From Nitrospirota bacterium (GTDB taxonomy: Bacteria > Nitrospirota > Thermodesulfovibrionia > Thermodesulfovibrionales > Dissulfurispiraceae), in assembly GCA_023476565.1 (NCBI GenBank), contig JAMCVZ010000070.1:1-53283 (forward strand): a stretch of 53,283 nt of DNA. Reading direction: 5' to 3'. This document shows, one piece after another, positions 1 through 53,283 of this stretch; the first letter of the stretch is position 1, and each line of letters begins with the position of its first letter. The position numbers and the translations under genes were made by a program. Below the pieces are notes generated by a model. The model was not told where the DNA came from, searched no databases, and saw only the letters and a list, made by a program, of their open reading frames with translations.

Positions 1-1
1 C

Positions 2-391
2 CCCATCTTGCATCCGGCAAACGGTCCCCCGGCGAAATGTAGCAAGAACAAAAATTTGAACATTCCATCCTTTGAATCTCTGCTTGAAAATCCCCAGCAT
101 TTTAACCCCTATAGTTATACGGGGAATAATCCGGTAAACCGCAAAGACCCATTGGGATTGTCTGACAAATGCTGTGGGAATTGGAAAGGAGCTGCCTTAA
201 GAGTTTTTAATGTGGTGTGTCGGTGCTATTGGTTGTGTTCGAGTCCGTATGGCAACATATGGTCTGGATATTGGTATGGCCTGCCGTCAACTATAGGTAT
301 CGTGGTCAACGCAGGTGGTGATCCTGAAAGCGGTGATGCCTGTTTTTGTAAAGACCCTGACGGTGGTGGTCACACAATACCCCTGGATTAA
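2..391 (+). CDS. RHS-repeat protein, C-terminal end (5' partial)
   Basis: The frame is open to the left edge, so the gene start lies outside the window. Residues around nt 105-175 match the RHS-associated core that ends RHS/YD-repeat proteins: NPYSYTGNNPVN followed by the hallmark DPLGL. After DPLGL comes a variable tip of about 75 residues with seven cysteines, including CC, CxC and a late CFC, ending at nt 391. In RHS polymorphic toxins this tip is the delivered toxin domain; I do not recognise this one. The stretch just before the core is not the usual RHS sequence (normally a DP-rich linker), so the gene may already be a displaced or degraded tip. A possible immunity gene follows 50 bp downstream. 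The RHS call is firm; the toxin role is inference. Confidence 0.7.
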   Translation, partial: PILHPANGPPAKCSKNKNLNIPSFESLLENPQHFNPYSYTGNNPVNRKDPLGLSDKCCGNWKGAALRVFNVVCRCYWLCSSPYGNIWSGYWYGLPSTIGIVVNAGGDPESGDACFCKDPDGGGHTIPLD

Positions 392-441
392 AAGATCATG
401 GCATCAGCTTATTGAGACCGATTAATGGAGGATAATATTAC

Positions 442-1005
442 ATGGTGCGTAAATTAGCTTATTTTTTCTTATTGTCCCTTTTTGTTTTCAATTGTACTGG
501 CAAACCTGCTCCGGTTCAAGTGAACGGTGAGCTAACGTTTGGCCAATATATCATCTCGCCACCGAAAGGTTATTGGTATTTTCCTAGGAAATTTCCCGCA
601 AAACTTAGGACTTCAAACGATATTTTTCTGGTTACCTTTTGGGAAGATAAAGAGTCGGTATCAAGAAAAGTTGTTCCGAATAAGACAGGTGTTTTTTTTA
701 ACTTTGCAGTATCTGCAAATACATATAAAAATTTCGAGGCTTACTATGATGCTGCCAGAACACTGGGTATAACATATGGGGAGTTGCCTAATGAAGCAGA
801 AATGCTTAGAACTATGACAAATTGGAACTGCAAGCAGACAGGGCAGGGTGTTTACGGCATAGAATGCATTTCGTTGAGAGATCATATTGTAATTATTGGC
901 GCTTACGGAAACAACAAGGGAGAGGTGTTATCTAAAATTCCAGCACTCAAACAAATGATTGGCTCTCTGAAAATGAAAACGACTAAATGGAACAATGACC
1001 ATTAA
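442..1005 (+). CDS. putative lipoprotein, possible RHS immunity protein
   Basis: This 187-residue protein starts with a lysine-containing n-region and a hydrophobic stretch (AYFFLLSLFVF), followed by a lipobox-like FNC at about residue 18, so it is probably a secreted lipoprotein. The rest is mixed alpha/beta with two later cysteines near residues 129 and 142. I recognise no family. An AGGA-type Shine-Dalgarno lies about ten bases before the ATG. Its position straight after an RHS tip is where immunity genes usually sit, and it shares the low GC content of the RHS fragments. Immunity function is inference from position only; it could equally be an unrelated accessory lipoprotein. Confidence 0.55.
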   Translation: MVRKLAYFFLLSLFVFNCTGKPAPVQVNGELTFGQYIISPPKGYWYFPRKFPAKLRTSNDIFLVTFWEDKESVSRKVVPNKTGVFFNFAVSANTYKNFEAYYDAARTLGITYGELPNEAEMLRTMTNWNCKQTGQGVYGIECISLRDHIVIIGAYGNNKGEVLSKIPALKQMIGSLKMKTTKWNNDH

Positions 1006-1016
1006 AAAATAATTTA

Positions 1017-1445
1017 ATGATAAGAGATAGGAACATAAGGCAAATACAAAGAATCTTGTTTATGCGGAGGCTATATGCCTATCTGCTCGTTTTGAAATAT
1101 GTTCAACTCCTGCAAGCAACTCATGAAGAAAAGGATCACAAACAAGACCACAAGGCAGAAACCTTTAAATATGACCCCTTTGGAAGGAGGATAGAAAAGA
1201 GGATAGAAGAACAGGACGAAGAAAAGACAGAGATAAAGACATACAGCTTTGTATATGACAACGAGGATATAATCCTTGAATATCTCACAGATGCCCCGCA
1301 TGGAGATGCAAAGACAAAGACAACGAGATATGTTCATGGACTTGGTATTGACGAACCACTGGCTATAAATGCAAAAGGAGACACGAGGACGAATAAAGGG
1401 GCCGGTTCTTTTTATTTGACATGCTCTTCACCTCGAGGGATGTAA
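1017..1445 (+). pseudogene. RHS core fragment, truncated at both ends
   Basis: From about nt 1160 the translation shows YD-repeat sequence: KYDPFGRRIEK, then YSFVYDNEDIILEYL, then TRYVHGLGIDEPLA. This is the standard RHS order just before the core. The first 45 residues do not look like RHS. The RHS similarity stops at about nt 1395, and the frame then runs by chance through the beginning of the dinG segment to a TAA at 1443. It therefore has neither the upstream repeats nor the DPxGL core and tip. It is most likely a recombination leftover of an RHS locus, as expected where tips and core fragments are shuffled. Confidence 0.65.
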
Positions 1446-1873
1446 TGAAAAAGACCTGGGAATCGGCGCTCGATGAACTGACCGATATGGAGCTTAATCC
1501 CATGATCCAGGGCGAGCTGCCGAACAGTCTCATGCTCGAGATCATGAGGGAGAGCGAAAACAGTGTCATCTTCGGCCTCGATTCTTTCTGGGAAGGGGTA
1601 GATGTGAAGGGGGATGCGCTTAAATGCCTGATCATCACAAAACTGCCCTTCGAAGTCCCTACAGAGCCGATCGCAAAGGCGAGGACAGAGGAAATCGACA
1701 GGAGGGGCGGGAACTCATTCTACGAGTATTCGGTGCCGCGGGCCGTGCTCAAATTCAAGCAGGGGTTCGGGAGGCTGATACGCTCCAGGGACGACAGCGG
1801 CAGGGTGATCATCTGCGATGAGCGGATCGAGACCATGGCGTACGGGCGGAAGTTTCTGGAGAGCATATTTTGA
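1421..1873 (+). pseudogene. dinG: ATP-dependent helicase DinG, C-terminal fragment
   Basis: The reading frame from about nt 1403 shows only the second RecA-like domain of a DinG/XPD-type superfamily 2 helicase. Visible motifs are LFTSRDVMKKTW, the motif V region GLDSFWEGVDVKG with KLPFEVPTEPI, and motif VI QGFGRLIRSRDDSG followed by ICDERI. Family members have about 600-850 residues; Walker A, the iron-sulfur cysteines and the DEAH box are absent here because RHS sequence lies upstream in another frame. No natural start is evident; the ATG at 1421 is internal to the domain. The stop is 3 bp before the secretin ATG. Either a rearrangement or an assembly join produced this truncation. Confidence 0.75.
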
Positions 1874-1876
1874 AGG

Positions 1877-3670
1877 ATGAAGGATGAAAAACGGCGATTT
1901 TTTCAGCTCTTTTTGCTATACTGTTATCTGTTTTTTGTCTTCCTGTCGGTATTTGTACCCATCTGCCTTGAGGGGGCTTTTTTGCATAAGAGAGTAAGTA
2001 TCGTAATCCGGATATTTTTTGTTATTCTCTTCGCCATTACTGCCTTTTACATTGCAGGGATGCCTCTTTATGCACAGCCGGAAGCCTCTCAGCCGGGCAA
2101 CGCTATCCCGCTGACACCGCAGCCTGCGCAACAGCCTGGAGTCCGGTCCCAGCCGCCGGTTGCACCCCGGACACCTTCTTCTCATGCTTCTCAGGCGACC
2201 GTCAGGAAAGGCGAGGTCAGCTTTAATTTCGATGATGCGGACATATATGATGTGATACAGACCGTCTTCGGTGAAATCCTCAGAGTGAACTACATGATCG
2301 ACCCGAGGGTGAAAGGTAGGGTCAATTTCAGAACGACGACACCTGTTCCGAAAGACGAGGTGCTCCCTGTAACGGAAGTAATATTGAAGCTCGATGGAGT
2401 CGGATTCGTCGAGGAAAACGGCATATACAAGATTCTGCCCTTGAGCGATATCCCCGGCACGACCCCGAACATCTTCGTCTATCCGCTCCAGAACAGCAAG
2501 GCTGCTCATATAGCCTCGCTGCTCCAGGCGATCCTCACGGGCAGTACCCATGTGCCTGCACAGCCAGCAGTACAAAGGACAACCGCTCCCGGGTCTGCCA
2601 CTACTGCACCTGCGCTGAGACCGGGAGTATCGGTCTATACTGCGGGAACGGGCTTTCTGGTCGCGCCTGAAACGAGGGTGCTTGCGGACGAGATAACCAA
2701 CTCGTTGATCGTGCTCGCAACACCTGCGGACTACAGTTTTATCGAGGAGACAGTGAAGAAGCTCGACACTATTCCCCGCCAGGTCATGATAGAAGTGCTC
2801 ATAGCCGAAGTCACGCTCCAGGACCAACTCCAGTTCGGGCTTGAGTGGCTTCTGTCTACCGATGCGAAGCTCCAGATGAACCCTTTCAGAAAGGATATTA
2901 ACCTCGGCGGCTTTGTCGGGCAAAATTCCGATCTGCTGCCGGATAAGGTAACCGGGATATCGGGCTTTTCATTCCTGGCTACCGATGCGGCAGGCAAGGT
3001 GAAAGCGCTGCTCCAGACCCTTGCATCGGAATCGAAGCTCAATGTGCTCGCCTCTCCTCACATCCTCGCAGCCGATAACCGCGAGGCGCGCATCCAGATA
3101 GGGGACCAGGTCCCGATAGCGACCTCGCAGGCAACTGCTGTAGGGACATCCAACAGCATTCTGACTACGATCCAGTACAAAGATACGGGCACTATCCTTA
3201 AAGTGAAACCGCAAATCAATGAAAGCGGGCTGGTTGCGCTTGAAGTAACGCAGGAGGTCTCCGATTTCTCTCCCCAGAAAGTGCTCGGGACTGACCAGTT
3301 CGTCATATCCAAACGCGAGGCCACAACCAATCTCGTTGCACAAGATGGGCAAACAATTGTTATCGGCGGGCTCATCAGGGACAGGGGTGACAGGACCCAA
3401 TCGGGCATCCCGCTGCTGAGCAAGGTCCCGATACTCGGCTATCTTTTCGGCACGACGAAAAATACGAATTCGAGAACCGAGCTTATCGTCCTGCTCACCC
3501 CCCATGTCGTCAGGAACCAGCAGGAGGCCGGGGACATGACATCCGATTATATCAAAAGGCTCAAGGGTGTGAATAAGGATATAAAGGTTGATGAATTCAT
3601 GAAGGGCGGGGAGAAAAGGGTTCGGGTTACCGGGGACCCGGAAAAGAAAGAAGCTCCGAAAGACAAATAA
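1877..3670 (+). CDS. gspD: secretin, GspD/PilQ family outer-membrane channel
   Basis: A 597-residue secretin. An N0/STN-like region (FNFDDADIYDVIQTVFGEI, near residue 115) is followed by one N1-type domain (about 195-290) interrupted by a Pro/Thr-rich linker, then the secretin beta-barrel domain (about 300-545). The barrel carries the hallmark QTIVIGGLIRD and the gate motif GIPLLSKVPILGYLFG. The ATG start gives two hydrophobic stretches. A TTG at about 1982, preceded by GAGGGGG, would give one ordinary signal peptide ending near LYAQ and may be the true start. No other gsp genes adjoin it; type IV pilus minor-pilin genes lie at 45-53 kb, so it might serve type II secretion or pili. The symbol is by domain resemblance. 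Confidence 0.85.
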   Translation: MKDEKRRFFQLFLLYCYLFFVFLSVFVPICLEGAFLHKRVSIVIRIFFVILFAITAFYIAGMPLYAQPEASQPGNAIPLTPQPAQQPGVRSQPPVAPRTPSSHASQATVRKGEVSFNFDDADIYDVIQTVFGEILRVNYMIDPRVKGRVNFRTTTPVPKDEVLPVTEVILKLDGVGFVEENGIYKILPLSDIPGTTPNIFVYPLQNSKAAHIASLLQAILTGSTHVPAQPAVQRTTAPGSATTAPALRPGVSVYTAGTGFLVAPETRVLADEITNSLIVLATPADYSFIEETVKKLDTIPRQVMIEVLIAEVTLQDQLQFGLEWLLSTDAKLQMNPFRKDINLGGFVGQNSDLLPDKVTGISGFSFLATDAAGKVKALLQTLASESKLNVLASPHILAADNREARIQIGDQVPIATSQATAVGTSNSILTTIQYKDTGTILKVKPQINESGLVALEVTQEVSDFSPQKVLGTDQFVISKREATTNLVAQDGQTIVIGGLIRDRGDRTQSGIPLLSKVPILGYLFGTTKNTNSRTELIVLLTPHVVRNQQEAGDMTSDYIKRLKGVNKDIKVDEFMKGGEKRVRVTGDPEKKEAPKDK

Positions 3671-3792
3671 AAAAATACAGACTGAGGTCGCAACGGAGCA
3701 GATGTTTAAGTTATATCTTCCGGGCTGAAAACGCTGATACCCAGCAATTCTCATTTTGAAAAGAGTACAGGAAGATTTTTTATAAAATCCCC

Positions 3793-3808
3793 CTACATCC
3801 CCCTTTTC
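3793..3808. repeat. partial CCCCC-type dispersed repeat
   Basis: The run AAATCCCCCTACATCCCCC resembles one arm of the palindromic C-rich repeat found inside fdhA at 7532-7578. Here the matching G-rich arm is missing, and the sequence is joined directly to the palindromic element at 3809. It may be a half-copy interrupted by that element. This is a visual resemblance only. Confidence 0.35.
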
Positions 3809-3912
3809 CAGATGGGATCAGGCTGGCATATATGCATATAAATCAAGGACGGGGCGCAATGAAGAAAATACTGAAAAAGCTAAATGCATGAATGCAAGCC
3901 TGACCCCATCTG
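3809..3912. mobile_element. 104-bp palindromic MITE/REP-like element
   Basis: The outer arms at 3809-3824 and 3897-3912 are inverted copies with 15 of 16 matches (CAGATGGGATCAGGCT versus AGCCTGACCCCATCTG). The inner arms continue to about 3840 and 3881 with four mismatches in the next 16 positions. A 40-bp centre carries no gene. The element fills most of the gap between the secretin and fhs, ending 3 bp from the fhs stop. Size and terminal GGTCAGGCT-type ends are like non-autonomous elements mobilised by IS200/IS605- or REP-associated tyrosine transposases; that assignment is inference. As RNA it could also act as a bidirectional terminator for the two convergent genes. Confidence 0.55.
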
Positions 3913-3915
3913 CGC

Positions 3916-5679
3916 TTAGAACAATCCACTCACCTTCCCGGTATTGACATCCACGTCAATTCTCCTGAAGGCAGGATTGGAACTCGTTCCGGGCATGAGG
4001 CTGATCGTCCCTGCGCAGGGGCAGAGGAACTTTGCGCCGGAGTAAATCAAGACGTCCCTGATCGGCAGCGTCCAGCCCTTGGGCACTCCCTTGAGCGTCG
4101 GGTCGTGGGTGAGGCTCAGGTGTGTCTTGACCATCATGGTGGCGAAGTCGGCGTACTGGGGATCGTCTTCCAGCATCTTGGCCTTGGCTTCTGCTTCGGG
4201 CAGCCAGGAGACGCCGGCGGCGCCATATACTTCCTTGGCGATGATGGCTACACGGTCGCGCAGCTTCATCTCCAGCGGGTATAGGTATTTGAAGTCGTTC
4301 TTCTCGTTGCAGGCGTCGATGACAGCGTCGGCCAGTTCCAGTGCTCCCTCTCCGCCTTTGAGCCAATGCTGGGATTCCGCACAGCGGGCGCCTGCCGCCT
4401 CTGCGGCCTTCTTGATGACAGCCACTTCGGCATTGGTGTCAGTGTAGAAACGGTTGACGCAGACCACCGGGTTGATGCCGGACTTGCGGATAACGTTGAT
4501 CATGTGGACCATATTGTCACAGCCTTTTTCGACCAAACCGATATTTTCCTTGGTGTACTCTTCGGGCAACGACTTGCCGGCCACGACTTTGGGCCCGCCG
4601 CCATGCATCTTGAGGGCGCGCACCGTGGTGGTGAGCACCGATACGTGAGGTTTCAGGCCGCTGAAACGGCTCTTGACGTTCCAGAACTTTTCAAAGCCGA
4701 TGTCCGCTGCAAAGCCCGACTCGGTCACATGGTAGTCGAAGAGCTTCAGTCCGATGCGGTCGGCGATAATGGAGGACTGGCCCACGGCGATGTTCGCAAA
4801 AGGCCCGGCATGGACGAAGCAGGGATTGTATTCAGCCGTGCACATGAGGGTGGGGTTGATGGTGTTCCTCATGAATGCCGACATGGCGTTGCCGACTTCC
4901 AGATCGCCGGTTGTGACGGGCTTGCCGCTCTTGTCGAAGGCAACGGTGATGTTGTTCAGGCGCTGCTTCAGGTCCGCGAGGTCGTTGGCAATGGAGAGGA
5001 TGGCCATGCACTCGGATCCCACGGCGATGCCGAACTTGGACTGCATCATGAAGCCGTCCTGCCTGCCGCCGAGGCCGATGATGATGTTGCGGAGACTCTG
5101 GGCGCAGAAGTCCATGACCCATCCCATCTCTACGCGGGTGGGGTCGATGTCGAGACGCCTCATCCTGGTGAGACGCTGCAACTGCTCGTCATTGTAGTTA
5201 CGCTCGTGCTGCATCCGGGAAGTCATCGCCACCATGGCAAGGTTGTGGGCGTTCATTATGTCGTTGATATCGCCGGTGAGCCCCAGGGAGAACTCGGTCA
5301 TGGGGATCAGCAAGGAGTTGCCGCCGCCTGCCGCAGTTCCCTTTACGTTCATGGTCGGACCGCCCGAAGGCTGACGCAGGGCGCCGCCCACGTTTACGCC
5401 GCGTTTGCCCAGGCCTTCCATCAGGCCGCACGATGTGGTACTTTTGCCTTCGCCCAGGGGGGTAGGGGTGATGGCCGTTACCTCGATGTACTTTCCGTCG
5501 GGTCTGCCCTTGAGGCGCTCGATGACTTTGAGAAAATCAATCTTGGCAAGGCGTCCCATGGGGAGCATCTCGTCTTTATGCAGTCCCAGTTTCTCGCGCC
5601 ACTCATCCGGGGTAGGCATGTTTTTTTCAGCTTCTTCTGAAATCTGCCAGTCAGCTAACTTCGTTGCATCATACGGCAT
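3916..5679 (-). CDS. fhs: formate-tetrahydrofolate ligase
   Basis: A full-length 587-residue protein (family about 555-600). It ligates formate to tetrahydrofolate with ATP to give 10-formyl-THF, the second step of the Wood-Ljungdahl methyl branch. The nucleotide-binding loop [11 protein letters not shown] is at about residue 70, followed by the conserved [14 protein letters not shown] and [20 protein letters not shown] segments. [14 protein letters not shown] and [10 protein letters not shown] near the C-terminus are also typical. A strong AGGAGGAC Shine-Dalgarno precedes the ATG. It lies 20 bp downstream of the formate dehydrogenase alpha gene on the same strand, so the enzyme pair that makes and activates formate is probably co-transcribed. 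Codons end in G/C more often than in its neighbours, which hints at separate ancestry. Confidence 0.97.
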
Positions 5680-5699
5680 AGATAAGTCCTCCTGGTATT

Positions 5700-8435
5700 T
5701 TATTTCTTTTCAATTTTTACTGCGCAAACTTTAAATTCAGGTATCTTCACTTGTGCATCGAGGGCGTCATTGGTGATTACATTGGCTGCCGCCTCGCTGT
5801 AATGCATAGGTATGAAAACCGTGCCCATCGACACTTTGGGAGTGATTCTCGCCTTTATCTTTATGCTCCCGCGTCTTGAAGTCACCTTGACCGCCTCGCC
5901 ATCTTTAATGTGAAGCCTTTCCCCATCCCCGGGGCTGATCTCGACATACGGCTCACCTGCGTGGGCCTCGATAGCTTTTACTCTTCTCGTCATCGAGCCG
6001 GAGTGGTACTGGTAGAGGTTCCTGCCTGTTGTGAGGACAAAAGGATATTCTTCACTTGCAACCTCGGCGGGCGGTGTGTAGGCGGCAGGCGTGAAGCGCA
6101 CCTTGCCCTTTGGAAAACCTTCTTTATAGAGGTACTCTGTTCCGGGATGGTCCTTGTCAGGGCAGGGCCACTGAATACCGTCTTTATCCAGACGCTGATA
6201 GGTTATGCCTGCAAGATTCGGCCAGACCTGTCCGAACTCCACCAGGACATCTTCAGGAGATTTATAGTTCATGGGATAACCAAGGCGTTTCGATATTTCC
6301 ATTATTATGGAGAGGTCTGAGCGTGCATCTCCGGGAGGTTCAACGGCCTTCCGGACCCTCTGGACCTTTCTTTCCGTATTGCTGAAGGTGCCGTTTTTTT
6401 CCGCAAAACAGGTGGAAGGCAGCACGACATCGGCAAGTTCGGCGGTTTCGGTCATGAATATATCCTGGACAACCAGGAAATCGAGCTTCTTCAGGGCATC
6501 AACCGTATGGTGGGTGTTCGGATCAGTGATGACCGGGTTTTCTCCCATGATGTACATCGCCTTTATCTTCCCCTCAAGGGCGGCCGGAATCATTTCCGTT
6601 GCGGTCAGGCCGGGCCTGGGAGAGAGGGAGACACCCCAGGCCTTTTCAAATTTTTCCCTTATTTCGGGCAGATCGACTTTCTGGTATCCGGGGTAGACAT
6701 TGGGCAGGCATGCGGCATCGGATGCACCCTGGACATTGTTCTGGCCTCTCAAAGGGTTCACTCCGGTGGATTCCCTGCCGATATTGCCCGTCAACATTAC
6801 AAGATTTGCAACGGCATTTACGTTCTCGGTGCCGCAGGTATGCTGGGTAATCCCCATGGTGTAGAAGAGACCCGCTTTGCGTGAACTGCCGTAGAGCCTT
6901 GCTGCCTTTATTATGTCCACGGCAGGAACGCCGGTTATCTTTTCAACGTATTCAGGGGTATATGTCTCAACGGACTTTTTCCATTCCTCAAAGCCCTCTG
7001 TTTTATCGGCGATGAATTCTTTATTGTCGAGCCCTTCTTTCAGGATCACATGGGCCAGTCCGTTTATAAGGGCGATATCGGCGCCGGGTCTCAGATTAAG
7101 GAAAACCTCGGCAAACCGCACCATCGGCACTCTCCTGGGGTCCGCAACGATGATCTTTGCTCCCTTCCTGTATGCCTTGATCATTCTGTTGGCAATAACA
7201 GGATGTGACTCCTTCGTGTTGGAGCCGATGATGAAGATCATCTCCATTCCTTCGATCTCTTTAATGGAGTTGGTCATTGCGCCGGAACCGAATATGGCGG
7301 CCAGACTGGCCACCGTGGGGGAGTGTCAGAGCCGGGCGCAGTGGTCGACATTGTTGGCGCCGACTGCCGCGCGTATCATTTTCTGGAATGCATAATTTTC
7401 TTCATTGGTGCACCGTGCGGACGAAAGCCCCCCGATCGCATCGGCGCCGTGTTTTGCTTTTATCTCGGTCAATCTGCCGGAAATATGATCAAGGGCCTCG
7501 TTCCACGAGACCTCTTTGAATTGAGACCGGGTAATCCCACCATGCCCCCCTTTAGCAAAGTGGGTGAAGGGGGGATTTGACTGGTCTTTCGGTGTTATTC
7601 TTATAAGCGGTTTTTTCAGGCGGTCGGGGCTATTGATGAACTGGTATCCGAACCTGCCTTTGACGCAGAGCCATCCCTCATTCCAAGTGTCTTCTTTCGA
7701 GGTCACCCTGATGACATCATTCCCTTTTACGTGGAGGGTAATATTACAGCCGGTCCCGCAGTAAGCGCAGGTCGTATCCACTTCTTTAACATCTTTTTGC
7801 CTGCCCAGTCTCGACCACATTTTACCGCTGAGGGCCCCTGTCGGGCATACGGAGACACACTGGCCGCAGAATTCGCAGTTAAGGTCTTTCTCGTAAGGCG
7901 GGCATATCTTGGACTGGAAACCCCTGTACGCGAAATCAATGGCCCCGACTCCCTGGACCTCGTCGCAGACCTTTACGCACCTACCGCAGAGGATGCACTT
8001 CTCCATATCCCTCTCAATGAAGGGATTGCCGTCTTTCTTTTCGTAGGTCCTCCGTTCGCCCTCGAACCGGTTCTCCCTGACACCGTAGATATACGCCATC
8101 TCCTGGAGGGTGCAGTCGCCGGCCCTTTCGCATATCATGCAATCATTCGGGTGGTCCGAAAGGATGAGTTCAAGGACTGTCTTTCTCAAATCCTCGATTT
8201 GGGGTGTTGATGTCGTCACTTCCATGCCGTCATTCACCGGAGTAGTGCATGAAGTGACGGGCCTCGGGATCCCCTTGATCTCGACAATGCAGAGCCTGCA
8301 GCCGCCAAAGGGTGTAAGTTTCGGGTGGTGGCAGAGTGTCGGTATCGTGATGTTCAGCATCCTGGCCGCTTCCAGTACCGTTGTGCCTTCAGGGACCTCT
8401 GCCATTTTGCCGTCTATGGTTACTTTGAATGCCAT
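5700..8435 (-). CDS. fdhA: NAD-linked formate dehydrogenase alpha subunit, selenocysteine
   Basis: Read through the TGA at 7326-7328 this is one 911-residue protein with Sec370 in place of the Mo/W-ligand Cys. Domains in order: a plant-type [2Fe-2S] domain (GGCRLCIVE, residues about 35-80); a NuoG-like His/Cys cluster ([15 protein letters not shown]); two [4Fe-4S] motifs ([22 protein letters not shown]); the molybdopterin domain with its own cluster (CAYCGTGC); then [15 protein letters not shown]. This is the cytoplasmic NuoG-FDH type that oxidises formate or reduces CO2. NuoF- and NuoE-like partners lie upstream, and fhs downstream. Residues about 286-303 ([16 protein letters not shown]) are an extra segment encoded by a C-rich palindromic repeat. 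Read without Sec decoding, the gene would be wrongly split in two. Confidence 0.93.
7296..7328 (-). promoter_or_regulatory. selenocysteine TGA and SECIS hairpin of fdhA
   Basis: The TGA is the complement of 7326-7328. Eleven bases later the mRNA can form an 8-bp stem (GGTGGCCA at 7314-7307 with TGGCCGCC at 7303-7296, one G-U pair) closed by the 3-nt loop GUC. The loop starts 20 nt after the UGA, within the usual bacterial range. A guanine at the loop start is typical for SelB binding. The amino acids encoded here (TVASLAA) are also conserved in the family, so part of the structure is constrained by protein. Confidence 0.85.
7532..7578. repeat. C/G-rich palindromic repeat inside fdhA
   Basis: The plus strand reads TAATCCCACCATGCCCCCC, then TTTAGCAAAG, then a G-rich arm ending GGGGGGATTT. 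The inverted arms pair AATCCC with GGGATT and CCCCC with GGGGG. Elements of the form AAATCCCCC...GGGGGATTT are common intergenic repeats in anaerobic bacteria. Here it lies in frame in the formate dehydrogenase alpha gene, adding roughly 15-18 residues between RLKKPLIRI and the conserved VSWNEALD. Confidence 0.6.
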
Positions 8436-8488
8436 GTTTATTCTCCTGTCGCCCGTTGCTCTATATTCTTTGCACTGTGCATTTTTTA

Positions 8489-10267
8489 TTATCCCCTGCT
8501 TACCGCCTTGAACTTACATACGTCAAAGCAACTGCCGCATTTTATGCATGCCCCGGCATTTATCACGTGAGGTTTCTTTTTCTCTCCCTTTATCGCACCG
8601 GCAGGACATGCCCTCATGCACGCGCCGCAGCCCTTGCAGAAATCCTCGAGGATGCTGTAAGTAAGAAGGTCCCTGCAGACCTTTGCCGGGCATTGCTTGT
8701 CTTTGATATGAGCTTCGTATTCTTCCCTGAAGTATTTGATGGTACTGAGGACCGGATTGGGGGCTGTCTGCCCTAGGCCGCAGAGGGAGGCGGATTTGAT
8801 ATCGCCGCTCAGTTTCAGCAGGAGATCTATATCGCTTTCTTTGCCGAGGCCCTTTGTAATTCTGTCCAGTATCTCAAGGAGCCTTTTGGTGCCGATCCTG
8901 CAGGGCACGCATTTGCCGCATGATTCAGACTGGGTGAAATTGAGGAAGTATTTGGCGACATTCACCATGCAGTCGTCTTCATCGAGGACGATCATGCCGC
9001 CTGAGCCTACGATTGAGCCGACTTTTGCAAGGGACTCGTAATCGACATTGATATCGAGCATGTCGCCCGTAATGCAGCCGCCCGAGGGGCCGCCGGTCTG
9101 TACCGCTTTCAGCTTCTTGTTGTTTTCTATACCGCCGCCGATATCGTAAATTATCTCTTTGAGCGTAATGCCCATCGGGACTTCGATGAGGCCGGTATTT
9201 TTAACTTTTCCGGTGAGCGCGAATACCTTCGTGCCTTTTGATTTTTCCGTACCGTAAGAGGAAAACCATTCAGGTCCGCGTTTGATGATATAGGGGATGT
9301 TTGCCAGGGTCTCGACATTGTTGATGACCGTGGGCTTTCCCCATAAGCCGTGGTGAACAGGGAAGGGCGGCTTCGCCCGCGGCATTCCCCTCTGTCCCTC
9401 GATGGAAGCTATAAGCGCGGTCTCTTCGCCGCATACAAAGGCGCCTGCGCCGAGTTTAATCTTGATATCGAAATCGAACCCTTTATTGAAAATATTTTTG
9501 CCGAGATACCCGCGCTCTCCAGCAGCCTTGATGGCCTTTTTAAGTCTCTCTACCGCGAGGGGATATTCGGCCCTGATATAGACATATCCTTTTGTCGCCC
9601 CGATCGCGTAAGCGCCGATCACCATGCCTTCCAGCACGGCGTGCGGGTTGCCTTCTATAACGGCCCTGTCCATGAACGCGCCGGGGTCGCCTTCATCGGC
9701 ATTGCAGATTATGTACTTCCGGTCTCCCGGGGCCTTGCGGCACGCTTCCCATTTTACGCCGGTGGGGAAGCCCGCGCCCCCTCGGCCCCTCAGCCCCGAC
9801 TTCTTTATCATGTCGATTACTGCTTCGGGGCTCATGGCATTAAATACTTTATCGATTGCCTTGTACCCCTCAGCGGCAATATAAGCCCCGATATCTTCGG
9901 GGTCTATGTTGCCGCAATCGGAGAGAACGACCTTGATCTGCTTTTCATGAAATTTATGGTAATCATCCGTTACCTGCCAGTCGGAAACCGGATTGCCGGC
10001 TACAACATGCTCGTCAATGATACGCTGTACCATATCGGGCTTTATGTACTGGTAGGTTGTCCTGTTGTCACCGGCGATTACGTCGACAAGGACGTCCCTT
10101 GCGCACAGGCCGCGGCATCCGACCTTATGCATCGAGCATTCCTTCTTGAACTCGGCAGGGATATTCTTTTCTTTCATCAGGGATTCAAAGGTTGCGAGCA
10201 CCTCGGCGCCCCCTGCAGCCATGCCCCCCGTACCCATGCATACCTGTATGGTTATGCGCTTATTCAT
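8489..10267 (-). CDS. NuoF-like NADH-binding subunit of formate dehydrogenase
   Basis: This 592-residue flavoprotein is a NuoF/HndC/HydB-type subunit that passes electrons between NAD(H) and the formate dehydrogenase. An N-terminal thioredoxin-like [2Fe-2S] domain (CMGTGG and GCRGLCARD, residues 1-90) is followed by the FMN/NADH domain (SGLRGRGGAGFPTG at about 160; ADEGDPGAFMDR), an SLBB-like segment, and the NuoF [4Fe-4S] motif ESCGKCVPCRIGTKR. The C-terminus adds two ferredoxin [4Fe-4S] clusters (CKGCGACMRACP, CIKCGSCFDVC). The added N- and C-terminal clusters are typical of soluble NAD-dependent or electron-bifurcating enzymes, not complex I. Bifurcation with ferredoxin is possible but not proven. 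It overlaps the NuoE-like gene by 8 bp. Confidence 0.92.
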   Translation of the reverse strand: MNKRITIQVCMGTGGMAAGGAEVLATFESLMKEKNIPAEFKKECSMHKVGCRGLCARDVLVDVIAGDNRTTYQYIKPDMVQRIIDEHVVAGNPVSDWQVTDDYHKFHEKQIKVVLSDCGNIDPEDIGAYIAAEGYKAIDKVFNAMSPEAVIDMIKKSGLRGRGGAGFPTGVKWEACRKAPGDRKYIICNADEGDPGAFMDRAVIEGNPHAVLEGMVIGAYAIGATKGYVYIRAEYPLAVERLKKAIKAAGERGYLGKNIFNKGFDFDIKIKLGAGAFVCGEETALIASIEGQRGMPRAKPPFPVHHGLWGKPTVINNVETLANIPYIIKRGPEWFSSYGTEKSKGTKVFALTGKVKNTGLIEVPMGITLKEIIYDIGGGIENNKKLKAVQTGGPSGGCITGDMLDINVDYESLAKVGSIVGSGGMIVLDEDDCMVNVAKYFLNFTQSESCGKCVPCRIGTKRLLEILDRITKGLGKESDIDLLLKLSGDIKSASLCGLGQTAPNPVLSTIKYFREEYEAHIKDKQCPAKVCRDLLTYSILEDFCKGCGACMRACPAGAIKGEKKKPHVINAGACIKCGSCFDVCKFKAVSRG

Positions 10268-10727
10268 CGCTTCCCTCTTTGAGCGTCTTGAGCTCCTTGG
10301 CCACCTTGTCGGTCGTCATCTTCCCGTAGACCTTCTTATTGATGATGACAACAGGGGCAATGCTGCAGGCCCCGACACACGCTACCTGCTCAAGGGTGAA
10401 TTTCCTGTCTTCCGTTGTATTTTCGCCGCCGGTGAGGTTTAATTCTCTCTTTAAGTTATTGATAATACGTTCAGAGCCCTTTACGTGGCAGGCTGTTCCG
10501 CAGCAGGCCGTAATGATATTCTTGCCCCTCGGCTTAAGGTAAAACTGGGCATAAAAGGTGGAAACGCCGAAAAAGTTGCTGGCAGGAATATCGAGTTCTT
10601 CCGAAAAACGGTAGACGGCTTCCTCCGGGATATACCCGAAGACTTCCTGAGTTTCCTGCAAGAGGGAGATTATATTTCCCTCGTTTTCCCTGAAGTTTTT
10701 GATAAGCAACTGTAATTTATCTTCCAT
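10260..10727 (-). CDS. NuoE-like [2Fe-2S] subunit of formate dehydrogenase
   Basis: A 155-residue thioredoxin-like [2Fe-2S] protein, the usual size for NuoE/HndA/HydC. A helical N-terminus (FRENEGNIISLLQETQEVFGYIPEEA) precedes the iron-sulfur domain, whose ligands are visible as ACCGTACHVKG at about residue 90 and CVGACSIAP at about 128. It is the first gene of the four-gene run continuing with the NuoF-like subunit, fdhA and fhs. In such complexes the cluster sits beside the FMN of the NuoF-like partner. The ATG is preceded by a weak purine-rich site. Identification is firm at family level. Confidence 0.92.
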   Translation of the reverse strand: MEDKLQLLIKNFRENEGNIISLLQETQEVFGYIPEEAVYRFSEELDIPASNFFGVSTFYAQFYLKPRGKNIITACCGTACHVKGSERIINNLKRELNLTGGENTTEDRKFTLEQVACVGACSIAPVVIINKKVYGKMTTDKVAKELKTLKEGSDE

Positions 10728-10938
10728 AGCATATCTTCCCGTTCTATAAGTTTTTCATATTTGGATATGAGAACTCGTTATACTAACATAAGAATTTAAT
10801 ATTTTACCATATAAATTTCCGGTTATTTTACTCAGGATAATTTCATAAATAAAATTAATATTACAGACGCGCAGCGACATAAAACAGATTGATATTAATC
10901 GGCTTTATGCGGCCTTTCCGGAGAGCGCAAGCCTTAAG
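10728..10938. other. AT-rich intergenic region upstream of the FDH operon
   Basis: A 211-bp gap between two minus-strand operons. The half next to the NuoE-like gene is AT-rich and should hold the promoter of the formate dehydrogenase operon. An inverted CATAT/ATATG pair occurs near 10757-10770. No convincing -35/-10 or sigma-54 pair and no clear terminator for the lipoprotein operon were found. Confidence 0.4.
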
Positions 10939-11526
10939 TTATAATTTTGATGCAGTCAGTATTTTAACGATGTTGTCTTTTACCTCTTCAATTCCCTCAG
11001 AGAGGGCGCTGCTCAGCCCTTTTGCGAGGCCCAAAAAGGTCTTGTCCCCGAGTTTTACCTTTTTGTAAACCGTGCCGCGATACTGTTCCATTCCACCAGG
11101 CGAAATGAGTTCGGCATCGAAAGCGAGCTCTCCGAATGAGCCTTCAGCGGTATCGTACATTTCGAATTTTTTCAGTTTTATTTTGAGCGCGTAGAAGTCC
11201 ACAGGCAAAAAACCGGATGTCCTTATCTCCTTGAACAGGCCTGTGGCATAGAGGTAATCCCTGAGAGCGCCTTTCATTATCTCGTTCGGCGCGGAATCCC
11301 ACTTCGAGTATTTTGATATGACAAGCTGGTAGGGAGAGCTCCTATGTGCAATATAAGGCTGAGCAAGATATCGCGGGGCCTCAAGTATTATGGCTACTGA
11401 TACCTTCGCCTTATTGTTGCTCGCTTCCCGCCCGACCGGTGTATACAGGCTGTATATCCTTGTTTCAGGCATCGAGCATGCCGAAAGAAAGAGAACCAAT
11501 AAAGCTAGTGCCGAAACCCTCCGCAT
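10939..11526 (-). CDS. ABC-type transport auxiliary lipoprotein (PqiC-like)
   Basis: A 195-residue lipoprotein with a signal peptide and lipobox LFLSAC-S at about residue 17. The mature part begins PETRIYSLYTP and contains QPYIAHRSSPYQLVISKYSKW, the pattern of the ABC-trans-aux/PqiC family: small periplasmic lipoproteins, often outer-membrane anchored, that work with MCE-type lipid transporters. It is the last gene of the mlaE-mlaF-mlaD run, one base after mlaD, so it is presumably the outer-membrane-side component of that transporter. No MlaA or MlaC gene is visible here, so this operon resembles a Pqi-like or delta-type MCE system more than the E. coli Mla set. Confidence 0.85.
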   Translation of the reverse strand: MRRVSALALLVLFLSACSMPETRIYSLYTPVGREASNNKAKVSVAIILEAPRYLAQPYIAHRSSPYQLVISKYSKWDSAPNEIMKGALRDYLYATGLFKEIRTSGFLPVDFYALKIKLKKFEMYDTAEGSFGELAFDAELISPGGMEQYRGTVYKKVKLGDKTFLGLAKGLSSALSEGIEEVKDNIVKILTASKL

Positions 11527-11527
11527 C

Positions 11528-12439
11528 TTACTCCTCCCCTACCGTATCTTCCTTGTAAATAACGCTCCACGGTTTGTGCTTTATTTCCAGCATGGCGTCA
11601 TGCAGGTCTTCCGAGGTTTTCGTGAGAGTCTTGAGGAGCGCATCGATATTCCGGGATTGCAGGTCTATCGTCCTGTCCACTGATTTGGCTGTTTTATCAA
11701 CTGTTTTGGCCGTCTCTTCGAATGTCCTGATCATATCATGTGCCTTTTCCATGCCTTCCCGTGCCCTCATGATCAACTGCGCAATCTCTCTTTTATTCCC
11801 TTTGACAAGCGACTCGACTTCCACAAGAACATGTTCAAGTTTATCGGTAGTCTCCTTTAAGGAACCAGCAACCTTATCAAGGCTTGAAGAGCCGGAAACG
11901 ATTGCCTTATCCGTGTTCGCGATAAGCTTCTCAACGTTATCTATATTCTTCTTGCTGAAGAGGGCATCGACATCCTTGATAAGGCCGTTTACAGAGCCTG
12001 ATATTTCATCAAGCTTTGCCATGAGTTCGGTAAATTGCACCTGCTCGTCGGAAGGAATGGTTTCGCCGGGCTTAAAACGTTCATTCGTTGTTTTGTCTAC
12101 TGAAAGCAGCAAATAGATATCGCCGACAAAGCCGATTTGTGTGATAAGGGCCTTTGTCCCTTTATAAAGGGGAGTGCCTCTTTTGACACCGATCTTTATG
12201 GTAATCGAATCACCCGCGCTGACAGGCTCTCTGACGCCGATAACCTGTCCGACCCTTACGCCGCCGAGCTTGACCTGGGCCCCTTCTTCAAGGCCGGCGG
12301 CATTCTTTACCTTTATATAGTAGGTATCGAATTTCTCGAACATCCGGGCGCCGCCGATAAGGATAATGAAACCGCTCAGGAGCACAAGAGCTGAAACGAT
12401 GATGAGCCCCGCCTTGACTTCCTCTTTCAGATACGCCAC
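11528..12439 (-). CDS. mlaD: MCE-family lipid-binding protein MlaD-like
   Basis: A 303-residue inner-membrane-anchored MCE protein. One N-terminal transmembrane helix (GLIIVSALVLLSGFIILIGG, residues 11-30) precedes a single MCE domain (about 38-115, containing GLEEGAQVKLGGVRVGQV). A long helical C-terminal tail (about 150-290) is rich in TVDKTAKSVDRT-type repeats and probably forms a coiled coil. MCE proteins form hexameric rings that pass phospholipids across the periplasm. E. coli MlaD is about 180 residues, so the extended helical tail is notable and may bridge further into the periplasm. The gene follows mlaF by 3 bp and is followed by the auxiliary lipoprotein. Confidence 0.9.
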   Translation of the reverse strand: MAYLKEEVKAGLIIVSALVLLSGFIILIGGARMFEKFDTYYIKVKNAAGLEEGAQVKLGGVRVGQVIGVREPVSAGDSITIKIGVKRGTPLYKGTKALITQIGFVGDIYLLLSVDKTTNERFKPGETIPSDEQVQFTELMAKLDEISGSVNGLIKDVDALFSKKNIDNVEKLIANTDKAIVSGSSSLDKVAGSLKETTDKLEHVLVEVESLVKGNKREIAQLIMRAREGMEKAHDMIRTFEETAKTVDKTAKSVDRTIDLQSRNIDALLKTLTKTSEDLHDAMLEIKHKPWSVIYKEDTVGEE

Positions 12440-12442
12440 TGC

Positions 12443-13228
12443 TTAATCTCCTGCGATAAACCTGAAATAATCTTCAGGGGAATACGTCTCAGCCTCAGGC
12501 CTCCGGTCGAGGAACATCTTGATCCTCGGGTTTCCGGAAACCCGCAGCTCATCAAGCGTGCCCGAAAAGATGACCTCGCCCAAATCAAGCATGATAACAT
12601 AATCGGCAATCATGAATACACTGGGAAGCTCATGGGTAACCACTACGATGGTCATCTTGAATACGTTCCTGAGTTTCAGTATAAGTTCATCAAGTCCGGC
12701 AGCGGTCACCGGGTCGAGCCCTGCGGATGGTTCATCAAAGAAGAGAAACTCGGGATCCAGCGCCATTGCCCGTGCAAGCCCGGCCCTTTTCTTCATGCCG
12801 CCCGAAAGCTGGGAGGGATAAAAACCCTCGAATCCCGAAAGGCCGACCAGGTCGAGCTTCATGCGGACCATGATTTGAATAGTGGAATCTTCCAGCTCGG
12901 TATGCTCCCTCAAGGGGAGGGCGACATTATCCATGAGGGTCATGGAATTGAGCAGCGCCGCTCCCTGGAACAGGATACCCATCCTCTTCCTGATGTCATT
13001 GAGGGCATCCTCATTCATCGAAACGATATCCTTCCTGTTTATGAGGATATTCCCCCGTGTCGGTTTCAGCAGGCCGATGAGGTGTTTCAGCAGAGTGCTT
13101 TTTCCGCAGCCGCTTCCCCCGAGAATGACCGTAGTCTTCCCGCGCGGGATGGAGAACGATATCTTTTTGAGTATCTCCCTCTCCCCATAATGGGTCACAA
13201 GGTCTTTAACGTCTATCGCTTTATCCAT
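12443..13228 (-). CDS. mlaF: ABC transporter ATPase, MlaF-like
   Basis: A 261-residue ABC ATPase that drives the MCE lipid transporter. Walker A is GGSGCGKST (about residues 37-45), the signature is LSGGMKKRAGLARAMA (about 140), and Walker B is EFLFFDEPSAGLDP (about 160), followed by the H-loop VTHELPSV. The LSGGMKKR signature variant is characteristic of the Mla/Ttg2A group. It lies between the mlaE-like permease (19 bp upstream) and mlaD. The C-terminal extension with PEAETYSPEDYFRFIAGD matches the MlaF tail that contacts the partner subunit. Confidence 0.93.
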   Translation of the reverse strand: MDKAIDVKDLVTHYGEREILKKISFSIPRGKTTVILGGSGCGKSTLLKHLIGLLKPTRGNILINRKDIVSMNEDALNDIRKRMGILFQGAALLNSMTLMDNVALPLREHTELEDSTIQIMVRMKLDLVGLSGFEGFYPSQLSGGMKKRAGLARAMALDPEFLFFDEPSAGLDPVTAAGLDELILKLRNVFKMTIVVVTHELPSVFMIADYVIMLDLGEVIFSGTLDELRVSGNPRIKMFLDRRPEAETYSPEDYFRFIAGD

Positions 13229-13247
13229 TACCGTCGTTGCGCACCTT

Positions 13248-14066
13248 TCATGTAAAGTAATAAAACAATGCCGTAAAGAAGAGATCGAAAACGATCACCA
13301 GGAATATTGACGTCACGACCGATGCGGTTGTCCTCAATCCGACCTCTTCGGCCCCCCCTTCCACCTTAAATCCCTGATAGGCCCCTACAATTGTTATAAC
13401 GACACCAAATGCCCAGGCCTTGACCAACCCCGTGAAAACATCCTTGACGAGCAAGGCGTTTATTGTCTGCTGGAAATAATTATAGGGGTGTATCTCGAGT
13501 GCGGTTACCGACAGCAGGAACCCGCCGAAAAGACCGATGGCATCGGCAATGACAGTGAGTGCAGGCACCATAAGCATCAGGGCGATGAGCTTCGGGACAA
13601 CAAGGAACCTTACCGGGTTGATGCCCATGCTTATAAGCGCATCCACCTCCTCGGCTGCCTTCATGGAGCCGATTTCAGCGGCAAAGGCCGAACCGCTTCT
13701 CCCTGCAACGATGATCGCCGTCAGTATCGGGCCGAGTTCCCGTATAATGGAGACCCCGACAAGGTTTGCGACATATATCAGAGCCCCCAGTCTTTTCAAC
13801 TGATAAGCGGACTGGAGCGCCAGGATTATGCCGACAAAAAGCGAAATGACTGCAACTATGGGCACGGAGTTATAGCCCGTCTTCACTATTTCGGATACGC
13901 TCGCCCTGACCCTGAGAGGCTTGCCTTTGAACGGCGAGACAAACGTCCAGTAAAAAGTGGCGTTGATGAGTTTCGACGCATCGTGTATATCTCTCAGCGC
14001 TGAAAGGGTCTTTCTGCCTATGGGGCCGAGGAGGGCTTCAGCTATTGACGGCATCGTCAAGATCAC
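13248..14066 (-). CDS. mlaE: ABC transporter permease, MlaE-like
   Basis: A 272-residue permease of the MlaE/YrbE family with about five or six hydrophobic segments. The family hallmark AGRSGSAFAAEIGSMKAAEEVDALISMG (coupling-helix region, about residues 140-165) is present, followed by NPVRFLVVPK. It forms the membrane channel of the MCE transporter with the MlaF-like ATPase. The start at 14066 overlaps the end of the STAS gene by 29 bp; the ATG at 14054 is an alternative. Overlap with the STAS gene implies translational coupling. Confidence 0.92.
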   Translation of the reverse strand: MILTMPSIAEALLGPIGRKTLSALRDIHDASKLINATFYWTFVSPFKGKPLRVRASVSEIVKTGYNSVPIVAVISLFVGIILALQSAYQLKRLGALIYVANLVGVSIIRELGPILTAIIVAGRSGSAFAAEIGSMKAAEEVDALISMGINPVRFLVVPKLIALMLMVPALTVIADAIGLFGGFLLSVTALEIHPYNYFQQTINALLVKDVFTGLVKAWAFGVVITIVGAYQGFKVEGGAEEVGLRTTASVVTSIFLVIVFDLFFTALFYYFT

Positions 14067-14367
14067 CGTAAATCTCGAAAACCTTGTCGAGCTTGGAGAA
14101 ATTGAATATCTCCATAACTCCGGCGGGAATGGAGGCCAGTTTCAGTTTCCCTCCGAAGGCCATCATGCCTTTGAGCCCCTCTACAAACGTAGCGATCCCT
14201 GAACTGTCGATATAGGAAACCCCCTTAAGGTCGACAAGCAGGGGGGTGGTCTTTTTGCTTACGAGGGACATGAGTTCCTTTCGCAGGGAAGGGGACGCAT
14301 GCATATCTATCTCCCCTGAAACCTCCATCACCTTTTTGCCTTTATAATCGATAACCTCAATCTTCAT
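14038..14367 (-). CDS. STAS-domain anti-sigma-factor antagonist
   Basis: A 109-residue STAS protein. I chose the ATG at 14367 (MKIEVIDYKG), preceded by GAGGGG, because it gives the normal domain length; a longer frame upstream is shadow. VSGEIDMHASPSLRKEL and the SpoIIAA-type phosphorylation motif YIDSSGIATFVEG are present; the DSSG serine is the expected kinase target. It overlaps the RsbW-like gene by 11 bp and the mlaE gene by 29 bp. It could be the antagonist of the RsbW-like kinase, the MlaB-like STAS subunit that sits on MlaF, or both. Position supports both readings. Confidence 0.88.
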   Translation of the reverse strand: MKIEVIDYKGKKVMEVSGEIDMHASPSLRKELMSLVSKKTTPLLVDLKGVSYIDSSGIATFVEGLKGMMAFGGKLKLASIPAGVMEIFNFSKLDKVFEIYGDLDDAVNS

Positions 14368-14779
14368 TATCCCCTCTTTTGTATCTGATGAGCCTGAGCC
14401 TGTTTCCCTTTTTCTTCCTTTCATCGAAAGCAAGGACATCAAAGGCCCTCTTGATAAGGTGAATGCCGAGGCCCCCGGGCTTCACCTCGTCAAGGCTTCT
14501 GCCTTCAATGAGTTCAGGGTTCGCTTTGATGCCGCTGTCCTCTATGGTGACTTCGAAGCCCTCTTGTGTAATCCTGAATTCCACGGCAATCCTCTTGCCC
14601 GCATCTCCCTTGTAGGCATACTTTATTACATTTGAACAGGCTTCATCAACAGCAAGTTTGACTTTATCTATCGATGCTTCCGACATTTCGGACAGTTCGC
14701 CCATCCTGGATACCAAGGCCCTTACCACGGAAAGATATTTGGGATGGGAGGGGATGGTAATCTTTACCGAATCCATCAT
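14357..14779 (-). CDS. serine kinase/anti-sigma factor, RsbW-like
   Basis: A 140-residue GHKL-type ATPase of the RsbW/SpoIIAB group. The N-box is KLAVDEACSNVIKYAY (about residues 40-57), the G1 box is VTIEDSGIKANPE, and the G2 box is PGGLGIHLIKRAFD (about 103). In partner switching it phosphorylates the STAS antagonist and binds a sigma factor or other target. It lies between an RsbU-like phosphatase gene (1-bp gap) and the STAS gene (overlap). No sigma factor gene is adjacent, so the output is unknown. Confidence 0.9.
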   Translation of the reverse strand: MMDSVKITIPSHPKYLSVVRALVSRMGELSEMSEASIDKVKLAVDEACSNVIKYAYKGDAGKRIAVEFRITQEGFEVTIEDSGIKANPELIEGRSLDEVKPGGLGIHLIKRAFDVLAFDERKKKGNRLRLIRYKRGDNED

Positions 14780-14780
14780 A

Positions 14781-16091
14781 TCAGGACCCGCTCATCCATT
14801 TCAATTCCACCATAGTCAGGTCATCGGCCATCTCGGCGCCCTTTGAGAAGCCTTGTACGTATTCAACGATGGTCTGAACAAGCTGCCCGTCGCCCCTGTG
14901 CTTATTTATGAATAAAACAAACCTCTCAAAACCGATCCTCTCTCCTTTTTTGCTCTTTGCCTCAAATGTCCCGTCCGTCAATAAAAGCAACCTGTCGCCT
15001 TTCTTCATCTGAAAAACAGAAGAAGGGTATTCCGCCGGCACTATGCCGAGGGGAGGGCCGGACGGGATATCCAGAACTTTGACTTCGTCTTCTGTAACCA
15101 GGAGCAAAGGGGGATGCCCGGCAACAGACACCTGCAGTTCGCCTGAATGAATATCGGCTATAAGGTAAACAGCGGTGAGGAACATTCCCCTGGGGGCGCG
15201 GGAAAGCTGATCGTTCAGCAATTTCAGGGCAGCCTCAGGAGAATCCGCTTTATTTGCAATGTATCTGAAGTCGCTGATGATCTTTGCCATATAAATAGCC
15301 CCGGACACTCCTTTGCCGGAGACATCACCGATAAGGACTCCTGCCTTCCCTTCGGCAGGCTCTATAAAGTCGTACAGATCTCCGCCGACCTTTGCTGCGG
15401 GGATATTCACGGCCGATACCGTTAAGTTGCCCCGTGTGAATACCGGAGAATCGGGCAGAAAACTTTTTTGGAGGGATGAAGCGATCTCAAGCTCCTGCCT
15501 GAGCCTTTCCTTTTCGAGAGATTCCTTGTAAAAGCATGCGTTTTCTATTGCAATCGCAACCTGCCTGCAGAGGGTCTGAAATATTTCCGAATCGTAAGCG
15601 TCAAAAAAATCCTTGCTTTCAGGGTTGATTATCTCTGCAACACCGACAAGGCCGCTCCTGCCGACAAGGGGAACAGCTATAAGGCTTTTTGTCTTAAAGC
15701 CCGTCATCTTGTCTGCATCCCGGTAAAACCTGCTATCTGCCCCTGCATCGTTTATGACAAGCGGCTTAAGATTCTCGGCGACCCAGCCTGCGATGCCCTG
15801 ACCCAATTCAAGCGTAATCTTTTCTTTCAGGACATCGGATGTCGCTTCCTCCTGGCATAAGGCTACCTCGAATTCAAGCTTTTTGGTGTTTTTATTGTAA
15901 AGGAGTATGGAGCATGCCTCTGCGCTCATGACTTTCTTCGCCTTTTCCATAACAAGCGTCATGAGGTCATTGAAGTCGAGGGTCGACGATATAAGCACGG
16001 AGACTTCTCTGAGGGCCTTAAGGTCTTCGACCTTTTTCTCCAGGTTCCTGAGGTAATCTTCGGGAACGGTTATTTTCGACTCGCCCGGCAT
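14781..16091 (-). CDS. GAF-PP2C serine phosphatase, RsbU-like
   Basis: A 436-residue soluble regulator. A short N-terminal coiled coil leads into a GAF domain (about residues 30-190; note ACSILLYN and GQGIAGWVAENLKPLVINDA), then a helical linker (ERLRQELEIASSLQKSFLPD) and a PP2C/SpoIIE phosphatase domain (about 225-432). Metal-binding aspartates are visible in GGDLYDFI, GDVSGKGVSGAIYM, LLLTDGTFEA and ADDLTMVEL. It should dephosphorylate the downstream STAS protein in response to a ligand bound by GAF. It is the first gene of the run that continues into the MCE transporter. Confidence 0.92.
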   Translation of the reverse strand: MPGESKITVPEDYLRNLEKKVEDLKALREVSVLISSTLDFNDLMTLVMEKAKKVMSAEACSILLYNKNTKKLEFEVALCQEEATSDVLKEKITLELGQGIAGWVAENLKPLVINDAGADSRFYRDADKMTGFKTKSLIAVPLVGRSGLVGVAEIINPESKDFFDAYDSEIFQTLCRQVAIAIENACFYKESLEKERLRQELEIASSLQKSFLPDSPVFTRGNLTVSAVNIPAAKVGGDLYDFIEPAEGKAGVLIGDVSGKGVSGAIYMAKIISDFRYIANKADSPEAALKLLNDQLSRAPRGMFLTAVYLIADIHSGELQVSVAGHPPLLLVTEDEVKVLDIPSGPPLGIVPAEYPSSVFQMKKGDRLLLLTDGTFEAKSKKGERIGFERFVLFINKHRGDGQLVQTIVEYVQGFSKGAEMADDLTMVELKWMSGS

Positions 16092-16140
16092 AGCTTATTG
16101 AATACCAGATTTATGGTAAAACTTTCAAGGGGAAACAGGA

Positions 16141-16525
16141 GTGGTGGTGGGCGCTGAGCAGATAATCCTTGTTTTACACAGCCCTATTGTCGTTTCCGAG
16201 TATATGCCGCGACTGCCGTGGTTTGCCCGTAATGCCATGCAGCGCAACAGGACGCTTTGCGGTTTGTCTAACGCCGTTGTTGTTATCGAATCAGGCTTGA
16301 AGGGCGGCACGTTCGAGGCGGGGAAAGCAGCGCTCGCGCTAAGAAGACCTCTTTTTGTAGAGGAATATGCCCAGCCTGCCGGAACTGGCAATTGTGGAAG
16401 TGGACGGAGACAAGAGCGGCCCTCGATATGTCCGGCGTCCTTTCAAACGTGAACCCGACTTCGGCGTTACCAGCGTCAATTATGACCTGGGCGAACTTCT
16501 GGCAAAGGCAGAGGAACTGAGGTAG
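16141..16525 (+). pseudogene. DprA/Smf-like gene remnant, truncated and frameshifted
   Basis: The first frame (16141-16452) carries a fragment of the Rossmann fold of DprA/LOG-type proteins: SEYMPRLPWFARNAMQRNRTLCGLSNAVVVIESG, then [23 protein letters not shown]. At about nt 16367 the likely continuation moves to another frame ([14 protein letters not shown] to AKAEELR, stop at 16523). The N-terminal half of the domain, including the G-S-R nucleotide-binding motif, is missing. It is not preceded by a convincing start. I read it as a decayed accessory gene next to the VapBC pair; whether the second frame belongs to it is uncertain. Confidence 0.55.
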
Positions 16526-16534
16526 AGAATCATC

Positions 16535-16582
16535 TATCGATCATGGTATAGTATACATAATATATATCGATGGAGGTACAGT
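16535..16582 (+). promoter_or_regulatory. vapBC promoter/operator region with direct repeat
   Basis: Two related blocks beginning TATCGAT occur at 16535 (TATCGATCATGGTATAGTAT) and 16565 (TATCGATGGAGGTACAGTAT), exactly 30 bp apart, about three helical turns. Between them is the near-palindrome GTATAGTATAC. VapB-type AbrB-fold antitoxins usually autoregulate through such sites directly upstream of their gene. The second block also holds the GGAGG ribosome-binding site. Function is inference. Confidence 0.4.
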
Positions 16583-16786
16583 ATGAAAGCAACGATTTCT
16601 CCTAAATATCAAGTGGTGATACCCCGTGAACTCAGGGAAAACCTGCACCTCAAACCGGGCGAAAAAGTGGAGTTTCTGCAATATGAAAACAGGATCGAGA
16701 TGATTCCCGTCAGGGACATAAAGAAGATGCGTGGATTTCTAAAAGGGATTGATACCACGGTTGAGAGAGAAAAGGACAGGGTATGA
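16583..16786 (+). CDS. vapB: AbrB/MazE-fold antitoxin VapB
   Basis: A 67-residue swapped-hairpin AbrB-type DNA-binding protein: SPKYQVVIPRELRENLHLKPGEKVEFLQYENRIEMIPV is the standard domain (residues 6-45). The short C-terminal tail (MRGFLKGIDTTVEREKDRV) is the likely toxin-binding part. GGAGG precedes the ATG. Its stop overlaps the start of the PIN toxin gene by 4 bp (ATGA), the usual vapBC arrangement. Confidence 0.9.
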   Translation: MKATISPKYQVVIPRELRENLHLKPGEKVEFLQYENRIEMIPVRDIKKMRGFLKGIDTTVEREKDRV

Positions 16787-17157
16787 ACCTCGTCGATTCC
16801 TGTGGATGGCTTGAGTATCTTGCCGATGGGCCTAACGCCGGCTTCTTTGCCGGGTCGCTCGAAAACCAGGAAACACTGCTTGTTCCTACCATTTGTATCA
16901 CCGAAGTATTTAAACGAGTTCTTCAGCAGAGGGGAGAGGACGCAGCGCTCCATGCTGTCGCTCTTATGCAGCAGGGTCAGGTTGTTGATCTGGACAGTGC
17001 TATAGCAGTAGAAGCCGCCAGGTTGGGGGATAAGCATAATATTCCGCTTGCCGATGGTATCGTTCTGGCGACGGCGTATTTGCACAAAGCCGTCATCTGG
17101 ACGCAGGATGCAGACTTCAAGGGATTAAGGGATGTTAACTATAAAGAAAAACAGTAA
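16783..17157 (+). CDS. vapC: PIN-domain ribonuclease toxin VapC
   Basis: A 124-residue PIN domain, the normal VapC size. The acidic active-site residues expected for the family are visible: the Asp in NLVDSCGWLEYL at the N-terminus, the Glu in CITEVFKRV (about 47), the Asp in IPLADGIVLATA (about 90), and TQDADF near the end. VapC toxins cleave specific tRNA or rRNA sites when the antitoxin is lost. The gene is translationally coupled to vapB and appears intact. Confidence 0.9.
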   Translation: MNLVDSCGWLEYLADGPNAGFFAGSLENQETLLVPTICITEVFKRVLQQRGEDAALHAVALMQQGQVVDLDSAIAVEAARLGDKHNIPLADGIVLATAYLHKAVIWTQDADFKGLRDVNYKEKQ

Positions 17158-17167
17158 GACATTAAAG

Positions 17168-17341
17168 ATGACTACAACATCCAATGAGAAATTAATTGAA
17201 GCAATGAGAGCGGTCGGCTTTGATGAGAAATTGGATGCCCTTATTGAACGGCGACGACAAATGGCCGCTGATTTTTTAGCGCCGCTTCCGCTTGCCCTCA
17301 ATTCGCCTCAAGACTCCATAAGGCGGCTTAGGGCTACCTGA
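17168..17341 (+). CDS. small hypothetical protein, 57 residues
   Basis: The ATG at 17168 gives MTTTSNEKLIEAMRAVGFDEKLDALIERRRQ, a charged and probably helical N-terminus, then a Pro/Leu segment (FLAPLPLALNSP). I recognise no family. It follows vapC by 10 bp and its stop lies in the loop side of a strong terminator hairpin, which would fit the last cistron of the vapBC operon. The ribosome-binding site is weak. It may be a real small protein or a remnant of another toxin-antitoxin component. Confidence 0.4.
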   Translation: MTTTSNEKLIEAMRAVGFDEKLDALIERRRQMAADFLAPLPLALNSPQDSIRRLRAT

Positions 17342-17351
17342 GCCGCCTTAT
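17318..17351 (+). terminator. rho-independent terminator after vapBC
   Basis: A 13-bp stem (ATAAGGCGGCTTA at 17318-17330 with TGAGCCGCCTTAT at 17339-17351, one G-U pair) closes an 8-nt loop and is followed by TCTCTTATT. The GC-rich core and AT-rich ends look bidirectional. Confidence 0.75.
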
Positions 17352-17483
17352 TCTCTTATTCCTGTCATTTTGCGTTTCCGATCATGGAATGAACCCAAAA
17401 TCAAAAAGCCCCTGTATGCTTTTTAATTTACTTTCATGTGTATGGTAAACTTATAAGGCTAACTATATATAGGCAAGGTATTT

Positions 17484-20138
17484 ATGGAGCAAAATATCAG
17501 TGAAATTCTGTGCCATAAGGCTGAGGAGCTTATCCGATTGGGACTTAACGGCCCATCAGTTGCCGGGCAATTGACAGATACCGTAGATAAACTCCTGATT
17601 TCAGCATATGAATCAGCGGTAAAAGGCAGTCACAAGTTACGAGTAACAAGTAACAAGTTAAAAGACAAAGACTCCTCAGACTCGTCACTGTCTTCGGACT
17701 CATCACCTGACCTAGCCCTGGTTGCTGTCGGCGGCTACGGCCGGATGGAGGTCGCCCCCTATTCGGATATTGACATCATGCTGCTTGCGAAGAACAGGGA
17801 TAGTGTGAATACCGACGCAGCCCAGGATGTCCTGTACCGCCTGTGGGACATGGGACTGAATATAAGCCATTGCTTCAGAACGCTTCCCGAATGCATTGAG
17901 GACTCTCTGTCCGATCTTAAAACACGGACATCCCTTATCGAATCCAGGTTTCTCGCGGGAGATAGAGGCATCTTCGATGAATTCAAGAGAGATGTCTATC
18001 AGAAGATCCTGTTCAAAAACAAGAAGGAATTTGTGCGGGATATGCTGAGGGAGATAGATAGCAGGCACAAGACTTACGGAGATTCTGTATATCTGCTGGA
18101 GCCCGATATCAAAGAGGGGAGCGGCGGTTTGAGGGATGTCCATTCGGCGTCCTGGCTCGCGCGGGTGGTGCTGAGGCTGGGAGAGCTGAAGGAATTCCGC
18201 ACACTGTTGCCGGAGGGCGATTACCGGCATTTTATGAACGCCTTCGATTTCCTTCTGAGGGCACGCCTGTGCCTGCATCTCGCGTCAAAGAGAAGAAACG
18301 ATGTCCTTTCTTTCGAGTTCCAGGAGGCGGTAGCCCGTAGATTGGGGTTCAAGGATACAAAAAGATTTCTTTCCGAAGAAATAATGATGAGGCTTTATTA
18401 TAAAAAGGCCGGGAGCGTGACCGATGCCCTTAAAAGAATCATGAACATGAGCGGCAGGCAGTACCTCAAATCGTTTATCAATCTCACGCCTGATTTTTAC
18501 ATTAAAAAAATTACTGATGATTTTTATGTGTCCAGGAACGAGATTATCATCAAGGACAGCACTATATTCAAAAGGACCGATAAGATTTTAGAGGCGTTTT
18601 ATGTTTATTCCATAACCGGCAAGAAATTCAGCTATCAGGTGAGGGAGATTCTCAGGGGCCGGTCCCTTTTCATAAACAAGACAAGGGTGTCCGGAAAGGC
18701 AATACACTGCTTTCTCGATATCCTGAAGGGGGACAGGGTATATGAGACTTTGAGAGAGATGCACGGTACCGGCATCTTAGACAGGTTTATCCCCGAATTC
18801 GGCAGACTGAGGCATCTCGTGCTCTACGAGCCCTATCACCGGTATACTGTCGATGAGCACACCCTGATTGCTATTAAGAACCTGGAAGCGCTGAAAAATA
18901 CGCGCCACACGAAGCTCCGGCGCCTTGCCGGAATATTGAAAGAGGTGAAACAGGAAACTTTATATTTATCCGTCCTGTTGCACGATATAGGCAAGGGCCT
19001 GAGCGAAAAGCGCTTCGGCAGGCATGAGGATTCCGGATACAGAATGCTCAAAGGCATTCTGGAGAGATTCAATATCGGGGGCGCCGACAGGCAGAGGATC
19101 GAATTCCTGGTGAAAAATCATATTTTACTCTCAAAGCTGGCATTGGCACGGGATACCGATGCGCCGGAGACCGTAACGCAGCTCGCTGAAACGGTTGAAA
19201 CCGAAGAGAGCCTGAATGCATTATACCTGATGACGTATGCTGACATGACAGCAGTAAATCCCCACTTCTGGACGGAATGGAAGGCATACCTTTTTTACGA
19301 TATTTATAAGAAGGCCGTCGATCACCTGCGGGGCGTCAGGGGAAGGTACTACGATACGGCCGATGAAAAACTTAAAAAATTCATTGAGGACATGCCCGAA
19401 AGATACATAGTCTCGCGCTCGGATGAAATGATATATTCCGATTATGCTTTGACCGTACGCGCACAAGCCGGGCATGTCGCGATCTCTATCGACGACAGGC
19501 CGGACAGCACAGCGGAAATAGGTATAGCAACAGAAGATATGCATGGACTCTTTTCCAGGATTGTCGGCGCCTTGAGCCTGAGGGGGCTCAATATAGTGCA
19601 GGCAAGGCTTTATACCGGCAAAAGCGGTCTCGTTGTCGATAAGATCCTGGTGTCGAACTGGAAAGATATCTGGTGGCAGGGGATGGGGGAACAGATAAAA
19701 AATGATTTGAAAGAGGCGATATCACAACTAAGACAAGAGGCGGGGGACGGAAAATCCCTCTGCGAACCGGAGAAATCCACGGTTCCACGGTTCTCCGTGT
19801 CCCCGTTTCATGCAGAGTGCCTGTCGCCTGTTTCCAAAAGGCTCGAGCGCTTTGTTGAGATAGACAACGAGACATCCGATGAATACACTATCCTCGAGAT
19901 ATTTCTGCCCGACAGGCTTGGATTGCTTTACGATATTTCCACGCGGCTTTACAGGCATAAGGTGGACATCATTTCCGCGATTATCAATACCGAGGACGAA
20001 GTCGCCCGGGATGTTTTTTATTTGCAGCACTACGGCGGTAAACTTAATGCCGGGGTTGTTTTCAATGTTTTGAATGCGGTACGGGATATGGGGATCGGAA
20101 AGACGGAGGGCTGCGCGGCCGCAGCCGCCGGTTCCTGA
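17484..20138 (+). CDS. glnD: [protein-PII] uridylyltransferase / uridylyl-removing enzyme
   Basis: An 884-residue bifunctional nitrogen sensor that uridylylates and deuridylylates PII. The nucleotidyltransferase motif GGYGRMEVAPYSDIDIMLL is at about residue 82, the HD domain core LLHDIGKG at about 498, and two ACT domains (glutamine sensing) at about 662-725 and 800-850. Two segments look extra. Residues 48-72 (GSHKLRVTSNKLKDKDSSDSS) are encoded by a dispersed repeat that also occurs at 26.9 kb. The linker between the ACT domains contains a Ser/Pro-rich stretch (TVPRFSVSPFHAECLSP) that is longer than usual. Catalytic motifs are intact, so the enzyme is probably functional. The ATG at 17484 fits; promoter not resolved. 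Confidence 0.93.
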   Translation: MEQNISEILCHKAEELIRLGLNGPSVAGQLTDTVDKLLISAYESAVKGSHKLRVTSNKLKDKDSSDSSLSSDSSPDLALVAVGGYGRMEVAPYSDIDIMLLAKNRDSVNTDAAQDVLYRLWDMGLNISHCFRTLPECIEDSLSDLKTRTSLIESRFLAGDRGIFDEFKRDVYQKILFKNKKEFVRDMLREIDSRHKTYGDSVYLLEPDIKEGSGGLRDVHSASWLARVVLRLGELKEFRTLLPEGDYRHFMNAFDFLLRARLCLHLASKRRNDVLSFEFQEAVARRLGFKDTKRFLSEEIMMRLYYKKAGSVTDALKRIMNMSGRQYLKSFINLTPDFYIKKITDDFYVSRNEIIIKDSTIFKRTDKILEAFYVYSITGKKFSYQVREILRGRSLFINKTRVSGKAIHCFLDILKGDRVYETLREMHGTGILDRFIPEFGRLRHLVLYEPYHRYTVDEHTLIAIKNLEALKNTRHTKLRRLAGILKEVKQETLYLSVLLHDIGKGLSEKRFGRHEDSGYRMLKGILERFNIGGADRQRIEFLVKNHILLSKLALARDTDAPETVTQLAETVETEESLNALYLMTYADMTAVNPHFWTEWKAYLFYDIYKKAVDHLRGVRGRYYDTADEKLKKFIEDMPERYIVSRSDEMIYSDYALTVRAQAGHVAISIDDRPDSTAEIGIATEDMHGLFSRIVGALSLRGLNIVQARLYTGKSGLVVDKILVSNWKDIWWQGMGEQIKNDLKEAISQLRQEAGDGKSLCEPEKSTVPRFSVSPFHAECLSPVSKRLERFVEIDNETSDEYTILEIFLPDRLGLLYDISTRLYRHKVDIISAIINTEDEVARDVFYLQHYGGKLNAGVVFNVLNAVRDMGIGKTEGCAAAAAGS
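17629..17672. repeat. dispersed AAGTTACGAGTAACAAG repeat inside glnD
   Basis: The stretch contains CACAAGTTACGAGTAACAAG, then TAACAAGTTAAAAGACAAAG: tandem variants of a GTTAC/GTAAC-rich unit. A closely similar stretch lies at 26919-26963, and both are translated in the same frame as KLRVTSNKL. It sits in frame between the GlnD N-terminal helix and the catalytic motif. Confidence 0.65.
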
Positions 20139-20181
20139 TTACAGCGGTAATAAAGGGACTAACGGGAAGCAAGCTTTAGAA

Positions 20182-23100
20182 ATGAAGAGGAAATTCACTT
20201 ATATAGCGATTATCATCATAGTTTTCGGTCTGATCCTCTATGCGCTGAGGGGGCCGAACATCTCCAATCAATTAAAAAGATTGATACTGCCCGAGCTGGA
20301 GCTCGCAACAGGCAACAAGTTCATAGCCCGGAAGATATACATCAACATATTCCCTTTGTTTATCGAAATGAAAGGGATCAAAGCATTCGATGACAATGGA
20401 AACAATATCCTCGCTGCTGAAAGGGCAAAGGGCTATATAGCTGTTTCGGGGTTGTTCAGGAAGGAAATAATAATCAAAAGGCTTGTTATAAAGAACCCGG
20501 AAATCCAGTCCGACAGGGTGCAGGTGGAAGAGATTATTGCAAATGTAAAAAAGCGCCTTGCCGAACCGGCAAAGATGCCGTTCAAGGTCATTATTAAATC
20601 CGTGGATGTTGTCAATGCAACGCTTTTTCTCAAGGACAAGGATGCCGAAATAACGCTTAAAGGGCTTAATGCGGAGATAATCGCATCGGATACAACGCTG
20701 TTCCGGATATCATCGGAAGGCGTCAAGATCATTAAAAAAGGACTTCCCGATCTCCAGGGCATGATCGAGACGCTTTTCGTTCTCAAAGAGAGACGGATAG
20801 AGGTAAAGAGCCTGAAGATAATGTCTTACAAGTCTGAAGTAAGGACCTCAGGCGTATGGTGGCTGGAGAAACTGTCCGGCTCATTCAAGACCGAAATGAA
20901 TATAATTGTCGATTCGATTAAAAAAATCTTCGGCCTTAAAAACAGTGGAGAAGGCACGCTCTCTGCCAGCGGTACGATAAAAATAGATGACGGGAGTTTC
21001 AGCCCGGGCACTATAGCCGTTGATCTAAAGCTGAAAGGAGACCTGTACCTTGAGACCCTGATGGAGCTGCTGGCTGTTAAAGAGAAGCTCAAGGGACATA
21101 TGAGCATTAAAGGTGCATTGAAAGGACCTTTGAACAACCTTAAAGCCGAAGGGAATGCCGAGCTCGAAAAAGGCAACCTTTTCGGGGTTGAGGTGGACAG
21201 GCTGAATTGCGGGATATCATACAGCGACGGCGCGATGCATTTTAACAATGCCAGGGCCGCCCTTTACAAAGGAACTGCTTCTGCGGAGGCCGTGATAAGC
21301 CTGCCGGTTGTGAACTATTACAGCTTACACGTAAAGGCAAAGGACGTGAGCAGCAAAGGGCTGTTTAAACTGATAGGCTGGGACCCACGGATTCCTGAAG
21401 GCAGAGCAAACGGCGAGATTGAATCGTCGGGCAGCTCATTCAACCCGCACGGCACTTTTGATTACAGGAGCATAGCCGCGGGCAGGGATATTATCGGACA
21501 GGTAAAAGAGCTCAAAGGCGAATTCAACATGCAGGGAAAGGTGATAAGCTTCCCGCGCCTTTTTGTTTCCACCGGTAAATCCAATCTTGAGACAGCAGGT
21601 GAAGTCGACCTGAGAAGCAATACGCTGGGGCTCAGAGGAAGCGGAACGGCTACCGATATAAATGAATTCTTCTCTCCCTATTTTACTGCGCTGTCGGGCA
21701 CAGGGAGCTTCCTGTGTTCCGTAACAGGACCCTTTCAAGATCCCCTGATCGATATCCGGTTCACATCGGGGAAAGCCTCATTACGCACGGGGAATCTCGG
21801 GATCCCGGATGTGCTGAAGAGCAGGGTCATCAATTTTGATTCAGCCGAGGGGATACTGTCATACAAAAAGAATCTTCTGACGGTCAGGGGCCTCTCATTG
21901 CGGTCGGCAAAGGAGGAGTTCAGGGCCTCGGGAAATGTGCGGTTTGAAAAGGCGCGCTCGCTCTTCGAGCTGCAATCGCCTGATTATGATCTGAACATAT
22001 CGGTAAAGAATATCGATATCAAGAGCCTTTCCGGTACGTTTCAGGACGGCCCCCCCTTTACCGGGACCATGCAGGCGGACTTCAGGCTCTACGGGAAGCC
22101 CGGGGACATCAGGGCGGATGGCGACGTACATGCAGGAAACCTGTCCTGGAACGGCGTATACTCTGTTGATGCAGGCGGGAAGGCCTCTTATAAAATGAGA
22201 GCTTTCTCGTTCAGCGCTTTGCAGGTAAAAAGGGGCAATTCCGAGCTGAGCCTACAGGGGAGCCTTTCCCTAGACAAGAGGTTTTCATTCGTTGCCGAAG
22301 GGAAAAGGGTAACTATTGCCGATGCCGTATCAGACAGGCAGAAGGAAATGCTCAGGACGCATTATAAAGAACTCTTTGTTGAGAACTTCTTCGACACTAT
22401 CTCCCTTATGAATTTACGCGTCAAAGGAGAAGGGGATTTCAACAACCCTCATATAGAATTGGACGGAGATGTCAAGAGCGGCACATACAGGGGGCGCCGG
22501 CTCGGCAAAGGGGATATTCACGGCACAATAAACAACGGCCGTATTGATATCGACGCGCACCTCTTCGATAGAAAGATGCTGGTAAAGGGCAACGCGACCC
22601 TTAACGAAAAAATCCCCTGGGCCGCCCATATCGAGCTTCAGCCCGCGCGGTATGATTTTATCATTGCGAATTTCATGAAGGATGTCCCCGACGACCTGCT
22701 GCTTAACATGAGGGGCGTCATAGTGGCCCACGGTGATAAGGACCGCGTGGATGCAGTGGCCACCATACAAAAGGCCCATCTGTATTTTTACGGGACGGGC
22801 TTTACCAATAGCTCGACCATAGTCGCTCACCTGGAAGACAAGAAGCTTTCCATAGAATCGCTGTCCATGAAGAGCGATGCCGCGGAATTCAGATTGAGCG
22901 GGAATGTGCTTATAGGCAAAAGATACGATCTCCTTTTCGAGGGCTCATCAGCTCTCTCTCCCCTTAAGGCGTTGTTTAAGAATATTGAGGTGATCAAGGG
23001 CAATACCTCCTTTGTCTTTTCGGTCACCGGCGGCTGGGACAAACCGAAGGTAAACGGGGACATGGACGTTACCAGCGGCACGCTGGGCTTCAAAAATTTC

Positions 23101-24195
23101 CATTACCGCCTGTCGTCGGTCTCCGCCTATCTTTACGTTGATGAGGACAGGATCGTCCTGGACAGGCTCAACGGAAAATTTTCCGGCGGGGATGTCGTCA
23201 TGTCTGGAACGGCGTATCTTCAGAAGTTCGCCATAAAAAGATTCTCGCTCGAATCAAAGCTGAAAGGAATTACAGCTTCCGTATCAAAAGATTTATGGGC
23301 CAGTCTGGACGGGGAGCTTTATTATCGCGGCACCATGGATTCACAAACACTCTTGGGAGATATCGCCGTTAAAAGAGCAAAGTATACCGAGCGCATAGAG
23401 TGGAAGAGCTGGCTTTTCAGGACCCGCCAGAGGGAAAGGGCCAGGGTGGAACCTACAAAGATCGACCTGACGAATCTGAATATCAGGGTTACGGGGCCTA
23501 ATCTTACGATCGACAATAACGTTGCGAGAGCGGTGATGACGACGGATATCCTGCTCAGGGGGACTATCGGGCAGCCGATAGTTCTGGGCAAAATTGAAGC
23601 AAAGGAAGGAATTGTTTATTTCCGTAATAATGAATTTAAAATAGTGAAGGCCGCGGTGGATTTTTCAAATCCCAATCAGATACGCCCCTACTTCGACATC
23701 GTAGCGGAAACAAAGGTGAGAAGCTATAATATTAGGCTCAGCCTTGACGGGTATGCAGAGCAGTTCAATCTTTCCCTTTCGTCGGACCCGCTGCTGAACG
23801 AAGCGGATATTTTCAGCCTCCTTACCGTCGGGGACCTCGGCAAGAACCTCAAAGGGCTCGAAGGCGGTATCGGCGCCGGTGAGGCTACATCATTTCTCAC
23901 CGGCAAATTGCAGGATGTGCTCGAGGAGAGGGTAAAAACAATTACGGGATTCGATCGCGTACAGATAGACCCTTACGTATCAAGGTACACAGGGACCGTA
24001 GCCCCGCGGGTGACTATCGCCAAGAGGCTTATGGGTGACAAATTGTACGTGACGTACAGCACTTCAGTGACAACAGGCGAGGAACAGATATGGAAACTGG
24101 AATATCTCCTGGGGAAAAACATATCCCTTATCGGAGTAAGGGACGAACGGGGCGGACTCGGCGGCGATGTCAAATTCAGGTTTGAGTTCAAATAA
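20182..24195 (+). CDS. tamB: TamB-like translocation/assembly (AsmA-like) protein
   Basis: The ATG at 20182 (MKRKFTYIAI) gives 1337 residues; the frame upstream overlaps the end of glnD and is not needed. One N-terminal membrane anchor (YIAIIIIVFGLILYAL) is followed by very long repetitive beta-strand sequence typical of the AsmA/TamB bridge-like proteins. The C-terminal DUF490/TamB domain (about 1100-1337) includes EADIFSLLTVGDLG. These proteins span the periplasm and are linked to phospholipid transport and outer-membrane protein assembly. The gene overlaps the next, an Omp85 protein, by 29 bp, matching the common tamB/tamA pairing with the order reversed. Confidence 0.9.
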   Translation: MKRKFTYIAIIIIVFGLILYALRGPNISNQLKRLILPELELATGNKFIARKIYINIFPLFIEMKGIKAFDDNGNNILAAERAKGYIAVSGLFRKEIIIKRLVIKNPEIQSDRVQVEEIIANVKKRLAEPAKMPFKVIIKSVDVVNATLFLKDKDAEITLKGLNAEIIASDTTLFRISSEGVKIIKKGLPDLQGMIETLFVLKERRIEVKSLKIMSYKSEVRTSGVWWLEKLSGSFKTEMNIIVDSIKKIFGLKNSGEGTLSASGTIKIDDGSFSPGTIAVDLKLKGDLYLETLMELLAVKEKLKGHMSIKGALKGPLNNLKAEGNAELEKGNLFGVEVDRLNCGISYSDGAMHFNNARAALYKGTASAEAVISLPVVNYYSLHVKAKDVSSKGLFKLIGWDPRIPEGRANGEIESSGSSFNPHGTFDYRSIAAGRDIIGQVKELKGEFNMQGKVISFPRLFVSTGKSNLETAGEVDLRSNTLGLRGSGTATDINEFFSPYFTALSGTGSFLCSVTGPFQDPLIDIRFTSGKASLRTGNLGIPDVLKSRVINFDSAEGILSYKKNLLTVRGLSLRSAKEEFRASGNVRFEKARSLFELQSPDYDLNISVKNIDIKSLSGTFQDGPPFTGTMQADFRLYGKPGDIRADGDVHAGNLSWNGVYSVDAGGKASYKMRAFSFSALQVKRGNSELSLQGSLSLDKRFSFVAEGKRVTIADAVSDRQKEMLRTHYKELFVENFFDTISLMNLRVKGEGDFNNPHIELDGDVKSGTYRGRRLGKGDIHGTINNGRIDIDAHLFDRKMLVKGNATLNEKIPWAAHIELQPARYDFIIANFMKDVPDDLLLNMRGVIVAHGDKDRVDAVATIQKAHLYFYGTGFTNSSTIVAHLEDKKLSIESLSMKSDAAEFRLSGNVLIGKRYDLLFEGSSALSPLKALFKNIEVIKGNTSFVFSVTGGWDKPKVNGDMDVTSGTLGFKNFHYRLSSVSAYLYVDEDRIVLDRLNGKFSGGDVVMSGTAYLQKFAIKRFSLESKLKGITASVSKDLWASLDGELYYRGTMDSQTLLGDIAVKRAKYTERIEWKSWLFRTRQRERARVEPTKIDLTNLNIRVTGPNLTIDNNVARAVMTTDILLRGTIGQPIVLGKIEAKEGIVYFRNNEFKIVKAAVDFSNPNQIRPYFDIVAETKVRSYNIRLSLDGYAEQFNLSLSSDPLLNEADIFSLLTVGDLGKNLKGLEGGIGAGEATSFLTGKLQDVLEERVKTITGFDRVQIDPYVSRYTGTVAPRVTIAKRLMGDKLYVTYSTSVTTGEEQIWKLEYLLGKNISLIGVRDERGGLGGDVKFRFEFK

Positions 24196-26914
24196 GAAGG
24201 CCGGTGACAGGCTGCGGGTTAGAGGCAATGGGAAGGGTTGGCTCTTGTCCGTCATCCTTTTATTGGGTGCTGTTTTTTTCGTGCCGCCCGGCGCTGCCCA
24301 TTCACAAACTGCACCGGTACTGCCGCAGCCGATCATCAAGATAGAGATACAGGGGCTCTATTCAATCTCGAAAGAGGAGCTCCTCTATCTTCTGGGTATC
24401 CATGCAGGTAAGCCGCTCAACAAAGCTGAAGTGAGCGAGGGAATAAAAAGGGCATTCCTGAAAGGGATATTCGACGATATCAGCGTGGAAAGCCTCAATA
24501 AGAATGATACGGACATCAGGATTACGGTAAAAGAGAAGAAGATAATAAGCCGCGTAGAGATAAAAGGCAATGAGCATTTTTCGGACAGATTTATAAAGAA
24601 ACATCTCGGCATCAACAAGGGCGAACGGTTAAGCATTTTAAAAATAAGGAGCGGGATCAAAGACCTCAAGAGCGATTTGGGCATGAGAGGATTTGTGAAT
24701 GCAAACGTCGCCTATACCATAACGCCTGAAGAAAAAAACAGGGCCGGTATCGTTGTCGAAGTGCATGAGGGTAAACCTGAAATCATAAAAGACATTGTAA
24801 TCTCCGGGCCTGACGACATTGTAAAGTCGGACTTGAAACTCTCCAGGAACGATATCTTTGACCGCACAAAAATGGAAGCCTTAACAAAGAGAGTAACACA
24901 GCACTATAAAAAGGAGGGATATGTCGGAACCACACTGTCCTATTCTTACAGGGATGGGGCGCTTGAAATCAAGATGGACCCCGGGAAAAAGCTGGATATC
25001 ACGTTTAAGGGCAATACCGCATTAACGACAAAGGCGCTGATGAAGGAGGCGCCTTTTTTCGAGGTAAACGAATTCAGTGAGGACTTGCTGGAAGAAACGA
25101 CGGCAAGAATCGTATCGCTTTACCACAAAAACGGTTATCCCTTTGCCCAGGTCGCACCCATAAAATCATCTGCTGACCGTAATGTACATATAGAATTCTT
25201 TATATTCGAGGGAGAGCGGTATTCTGTAGACTCCATCAGATTCGAAGGGACAACCATTCCCCAGGAAAAACTGAGGAATATCCTTGCGATGAGGGCCGGC
25301 GATTACTACAATCCGGATCTCCTGGAAACGGATATGGACAACATTGCAGAGTTTTATCACGCACTCGGCTACCTGTATATGAGGATCCAGGAGCCTGAAA
25401 TAAAAATGCCCGACAAAAAGGTTGACCTTACCTTCATTATAGACGAAGGCCCCCAGGTGAATCTGAGCAGCATATCGGTCAAGGGCAACACATATTTTCC
25501 TGAAAATGAAATCATGAAGCACATTCCTCTGAAACCCGGGCAGCCCTATAATGAAGTGGATGTATCTGAAGCGAGAAGAAAAATCCTGGAATTCTATAAC
25601 AACAACGGCTTTCTGGATGCCGGGATCAATGTGGAGAGAGAGATTTCCGGCACGTCTGCGAGCATCGTTTTTGTTGTTCAGGAAGGGGATATTACCCTGT
25701 TCGGCAAGTCTATTATCATAGGCAACGAACATACAAAGCAGGAAATCATAAAAAGGGAATTTGTCCATAAGCAGGATAATCCGTTCGATTACAGTATGCT
25801 CCTGAAAGAGAGGCAAAGGCTCTACAGATCGGGCCTTTTCGCGGATATTGAGGTGTCGCCCCTGGAAAAAGAGGACCACAAGAAAGATATCCTCTACAGG
25901 TTTAAAGAAGCCAAGGCAGGCGCTGTGGAATTCGGATTAGGTTATGGCGAATACGAGCAATACAGGGGGTTCGCGGACATCAGTTACAGGAACCTGTTCG
26001 GTATGAACAAACAGGCATCCTTCAGGACGGAATTGAGCTCGCTGGAGCGGCGCTTCATTCTATCGTATCATGAGCCTCAATTTCTGGGCAGAGACCTTAT
26101 ATTCAGGACATTGCTCCTGCATGAAAACAGAAAGGAAGTAAACATAGATACGAGGGGGATAAGGTACAGGCTTATAAGGAATACGGTAACTTCGGGTTTT
26201 GAAAAGAGACTCAGCGATACCTTGAAATCCGAGATTTATTACGATTTCTCTGTTGTCAAGACCTCTGATGTCAAGCCGGATGTAGTGCTGAGCAGAGAGG
26301 ATGTAGGCACCCTTATCATAAGCAGTATTCGCCCCGGTTTGATATACGACACGCGGGATAATCCCTTCGAGCCCAGGAAAGGCATGCTGGCCGGGTTATC
26401 GTTCAAGCTTGCCTCTTCTATATTATTTTCAGAAACAGATTTCCTTAAAGCGGTATTTTATGTCAATAAATATCAGGCGCTCAGCAAGCGGCTGGTCCTC
26501 GCCGTATCGCTGAGGGGAGGCGCTGCGAACGGTTTTGGCTCAACGAGGGAACTGCCCCTCGTTGAAAGGTTTTTTCTCGGGGGGAGGACAACGGTGAGGG
26601 GATATGCACAGGACACCCTCGGGCCTAAGGGGGCCGATGGGACCCCCCTTGGCGGAAACGCTTTTGCTATGGGAAATCTCGAATTAAGGACCGACATCGG
26701 AAAGGGTATCGGGATTGTCACCTTCCTTGACGGGGGCAATGTGTGGAGGAAGAGCGCACAGGTCGATATAGCGGCTATCAAATATGCTGCCGGGTTGGGG
26801 TTGAGATACAACACGCCGGTCGGCCCTTTCAGGGTGGATTACGGGTATAAATTGAACAGAGAGAGGGGTGAGAGCAGCGGTGAAATACATTTCAGCCTTG
26901 GGCATGCATTTTAA
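24167..26914 (+). CDS. bamA: Omp85 family outer-membrane assembly protein with seven POTRA repeats
   Basis: A 915-residue protein. A hydrophobic segment (GWLLSVILLLGAVFF, about 25-40) serves as signal peptide; an internal start downstream of 24167 is possible because this one overlaps tamB. Seven POTRA-like units are countable, each starting with a strand such as IIKIEIQGLYSIS, SRVEIKGNEHFS, LSSISVKGNTYF or FGKSIIIGNEHT and closing with an EG/K turn, at about residues 54, 125, 204, 273, 349, 427 and 508. The barrel begins near 585, and the lid-lock motif appears as GGRTTVRGY. E. coli BamA has five POTRA units and TamA three. Neighbouring tamB argues for a TamA role; size and signature argue for BamA. 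Symbol tentative. Confidence 0.88.
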   Translation: MSNSGLSSNKKAGDRLRVRGNGKGWLLSVILLLGAVFFVPPGAAHSQTAPVLPQPIIKIEIQGLYSISKEELLYLLGIHAGKPLNKAEVSEGIKRAFLKGIFDDISVESLNKNDTDIRITVKEKKIISRVEIKGNEHFSDRFIKKHLGINKGERLSILKIRSGIKDLKSDLGMRGFVNANVAYTITPEEKNRAGIVVEVHEGKPEIIKDIVISGPDDIVKSDLKLSRNDIFDRTKMEALTKRVTQHYKKEGYVGTTLSYSYRDGALEIKMDPGKKLDITFKGNTALTTKALMKEAPFFEVNEFSEDLLEETTARIVSLYHKNGYPFAQVAPIKSSADRNVHIEFFIFEGERYSVDSIRFEGTTIPQEKLRNILAMRAGDYYNPDLLETDMDNIAEFYHALGYLYMRIQEPEIKMPDKKVDLTFIIDEGPQVNLSSISVKGNTYFPENEIMKHIPLKPGQPYNEVDVSEARRKILEFYNNNGFLDAGINVEREISGTSASIVFVVQEGDITLFGKSIIIGNEHTKQEIIKREFVHKQDNPFDYSMLLKERQRLYRSGLFADIEVSPLEKEDHKKDILYRFKEAKAGAVEFGLGYGEYEQYRGFADISYRNLFGMNKQASFRTELSSLERRFILSYHEPQFLGRDLIFRTLLLHENRKEVNIDTRGIRYRLIRNTVTSGFEKRLSDTLKSEIYYDFSVVKTSDVKPDVVLSREDVGTLIISSIRPGLIYDTRDNPFEPRKGMLAGLSFKLASSILFSETDFLKAVFYVNKYQALSKRLVLAVSLRGGAANGFGSTRELPLVERFFLGGRTTVRGYAQDTLGPKGADGTPLGGNAFAMGNLELRTDIGKGIGIVTFLDGGNVWRKSAQVDIAAIKYAAGLGLRYNTPVGPFRVDYGYKLNRERGESSGEIHFSLGHAF

Positions 26915-27458
26915 AGACAGTAACAAGTTACGAGTTACGAGTAACAAGTTAAAGACTAAAGACAAGTACCCGTTACTTGTCGGGTTGCTCGCTGCTTGTT
27001 ACTTGTTACTCGTTACCGCCTCCTGTTATGCCGGGCTTATCGACAGGGTGGTTGCATATGTAGACGAAACAGCGATTACGCTTTCGGAATTCCAGAAAAA
27101 CTATGCAAGGACGAAAGAGACCGTCAGCGACATATCGGGAGAAAATGTCCTGAACTCCATGATCAACAGCCTGCTGCTCCTCAAAGAGGCCAAGAAGATG
27201 AGACTTGAGGCGCCGACAAAAGACGAGGTAATAAAAGAGTACATCGATGTAAAAATCAAGTCGGCGATCATCATACGGGAAGAGGACGTTGAACGGTTTT
27301 ACAGAGAGCACACCGGGGACTTCAAAGGTAAGGATTACATATCTGTAAGGGACGAGATAGAACGGTATTTATTTGAGCTCGAAACCAACAGGCAACTGAA
27401 GAAACATCTCGACGAACTGCGGTCTCATGCGGAGATAAAGATACAACTGGCATCATAA
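26904..27458 (+). CDS. SurA N-terminal-like periplasmic chaperone
   Basis: With the ATG at 26904 (11-bp overlap with the Omp85 gene) the product has 184 residues. The mature part starts after YA and reads GLIDRVVAYVDETAITLSEF, the entry strand and helix of SurA/PpiD N-terminal chaperone domains, then helices including NVLNSMINSLLLLKEAKK. No parvulin PPIase domain is present, so it is a chaperone-only form; bacterial SurA-like proteins without PPIase are known. The signal peptide is unusual. Its n-region NKLRVTSNKLK and its core CYLLLVT are encoded by two arms of a dispersed inverted repeat. Placed after the Omp85 gene, it probably escorts outer-membrane proteins. Confidence 0.8.
   Translation: MHFKDSNKLRVTSNKLKTKDKYPLLVGLLAACYLLLVTASCYAGLIDRVVAYVDETAITLSEFQKNYARTKETVSDISGENVLNSMINSLLLLKEAKKMRLEAPTKDEVIKEYIDVKIKSAIIIREEDVERFYREHTGDFKGKDYISVRDEIERYLFELETNRQLKKHLDELRSHAEIKIQLAS
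26919..27016. repeat. inverted pair of GTTACGAGTAACAAG repeats in signal-peptide region
   Basis: The left block (26919-26950: AGTAACAAGTTACGAGTTAC, then GAGTAACAAGTT) and the right block (26995-27016: TTGTTACTTGTTACTCGTTAC) are inverted copies of the same short unit, separated by about 45 bp. The left block matches the glnD repeat at 17629-17672. Both blocks are translated in the SurA-like gene. It may be a folded mobile repeat that inserted at the gene boundary. Confidence 0.65.
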
Positions 27459-27539
27459 TGAGCGGGATGAAATTACTTAACATAATATGGTAACTTAATA
27501 CGCCCAAAAAAATGGGCCGGTATTAAACCGAGGAGCGAT

Positions 27540-28574
27540 ATGGAAGAGTTGACTTACAAAAAAGCCGGCGTCGATATCGATGAGGGAGACAGATTTGTAA
27601 ACCTCATCTCGCCCATGGTGAAAAAGACCTTCAGGCCTGAGGTGCTGACCGATATAGGCTCTTTCGGCGCGTTGTTCAAGCTGGATGTTAAAAAGTATAA
27701 GGATCCCGTTCTTGTGAGCGGGACCGACGGGGTCGGGACAAAACTCAAAGTGGCGTTCATGATGAATAAACACGATACGGTCGGGGTCGACCTTGTAGCC
27801 ATGTGCGTCAATGATATCCTTACCCTCGGCGCTGAACCGCTCTTCTTCCTGGATTATTTTGCTACGGGAAAACTTCACGCTGAAAAGGCAAAAGATGTTG
27901 TGAAAGGCATAGCCGGGGGCTGCAGCGAATCGGGGTGCGCTCTTATCGGAGGAGAAACCGCGGAGATGCCCGGTTTCTATAAGGAAGATGAATACGATCT
28001 GGCCGGATTCGCTGTCGGCGCTGTAGACAGAAACGAAGTTGTCGACGGATCGAAAATAGAAGAGGGCGATGCCGTTATTGGCATAGCATCGAGCGGTTTG
28101 CACAGCAACGGCTATTCGCTGGCAAGAAAGGTCTTCTTCGATGCCGCACGCTTCACTATTGATAAGTATGTTCCTGAGCTCAATGCGACGATAGGTGAAG
28201 CGTTAATCAAGCCGACAAGGATTTACGTCAAGGCTTTCAATGCCCTTAAGGATAAAGTTGATATCAGGGGCATGGCGCATATAACAGGCGGTGGAATCAC
28301 CGGGAATCTGCCGCGGGTACTGAGAAAAGGGCTGACGGCTGCAATTAAGGAAGGTTCATGGCCTGTTCCCCCGATCTTTGAACTGATAAAAAGGCTCGGC
28401 AATGTCCCCGATGACGATATGAAAAAAACCTTTAATATGGGTATCGGTTATGTTATATTAGTACCGACTAAAAATTCTGAACTTTCCATTTCGATATTAA
28501 ACCAAAACGATTTTAAAGCTTATCATATTGGTTTTATTGAGAAAGGAGACAAAGAAACAATCCGCTATGTATAA
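27540..28574 (+). CDS. purM: phosphoribosylformylglycinamidine cyclo-ligase
   Basis: A 344-residue AIR synthetase (usual size about 340-350) that closes the imidazole ring in purine synthesis with ATP. SGTDGVGTKLKVA (about residue 61), LIGGETAEMPGFY (about 138) and SSGLHSNGYSL are family signatures, as is the late HITGGGITGNLPRVL. It was checked against selenophosphate synthetase (SelD), a related fold, because of the Sec genes nearby. SelD's N-terminal Cys/Sec loop is absent and the PurM motifs are clear. GAGGAGCG precedes the ATG. The stop overlaps the M23 peptidase start by 8 bp. Confidence 0.96.
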   Translation: MEELTYKKAGVDIDEGDRFVNLISPMVKKTFRPEVLTDIGSFGALFKLDVKKYKDPVLVSGTDGVGTKLKVAFMMNKHDTVGVDLVAMCVNDILTLGAEPLFFLDYFATGKLHAEKAKDVVKGIAGGCSESGCALIGGETAEMPGFYKEDEYDLAGFAVGAVDRNEVVDGSKIEEGDAVIGIASSGLHSNGYSLARKVFFDAARFTIDKYVPELNATIGEALIKPTRIYVKAFNALKDKVDIRGMAHITGGGITGNLPRVLRKGLTAAIKEGSWPVPPIFELIKRLGNVPDDDMKKTFNMGIGYVILVPTKNSELSISILNQNDFKAYHIGFIEKGDKETIRYV

Positions 28575-29433
28575 ACTAAAGAGGTTCCTCAAGAAGCTTT
28601 TCACGCCTGTTACCATCATGCTCATACCGCATGACAGCAAAAGAACGCTTAATCTGAAACTCCCGTCGATAGGCGTCGTCGCTTCCGTTATGTTATGGCT
28701 GGTCGGGTCCGTTTATGTGATCACAATCGCTATAAATACCATCGAGTACTATCACATGAAGAAGAAGCTGAGTTTTTATACCGCGCAATTCTATGAATTA
28801 AAGTCCACGATAAGCACTCTCAAGAAGGCAGAGACGGAATTTGAAAGGATTCTGTCATTTAAAAACAAGGATGAAATTCTGGAGAACGTCGACGCAAAAG
28901 TCAATACGCATGACGCGGGCTCCATAGATATGAACGTCCTGAAAGACCAGATAAGGAAAACCACCGATACCGTCGGGGCGATCAGCGAATTCCTCAAGGA
29001 GCAGAAAGATATATACATGGCGACTCCGAAGGGGTGGCCTGTTGAGGGGAAAATAACGTCGGACTATGGACAGAGGGAAAACCCCAGATACGGGGGAGCG
29101 GAATTCCATTCGGGGACGGACATATCAACTACCCCCGGCACCCCGGTGAAGGCTACTGCTGAAGGCGTCGTCAGTTTCTCGGGCTGGAGCGGGGGGAACG
29201 GCAACCTTGTTGTTGTTGAGCACGGCTTCGGGTATTCCACATTTTATGCGCACAACAGCTCAACTCTCGTAAAAGTAGGGAAAAGAGTCAAGAGAGGGGA
29301 TGTTATCGCTTATTCAGGCTCTACCGGAAATTCCACAGGCCCCCATCTTCATTATGAAGTGTGGAGTAATGGAAAGGCCGTAAATCCTCGCAATTTTATT
29401 GTGGAGGCAAAAAATGTTTCTCAGGAAAAGTAA
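28567..29433 (+). CDS. M23 family metallopeptidase (LytM-type)
   Basis: Start chosen at 28567 (MYKLKRFLKKLF), giving 288 residues with one transmembrane helix (VVASVMLWLVGSVYVITIAI, about 38-57), a coiled-coil stalk (about 60-150) and a C-terminal LytM domain. Zinc-ligand motifs are complete: EFHSGTDI, FYAHNS and HLHYEV. The Q in YGQRENP and the GxxS turns are typical. It should be a membrane-anchored peptidoglycan endopeptidase or a degenerate activator; the complete ligand set favours an active enzyme. A bactofilin follows with its start inside this gene's end, a pairing known to link cell-shape scaffolds to M23 hydrolases. Confidence 0.92.
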   Translation: MYKLKRFLKKLFTPVTIMLIPHDSKRTLNLKLPSIGVVASVMLWLVGSVYVITIAINTIEYYHMKKKLSFYTAQFYELKSTISTLKKAETEFERILSFKNKDEILENVDAKVNTHDAGSIDMNVLKDQIRKTTDTVGAISEFLKEQKDIYMATPKGWPVEGKITSDYGQRENPRYGGAEFHSGTDISTTPGTPVKATAEGVVSFSGWSGGNGNLVVVEHGFGYSTFYAHNSSTLVKVGKRVKRGDVIAYSGSTGNSTGPHLHYEVWSNGKAVNPRNFIVEAKNVSQEK

Positions 29434-29800
29434 CAGGCTTGAATCAATGGTAGGCCCTCATTCGGAGTTCAAGGGAGACATAGCGTCTCAAGGGACATCC
29501 AGGATTGACGGCACGTTTATAGGCAATATCAGGGCCGACTGGGTTATCCTTGGAGAAAGAGGTTCAATAACCGGAGACATAAATGCACGCTGCGTTGTGG
29601 TCGGCGGCATAATAAAAGGGAATGTCAGGGCCGAGGACCTTGTCGAAATTAAACACACCGGGAAATTACTTGGCGATATATACACAAAAAAATTGTCTGT
29701 TGCAGAAGGCGGTGTCTTCGAAGGGCATTCGCATATACAGAAGGATGAAACTACCAATATAATTGACTTCCCCAATAAAGAGACGGCATCGACAACATAA
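29414..29800 (+). CDS. bactofilin, polymer-forming cytoskeletal protein
   Basis: The ATG at 29414 follows GTGGAGGC and gives 128 residues. The core (about 15-105) is a right-handed beta-helix of short repeats, e.g. SEFKGDIASQGTSRIDGTFIGNI, ERGSITGDI, GGIIKGNVRAEDLVEI and TGKLLGDIYTKKLSVAEG, ending in a short polar tail. Bactofilins self-assemble without nucleotide and recruit envelope enzymes. It overlaps the M23 gene by 20 bp, which suggests a functional pair in cell-wall shaping. Confidence 0.93.
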   Translation: MFLRKSNRLESMVGPHSEFKGDIASQGTSRIDGTFIGNIRADWVILGERGSITGDINARCVVVGGIIKGNVRAEDLVEIKHTGKLLGDIYTKKLSVAEGGVFEGHSHIQKDETTNIIDFPNKETASTT

Positions 29801-29871
29801 AGATCTAGTGTAGTGTTTCATAAATACAGGGAATAAGTCTGTTCTTCGGCAGCGAAGCGAAGAAGCTTGCC

Positions 29872-29908
29872 GTGAGATTGCTTCGGGAATCCTTCCCTCG
29901 CAATGACA
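29872..29908. repeat. GAGATTGCTTC...CGCAATGAC dispersed repeat
   Basis: GTGAGATTGCTTCGGGAATC is followed by CTTCCCTCGCAATGACA. The ends ATTGC and GCAAT and the inner GGGAA/TTCCC are inverted. This pattern is a very common intergenic repeat in diverse bacteria. It lies in the 374-bp gap between the bactofilin and formate dehydrogenase genes. Confidence 0.55.
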
Positions 29909-29920
29909 GTATCAACACCG

Positions 29921-30001
29921 GGGGACTGTCCCTATTTACCAACAGTAGGTGGTTTACCACGGACGAAGCAGCAGCGGAGTCGTAGAATAGGGACTGTCCC
30001 C
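29921..30001. repeat. GGGACTGTCCC repeat, long copy
   Basis: The left arm GGGGACTGTCCCTATT (29921-29936) and right arm AATAGGGACTGTCCCC (29986-30001) are inverted with one mismatch. A shorter copy with identical arms and the same GGAGTCGTAG centre lies at 52187-52235; this copy carries about 32 extra central bases. It is a short palindromic repeat family, possibly mobilised by a REP-type transposase elsewhere in the genome. Confidence 0.65.
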
Positions 30002-30091
30002 GAGACACGATGAGATAGGGATAAACCGTTATTCCCAGCCGGTATTGAGCACTGGAAAAAACCGTCCGTCTCCTCACCCGCGGCATAAAGC

Positions 30092-30121
30092 TTGACAAAG
30101 CTGGTAGAAAGGTTCTATTAA
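30092..30121 (+). promoter_or_regulatory. candidate sigma-70 promoter of the fdn operon
   Basis: TTGACA at 30092-30097 and TATTAA at 30116-30121 are separated by 18 bp. The predicted transcript starts about 45 bases before the ATG at 30175. No sigma-54 site was found in this gap. Sequence match only. Confidence 0.5.
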
Positions 30122-30174
30122 TATTCAAATTTAAAAAACCGATAAAAACAGCGGCTGCAAAATAGGAGGGCGTT

Positions 30175-33100
30175 ATGGGGGTGACGAGAAGGGATTTTTT
30201 GAGGTTTTCAGGGGGAGCTGTTGTTGCAGGGTCAATCGGAATGGGCACTGCGCCGGGCAAAGCGGATGCCGCGGAACTCAGGATAAAAAACGTTCAGGAA
30301 ACACGCACTATCTGTCCGTTTTGCTCTGTCGGCTGCGGCATTATTGTCCATACAAAGAACGGCAAGGTTATCAATACCGAAGGCGACCCGGATCACCCGA
30401 TTAACGAGGGCTCGCTCTGTTCCAAGGGCGCATCACTCTACCAGCTTGTCAACAATCCCCAACGGTTAACCAGGCCAAGGCACCGGGCGCCCGGGTCTGC
30501 AGAGTGGAAGGAAGTGGAATGGGACTGGACATTGAATGAAATTGCAAAGAGAATCAAACAAACCCGCGACAAGACCTTTAAAGCAACATCGAAATCCAGA
30601 GTAAAAGAGAAATCTCCCGACGGCAATGAGACAGAGGTAGAGAAAGATTTCGTCGTCAACCGGATAGACAGCATTGCCCATATCGGAAGCGCCCAGATCG
30701 ACAATGAGGAATGCTACATCCTGCAGAAATGGCTCCGCTCTCTGGGGCTTGTCTATATAGAGCACCAGGCCCGGATATGACACTCCGCAACAGTAGCGGC
30801 TCTGGCAGAGTCGTTCGGTCGCGGTGCAATGACGAACCACTGGATTGACGTTAAGAATGCGGACGTCATCCTCGTGATGGGAGCCAACCCTGCTGAAAAT
30901 CATCCTGTATCCATGAAATGGATCATGAGGGCGAAGGAAAAGGGTGCAAAGCTTGTCGTTGTTGATCCCCGTTTCACGAGAACTGCTGCAAAGGCGGATA
31001 TCTATGCCCCCATGCGCTCCGGCACTGATATTGCTTTTATGGGCGGCATGATCAAATATATCCTTGAGCATAACCTCTACTTTAAAGAGTACGTTGTCAA
31101 CTATACCAATGCCTCATTCCTCGTGAATCCCGGCTATAAAGGCCCCGGCGAACTGAAAGGCCTTTTCTCAGGGTATGATGAAAAGACGAGGAAGTATGAC
31201 AAAAAGACCTGGTCGTTCCAGATGGATGAGAAGGGCTTGCCGAAGAAAGACCCGGCGCTCAAGGATCAGAACTGTGTTTTTCAACTGCTCAAAAAGCACT
31301 ATTCACGTTACACGCTCGATAAGGTCTCAAGCATCACCGGAACCCCGAAGGAAAAGCTTGTCGAGGTATATAAGGCCTTCGCTTCGACAGGAAAGCCGGA
31401 CAGGGTCGGGACCGAACTGTATGCTATGGGCTGGACCCAGCATACGGTCGGCACGCAAAATATCAGGGCGATGGCGATCATCCAGCTCCTGCTCGGAAAT
31501 ATCGGAATGGCGGGCGGAGGGATAAATGCCCTGAGAGGCGCATGCAATGTCCAGGGTTCAACCGACCACGGTCTCCTCTTCCATATATTACCGGGATATA
31601 TTCCCGTGCCTACCGCCTCAATCACGGATCTCAAGACGTACATTGAAAAACTTACTCCGAAAACAAAAGACCCTAAGAGCGTAAACTGGTGGGGGAACAG
31701 GGGAAAATACATTACGAGTTACCTTAAGGCGATCTACGGGAATCATGCCACTAAGGACAATGATTTCGGCTATGCCTGGGTTCCGAAACCGGATGAGGGA
31801 ATAAACGCCTCATGGCTTATGCTTTTCGACCGGATGTTCAAGGGAAAGTTCGAAGGCTTTTTTGCATGGGGGATGAACCCCGCATGCTCCGGCGCCAACT
31901 CGAACAAAGTGAGGAAGGCGCTTGCAAAACTGAAATGGATGGTCGACGTGGATTTATTCGATAATGAGACGAGTTCCTTCTGGAAGGGGCCCGGCATGAA
32001 TCCGAAGGAGGTTCAGACAGAGGTATTTTCCCTTCCGGCATGTTCCATCGTGGAGAAAGAGGGAAGCATTACGAATTCGGGGCGGCTTGCCCAGTGGCAT
32101 GATAAGGCTATTGAGCCGGTAGGAGGATCGAAGCCGGACTCTGAAATAATAAACGAGCTCTATTTCCGGGTGAAAAGACTGTATCGGAAACAGGGCGGCA
32201 AGCTCCCTGATCCGGTAACAAAGCTCACCTGGGATTATGGAGAAAAAGGCCCTGACGGAAAGATCAAAAAGATGGACATCCACCGCGTGGCAAAAGAAAT
32301 TAACGGCTATTATCTTGAAGATCTCATCGACAAGAAGGCTGCTCCTCCGAAGCAACTGGGCAAGAAGGGAGAGCTTTGCGCCACGTTCGTTCATCTGCAG
32401 AACGACGGAACGACCTCAAGCGGCAACTGGATCTACTGCCAGAGCTACACCCGGAAAGAGGGCAAGGTCATCAACATGATGGCAAGGAGGAAAAAGACAG
32501 ACCCTACGGGATTGGGGCTCTATCCTGAGTGGGCGTGGTGCTGGCCGGTGAACCGTAAGATAATCTACAACCGTGCGTCCGTTGACCTTCAGGGCAGGCC
32601 CTGGGATCCGAAACGTGCGGTGATAAAGTGGAATCCTGCGAAAGAGGACCCGAACACGAAGAAGCCGGGGGTCTGGGAGGGAGATGTCCCCGACGGTCCT
32701 GCGCCTCCGATGTCCGATGAGAAAGCCGGCAAATATCCATTTATCATGAGGCCGGATGGCATGGGAGCATTGTTCGGCCCCGGACTTGCCGATGGCCCGT
32801 TCCCGGAGCATTATGAAGCGCTGGAATGTCCGCTTCAGGAGAACCTTATGTCAAAACAGAGGATAAACCCTGCGGTCAAGCTCTTCTATGATAAAGCGGG
32901 CGGAGTGCCGGAAGATATATTTTTTTCATACGACATACGCTACCCCTATGTGGCGACAACGTATCGCGTCTCAGAGCATTGGCAGACCGGTGTATTTACA
33001 AGGCATGAGCCGTGGCAGCTCGAGATGATGCCCCAGCAGTTCGTCGAATTAAGCGAGGAGCTGGCAAAGGAAAAGGGGATCAAAAACGGTGACAAGATCA

Positions 33101-33339
33101 ACGTTTCCTCGGGCCGCGGCAAAATATGGGCAATAGCTGTAGTGACAGAGAGATTCAAACCCTTCAAGGTCGCCGGAAACACCGTACACCAGGTCGGATT
33201 GCCATGGTGTTTCGGGTGGCAATACCCTGAAGACGGGAGTGGCGGGGACAGTTCCAATCTCCTGACGCCCACTATTGGCGATGCCAATACCATGATACCC
33301 GAAACAAAGGCCTTTATGGTCAATGTTGAGAAAGCTTAG
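30175..33339 (+). CDS. fdnG: membrane-bound formate dehydrogenase alpha subunit, selenocysteine
   Basis: Reading the TGA at 30778-30780 as Sec202 gives one 1054-residue protein (E. coli FdnG is 1015). A Tat signal (TRRDFLRFSGG) predicts export to the periplasm. The [4Fe-4S] motif CPFCSVGCG ending in GSLC (residues about 44-82) precedes the active site HQARI-U-HSATVAALAESFGRGAMTNHW, which matches FdnG with Cys replaced by Sec. MGANPAENHP and VDPRFTRTAAKAD follow, and a C-terminal dinucleotide-binding domain ends the protein. It oxidises formate and feeds the beta and gamma subunits encoded just downstream. Gene ATG is preceded by GGAGG. Confidence 0.95.
30778..30814 (+). promoter_or_regulatory. 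selenocysteine TGA and SECIS hairpin of fdnG
   Basis: TGA at 30778-30780. An 8-bp stem (GCGGCTCT at 30796-30803 with AGAGTCGT at 30807-30814, two G-U pairs) closes the 3-nt loop GGC, which begins 24 nt after the UGA. Distance, loop size and loop guanines fit a bacterial SECIS. Confidence 0.85.
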
Positions 33340-33350
33340 GTGGTGATGAC

Positions 33351-34109
33351 ATGCAAAGAAAAACATTGTTGATTTCGCCTGAACTCTGTATAGGATGCAG
33401 GGGATGCCAGACCGCGTGTAAGGCGTGGAACCGGCTCCCCGCCACAAAGACCGCAAACAAGGGAAGTTTTGAGAACCCGCCCGATCTCACCCCTTATGTG
33501 TATAACAAAATAAGATATGTTGAGGCGCCTTCAGAGGCCAATCCGGTGAGATGGCTTTTTATCAGCCAGAGGTGTATGCATTGCGAGGACGCCGGCTGCA
33601 TGAAGATATGTCCTGCCCCCGGCGCCTTATTCAGGACAAAGGAGGGGGCGGTCGCGTTTAACAAAGACAAATGTATCGGCTGCAAACTCTGTATTGCAGG
33701 ATGTCCGTTCAATATCCCGCGATACGACGAAAAGGACAAAATTTCCAAATGTCATCTCTGCCCGGACAGGATAGCCGGGGGCCTGGAACCGGCATGTGCA
33801 AAGACCTGCCCGACCGGTGCAATCGCGTTCGGGGACAGAAGCGCGATTATTGCCGGAGCCCGGAATGCCGGGTACCGGAAGCTTTACGGTGAGGCAGACC
33901 TCGGAGGACTCGGTGTGCTGTATGCCTTTAAGGAATCGCCTGAATTTTACGGCATGAATGAAAAACCTGCTATTCCGGAAAGCATTGTGTTCTGGCACAA
34001 TGTTTTGAAGCCCCTTGCCCTGATAGGTCTTGGGGGAGCAGTGGCAGGGAGTGTTCTGCATTATCTCGCTATCGGACCGAAGAGAGACGGGGAAGGAGGG
34101 GAGAAATAA
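33351..34109 (+). CDS. fdnH: formate dehydrogenase beta subunit, 4x[4Fe-4S]
   Basis: A 252-residue electron-transfer subunit. Four cluster motifs are visible: CIGCRGCQTACKAWN (about residue 14), CMHCEDAGCMKICP (about 73), CIGCKLCIAGCPFNIPRY (about 106) and CHLCPDRI...CAKTCPTGAI (about 130-155). A C-terminal hydrophobic helix (LKPLALIGLGGAVAGSVLHYLAI) anchors it to the membrane, as in E. coli FdnH. It passes electrons from the alpha subunit to cytochrome b. The gene starts 11 bp after fdnG, and its stop TAA overlaps the next ATG by one base. Confidence 0.95.
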   Translation: MQRKTLLISPELCIGCRGCQTACKAWNRLPATKTANKGSFENPPDLTPYVYNKIRYVEAPSEANPVRWLFISQRCMHCEDAGCMKICPAPGALFRTKEGAVAFNKDKCIGCKLCIAGCPFNIPRYDEKDKISKCHLCPDRIAGGLEPACAKTCPTGAIAFGDRSAIIAGARNAGYRKLYGEADLGGLGVLYAFKESPEFYGMNEKPAIPESIVFWHNVLKPLALIGLGGAVAGSVLHYLAIGPKRDGEGGEK

Positions 34110-34717
34110 TGACTACCATGATTAAAAAGACATCAGCCTTTGAGAGGGCCAATCATTGGATTATGGCCGTCAGTTTTCTTGTGCTGGCTGTAACGGGTGC
34201 AGGTTTCCTCTACCGCCTTGAGGGCCTCAACAGCATATTCGGCAGTTTCCAGAATATGAAGACAGTTCATAACTACGCGGGAATCGTTTTTTCAGTTTCC
34301 CTGGTCCTCAGTCTTTTCTCGTACCTCGGCGAGGCCCTGAGATTCGACGCCGATGACTTCATCTGGCTGTTAACCCTGGGCGGGTATCTTTCAAAAAAGG
34401 CAAAACTGCCTCCCCAGGGCAGGCTCAATGCAGGTCAGAAATCCTTTTATCTCTTTTTGATTATCGCAGGTACGGCTATTTCCGCTACAGGGTATATCAT
34501 CTGGCTTGTGCCGACGCTGAGAGAATGGATACTGATAAGCCATCTGACGCACAACATAAGTTTCGTCCTGCTGCTCATGGCAATACCTATTCATATTTAC
34601 CTCGGGACCCTGGCCAATCCCGGCACATTCAGGATAATGGTCTACGGCACTGTTCCGGTTGAGTGGGCACGAAAGAAGCATGCAAAATGGGTCCGGAGCA
34701 TGGAGGCCGGGCAATAG
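34109..34717 (+). CDS. fdnI: formate dehydrogenase gamma subunit, cytochrome b556
   Basis: A 202-residue integral membrane cytochrome b with four hydrophobic helices. Helix 1 follows ANHWIMAVSFLVLAVTGAGFLY; a His pair for heme is expected in helix 1 (NHW) and in helix 4 (ISHLTHNISFVLLL), with KTVHNYAG in helix 2. The late MAIPIHIYLGTLANPGTFRIMVYG is the family signature. It carries electrons across the membrane to quinone. It is translationally coupled to the beta subunit gene. Confidence 0.93.
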   Translation: MTTMIKKTSAFERANHWIMAVSFLVLAVTGAGFLYRLEGLNSIFGSFQNMKTVHNYAGIVFSVSLVLSLFSYLGEALRFDADDFIWLLTLGGYLSKKAKLPPQGRLNAGQKSFYLFLIIAGTAISATGYIIWLVPTLREWILISHLTHNISFVLLLMAIPIHIYLGTLANPGTFRIMVYGTVPVEWARKKHAKWVRSMEAGQ

Positions 34718-34886
34718 GAATTTGAAGAGTTGCATGAGGCTTGCCGGGCATGATATTAAAACTATGAGAGCGGCTTTTATTGACAGTGTGCTTATTGCAG
34801 AATAGCGGCTATTGTCGCGCTCTTGAATATAATGCTCCTTGTGCAGAGCTTTTAAAGCATCGAACCGTTAGGGGGTATAAAAAAGT

Positions 34887-36896
34887 ATGAAGCAGGTATT
34901 TACCGAAAGCACTCCTCTTGAAAAGGCGCTTGAAATACTCTTCAGCCGCCTGGATTCCATGGGGATGCATCGCCTTCCTTCGGAGACCGTCAATGTTTCT
35001 GAAGCGCAGGGCAGGGTGACCGCTGAGCCGGTTTTCGCCAGATATTCCTCGCCGTTTTACCATTCCGCTGCCATGGACGGATATGCCGTGCGCTTTACCG
35101 ATACATTCACCGCCTCTGAAACAGCGCCGTGTCTTTTGAAGATCGGGGAGAATGCCGTGTATGTGGATACAGGCGATCCGATGCCTCAGGGGTTTAATGC
35201 CGTTATCATGATAGAGGACTTGAATATAGCCGGCAGCCAGGAAGCAGGCAAAAGCCCATCGCCGGAATTTATCGAAATTTACCAGCCCGCCACTCCGTAT
35301 CAGCATGTGAGGACCATAGGAGAGGACATTGTTGCAACAGAGTTGATAATACCCGAAAACCACAGGATAAGGCCCATCGATGTAGGAGCCATGCTTGCAA
35401 GCGGCCATCTGACCGTGGCGGTCAGGAAAAAGCCGGTGGTTTTGGTTATCCCGACAGGCACTGAAATTATAGAGCCGGATGTGGTCAGGAACAGGCCGCC
35501 GGAACCTCCCGAAATAATAGAATACAATTCGCATGTGCTTGCAGGGCTCTCGAAAGAGCTGGGCGCCGAGGCCGTAAGATGCGCTATCGTCAGGGACGAC
35601 TTTGAAGCGATCAAAGATGCTATACGCGAGGCCTCCGTGCTATCCGATATCGTATTGATCAACGCCGGCTCGGGAAAGGGTTCGGAGGACTATACGCTTT
35701 CGGCCATAGCCGCCCTCGGAGAGGTGATCATAAGCGGTGTCTCGATAAAACCCGGCAAACCGCTTATTGTCGGCATTGTCGATAACAAACCCGTATTCGG
35801 CATCCCCGGTTATCCGGTATCCGCTTACCTGACCTTCCAATTATTCGTCCGGCCTGTAATCACGAGATTGCTGGGTGTATCCCAAACACCTAGAACCCTT
35901 CCAGCAGAAAGTCTTTTCAAGAACCCGGCTGTCCCGGGGACAGGTGAACGTATAAAGGCAACTATTTCAAGGCAGATATCCTCTCAGCTCGGGGTTGATG
36001 AGTTTATAAGGGTCAAAGTCGGCGTTGTGGGAAACAAATACATAACAACGCCGGTCGGTAGAGGGGCCGGATTACTGATGTCTCTTGTGAGGGCAGATGG
36101 TATTTTAAGGGTTCCTGCCGCCTCTGAAGGTTTGAGCTCAGGCAGCGAAGTGGATATCGAACTGATAAGAGGAAAAGACGAAATAAAGAACACCATCGTC
36201 TGTATAGGAAGCCATGATAATACGCTTGATATCATGGCGAACATAATCAAGAGGACCTATCCTGAATTTTCACTCTCATCCGCGCATGTCGGCTCGATGG
36301 GCGGGCTGATGGCATTGAAAAAAGGCGAGGCGCACTTTGCAGGGACCCACCTGCTTGATGAGCAAACAGGCGAATATAACGTCCCTGTCATTAAAAAGAT
36401 CCTCAGGGATAAAAAAATAGTGCTTGTCAACCTTGTCTACCGCCGGCAGGGCCTTCTGGTGAAAAAAGGCAATCCCACGGGGATTAAAGGGTTCGAGGAC
36501 CTTGTCAGGGATGGCGTGCTGTTTATCAACCGCCAGCCGGGGTCAGGCACAAGGCTTCTTTTAGACAAGCAGCTCAGGGAGCTCGGGATCAATCCTTTCA
36601 TGGTGAAAGGCTATGAAAGAGAGGAATATACCCACATGGCCGTTGCTTCAGCAGTGCTTACCGGGCTCGCTGATACAGGACTTGCGGTGCTTTCATCAGC
36701 ACAGGCGCTCGGTCTTGATTTCATCCCTGTTGCAAACGAACGTTATGACCTGGCAATACCTCATGAATTTATGGATACGGAAAAGATCAAAGCCGTGATA
36801 GATATCATAAGAAATAACGGGGAGTTCAGGAAGAGCGTGGAATCCCTCGGGGGCTACGATACCAAGGATATGGGTAAGGTGATGTTTGAGAGCTGA
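34887..36896 (+). CDS. moeA: MoeA fused to a periplasmic-binding-protein-like domain
   Basis: A 669-residue fusion. The first 410 residues are MoeA, which inserts molybdenum (or tungsten) into adenylylated molybdopterin. SAAMDGYAVRF (about 63), GDPMPQGFNAVIMIED (about 97), IPTGTEI (about 190) and NAGSGKGSEDYT (about 260) mark the MoeA domains. The remaining part (about 430-669) resembles the PBP-like/LysR-substrate domain often fused to MoeA, with GSMGGLMALKKGEAHFAGTHLLD and NRQPGSGTRLLLD. That domain is presumed to sense or hold molybdate/tungstate or a related anion. Position directly after the formate dehydrogenase operon points to cofactor supply for it. TATAAT at about 34828 could be a -10. 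Confidence 0.9.
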   Translation: MKQVFTESTPLEKALEILFSRLDSMGMHRLPSETVNVSEAQGRVTAEPVFARYSSPFYHSAAMDGYAVRFTDTFTASETAPCLLKIGENAVYVDTGDPMPQGFNAVIMIEDLNIAGSQEAGKSPSPEFIEIYQPATPYQHVRTIGEDIVATELIIPENHRIRPIDVGAMLASGHLTVAVRKKPVVLVIPTGTEIIEPDVVRNRPPEPPEIIEYNSHVLAGLSKELGAEAVRCAIVRDDFEAIKDAIREASVLSDIVLINAGSGKGSEDYTLSAIAALGEVIISGVSIKPGKPLIVGIVDNKPVFGIPGYPVSAYLTFQLFVRPVITRLLGVSQTPRTLPAESLFKNPAVPGTGERIKATISRQISSQLGVDEFIRVKVGVVGNKYITTPVGRGAGLLMSLVRADGILRVPAASEGLSSGSEVDIELIRGKDEIKNTIVCIGSHDNTLDIMANIIKRTYPEFSLSSAHVGSMGGLMALKKGEAHFAGTHLLDEQTGEYNVPVIKKILRDKKIVLVNLVYRRQGLLVKKGNPTGIKGFEDLVRDGVLFINRQPGSGTRLLLDKQLRELGINPFMVKGYEREEYTHMAVASAVLTGLADTGLAVLSSAQALGLDFIPVANERYDLAIPHEFMDTEKIKAVIDIIRNNGEFRKSVESLGGYDTKDMGKVMFES

Positions 36897-36916
36897 GCCG
36901 GCCTCAAGAGGCGGCT
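36896..36916 (+). terminator. weak terminator-like hairpin after moeA
   Basis: AGCCG/CGGCT and CCT/AGG arms with one bulged G form a short hairpin right after the moeA stop, followed by ATCTTT. The U-tract is poor, so this is tentative. The following 245 bp up to 37161 shows no gene I can support. Confidence 0.35.
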
Positions 36917-37161
36917 ATCTTTGATATAATGCGGAGATGTGCCACGATTGTCGCTCCCCAGCCTCCGGCGTCCTCACCTGACTGGCTGAAGGAAGCTACC
37001 TCAGGCAAACGGTTGAGAATGGAGTGAAAATATGAGGGCATGGTACTTTCCATCCCCGGATTTGTTATAATTGCATTTATTGCAAGCGCATCCGGGGAGC
37101 AGGCCGGAATTACAGCGCATGTAGTTGAAAATGATAGCTTACAGCTTAACGGTCGGAGATT

Positions 37162-37722
37162 ATGGAAACGTCTAAAGGGATCAGTCTGCATGTGATAAAC
37201 AAAGAGGCAATTGTCAAAAAAATGAGGGAAGTCTTGAAAAAATACAAGAATATTGTGATTTGCGGCGAAGAGGGAGTCGGCAAGATCACCAGCACCCTGG
37301 AGGCCGTTCAGAACGAAGCCAATGTCTACTACATCGGCAACCCTGTCGACTATATCGGGAAGCCGCGCCCCAAAGGATATGATAAATACATTAATTATAT
37401 TATGTCTTTAAAGAATGACATGCGTATCGTCGCTGACGAAAACGAGATACTGTCCCTTGATTTCCCGTTTCTATCGGAAAGCGAAGCTATCCTGGTGATT
37501 GATGAAATATACGGGAGAAGCGACGAACAATGCAGAAAGATATCCGAGATCCTCACTATCAAGGGCGTAAAAGTATTTCTTATTGCCGGCTGCCTGAAGA
37601 ATGCCGGCAGAGTGATCCACGGGATCGATACAGTCCTCATGCTTACCAAAGACGGGGTGCTTCTGTTTGACAAGGAATTCGCCGTACAAATATGCACGAT
37701 TTTAAAAGCAGAGACTCAATAG
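37162..37722 (+). CDS. unassigned P-loop NTPase
   Basis: A 186-residue soluble protein with Walker A CGEEGVGKITS at about residue 35 and Walker B EAILVIDEIYG at about 111, in an AAA/ATPase-like order. The segment between them contains YIGNPVDYIGKPRPKGYDKYI, and the region after Walker B ends in GVKVFLIAGCLKNAGRVIHG, a possible sensor-1 strand. I do not recognise the family. It lies 4 bp upstream of an ASKHA-domain reductive activator and may be its partner. It is not CooC-like: the dimer-forming KGG motif of deviant Walker proteins is missing. Function unknown. Confidence 0.6.
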   Translation: METSKGISLHVINKEAIVKKMREVLKKYKNIVICGEEGVGKITSTLEAVQNEANVYYIGNPVDYIGKPRPKGYDKYINYIMSLKNDMRIVADENEILSLDFPFLSESEAILVIDEIYGRSDEQCRKISEILTIKGVKVFLIAGCLKNAGRVIHGIDTVLMLTKDGVLLFDKEFAVQICTILKAETQ

Positions 37723-37726
37723 AGCC

Positions 37727-39268
37727 ATGCATCCCCTTGTAGCCGTTATCCCCCTCTCGCTGGATAAACCCTCTCCCCGGGATAAAAGAGCGGACAGGGA
37801 AAGGCTGATTGACGGCCTGTCACGGGCTGGAATCGATATGCCCGTGGAGATAACTCCTGAGATGCTGCGGGCGATCCCAGCTTTAATAAGGAAAAGGGAT
37901 TTTTCCATAACGCTCGTCCTCGGCATATTAAAAGACAGGGCAAAGGTCCTCGGGTTTGATGGGGCATCCGTATACGCACTCGCTGTAGATACCGGCACGA
38001 CAAATATAGTTGCATCCCTGTTCGATGTAAAAGGAGATAAAAGGATCGGGGTGATGGAAACCGGAAACCCCCAGATCGCGCTCGGGCCTGATGTGCTCTC
38101 AAGGGTACATGCAGCCATGGGGGGCAGGGGGGGAGAACTGCACAGGCTCCTTATAAAAGGCATTAATGATCTCATACATAAGCTGTGCAAAGCATATGGG
38201 ATAAACTGTTCGGACATATATGCGGCCGCGATTGCAGGCAATACCATAATAACCCATTTTCTGCTTGACCTCCCCGTCGATAATATATCCGTCGAGCCCT
38301 ACATACCGGCAGCGCACAGGTTTGATTTTGTAGAGCCGGACGATGTGGGTCTCGATATAAACAGGAACGGGATAACGTATGTCTTCCCCAATGCAGGCAG
38401 TTATGTCGGCGGCGACATTGTAGCCGGCATCCTCTCTACCGGGCTCTATCGGCACAAGGAGCCTTCCATGCTTATCGACGTAGGCACCAACGCCGAGATA
38501 GTTCTGGGCTGTGATGAATGGATAATCGTAGGGGCCGGCGCAGCAGGGCCCGCACTCGAAGGCGGGATATCTGAAATCGGGATGAGAGCATCGGAAGGGG
38601 CCATTTATAATGTAGAGATAAGCCCTCTGCCTGCTCATGATATCCGGGAAACGGATAAGACGGGGGAGGGCGGCCATGACTTCGTTGTCAACCTCAAGAC
38701 AATAGGAGGCGCCGAGCCCGCCGGCATATGCGGCTCGGGCGTTATCGAGCTTGTCTCAGAGCTTTATAATTCAGGCATCATTAACCGGCAAGGCAGATTC
38801 ACCGGCACATCAGGGAGAATCACGAAGATAAATGGGCAAACGGGGTTTGTCATATATGGGTCAGGCGACAAAAGGCTGATAATCAAAGATACCGATATCG
38901 AAAATTTCCTGAGGTCAAAAGCCGCGATGTTTGCCTCGCTTTATGTGATCGTGAAATCCGTCGGACTGCGCTTCGGGGATATAGAGCGCATCCATGTCAG
39001 CGGCGCGCTCGGCATGGGCATAAACACCGACAAGGCCGTGAGCCTAGGAATGATCCCGGATATCGGCAGGAATAAATTCTTCGCTTCAGGAAATTCCTCC
39101 CTGAAAGGCGCTGAGATGGTGCTGGCAGATGCGAAACTCCTCCCGGATATCGATAGAATTTGTGAAATGATCACCTACAGGGAAATGAATACGGACGGAG
39201 AGTTTATGAAGGAATTCCCGGGGGCCCTGTTCATACCTCATACCAGCCCGGAAGTGTTAAGGGCTTAA
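37727..39268 (+). CDS. ASKHA-domain protein, ferredoxin-less relative of corrinoid activators
   Basis: A 513-residue protein of the DUF4445/RACo-type ASKHA ATPase family, which reductively reactivates corrinoid proteins using ATP. VDTGTTNIVASLFD (about 88), AIAGNTIITHFLL (about 168), IDVGTNAEIVLG (about 252), GAGAAGPALEGG, GICGSGVIELVSEL and HVSGALGMGINTDKAVSLGMIP are characteristic. Normal RACE proteins begin with a [2Fe-2S] domain; here the first 85 residues contain no cysteine cluster, so the electron-donating domain is missing or separate. It is preceded by the P-loop NTPase gene. The link to the Wood-Ljungdahl corrinoid protein is inference from formate genes nearby. Its stop overlaps the convergent NlpC gene's stop. 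Confidence 0.82.
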   Translation: MHPLVAVIPLSLDKPSPRDKRADRERLIDGLSRAGIDMPVEITPEMLRAIPALIRKRDFSITLVLGILKDRAKVLGFDGASVYALAVDTGTTNIVASLFDVKGDKRIGVMETGNPQIALGPDVLSRVHAAMGGRGGELHRLLIKGINDLIHKLCKAYGINCSDIYAAAIAGNTIITHFLLDLPVDNISVEPYIPAAHRFDFVEPDDVGLDINRNGITYVFPNAGSYVGGDIVAGILSTGLYRHKEPSMLIDVGTNAEIVLGCDEWIIVGAGAAGPALEGGISEIGMRASEGAIYNVEISPLPAHDIRETDKTGEGGHDFVVNLKTIGGAEPAGICGSGVIELVSELYNSGIINRQGRFTGTSGRITKINGQTGFVIYGSGDKRLIIKDTDIENFLRSKAAMFASLYVIVKSVGLRFGDIERIHVSGALGMGINTDKAVSLGMIPDIGRNKFFASGNSSLKGAEMVLADAKLLPDIDRICEMITYREMNTDGEFMKEFPGALFIPHTSPEVLRA

Positions 39269-40416
39269 TTCTCCTTTTCGATTACCTCTTCCGCTTCCAT
39301 ATCCTCTTCCGGTATCAGCCTTTTCGCTCCGATAAAGCGTTTGAAATAATAAGGGCTCTCAAGGCTGTCGATGGTTACCTTTTTCGACAGGGATGAGGCA
39401 TGGATAAAGAGATTATTGCCGAGATATATGCCGACATGCGAGGGGAAGGATGCATATGTTTTGAAGAAAACGAGGTCCCCTGTCAACAGGTCCTTCTTTT
39501 CAACTGACTCCCCCATCCGGAACTGCTCACGCGCGCTGCGCGGGAGAGTCTGTCCGATAAAACCGTAAGCCTTCTGAACATACGCCGAACAATCGAGGCC
39601 GAAAGCGCCGGTGCCGCCGAACCTGTAGGGGAGGTGCAGCATTTTCTTTGCAAACAATATGAGCCGTTCCTTCATGCTCAGCTCCGACAGGATATCATCC
39701 GCCTTTGATAGTTCTTTTACTTCTTCCAGTTTTTCGGACGTTATGACCGGCGTCAGTTTCCTGTTATAAGAGGCACTGAGGGCATCCGGGGCATCCTTTG
39801 GCTCCGGTCTTTTCTTCGCGAGGAGGATTTTCTGTCCGGGCTTAAGGGAGTTGTCCTTTAATCCGTTGATTTCTTTAAGCTCATCGATACTTACCCTGAA
39901 TTTCCTGGCGACCTTCTTGAGACTGTCCCCTTTTTTCACCGTATATGTCCTGGGTTCCGGGTTCCTTACCAGGAGCTGCTGCCCGACTTTTAACCGTCCC
40001 TTGCCGAGATTGTTCATCCTTTTTAGTTCGTTGACGGTCAGAGAATATTTTCTCGCTATTATTTTTAAGGTATCGCCTTTCCTGACGAGGTGGTGCGCCC
40101 CCTCTCCATCGCGCAGGGATTTTTCGGCGGAAACTCTTTTAGAAGAACCGTTTCTTTCAGAAGCGGCTCCCTTTTGGACCGGCTCCCTTTTCTTCCGGCT
40201 CCTGCCGTCAGGAATACTCAGTTTCATTCCTGCTCTGAGCCTGCCGGATTTCAAATTATTGGCATGTTTGATATCGGATAGAGAAGTATTGTATTTCTTT
40301 GCAACCTTGCGGAGCGTATCTCCCTTTTTTACGGTATAGGTAGTATTGGCATATCCTGCCGTTGCCAGCAGGGTGAGGAGAAGTATAAAAGACAGCACTG
40401 CATAAAGCTTTCTCAT
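39265..40416 (-). CDS. LysM-NlpC/P60 peptidoglycan endopeptidase
   Basis: The ATG at 40416 (MRKLYAVLSFILL) gives 383 residues with a signal peptide ending near YAN. Three LysM domains follow, each starting YTVKKGDTL, HLVRKGDTL and YTVKKGDSL (about residues 27, 110 and 156), with basic Ser-rich linkers. The C-terminal NlpC/P60 domain (about 245-365) has the catalytic Cys in GLDCSAYVQKA, the His in FPSHVGIYLG and the third residue region IHASS. It should cut peptidoglycan stem peptides in the periplasm. It lies downstream of scpB on the same strand and converges with the ASKHA gene. Confidence 0.93.
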   Translation of the reverse strand: MRKLYAVLSFILLLTLLATAGYANTTYTVKKGDTLRKVAKKYNTSLSDIKHANNLKSGRLRAGMKLSIPDGRSRKKREPVQKGAASERNGSSKRVSAEKSLRDGEGAHHLVRKGDTLKIIARKYSLTVNELKRMNNLGKGRLKVGQQLLVRNPEPRTYTVKKGDSLKKVARKFRVSIDELKEINGLKDNSLKPGQKILLAKKRPEPKDAPDALSASYNRKLTPVITSEKLEEVKELSKADDILSELSMKERLILFAKKMLHLPYRFGGTGAFGLDCSAYVQKAYGFIGQTLPRSAREQFRMGESVEKKDLLTGDLVFFKTYASFPSHVGIYLGNNLFIHASSLSKKVTIDSLESPYYFKRFIGAKRLIPEEDMEAEEVIEKEN

Positions 40417-40490
40417 CAAAACACCTCTTCGTAATTTCAGATCGTAGATTCCGGTAAAATCTTGAATCCGCAATCATCAATCACAAGTCT

Positions 40491-41021
40491 TTACGCTGCT
40501 TCTTCTTTTAAAAAATCATCAATCGGCGGCAACTCGCTTAAATTTTTAAGGCCGAAATACTGCAGGAACTCTTTTGTAGTGCCGTACAAAAACGGTCTGC
40601 CTGGAGTCTCTTTTTTGCCGACTATCTTTATAAAACGTTTGTCTAACAGGCTTTTTACAGCCCCATCGGAGTTTACGCCCCTCAACTGGTCTACCTCGAG
40701 TTTGGTCACCGGCTGCTTGTAGGCTATAATCGCAAGGGTTTCGAGCGCGGGCTGAGAGAGCTTGTGTGACTGGTTTATATTTTTAAACTTCTTTATCCAT
40801 AAAGATAAGTCAGGATTCGTTACCATCTGATAGCCGTCGGCAATCTCCACAATCAAAATGCCGGAATCCCGGTCTTTGTATTCTCTTGTCAATTCGTCCA
40901 TCAGCCGTTTAACTTCGGAATCCTGCATTTCGGTCGCCTTGGCCAGACCGCCGGCGGTGACAGGCTCCCCTGCAACAAACAGCAGGGCTTCAAGCACGGA
41001 CTTCTTTTGCACCTCTTCCAT
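40491..41021 (-). CDS. scpB: segregation and condensation protein B
   Basis: A 176-residue ScpB, the winged-helix partner of ScpA and SMC in chromosome condensation. LEALLFVAGEPVTAGGLAKA at the N-terminus and QPALETLAIIAYKQPVTKLEVDQLRGVNSDGAVKSLLDKRFI in the middle are diagnostic; GRPFLYGTTKEFLQYFGL closes the second wing. scpA is not adjacent in this window. The gene is divergent from the Sec-containing DsbC-like gene, separated by 80 bp. Confidence 0.95.
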   Translation of the reverse strand: MEEVQKKSVLEALLFVAGEPVTAGGLAKATEMQDSEVKRLMDELTREYKDRDSGILIVEIADGYQMVTNPDLSLWIKKFKNINQSHKLSQPALETLAIIAYKQPVTKLEVDQLRGVNSDGAVKSLLDKRFIKIVGKKETPGRPFLYGTTKEFLQYFGLKNLSELPPIDDFLKEEAA

Positions 41022-41048
41022 TGCAGGGCATTATAACAGAATGAAAAC

Positions 41049-41078
41049 TTGAAATTCAAACAGACACTTTTCTATTAT
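41049..41078 (+). promoter_or_regulatory. candidate sigma-70 promoter of the seleno-DsbC operon
   Basis: TTGAAA at 41049-41054 and TATTAT at 41073-41078 with an 18-bp spacer, about 24 bp before the ATG at 41102. GAGGAGG lies just before the start codon. Sequence match only. Confidence 0.45.
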
Positions 41079-41101
41079 AGTGTGTAGAAGAGGAGGTTTC
41101 A

Positions 41102-41917
41102 ATGAAACGATTTGTAGCAGCAGCTCTATCACTTGCCGGCATCGCATTCTTCTTGCTTGTAAATGCGCCGGCAAGCTCAAAAAACGCCTATGCCTTCAGC
41201 GCCAACGGCTGTGAAGGAGATTGCAGGAAATGCCATACGCTGAGCAGCAAGGATGTGAGCGGGATGCTTAAAAAGATGAACCTTTCACATACAAAGGTCC
41301 TCAATATCCAGCTTAGCCCTGTCAAGAGTCTCTGGGAGATATCCGTTGACGACAACGGGAAAAAAGGGGTCTTCTATATGGATTTCTCCAAGAAGTATGT
41401 AATTCCCGGACCGATCATAGAAGTAGGCACCGGCTCCAATAAGACCGCAGAGAGCCTGGAGAGAATGCAGCCCAGAAAGAAGGCGGATGCCTCAAATATC
41501 CCCCTCTCCGGCGCATTGGTGGTCGGCAATAGGCATGCCCCGAAAAAAGTGATAGTCTTCACGGATCCCGATTGACCGTTCTGCGGAAAACTTCATCAGG
41601 AGATGAAGAAGGTCATTAAAGAGAGAAAAGACATAGTTTTTTTTATAAAGATGTTTCCTCTGAAAGGGCACCCTGATGCATACTGGAAATCAAAGAGCAT
41701 TGTATGCAACAAATCCCTGAAGATGCTCGAGGATAATTTCGAAAAGAAAGCGATCCCGAAAACGGAGTGTAACACGAAGGAAATAGATGATAATATAAAG
41801 CTCGCCGAATCCCTCGGCATAACCGGAACGCCCACGATGATACTCCCCGACGGGAGGGTGCAGGCCGGGGCTATGCCTGCAGACAAACTCATAGAGCTTA
41901 TCAACGGGAGGCGATGA
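41102..41917 (+). CDS. selenocysteine DsbC/G-like thiol-disulfide isomerase
   Basis: Reading the TGA at 41573-41575 as Sec158 gives a 271-residue protein. A signal peptide ends near AYA. The mature N-terminus has NGCEGDCRKCHTLS, which includes a CxxCH heme-type motif, and then a DsbC-like N-terminal domain (LNIQLSPVKSLWEISVDDNGKKG). The thioredoxin domain (about 140-271) reads VIVFTDPD-U-PFCGKLH, then GHPDAYWKSKSIVCNKS, and LGITGTPTMILPDGR with the cis-Pro. In DsbC/DsbG this site is FTDPxCPYC, so Sec replaces the nucleophilic Cys. Without readthrough the product would lose its active site. It is co-transcribed with a histidine kinase (ATGA overlap). Folding of disulfide-rich periplasmic proteins is the likely role. 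Confidence 0.85.
41573..41608 (+). promoter_or_regulatory. selenocysteine TGA and SECIS hairpin of the DsbC-like gene
   Basis: TGA at 41573-41575. A perfect 7-bp stem (CTTCATC at 41591-41597 with GATGAAG at 41602-41608) closes the loop AGGA; its first guanine is 24 nt after the UGA. Position, loop size and GG in the loop match bacterial SECIS elements, and the coding downstream stays in frame for 114 codons. Confidence 0.85.
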
Positions 41918-42762
41918 AAGCCGGTCCTGAAATCCTCATGATTCTTTTATCAGCCTCCCTGTTGCTGCTGCTGCTTTTGACCCTCGCGTTGTTTCTTCCC
42001 CGCTATCTGAAGAAGAAAGAGACGCCGGTGGAGCACATTGAAATGAACAGCGTGATGGGCGCGTTCAATGCGCTGGGGAGTGAAATAAAGTCCCTTAAAG
42101 AGCAGCTCATCATGAGAGAGAGGCTTGCCGCGCTCGGGGAAGTCTCCGCCGGAATAGCCCATGAACTCAGGAACCCGATGGGCGTTATAGCCGGATATGC
42201 GAAGCTCCTCCTGAAAAGCCTTGATGCTGCGGACAGCAGGAAAGAGATCGCCCAGGGGATTCTGACCGAGATCGAGGGCATGAACCGTGTCATGGAGGAA
42301 TTGCTGAAGTTCTCGAAGTCCGAACCCTTGACCAGGAGAGACATAGAACTGGTGAAATTCGTCGGGGATATTATCAAGGGCATGGACGAACCGGGGAGCA
42401 TAATAAATTTCCAATCTGTTAATCCCGTTTCAATAAAAGGAGATGAAACACTCCTCAGGCAGGCGGTCCGGAATCTCCTCCAGAACGCCGTTCACGCAGG
42501 CGATAAAATCAGAATCAGTATTGAAAAAACGGTCTTGTCCGATAAAGAATACATATGCATTGCGGTCAAGGACAACGGAAGCGGCATACCCGATGAGCAA
42601 TTGAGTAAAGTATTCCTGCCGTTTTACACGACGAAGAGCGGAGGCTCAGGGATCGGGCTGGCGCTTGCGCAGAAGATCGCCCTGGCGCACGGGGGAAGCG
42701 TGAGTGTAAACAGCAAGGAAGGGAAGGGCAGCACGTTCCGGTTATTTTTGCCGGCACAATAA
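41914..42762 (+). CDS. sensor histidine kinase, NtrB-like
   Basis: A 282-residue kinase with one N-terminal transmembrane helix (ILMILLSASLLLLLLLTLALFL, about 5-27) and no separate sensor domain. The phosphoacceptor His is in GIAHELRNPMGVIAGYAKLL (about residue 85), the N-box is LRQAVRNLLQNAVHA, the G1 box is KDNGSGIPDEQL, and the G2 box is GGSGIGLALAQKIALAHGG. The architecture (small stalk, NtrB/PilS-type kinase) pairs with an NtrC-family regulator 36 bp downstream. Its ATG overlaps the seleno-DsbC stop (ATGA), so input may be linked to periplasmic redox or protein folding; that is inference. Confidence 0.9.
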   Translation: MKAGPEILMILLSASLLLLLLLTLALFLPRYLKKKETPVEHIEMNSVMGAFNALGSEIKSLKEQLIMRERLAALGEVSAGIAHELRNPMGVIAGYAKLLLKSLDAADSRKEIAQGILTEIEGMNRVMEELLKFSKSEPLTRRDIELVKFVGDIIKGMDEPGSIINFQSVNPVSIKGDETLLRQAVRNLLQNAVHAGDKIRISIEKTVLSDKEYICIAVKDNGSGIPDEQLSKVFLPFYTTKSGGSGIGLALAQKIALAHGGSVSVNSKEGKGSTFRLFLPAQ

Positions 42763-42798
42763 TAAAGGTTGATAAATTAACAGAGGATTAAGCTGAAA

Positions 42799-44154
42799 AT
42801 GCAAACAATCCTTGTTGTTGAGGACAAAAAGAGCATGTCCGACATGCTCACCAGGACCTTGCAGTCCGAAGGGTACGCGGTCAGGGCCGCTTTCACCGTC
42901 AGGGACGGTATTGTTGCGCTTGCATCGGGCGAAACGGATGCCGTGATCACCGATCTGAGGTTGCCCGACGGTGACGGGATGGAGGTATTGAAGGCCGTGC
43001 AGGAGAGTTCCCTCCTTACTCCTGTGATTGTCATGACCGCTTTCGGGAGCATCGAAATTGCCGTCAGGGCGGTCAAGGAAGGCGCTTACGATTTCATCAC
43101 CAAGCCTTTCGATCCCGACCATCTCCTGCTGATAATCAAAAGGGCGCTGGAAGAAAGGTCCGTTCAGAAAGAAAATCTCATACTGAAAAAAGAATTCTCC
43201 AGGTTCCTGAAAAGGCCCGAGATAATCGGAACCAGCGGCCTGTGGCAGGAGGTGATGGAGAAGGTCAGGAGAGTGGCCCCGCTCAAAACAACGGTTCTCA
43301 TTCTCGGAGAAAGCGGCACCGGCAAGGAACTTATCGCGAGGGCGATTCATTACCTGAGCCCCCGGGGAAAAGAATCGTTTGTGGCTGTCAACTGCGCTGC
43401 TGTGCCGCCCGACCTCATAGAAAACGAGCTCTTCGGGCATGAGAAGGGCGCGTTCACCGGCGCCCTGGAAATCAAACCGGGCAGATTCGAGCTGGCCAAC
43501 AGGGGCACGATATTTCTTGATGAAATAGGCGATATGGCCATGCCGTTGCAATCAAAACTCCTGAGAGTGTTGCAGGAGAACGAGTTCGAAAGGGTCGGCG
43601 GGGCAAAAACAATCAAGGCTGACCTCAGGGTAATCGCGGCAAGCAACAAAGATCTCGAAAAAGAGGTTTCCGACGGCAACTTCAGAGACGACCTTTTTTA
43701 CAGGCTTAATGTTTTCCCGGTCATCATCCCTCCGTTAAGGAAAAGGAAAGAGGATGTCATACCCGTTGCAGAGTATTTCATTTCCCTCTTTTCGAAAGAG
43801 ATGAGCAAAAACGCCCCTTCACTGTCACCGGAGACCGGGGGAATGCTCCTTTGCAATGAGTGGAAAGGCAATGTAAGGGAGCTTAAAAACGTAGTCGAGC
43901 GGGCGGTCATTCTGTGTGACGGCCCGGTGCTTCTCCCCGAGCATTTTAACTTTACAAGGAATATATCGAAAGAGGAGGCTGCACCGGATGCATCCCTGCA
44001 CGAGGTTGCGCAAAAGGCTGTGAGATTTGCTGAAAAGGAGAGGATAGAAAACGCCTTAAAGCAGACCGTCGGCAACAAAAGCAGGGCTGCGGAACTGCTC
44101 AAAGTCAGTTATAAGACCCTCCTTACCAAAATAAAGGAATATGGTATTTATTAG
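42799..44154 (+). CDS. sigma-54-dependent response regulator, NtrC family
   Basis: A 451-residue activator with receiver (residues about 3-118; phospho-Asp in VITDLRLPDG), AAA+ domain (about 140-375) and a Fis-type HTH (about 410-451). The AAA+ part has Walker A GESGTGKELIARAIH, the sigma-54 contact loop GAFTGA, and Walker B TIFLDEIGDM. It is the cognate partner of the kinase just upstream. The only near-perfect sigma-54 promoter in the window is at 44829-44844 in front of pilY1, which makes the pilus operon its most likely target, similar to PilR in other bacteria. Confidence 0.93.
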   Translation: MQTILVVEDKKSMSDMLTRTLQSEGYAVRAAFTVRDGIVALASGETDAVITDLRLPDGDGMEVLKAVQESSLLTPVIVMTAFGSIEIAVRAVKEGAYDFITKPFDPDHLLLIIKRALEERSVQKENLILKKEFSRFLKRPEIIGTSGLWQEVMEKVRRVAPLKTTVLILGESGTGKELIARAIHYLSPRGKESFVAVNCAAVPPDLIENELFGHEKGAFTGALEIKPGRFELANRGTIFLDEIGDMAMPLQSKLLRVLQENEFERVGGAKTIKADLRVIAASNKDLEKEVSDGNFRDDLFYRLNVFPVIIPPLRKRKEDVIPVAEYFISLFSKEMSKNAPSLSPETGGMLLCNEWKGNVRELKNVVERAVILCDGPVLLPEHFNFTRNISKEEAAPDASLHEVAQKAVRFAEKERIENALKQTVGNKSRAAELLKVSYKTLLTKIKEYGIY

Positions 44155-44160
44155 TGCTGT

Positions 44161-44175
44161 GATATAATTTATATC
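44161..44175. promoter_or_regulatory. perfect 15-bp palindrome upstream of MNT gene
   Basis: GATATAA-T-TTATATC lies 30 bp upstream of the MNT-domain gene start. It contains TATAAT, so it may combine a -10 box with an operator for autoregulation. AT-rich palindromes also arise by chance, so confidence is low. Confidence 0.3.
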
Positions 44176-44205
44176 AAATTATTATAGTCCCGTTGAGGAG
44201 GGAGA

Positions 44206-44643
44206 ATGTCCGTTAAGGAACGGTGGAGTAAGACAAAGCCGATAAGCTACAGCACGGATGATGCGATAGCCTTACTGCTCCCCCTGTTAAAATCAGACGA
44301 GCGTATAGTAACCGCCTATCTTTTTGGTTCCAGAGTGTCAGAGGGGGAGAGCCTATCATCGGATATCGATATCGCTATATTCACATCGGACAATTTCTCA
44401 TGGGAGGATTATTACGCGCTCTATGGAGAACTCACCAAAAGGCTCCATTCGGACAGGCTGGACATAGTATGGCTTAATAAGGCGGAACCTATATTGAGTT
44501 TTGATGTCGTTAAAAACGGGGAATCGCTGTTTTTCACAGATGCAGGCGCGTTGAATGATTTTGAATTGAGGATTAAAAGGAAATATTACGATTATATCAT
44601 GTATCTGAACAAACACCGGAGGCACAGGGAAAGTGGTTTATAG
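44206..44643 (+). CDS. MNT-domain nucleotidyltransferase (MntA-like antitoxin)
   Basis: A 145-residue minimal nucleotidyltransferase: FGSRVSEGESLSSDIDIAIF (about residue 45-64) is the GSx10DxD active-site motif that MntA antitoxins use to AMPylate the HepT toxin. DIVWLNKAEPILSFDVVKNGESLF is a typical second strand and helix. GAGGAGG precedes the ATG. The following HepT-like gene overlaps by 11 bp but is cut short after 33 residues, so this antitoxin now appears orphaned. Confidence 0.88.
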   Translation: MSVKERWSKTKPISYSTDDAIALLLPLLKSDERIVTAYLFGSRVSEGESLSSDIDIAIFTSDNFSWEDYYALYGELTKRLHSDRLDIVWLNKAEPILSFDVVKNGESLFFTDAGALNDFELRIKRKYYDYIMYLNKHRRHRESGL

Positions 44644-44734
44644 AAAAGAGAGCCTTTTAAGGCGGATAGAAAAATTAAGGGAATACAGGCATGATCTTAA
44701 AGAGATGCGCGATATCCAAATTATAACTGTGTAA
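44633..44734 (+). pseudogene. truncated HepT (HEPN/DUF86) toxin remnant
   Basis: A GTG at 44633, inside the end of the MNT gene, opens a 33-residue frame MVYRKESLLRRIEKLREYR, then HDLKEMRDIQIITV. This is the start of HEPN/DUF86 proteins, whose first helix reads like KVLRRLEKLEEYLEEL. The usual length is about 110-145 residues, and the catalytic RxxxxH region is missing. No continuation was seen in the other plus-strand frames of the next 200 bp. It is most likely a deletion remnant of the toxin. Confidence 0.6.
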
Positions 44735-44828
44735 CTGATTGCCTATTTCTATGTAATTAAGTGCGTAGTTATCTCCCCCTTTCTTCTTAACTATATTGAA
44801 TATAAAGTATATTTTTGAGCTAAGCTTT

Positions 44829-44844
44829 TGGCACCTTAGTTGCT
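44829..44844 (+). promoter_or_regulatory. sigma-54 (RpoN) promoter of the pilY1/minor-pilin operon
   Basis: TGGCAC at 44829-44834 and TTGCT at 44840-44844 with exactly five bases between them match the RpoN -24/-12 consensus (GG and GC dinucleotides 10 bp apart). Transcription would start near 44856, about 105 bases before the pilY1 ATG. An NtrC-family regulator gene ends 675 bp upstream. The rest of the 44735-44959 gap shows no gene. Confidence 0.75.
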
Positions 44845-44959
44845 TTACAATAGGTATGTACTGAAATACCTGTGCAGAACTTTTCTGTAATGGCAGAGGG
44901 AAACAGTATCACCGGGCAAACTATTTTGGTATCTATTAATTAATGGCAGGAGAAATTTC

Positions 44960-47900
44960 ATGAAAAAGGCAGCGACACTTTTTTTAGCAATAACATTTTT
45001 TTTCGCAGCTTTTCACAAGGCTGATGCGGCTACGATGAACGACTATTGCAATCAGCCCCCCTTCTTGTCTACGCCTGTAAAGCCAAATGTCCTTATACTT
45101 ATGGATTTTTCCGGCAGCATGCAGTTCCCGGCATATTTGCCGTGCAGCTTTGGGGGATATAACGGCCATGTAGCCATGTGCGGAAGCGCAAGCTCCGGGG
45201 GCAACTATGATGCTACAAAGAGCTATTACGGATATTTCAAGACCGATAAATACTATAAATACCAGTCAAACACATTCCAGGAAAACAGCACCTGTACCGA
45301 CACCAACAAGATAGGCAGCTCTAATAATTGCATATCAGGCAATCTCCTTAACTGGATTACCGGCACAAGGGTAGATGTTGTAAGAAGAGTGTTGAACGGG
45401 GGGAGAAACAATGCAGGCAAACTGGAAAGCGAGGGGGCCACATATAACTATACTGATTCCAATCTGCACTGCAAATTTACAATTACGGCGACTGTTACTT
45501 CCAACAGAAAGCTTACGGTTGAAAACAGCGGCGGAACCTGTCCAATAGGCACCATGTCAAATTCCACTATCAATTTAAACGATACCAGTGCAACCGGAAT
45601 CGTACAGGATATGTATGACAAAATGACTTTCGAGTTCATGGTGTTTGCAAGTGACAGCAGGGAGGGCATCCTGAGGTCTGCAAAGGATGCAACACAAAGC
45701 TCTCTGCTGAGCGCCATAAGCAATGAGGAACCATATTACGGGACACCTACCGGCGAGGGATTATGGGAAGCATACGATTTTTTCAAACAGTCCAATGATC
45801 ATTTTTATGAGTCGAACACATCTGATATAAATGCCGCCAACGGGAACAAGGATCCCTGGTACGATGGGAGCGGTGCAAATTCCACTGCTATACCGTGCAG
45901 AAAATCATTTGTCCTGCTCCTTTCCGATGGCGCATGGAACGGAAGCGTCGACCCCGTAACCCCTGCGAGGAATATGCTTGTAAATGATCTGAGGAGCGAA
46001 GCCGCCCTTACCGGGAAGCAGAACGTTATAACCTACGCGGTCTATGCCTTCGGAGACCTGGATCCCGGTACAAAGGCCCAAGGAAGACAGGCCATGATAA
46101 CTACCGCCATATTCGGCGGCTTCGATGACAATGATTCAAATACATGGCCATACCCCTTTACCGGCTATCCCTCCAGCAGCCTGAGTGTGACCTATCCGAG
46201 GTCACAGTGCAACCCTTCCGGGACATGGGACAGCAAGTGTTCGGAATGGGATAAAAACAAGACAGGACTTCCTTATAATTTCTTTGAAGCGGATGATGGA
46301 GAGGCTTTAAAAACAGCCATTATAAGCGCATTTAACGATATGCTCCGGCGTGCGTCATCGGGAACGGCTGTTTCCGTGCTCTCATCGAGTGAGGGAAGCG
46401 GTGCAAATCTCATGCAGGCTGTTTTTTATCCAAAAAGGAAATTTGACAGCAATACCGAGATCGATTGGTCCAGCACGATGCAAAATCTCTGGTATTATCT
46501 CGACCCTTACCTCCAGAACACCTCAACAAGGGAAGACACCACTGTAGACAGTAAACTCAACCTGACAAACGATTATGTCATAAAGTTCTATTTCGATACG
46601 AATGACAGCAAGACAAAGGCGAAGAGATACAACGATTCGAACGGTGATGGAGTGGTAACCGACCCGACAGATCTCGTCGACACCATTGGTCTGGATAGCA
46701 TAAAAAATTTGTGGGAGGCGGGACAATTATTATGGTCCAGGCCAGGCGCGCGGACCCTTTATACTTACGATATCCCCGGCACTTCGGCCACAAACCTGAT
46801 GTCTTTCACTACCGCGAACGAGTCTACCCTGAGGAGCTATCTGCAGGCCGCGGATGTTACTGAAGGCACAAAGATCATAAACTACGTGCTTGGTACGGAC
46901 CAGTCCGGATACAGGAGCAGAACCGTAACAATAGGTAGTAGCTCATATGTCTGGAAGCTGGGGGATATTATCAACTCAACTCCGAGAATACAGGGATCTG
47001 CAAGATTAAACAGTTATAACCTCGATTCTCCTTTAGGTTATGGTGACACCACATATTCGACATTCGTCAACTCAAATGATTATAAAAACCGGGGGATGGT
47101 GTATGTAGGTGCGAATGACGGTATGCTCCATGCTTTTTATCTCGGAAAGCTTGAGGAAAAGTGGACCGGGCAGACTGCCTCTGAAAAAGCAAAACTATCG
47201 GATCCCGACAGCACGGGCCTGGGAAAAGAGTTATGGGCATATGTTCCTAAAAACGCGCTGCCTTATCTTAAATATATCGCTGACCCCAATTACTGCCATC
47301 TTTATTTTATCGACGGCCCCTCATACGTGTTTGATGCAAGTATTGCTGTGCCCTCGACGTATTCGGGGAATTACTGGGATGCTGCAAAAAGCACGACGGT
47401 AGATGGAAGCAATAATCTAACCCTGAATAGTACAAGCTGGAGAACGATTCTCATCGGCAGTATGGGCTTAGGAGGCGCGTGCAGGAAGACAGGTGACACA
47501 TGCACAAACTGTGTGAAGACCCCGACAACAGATCCCGCAGACAGTACCAAAGGGTTGGGTTATTCATCCTATTTTGCCCTTGATGTAACGAATCCTGCAT
47601 CTCCAACGCTCTTGTGGGAATTTTCGGACCCTGCACTCGGGTATGCCACTTCAGGGCCTGCTATTGTAAGAATAGGCAACAGGGACAAAAACGGCAGATG
47701 GTTTGCGGTTTTTGCATCAGGGCCGACAGGGCCTATAGACACAACTGCCCACCAGTTCATGGGCAAATCGGACCAGAATCTCAAGCTCTTTGTAGTCGAT
47801 TTAAAGACCGGGACATTGTTAAGGACAATTGATACAGGTATCACCAATGCTTTTGGCGGCTCTTTGCTTAATTCTCCGATTGATGCCGACAAATGGAACC

Positions 47901-48712
47901 CTTCGGCAGACGGTTTCTACAATGATGATGTCTTTTACCTGGGTTATGCAAAACTGAGCGGCACTACATGGACAGACGGTGGTGTATTGAGAGTAGTCAC
48001 CAAGGAGGGTGATCCTAATAATGGAGCGAGCAATTGGACTACAAGCACGGTGATAGACGGGATAGGTCCTGTCACCACATACATCGCCAAGCTCCAGGAC
48101 AGGACCAATCATAAATTATGGCTCCACTTCGGGACAGGAAGATATTTCTATAAGACATCAACCGAAATAGATGATGCGGACAGCCAGCGGAGACTCTTCG
48201 GAATAAAGGAACCTTGCTACAATAAAAACGGTGCCGGTGATAAATTCGACAGCACCTGTTCCAGTGCCGATTCCCTTTCATTCTCGCAGCTTACCGACAA
48301 GACAAGCTCCCCGTCATCTACTGAGCCTGATAAGGGATGGTATATCAGTCTCGATGCCTCAAGCGGCAGTTACAAGGCCGAAAGAGTTATTACCGATCCG
48401 CTCGCCTCATTCAGCGGCACGGTATATTTCACGACATACAGCCCGACTACCGACGTTTGCGGCTTTGGCGGCAACACATTTCTCTGGGCCGTGAAATATA
48501 CTTCAGGGGCCCAATCCGCAAACCAGCAGGGCAAAGCGATGCTTCAAGTATCCACAGGAAGCATTGAAGAAAAGAGCCTGTCCTCTTCATTTACCGATAA
48601 GGACAACAGGCGGACGAGCGCCATTACCGGCACCCCGCCGAAGGGACAGGGATTATCCATTGTAATAAGTCCGAAACCAATGAAAAAAATATTTCATATT
48701 AAAGAGAAATGA
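44960..48712 (+). CDS. pilY1: PilY1-like pilus tip adhesin/assembly protein
   Basis: A 1250-residue exported protein with signal peptide ending HKADA. A von Willebrand A-type domain begins at about residue 42 with the MIDAS sequence LILMDFSGSM and includes SFVLLLSDGAWNGS (about 320). The C-terminal half is the PilY1 beta-propeller, recognisable from GMVYVGANDGMLHAF (about 712), ELWAYVPKNALPYL and the late ALDVTNPASPTLLWEFSDPALG. A DSNGDGVVTD loop near 563 looks like a calcium site. It has many cysteines. PilY1 sits at the type IV pilus tip, promotes pilus extension and binds surfaces. It starts the operon with the minor pilins fimT, pilV, pilW and pilX, the standard gene set. Confidence 0.93.
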   Translation: MKKAATLFLAITFFFAAFHKADAATMNDYCNQPPFLSTPVKPNVLILMDFSGSMQFPAYLPCSFGGYNGHVAMCGSASSGGNYDATKSYYGYFKTDKYYKYQSNTFQENSTCTDTNKIGSSNNCISGNLLNWITGTRVDVVRRVLNGGRNNAGKLESEGATYNYTDSNLHCKFTITATVTSNRKLTVENSGGTCPIGTMSNSTINLNDTSATGIVQDMYDKMTFEFMVFASDSREGILRSAKDATQSSLLSAISNEEPYYGTPTGEGLWEAYDFFKQSNDHFYESNTSDINAANGNKDPWYDGSGANSTAIPCRKSFVLLLSDGAWNGSVDPVTPARNMLVNDLRSEAALTGKQNVITYAVYAFGDLDPGTKAQGRQAMITTAIFGGFDDNDSNTWPYPFTGYPSSSLSVTYPRSQCNPSGTWDSKCSEWDKNKTGLPYNFFEADDGEALKTAIISAFNDMLRRASSGTAVSVLSSSEGSGANLMQAVFYPKRKFDSNTEIDWSSTMQNLWYYLDPYLQNTSTREDTTVDSKLNLTNDYVIKFYFDTNDSKTKAKRYNDSNGDGVVTDPTDLVDTIGLDSIKNLWEAGQLLWSRPGARTLYTYDIPGTSATNLMSFTTANESTLRSYLQAADVTEGTKIINYVLGTDQSGYRSRTVTIGSSSYVWKLGDIINSTPRIQGSARLNSYNLDSPLGYGDTTYSTFVNSNDYKNRGMVYVGANDGMLHAFYLGKLEEKWTGQTASEKAKLSDPDSTGLGKELWAYVPKNALPYLKYIADPNYCHLYFIDGPSYVFDASIAVPSTYSGNYWDAAKSTTVDGSNNLTLNSTSWRTILIGSMGLGGACRKTGDTCTNCVKTPTTDPADSTKGLGYSSYFALDVTNPASPTLLWEFSDPALGYATSGPAIVRIGNRDKNGRWFAVFASGPTGPIDTTAHQFMGKSDQNLKLFVVDLKTGTLLRTIDTGITNAFGGSLLNSPIDADKWNPSADGFYNDDVFYLGYAKLSGTTWTDGGVLRVVTKEGDPNNGASNWTTSTVIDGIGPVTTYIAKLQDRTNHKLWLHFGTGRYFYKTSTEIDDADSQRRLFGIKEPCYNKNGAGDKFDSTCSSADSLSFSQLTDKTSSPSSTEPDKGWYISLDASSGSYKAERVITDPLASFSGTVYFTTYSPTTDVCGFGGNTFLWAVKYTSGAQSANQQGKAMLQVSTGSIEEKSLSSSFTDKDNRRTSAITGTPPKGQGLSIVISPKPMKKIFHIKEK

Positions 48713-49188
48713 GACAGAACGGATTTACATTGGTTGAAGTGCTTATCGTTATAGCCATTGCCGGTATACTGATGGGTATAGCATCGATGAACTTCGGCAG
48801 ATGGTCAACAAAATCAAACATCGAGGGCCAGACGAGGGAGATGTATTCAGATATGATGAACGCAAGGATGTTGGCGATGAACAGGAACCGGGTTCATTTT
48901 GTGCGCATGAATACTACTCAGTACACGATAAGGGACGATTCGAATGAAAACGGCACATATGAGACCACCGATACGCTTGTACTTCAGAAGGACATGAGAA
49001 ACCAGATTCAATGGAACGGCAATCCGCCCACGAATATCGATGTGCGTTTTGATTCAAAAGGGATAGCGCTTGATCAGGGGATCATTTCAGTCACGAACAC
49101 CGTTGGCGCGTCCTATGATTGCATTGAGGTCTCGCAGGCAAGATTAGACATGGGTCAGATGAACGGGGGGGCCTGTGTTAAAAAATAG
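48709..49188 (+). CDS. fimT: minor pilin FimT/GspH
   Basis: A 159-residue pseudopilin. The class III leader is MRQNG, cleaved before FTLVEVLIVIAIAGILMGIAS, with Glu at +5. The GspH/FimT body follows (STKSNIEGQTREMYSDMMNARMLAMNRN). Two cysteines near the C-terminus (SYDCIEV and GGACVKK) are placed like the disulfide of minor pilins. Its ATG overlaps the pilY1 stop. A paralog lies at 52335-52802 with the same pattern. Confidence 0.92.
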   Translation: MRQNGFTLVEVLIVIAIAGILMGIASMNFGRWSTKSNIEGQTREMYSDMMNARMLAMNRNRVHFVRMNTTQYTIRDDSNENGTYETTDTLVLQKDMRNQIQWNGNPPTNIDVRFDSKGIALDQGIISVTNTVGASYDCIEVSQARLDMGQMNGGACVKK

Positions 49189-49582
49189 CAGGGCCTTCAC
49201 ACTTATTGAGGTAATGATCGCCATGTTCATATTGATGGTAGGCATGCTGGCCCTGCTCAACACTGCCGCGGTAATGACAGAGAATAATCTTATCAACATA
49301 ATACGCGACGAAGCGGTAAGGATCGGTGAACAGCAGATGGAAGATTTAAGGAATACAAGTCTGTCTCCGACAGCTTGGACGTGCACACCGACGACGAAGA
49401 TATTCAGGGGCATTACCACTGATTTTAACGTATGCACAAGGATTACAAATCTTTCCTCGGATGGAAATACCAAGCAAGTGGATGTAGCCGTAGGATGGAA
49501 TTACAAAGGGACAGGTACCATATCACCAACCACAAGAAAGTATCAGCACAGCCTTAGCACGGTTGTTCGTGTTGGAAGCTGA
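49175..49582 (+). CDS. pilV: minor pilin PilV-like
   Basis: A 135-residue protein with GTG start overlapping fimT by 14 bp. The prepilin region is SRA before FTLIEVMIAMFILMVGMLALLNT; the residue before the cleavage site is Ala instead of the usual Gly, which prepilin peptidases tolerate less well. The Glu at +5 and the EVMIAMFIL pattern match PilV. The rest is short with two cysteines. Confidence 0.88.
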   Translation: MLKNSRAFTLIEVMIAMFILMVGMLALLNTAAVMTENNLINIIRDEAVRIGEQQMEDLRNTSLSPTAWTCTPTTKIFRGITTDFNVCTRITNLSSDGNTKQVDVAVGWNYKGTGTISPTTRKYQHSLSTVVRVGS

Positions 49583-49613
49583 GGGTCAAAACAATGCGGG
49601 GATTAGATTAAAC

Positions 49614-50759
49614 ATGATTAAAAAGCAAGCCGGCTTCAGCATAATAGAGCTGTTGATTGTTATGGCCTTGTTCGTTGTTGTGCTTGCAATAACCACCACA
49701 ACATCGACCACTATTCTAAGGCAGTCCACCCAGCAGGCAAAGGTGGCTGAAACACAGATGGAAAGTATTGTAGGACTTGAGATGCTGAGGCTGGACATAG
49801 GGCAAGCCGGGTACGGACTGCCGTGGTCCTATTCAGGCGCCCTGACCGGTTATACCGAGGCATCCTCATCTCCTTCAAGTAGTTATAATGATACTTCCAC
49901 CACCCCTCCAAGGGCGATTGTCGGAGGGAATGACCTGACGACTTTTGTGATAAACAACTCCGACTACCTGGTAATCAAATCGACTATATCAGGTATGAAT
50001 GATGCTGCAAAAAAGTGGAGTTATATAGTCACCGGAACTACCACCCAGACATGGGGGACAGATGATTTATCAAGTTCTGATCGTATTATAGCTGTCAGGC
50101 CGACAGTCGGAGATACTACGATCAGGCAACTGGTTCTGGACAGTAGCTCTAATTTCTCCACAACCTATTCAACTCTTTCGAATCTGCCTGTCCAGGCTTC
50201 GGATCTTATATATGGTGTTGACTCCAACAGCACGCTCTCTGTTCCTTTTAACAGGGCGGATTATTACGTCAAAAGACCTTCCACCGGCATGCCTTCGCAG
50301 TGCAATCCCAGTACGGGAATACTTTATAAGGCCACGCTCAACCAGAACGGCATAAACGGCGGAGGACTCTCCGAACTTCCTCTTCTCGATTGCGTTGCAG
50401 ATATGCAGGTGGTATTCACTCTGGACATGAATGACGATGGAGTTGCCGGGACATTCTCAAATCCCGACGGCTCAACCGTGACCGGCAGCGAAGGAGCTTC
50501 TGTAGCATCTGTTCAGAGCACTTTGGGCGCTGCGGATATGTTGAGGAAACGACTCAAAGAGGTGAGGGTCTATATACTTGTCCATGAGGGACAACAGGAT
50601 ATTAACTACACATACCCCAATATAACGGTGACACTGGGCGACAGCACGTGGCCTGAAGGGGTAAAAAAGACATTTATATTAGCGACCATGGGAGGAAATT
50701 GGCAGAACTACCGGTGGAAGGTGCATACCCTGGTTGTAAAGCCTAAGAACCTGTATTGA
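49614..50759 (+). CDS. pilW: minor pilin PilW-like
   Basis: The ATG at 49614 gives MIKKQAG followed by FSIIELLIVMALFVVVLAI, a proper class III leader with Glu at +5; the frame upstream overlaps pilV and is not needed. The 381-residue length and the GLEMLRLDIGQAGYGLPWSY segment after the helix are typical of PilW. Its C-terminal part contains a DMNDDGVAG loop that resembles a calcium-binding turn. It lies between pilV and pilX in the operon. Confidence 0.9.
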   Translation: MIKKQAGFSIIELLIVMALFVVVLAITTTTSTTILRQSTQQAKVAETQMESIVGLEMLRLDIGQAGYGLPWSYSGALTGYTEASSSPSSSYNDTSTTPPRAIVGGNDLTTFVINNSDYLVIKSTISGMNDAAKKWSYIVTGTTTQTWGTDDLSSSDRIIAVRPTVGDTTIRQLVLDSSSNFSTTYSTLSNLPVQASDLIYGVDSNSTLSVPFNRADYYVKRPSTGMPSQCNPSTGILYKATLNQNGINGGGLSELPLLDCVADMQVVFTLDMNDDGVAGTFSNPDGSTVTGSEGASVASVQSTLGAADMLRKRLKEVRVYILVHEGQQDINYTYPNITVTLGDSTWPEGVKKTFILATMGGNWQNYRWKVHTLVVKPKNLY

Positions 50760-50777
50760 ATTTGATAATGGTGAGAT

Positions 50778-51398
50778 ATGAAATACTGTAAAAATCAAAA
50801 AGGCATAGCACTGGTAACGGCATTGCTTATCACCCTTATTTCACTTGCAATTATAATGGCTGTAATTTATTTTGTCACTCAGGGGACAAAGATATCCTCC
50901 CTTGAGAAGAGATACCAGACGGCCCTGGATGCATCTTACGGTGGCGTAGAGATCATTACAAAGGACATTATTCCTCAAACAATCGGCGGAACAGCACTTT
51001 CATCGCTCGTTTCCTCTTTTCCTGCAACTTACCAGGGCATGATCTCCCGTCAGGTAACAGATGCATGTTTTACCGATAAGATGACAAAATCGACCTCGAA
51101 TTGGGCAACCGGTTGCAGTACAACTATAACGGATGTTAAAGCCACATATGATTTTAAAGTGACCCTGAGCGGTATTGCGCCGCAGCCGAATTTCACCGTC
51201 TATGCCAAAGTAGTCGATACGGTAAAGGGCAATACCGATACAAGCGGTCTGGTACTTGAGGGCACCGGAGTGGCTGAATCAGGCTCCGGTATTGTAACTC
51301 CCCAGCATTTCCCTTACACCTACAGGGTAGAGATACAGGGCGAAAGACAGACGAATCCGGATGAGCGGGCCAATCTTTCGGCCCTTTACGCATATTAA
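50778..51398 (+). CDS. pilX: minor pilin PilX-like
   Basis: A 206-residue protein beginning MKYCKNQKG before IALVTALLITLISLAIIMAVIYFVTQ. The hydrophobic helix lacks the +5 Glu of other pilins, which is normal for PilX. The EKRYQTALDASYGGVEI segment matches PilX N-terminal domains. Two cysteines (DACFTD and TGCSTT) may form a disulfide. It follows pilW by 18 bp. Confidence 0.88.
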   Translation: MKYCKNQKGIALVTALLITLISLAIIMAVIYFVTQGTKISSLEKRYQTALDASYGGVEIITKDIIPQTIGGTALSSLVSSFPATYQGMISRQVTDACFTDKMTKSTSNWATGCSTTITDVKATYDFKVTLSGIAPQPNFTVYAKVVDTVKGNTDTSGLVLEGTGVAESGSGIVTPQHFPYTYRVEIQGERQTNPDERANLSALYAY

Positions 51399-51403
51399 GG
51401 GAT

Positions 51404-52168
51404 ATGACTGTCAATATAAGAACTTGTTTCCCGGCCTTTTTTATCCTTGTGTCTTTTCTGTTTCTCCCTGCATGCGAATCCAAGAAACAGCCCCGGGGAG
51501 AAGCGCAGGGCGTTGCTGCCGAGCCTTCCGATAATGCATCCACAAGTGCCGCGCAAGAGGAACCGGCTCCGGGATATTTCCCGTCAAGCAACACTACCCA
51601 GGATATCACGAAAAAAACGCTGAACACACCGAAGGGAGTGAGCAAGGTAAAGCTGGTCCTCAAGAGCAAGGATAATGTCGATACCGTAACAGTTGTTGCG
51701 TCGGGAGGTGAGGGGGCCGACTTCAAATATGAATGGACAAAAAACAGCGAGCCTGCCGGCAACGGCGACAGCCTGAGCGGATTCAAACGGGGGGACAAGA
51801 TAGCGGTCAAGATAACCCCCTTTGACGGCAAGAATTACGGCCAACCGAAGACCCTGACTACCGAGATAAAAAATTCTACCCCCAAAGTTGTCGAGGGCAA
51901 ACAAATAGATTTTGACGGTAAGATATTAACCGCTCAGGTCAAAGCAATCGACCCCGACGGTGATGCGCTTTCTTATTCTCTTATGGATGCGCCGCCGCAG
52001 GGCATGGCCATTGACCAGGCAAGCGGTATTATCAAATGGGAGGTTCCCAAGGAGTTCCATGGCAAGCAGAAGATCAAGGTGAAAATTTCCGACGGCCACG
52101 GAGCGGAAGTCTTATACGAGTTGAACGCGGATATCAGCGCAGTCAAATCCCCGGAAAAGCAAAAATAA
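51404..52168 (+). CDS. lipoprotein with cadherin/Ig-like domains
   Basis: A 254-residue lipoprotein: signal peptide and lipobox LFLPAC at about residue 24, then a disordered linker rich in Ala, Ser and Pro, then two Ig-like beta domains. The second has AIDPDGDALSYSLMDAPPQGMAID and GIIKWEVPKEFHGKQ, the pattern of cadherin-like/He_PIG domains with calcium-binding DPDGD. It follows pilX by 5 bp and so belongs to the pilus operon. It could help anchor or guide the pilus at the outer membrane; that role is inferred from position. Confidence 0.75.
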   Translation: MTVNIRTCFPAFFILVSFLFLPACESKKQPRGEAQGVAAEPSDNASTSAAQEEPAPGYFPSSNTTQDITKKTLNTPKGVSKVKLVLKSKDNVDTVTVVASGGEGADFKYEWTKNSEPAGNGDSLSGFKRGDKIAVKITPFDGKNYGQPKTLTTEIKNSTPKVVEGKQIDFDGKILTAQVKAIDPDGDALSYSLMDAPPQGMAIDQASGIIKWEVPKEFHGKQKIKVKISDGHGAEVLYELNADISAVKSPEKQK

Positions 52169-52186
52169 CCACAAGATACACCCCCA

Positions 52187-52235
52187 GGGGACAGTCCCTA
52201 TTTACGGACGGAGTCGTAGAATAGGGACTGTCCCC
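52187..52235. repeat. GGGACAGTCCC repeat, short copy
   Basis: The left arm GGGGACAGTCCCTATT (52187-52202) and right arm AATAGGGACTGTCCCC (52220-52235) are perfect inverted copies around the centre TACGGACGGAGTCGTAG. The same arms and GGAGTCGTAG occur at 29921-30001. It lies between the lipoprotein and second fimT genes; the hairpin could end transcription of the pilus operon. Confidence 0.7.
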
Positions 52236-52334
52236 GGAGCAACTCAATTCCAAAGTTGACGGAATAGTAAGTACCCGCCTGAAAGTAATATGTAACTAAA
52301 AGCCCGCTGTATCCGGAATATATCAGGGGGGAAA

Positions 52335-52802
52335 ATGAAACAAAACGGTTACACATTACTTGAACTGATTGTTATTATTGCTGTTATATGCATCCTGATC
52401 TCAATTGCCGCCTTCAATTATACTGACTGGACGATAAAATTCGGCATAGAAAGCCAGATAAAAGAGATGTACAGTGATCTGATGGCTGCAAGAATGCGGG
52501 CGATGACCAGAAACAGGGCACATTTCGTAAGTATCGCCGCCTCATACTACACCATCAAGGACGATACCGACGGAAACGGGGAAAACGACCCCGGAGATGC
52601 ATTGCTGCATCATAAGAGCCTGGGGAATATGATCACCTGGAACGGCAACCCGGAAATAAGCTTCAATTCCAGGGGCATTTCGTCCGCCAGCGAAACGATA
52701 TCCGTTTCAAATGCCGTGAAAGCCGCATATGACTGCATCGTCATATCGAAAACGAGGATAAATATCGGGAAAATGAGCAGGGGCAGGTGTGTGCATAAAT
52801 GA
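52335..52802 (+). CDS. second FimT/GspH-type minor pilin
   Basis: A 155-residue pseudopilin with leader MKQNG before YTLLELIVIIAVICILISIAAFN; Tyr at +1 and Glu at +5. It is a clear paralog of the fimT at 48709: both share EMYSD-M-AR, WNGNP, F-S-GIS and the C-terminal YDCI and G-CV-K cysteine pair. GGGGG precedes the ATG. It is outside the compact operon, after the palindromic repeat, and may have its own promoter in 52236-52334, which I could not define. Confidence 0.9.
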   Translation: MKQNGYTLLELIVIIAVICILISIAAFNYTDWTIKFGIESQIKEMYSDLMAARMRAMTRNRAHFVSIAASYYTIKDDTDGNGENDPGDALLHHKSLGNMITWNGNPEISFNSRGISSASETISVSNAVKAAYDCIVISKTRINIGKMSRGRCVHK

Positions 52803-52964
52803 CAATGGGTTGCGCTCATTATACGATAACCCTGAGCACTTCATCGATTTCCCTGATATTTTAATCTATCCCGATCTTTTTCCAAAGTCCGTTTACCCTC
52901 CCAGCGTTCTTAAATTTCGGCATCATTACAGAAAACGCATGAAAAAACGTGGATAAGAAGTTTG

Positions 52965-53283
52965 TCACAATAATATTGCCCCGGCAATACCCGCCCCTAT
53001 GATCACAAAAGAAGGATCTGTCTTTGTGAAAGCAATCACGGCAAAGCTGATTATGGCTATCCCAAATGTGAGCGGGTCTACAAGCGCCGTATTCCCGAGC
53101 GAAATAGCCACAGCGGACAACAGTCCTATAACAGCGGGTTTTATTCCTTTGAAACCCGACTGGACGATTATCGATTCCCTGTAATCGTAATAATATTTGG
53201 CCACAAGAGTTACGATGATAATGCATGGCAGGTAAGAACTGACCATTGCCAATACCGCGCCTATCAGGCCGCTGATCTTGTAT
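52965..53283 (-). CDS. ChrA-like chromate transporter, C-terminal part
   Basis: The frame is open to the right edge (YKISGLIGAVLAMVSSYLPC onward) and ends at 52965. Hydrophobic helices and the segment QSGFKGIKPAVIGLLSAVAISL match the C-terminal end of ChrA family transporters, in which GxxPAVVGLL is typical. About 105 residues are present. In anaerobes such proteins may move chromate or other anions. The gene start and partner half lie outside the window. The 52803-52964 gap holds nothing I can name. Confidence 0.7.
   Translation of the reverse strand, partial: YKISGLIGAVLAMVSSYLPCIIIVTLVAKYYYDYRESIIVQSGFKGIKPAVIGLLSAVAISLGNTALVDPLTFGIAIISFAVIAFTKTDPSFVIIGAGIAGAILL

Follow-up and report, generated by a model that had tools for sequence, protein, structure and literature searches.

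Palindromic DNA that is translated within host genes has been reported from Rickettsia, Wolbachia and Methanocaldococcus jannaschii, alongside intragenic REPs and RPE-1 at the N-termini of expressed Rickettsia proteins (passages in PMC10969869, PMC3733652, PMC2996958, PMC5896051 and PMC4224334). The Rickettsia palindromic elements (RPEs; Ogata 2000, 2002, as recounted in PMC10969869 and PMC3733652) are palindromes of about 100–150 bp that form several families per genome and lie in frame in unrelated housekeeping genes, some of them N-terminally. GTAG/CGTC REPs consist of 20–40-bp units with a tetranucleotide tag; according to the sections of PMC3733652 that deal with them, their N-terminal copies were judged mostly not coding, and recB of two Xanthomonas species carries different REPs at about the same site. 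A search of the openly licensed literature returned no paper on Nitrospirae with coding palindromes.

Here, we analyzed a 53,283-nt stretch of DNA (the window) from a Nitrospirota bacterium. A repeated element found in it resembles the RPEs, as portrayed in these sources, in being palindromic, about 100 bp long and dispersed in many copies, and in lying in frame in unrelated functional genes with one preferred frame. It differs from them in its host, which is not one of the obligate intracellular Rickettsiales, in its arms of 7-bp units and in repeatedly forming export signals. The CGTC end tag of some RPEs (described in part of PMC3733652) is absent, the element consensus ending in TTAAAGACAGT and CTCGTCACTG. 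In its behaviour, the element resembles the protein-coding palindromes of Rickettsia, a likeness of description and not of sequence. The palindromic elements of Wolbachia (PMC4224334) and the coding palindromes of M. jannaschii (PMC2996958), likened to it by description as well, are likewise in frame in housekeeping genes; their hosts are others, and the pertinent passages of the two papers mention no role in export signals. With the REPs outlined above, the element shares palindromic build, dispersal, an occasional in-frame position in ORFs and the presence of different repeats at the sites of related genes. Unlike the REP/RAYT system as sketched there, its consensus spans about 100 bp, lacks a terminal GTAG and had no Y1 association in the regions examined. 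Bacterial MITEs, as summarized in PMC10969869 and PMC5896051, are likewise short and non-autonomous. They have inverted-repeat ends; those of the Nitrospirota element pair imperfectly and in some copies.

A preliminary description of the window had proposed that the signal peptide of a SurA-like chaperone is built from a dispersed inverted repeat, and this was borne out: the repeat is translated as n-region and hydrophobic core and is multi-copy in the genome. The start codon of the SurA-like gene (ATG, 26904–26906) overlaps the end of the bamA-type gene, eight bases ahead of the bamA stop (Table 1). Because the element lies just past this stop and yet downstream of the overlapping start, it is translated. 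In the resulting protein (MHFKDSNKLRVTSNKLKTKDKYPLLVGLLAACYLLLVTASCYAGLIDRV), the repeat copy accounts for residues 4 to about 40; a span of 26904–27060 had been given for it, and our model places it slightly inside these limits. By inspection and hydropathy, the N-terminus comprises a basic n-region, a hydrophobic core (best 12-residue mean 2.65) and a small-residue c-region. As originally read, the left arm encodes KDSNKLRVTSNKLK in the n-region and the inverted right arm ACYLLLVT in the core. The signal segment scored z = 4.9 for an inverted repeat, with 0 of 60 shuffles as good, compared with z = 0.6 for a control from the body of the gene. When the element was removed in silico, no hydrophobic core remained before the mature part. 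Judging by its sequence, the SurA-like protein is probably exported through the element-encoded signal. The right arm also contains GLLAA, a poor fit to the element that may be left over from a native core.

Table 1. Positions of the genes, element copies and signal-peptide parts discussed in the text, numbered along the window.
Feature	Position	Strand	Remarks
bamA-type outer-membrane assembly gene	24167..26914	+	identity from reading of the ORF; stop TAA 26912–26914
SurA-like gene	26904..27458	+	184 aa; Pfam SurA_N_3 1.1e-7
Palindromic element copy in SurA-like gene	26911..27023	+	model R1, 84.1 bits, E 2.2e-14 (own genome)
Left arm, basic n-region	26913..26963	+	encodes KDSNKLRVTSNKLKTKD; 84% identical to 17622–17672
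Right (inverted) arm, part of hydrophobic core	26995..27016	+	22 nt, 95% complementary to 17636–17657 (glnD)
Native-looking c-region around SCYA, before mature protein	27024..27035	+	putative cleavage site; SCYA also in palindrome-free ortholog G016
glnD	17484..20138	+	Pfam GlnD_UR_UTase 6.8e-30
Second element copy in window, in frame within glnD	17620..17713	+	R1 72.7 bits; frame open

BLAST against the 2.67-Mb genome (G000) gave 33 matches at E ≤ 0.001, the query included, and located copies of the element in 8 of 59 relatives. The reported occurrence of the repeat in glnD, translated in the same frame, was confirmed over 51 nt (reading KGSHKLRVTSNKLK) and is above chance (E 2.7e-10 in the whole genome). 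We then aligned 16 copies into a model of 100 positions, R1, which retained only 9 base pairs and is mainly a sequence model. With R1, the proposed genome-wide count yielded at least 125 matches representing at least 91 distinct copies at E ≤ 0.01 (best 150 of 874 candidates scored), with E down to 2.7e-21, and a match at E ≤ 1e-5 was present in 29 of 149 genomes sampled from the order. Rfam had no match within the window at the gathering threshold. The element is an imperfect palindrome of about 100 bp composed of 7-bp units (GTAAC/GTTAC), its consensus starting with TTAAAGACAGTAACAAGTTAC and ending with CTCGTTACTCGTTACTCGTCACTG; imperfect pairing between the ends AAAGACAGTAAC and GTTACTGCCTTT occurs in some copies. 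Its centre is common to the copies and non-repetitive (KDKKESEN). Translation of the purine-rich left arms gives a charged peptide (KDSNKLQVTSNELK) and that of the right arms, which are complementary to them, the hydrophobic SLLVTRYSLL, so that a single N-terminal palindrome can furnish an exported protein with both an n- and an h-region.

We could classify 88 of the 91 copies, the remaining three being without a locus. Half of these (44 of 88) lie in frame in 36 proteins with Pfam domains, 42 element-bearing proteins having been scanned. Scores of the flanking codons placed 33 of 88 copies within genes, and all 33 read the family peptide: 29 are in the KDSN phase by score and the other four show the same peptide on inspection (offset or other arm). 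According to the open-frame criterion, 53 of 88 are part of an ORF that continues for at least 60 codons beyond the start of the element. Frame +0 was free of stops in 37 coding copies, in which the other five frames averaged 1.4–3.4; in 20 non-coding copies, frame +0 was still open in 45% and the other frames in at most 10%. On our reading of the 7-bp array, TTA stands where frame +0 would meet TAA. Having one of six reading frames open, the element is probably tolerated within genes for this reason. Two copies each are present in RecN, an XerC-type recombinase and YbeY, and four in a CoA-activase (names from Pfam domains); further hosts are MnmA, alanine racemase, the CCA-adding enzyme, SMC, LeuRS, FolC, CarA, HypF, QueC, MurE, TsaD, GlyS and GlnD. 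NagA is added on our reading of a protein with no Pfam match. Four ORFs in the KDSN frame were set aside as probably spurious (C56:4675, C14:30283, C32:12603 and C16:33029), and the three of them that were scanned with Pfam gave no match. The CoA-activase (L157; BcrAD/DUF2229) is 1453 residues long, and its four copies are all in frame.

Comparison with SurA-like orthologs showed that palindromes recur at this position. An inverted repeat with z > 4 was present in the signal segment of 10 of 19 orthologs tested (G000, G001, G002, G007, G010, G013, G017, G030, G041 and G057), while z never exceeded 2.5 in the matching body segments; G027 and G042 were left out (body pattern failed or intervening stops). 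Of the 21 orthologs that have the bamA-end motif, 20 share the upstream ATG, palindrome-free ones included; the motif is absent in 3 of 22 loci, of which G001 was added by hand for the inverted-repeat test and L023 and L034 are uncounted. Palindromes of different lineages are unrelated in sequence: G030 and G017 have the AGGTTAAGG-type, G002 the ACGCGTTA-type, G013 the GCGTTAT-type, G010 the AGAGCAGTAG-type and G000, G001 and G041 the GTTACGAG-type. Alignment of the 5′ ends, as had been suggested, revealed that the signal sequence is not shared: it differs in orthologs that carry other repeats. When 12 ortholog signal segments were compared with their own genomes, matches elsewhere were found for at least 8 (at least one each in G030 and G003, two each in G002 and G010, three in G027, six in G026, seven in G013 and nine in G041); among the matches listed, there were none for G057, G022, G016 and G005. 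The listed matches fell on the signal part, except for one that hit the body of an ortholog. In genus g13, identity was 29–34% for signals and 79–89% for bodies; within genus g5, the values were 28–48% and 80–84% (near-identical pair G017/G030 left out). Since signal peptides normally evolve faster than mature proteins, these figures alone prove little, and it is the repeats that carry the proof. In G007 (L016), the same N-terminal position after bamA is taken by a much longer palindrome (up to about 250 bp; z = 18.9), whose ends bear the repeats GTCGTGTACGCAAATTGTTTC.

Signal peptides free of palindromes occur in G005, G016, G020, G040 and G052, indicating that a signal existed before or without the palindrome. 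The initial suggestion that the element created or replaced an export signal can thus be narrowed: replacement stands, and creation does not, because in palindrome-free relatives (G016, MHFKRHLTILFCLFLAAVLWMTAASCYAEV; G005; G052) the conserved start codon already leads into a signal peptide. By this comparison, the element appears to have overwritten the n- and h-regions of an existing signal, leaving the native-looking c-region SCYA. An assembly artefact at the SurA-like site was ruled out, as G001 of the same genus and G041 of another family also carry the element there and independent genomes have common sites.

The SurA-like case is not unique: this genome has the element in frame in about 36 Pfam-recognized proteins and in at least five further export signals, and relatives carry other palindromes at the position concerned. 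In G000, the element forms or enters the export signals of LptD, FlgH, RlpA (DPBB + SPOR), a TlpA-like protein and a pseudopilin. It also enters the N-termini of FlgH, LptD, two lipoprotein-like and two pseudopilin-like proteins of G001 (some names being our reading), and the signal of a FlgI-like protein of G041 (L041; our naming) reads wholly as element (KDTNKLRVTSCEFKNKVISLVTRYLLLVTLLITYHLSLITVVHA). With groups that we assigned after seeing the sequences, 6 of 11 N-terminal copies belonged to exported proteins, compared with 2 of 38 internal copies (Fisher p = 0.0007), and element parts were more hydrophobic in export signals (6 vs 43; Mann–Whitney p = 0.0013). Titles and abstracts of the openly licensed literature contained no relevant paper on palindromes or MITEs with signal peptides, and we found there no published precedent for a takeover of export signals by palindrome families.

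We consider it highly probable that the SurA-like segment is one copy of an imperfect palindrome of about 100 bp that has spread through the genome, is tolerated in genes via its single open frame and, when N-terminal in exported proteins, supplies their n- and h-regions. This reading builds on the observed family with its copies, frame and position, on the conserved start and on the different palindromes in the orthologs. A palindrome of 7-bp units would spread through the Nitrospirota genome, its in-frame copies being tolerated and its number increasing through transposition or gene conversion. In an exported protein, an N-terminal copy would provide the n-region with its left arm and the h-region with its right arm, and in the SurA-like gene substitutions may have made the right arm more hydrophobic (RYS to CYL). 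Dispersal suggests that the element is mobile. A Y1/RAYT transposase was rejected as the mobilizer: the regions around 20 of 22 Y1_Tnp matches of G000 and G001 contained no element copy, and G003 has many copies and no Y1 match. Neither a target-site duplication nor a transposase was identified, and the relatives are too diverged for empty sites at base level.

Other explanations account for part of these data. The position of the palindrome exactly at a gene boundary, the recurrence of unrelated palindromes there in relatives and the many intergenic copies would fit retention of the palindrome between bamA and the SurA-like gene as a hairpin in the RNA or an intercistronic element like the REPs, tuning mRNA stability or downstream translation, with coding as a by-product. 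The conserved start codon upstream of the palindrome, however, means that it is read as protein, and recN, leuS, mnmA and further genes carry the element just as readily in their middle parts, where a boundary role does not apply, so that we regard this explanation as unlikely. Less likely still is that there is no mobile element and that 7-bp tandem arrays arise by local slippage in tolerant sequence and resemble a family. The arms do have a 7-bp period, and the other repeat types that relatives carry at these sites likewise consist of short tandem units, but slippage would hardly produce, in dozens of genes, copies that match the 100-position model over its full length and share the same ends and a non-repetitive centre. 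Finally, translation might begin in or after the repeat, which would then be leader DNA outside the signal. The only candidate codons are two TTGs within the element, neither of them plausible; such starts would leave no basic n-region, and the upstream ATG is the one conserved even in palindrome-free orthologs. We therefore judge a downstream start very improbable.

The element family also offered a view of how insertion sites change with time. Ten genes were compared with G001, G002 and G005 in search of empty sites. In G002, recN, carA, alr and mnmA had a short or element-free loop, as did hypF of G001 and G005, and another repeat type occupied the same position in queC (e.g., DRDELSVMLNELK...ASRITHR) and leuS of G002 and in alr and part of carA of G001, indicating that the loops in which the element lies are variable and accommodate several palindromes. 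Where sequences were aligned (queC, leuS, recN, mnmA and alr), insertion was at an identical codon position. At 13 sites for which copies from both genomes were available, not a full census, same-site pairs of G000 and G001 were no more similar (0.679) than different-site pairs between the genomes (0.676; permutation p = 0.36); similarity of copies within a genome was 0.788 in G001 and 0.640 in G000, and the flanking gene DNA was 0.61–0.89 identical. These comparisons suggest turnover of the inserted sequence at insertion sites that persist between the two species. This would result from two separate hits at the same positions or from the overwriting of old insertions by the genome's current version, the latter being the more economical assumption. 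Tentatively, and with some doubt, the palindromes could be seen as standing rewritable protein segments: ancient sites would be kept and their DNA overwritten by the dominant family of the genome through gene conversion or hairpin-templated copying. Export signals would be preferred homes because palindromes of such build encode "charged then hydrophobic", and essential envelope proteins would thus have signal peptides that evolve by repeated overwriting. A second in-frame palindrome type (RNELSVMSNELK...ASRITHHAS) was noted in queC, carA, recN and alr (L153, L167, L177; orthologs L184, L185, L190 and L204) and is tandemly expanded in alr of G001.

So far, protein-coding palindromes were known mainly from intracellular Rickettsiales and scattered other cases. 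In this Nitrospirota genome, they pervade conserved genes, recur in the order and repeatedly form envelope export signals (SurA-like, LptD, FlgH, FlgI-like), which provides a testable route by which mobile DNA would supply targeting sequences. Single genera in which closely similar mature proteins bear signals from different repeats constitute a natural experiment.

Two further features were observed in the window. A second dispersed repeat of 28 nt occurs with 100% identity at 29975–30002 and 52209–52236, with a further pair at 29913–29939 and 52179–52205 and GGGACTGTCCC-type neighbours. A formate dehydrogenase-like gene (30175–33339), which presumably resembles E. coli FdnG, is split by an in-frame TGA at 30778–30780 (EHQARI-TGA-HSATVAALAESFGRGAMTNHW) that is probably a selenocysteine codon.

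Follow-up and report, generated by a model that had tools for sequence, protein, structure and literature searches.

Comparison with described selenoproteins and with DsbC

Thiol oxidoreductases that carry selenocysteine (Sec) have been described under two names which are close to the protein studied here. A report of 2005 (PMC1088965) described "DsbG-like" Sec proteins, and a "thiol:disulfide interchange protein" with a UxxC active site was catalogued in 2006, its selenoprotein forms including those of Geobacter and Syntrophus (Zhang et al. 2006, PMC1794560); in the excerpts of PMC9312934 and PMC13188914, this second family corresponds to PF13098 with UxxC.

Our gene lies in a window of 53,283 nucleotides, by which we mean the whole stretch of DNA analysed (Nitrospirota bacterium, assembly GCA_023476565.1, contig JAMCVZ010000070.1). 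Its parts are the following:

41091..41096, +, Shine-Dalgarno-like AGGAGG 5' of the ATG, read directly in the sequence
41102..41917, +, DsbC-type gene with Sec codon, encoding 271 residues and ending in TGA
41102..41197, +, probable signal peptide MKRFVAAALSLAGIAFFLLVNAPASSKNAYAF, with a predicted N-terminal helix at residues 2-21 (sequence and model)
41210..41236, +, CEGDCRKCH, i.e. an extra Cys37 and CxxCH (CRKCH, residues 41-45, candidate heme-c site)
41270..41446, +, DsbC_N dimerisation domain PF10411, residues 57-115 (Pfam E 2.3e-7)
41540..41899, +, Thioredoxin_2 domain PF13098, residues 147-266 (Pfam E 2.6e-18)
41573..41575, +, TGA as Sec codon, residue 158 of the UxxC active site UPFC (homolog comparison)
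41591..41608, +, SECIS-type hairpin CTTCATC-AGGA-GATGAAG (homolog comparison and genome pattern search)
41705..41707, +, Cys202, invariant, counterpart of the first structural Cys of DsbC
41768..41770, +, Cys223, invariant, counterpart of the second structural Cys of DsbC
41828..41836, +, Thr-Pro-Thr 243-245, cis-Pro motif

With the published "thiol:disulfide interchange protein" selenoproteins the family shares PF13098 and UxxC, and a Syntrophaceae homolog (L083) is a Sec form, just as the published group includes Syntrophus. By the published description of the group (reference sequence WP_011366075.1), the family fits the 2006 label. DsbC_N, CxxCH and a pilus context are not mentioned for the published group in the excerpted text of PMC1794560, PMC9312934 and PMC13188914. 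The likeness to the "DsbG-like" selenoprotein (PMC1088965, NF041057), as far as the excerpt describes it, consists in a UxxC thiol oxidoreductase of the DsbG COG; NF041057 is absent among the NCBIfam matches of our protein and of 47 homologs. Sec enzymes of such a type have been described before, and the present branch adds CxxCH, repeated Sec/Cys switching and pilus neighbours.

Two domains, the CxxC position, the second Cys pair, cis-Pro and the fold are shared with DsbC and DsbG (1eej, 1v57; PF10411), while the replacement of the first Cys by Sec and a CxxCH preceding the N-terminal domain set our protein apart from them. The family profile matches DsbC structures across both domains, and the best fold match of the AlphaFold monomer model (pLDDT 90.6, 47 sequences) is E. 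coli DsbC (1eej). Superposition of the full-length model gives a high rmsd (about 11 Å) because the domains are placed differently; the thioredoxin domain alone superposes on 3gv1 at 2.7 Å. C161, T243-P244, C202 and C223 are invariant in the homologs, and position 158 is either U or C. Against the NCBIfam DsbC equivalog NF008129 the protein scores 70.9 bits, below the curated cut-off of 215, and by this score it is a relative and not an equivalog.

We estimate at roughly 0.85 the probability that the gene encodes a secreted DsbC-family isomerase/reductase with a Sec nucleophile and a SECIS-type hairpin, its action being most likely DsbC-like. Secretion is suggested by the signal-like N-terminus. 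As in DsbC, a dimer held via the N-terminal domain would attack the wrong disulfides of exported proteins (the model at hand being that of a monomer), and the selenenylsulfide formed in UxxC would be re-reduced by a CcdA-type membrane protein; a protein of this type is encoded in the same genome.

Selenocysteine codon and its hairpin

The in-frame TGA (41573-41575) is flanked by FTDPD and PFCG and occupies the place of the first Cys of CPFC; 113 sense codons of open frame follow it up to the TGA stop (41915-41917). This terminal TGA shares ATGA with the start of the next gene, so the same gene holds one TGA which is a stop and another which is read. Judging from the sequences compared, the internal TGA is a selenocysteine codon; the initial annotation had read it so, with Sec as the nucleophile of a DsbC-type thioredoxin domain, and both homolog comparison and the hairpin support this.

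The comparison comprised 97 distinct homologs obtained by a genome scan and by searching 200 genomes of the class with an HMM, which found the family in 132 of them. Their active-site codon is TGA in 57 genes (Sec) and TGC or TGT in 40 (Cys; 23 and 17, respectively). A genome of the same genus (G001) contains, alongside a Sec paralog, a Cys ortholog that shares 70% identity over residues 18-271; since this ortholog runs through the site without a stop, the in-frame TGA of our gene is not due to chance. A Sec paralog also exists in the genome under study (G000:C46:21323-22024, L025), with TGA at the same place and CSKGH in place of CxxCH. The initial annotation had noted neither this paralog nor the type IV pilus genes nearby, which are considered below.

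Two other readings of the TGA were rejected. A genome-wide code with TGA for Trp is ruled out, since TGA also terminates this gene and the internal TGA is aligned with Cys, not Trp; a frameshift or a pair of genes is ruled out, as the homologs align straight across the site.

The hairpin is composed of CTTCATC (41591-41597), the AGGA loop (41598-41601) and GATGAAG (41602-41608). The perfect 7-bp stem and the loop had been recognised correctly from the sequence alone, whereas the distance of 24 nt from the UGA has to be amended: the stem starts 15 nt and the loop 22 nt after it. As in other bacterial SECIS hairpins, the element follows closely on the UGA and bears G in a small apical loop. In the homologs, all seven stem pairs (CTTCATC-NGGA-GATGAAG) are formed in 57/57 TGA genes versus 2/40 Cys genes (Fisher 6e-25, with the genes treated as unrelated though they are kin), and among the HMM-sampled genes alone in 20/20 versus 2/27. 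The alternation of TGA and TGC together with the hairpin, which had been proposed as a check, is thereby found, the hairpin being tied to the TGA form. A compensatory double change keeps the pair in the Sec gene L158 (CAT to CAC with ATG to GTG). The genome under study contains the hairpin pattern at exactly two sites, one in each TGA paralog; as a control, the reversed pattern gave no occurrence in 60 genomes.

Because the stem pairs third with first codon positions (except those fixed by Met), a perfect hairpin requires particular synonymous codons. The same synonymous choices are made at the four stem-determining codons in 51 Sec genes; from codon usage, their likelihood is about 5% per gene. 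The peptide LHQEMK overlying the hairpin is present in 51/57 Sec versus 8/40 Cys genes; as one of the peptide patterns behind the first scan overlies the hairpin, the HMM-sampled subset (14/20 versus 4/27) is the fair set for this count. As long as Sec is kept, the hairpin codons and the peptide are fixed, and once the Cys form is adopted, both drift; the RNA thus appears to constrain the overlying protein sequence.

Switching between Sec and Cys

Parsimony on a tree of 94 homologs requires 16 changes between Sec and Cys, of which at least seven are forced by well-supported branches. The direction is suggested by relic hairpins, which are perfect in two Cys genes (L153 and L118) and partly decayed in the G001 Cys ortholog; these would mark losses of Sec in favour of Cys. 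The presence of two perfect hairpins among the eight LHQEMK-bearing Cys genes has P of about 0.05, which by itself is weak evidence for such a loss. According to the excerpt of a 2026 review (PMC13188914), Sec-to-Cys loss is rare and documented mainly for FdhA and SelD.

At two loci (L185 and L047) the forms occur as tandem pairs, in which a Sec copy without CxxCH immediately precedes a Cys copy with it.

Gene context and pilus linkage

The Sec gene heads a cluster of PilY1 and minor pilin genes, and the surroundings in the window are arranged as follows:

1877-3670, PilQ/GspD-type secretin at the start of the window, separated by about 37 kb from the PilY1/minor-pilin cluster, +
41914..42762, histidine kinase gene with a 4-base overlap (ATGA) with the Sec gene, +
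42799..44154, sigma-54 response regulator, +
44206-44643, small nucleotidyltransferase-domain gene between the response regulator and PilY1, +
44960..48712, PilY1-type protein with 17 Cys, +
48709..52802, minor pilin/pilus genes (GspH, N_methyl, PilW, PilX-like, Ig-domain protein, GspH), +

Pilus genes adjoin 13 of the 28 genes of one branch of the family (clade A) versus 2 of the 66 others, and these two are tandem partners of clade-A genes. The count is a rough one, as the flanks vary in length by locus and the genes share common descent; for pilins, a strict prepilin pattern which missed the window's own pilins was replaced by another. Within clade A the linkage takes varied arrangements and occurs both in Nitrospirota and in Syntrophaceae; it is absent, in the flanks examined, from about half of this clade and from most of the family.

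Gene order would point to the products of the downstream genes, Cys-rich PilY1 and minor pilins, as the preferred clients of the enzyme in clade A. We put this forward tentatively, the odds being slightly below even.

The CxxCH motif

The initial annotation held the combination of CxxCH with Sec to be unusual. On the contrary, it is common: CxxCH is present in 80 of the 97 homologs, i.e. in 47/57 Sec and 33/40 Cys forms. The other 17 have no CxxCH at all, save for the CSKGH of the own paralog. Loss of CxxCH nearly always affects the whole unit, which would be the behaviour of a heme-c motif, and, as in c-type cytochromes, CxxCH lies in a protein which is probably exported, judging from its signal-like N-terminus. 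ResB of System II is encoded twice in the genome under study, and a heme link of CxxCH is plausible. We give an even chance to the suggestion that CxxCH at the start of the mature protein carries covalent heme. As about one sixth of the homologs, including the own Sec paralog, are devoid of CxxCH, heme cannot be essential to the family.

A serious competitor, though one we would not bet on, is that CxxCH (or CxxxCxxCH) represents a second thiol pair or a metal site instead of a heme site. The additional Cys four residues ahead of CxxCH in clade A speaks for this, as does CSKGH at this place in the own paralog; against it, CxxC without His is found at this position in none of the 97 homologs.

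Another explanation concerns the client: the enzyme could serve mainly apocytochrome c, reducing its CxxCH for heme attachment in the manner of CcsX/ResA, and not the repair of pilus proteins. The genome does encode System II ResB together with a CcdA-type protein, and the CxxCH of the enzyme could itself be matured. However, the protein has the full DsbC architecture with the dimerisation domain and is not of the TlpA/ResA type, and the recurrent neighbour genes include none for heme maturation, making this explanation unlikely.

Sec machinery of the genome

The initial annotation inferred UGA decoding from two other Sec genes in the window, and these proved to be formate dehydrogenase genes with in-frame TGA:

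30175-33339, +, formate dehydrogenase gene, TGA at 30778
TGA at 7328, -, formate dehydrogenase gene

The hairpins of these two genes are not of the same sequence as the one in the DsbC-type gene. In this genome at least five genes are of the Sec type (two fdhA, selD and two dsbC-like), and the frame is open after each TGA.

A search for selA, selB, selC and selD had also been proposed, and its outcome is divided. selA and selD are whole, the latter with an in-frame TGA of its own; selB is there as well, but a run of ten C (G000:C47, L024, about 10034-10050, -) divides it into two frames that overlap, while it is uninterrupted in six relatives; selC was not found in the draft, where the RF01852 search returned only tRNA-Ser(TGA) and other tRNAs, and BLAST with the tRNA-Sec of G001 gave no match. 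Nearly all of 40 relatives have a tRNA-Sec scoring above 50 bits, and ARAGORN reads the examples checked (G001 and two others) as tRNA-Sec. The assembly is a draft of 73 contigs with 96% completeness, and in several relatives the distance from selC to the end of its contig is no more than about 1 kb. Such ends are the places where assemblies break, and errors are common in long C runs. The missing tRNA-Sec has its likeliest explanation in the incompleteness of the draft. Nesting of selC in selB, an idea for Nitrospirae taken from the excerpt of PMC13188914, was not seen at the selB 3' end, and selC has no conserved neighbours, so an assembly gap could not be located through them. The missing selC and the broken selB would also be expected if the strain had recently lost Sec decoding, the TGA being a real stop and the gene a young pseudogene, but this is very improbable given the weaknesses of the draft at contig ends and C runs, the intact selA and selD, the open frames of the five Sec genes and the perfect hairpins of both dsbC-like genes.

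Implications

Standard annotation will end proteins of this kind at the TGA, and half of the enzyme will be missed. One can also imagine, although we consider it a long shot, that a covalent heme at CxxCH exchanges electrons with UxxC or with respiratory cytochromes; if true, a heme-bearing Sec isomerase would couple anaerobic respiration with the repair of disulfides in pilus proteins. The family itself offers a clean natural experiment on the use of selenium, in which the Sec and Cys forms of one enzyme alternate many times.
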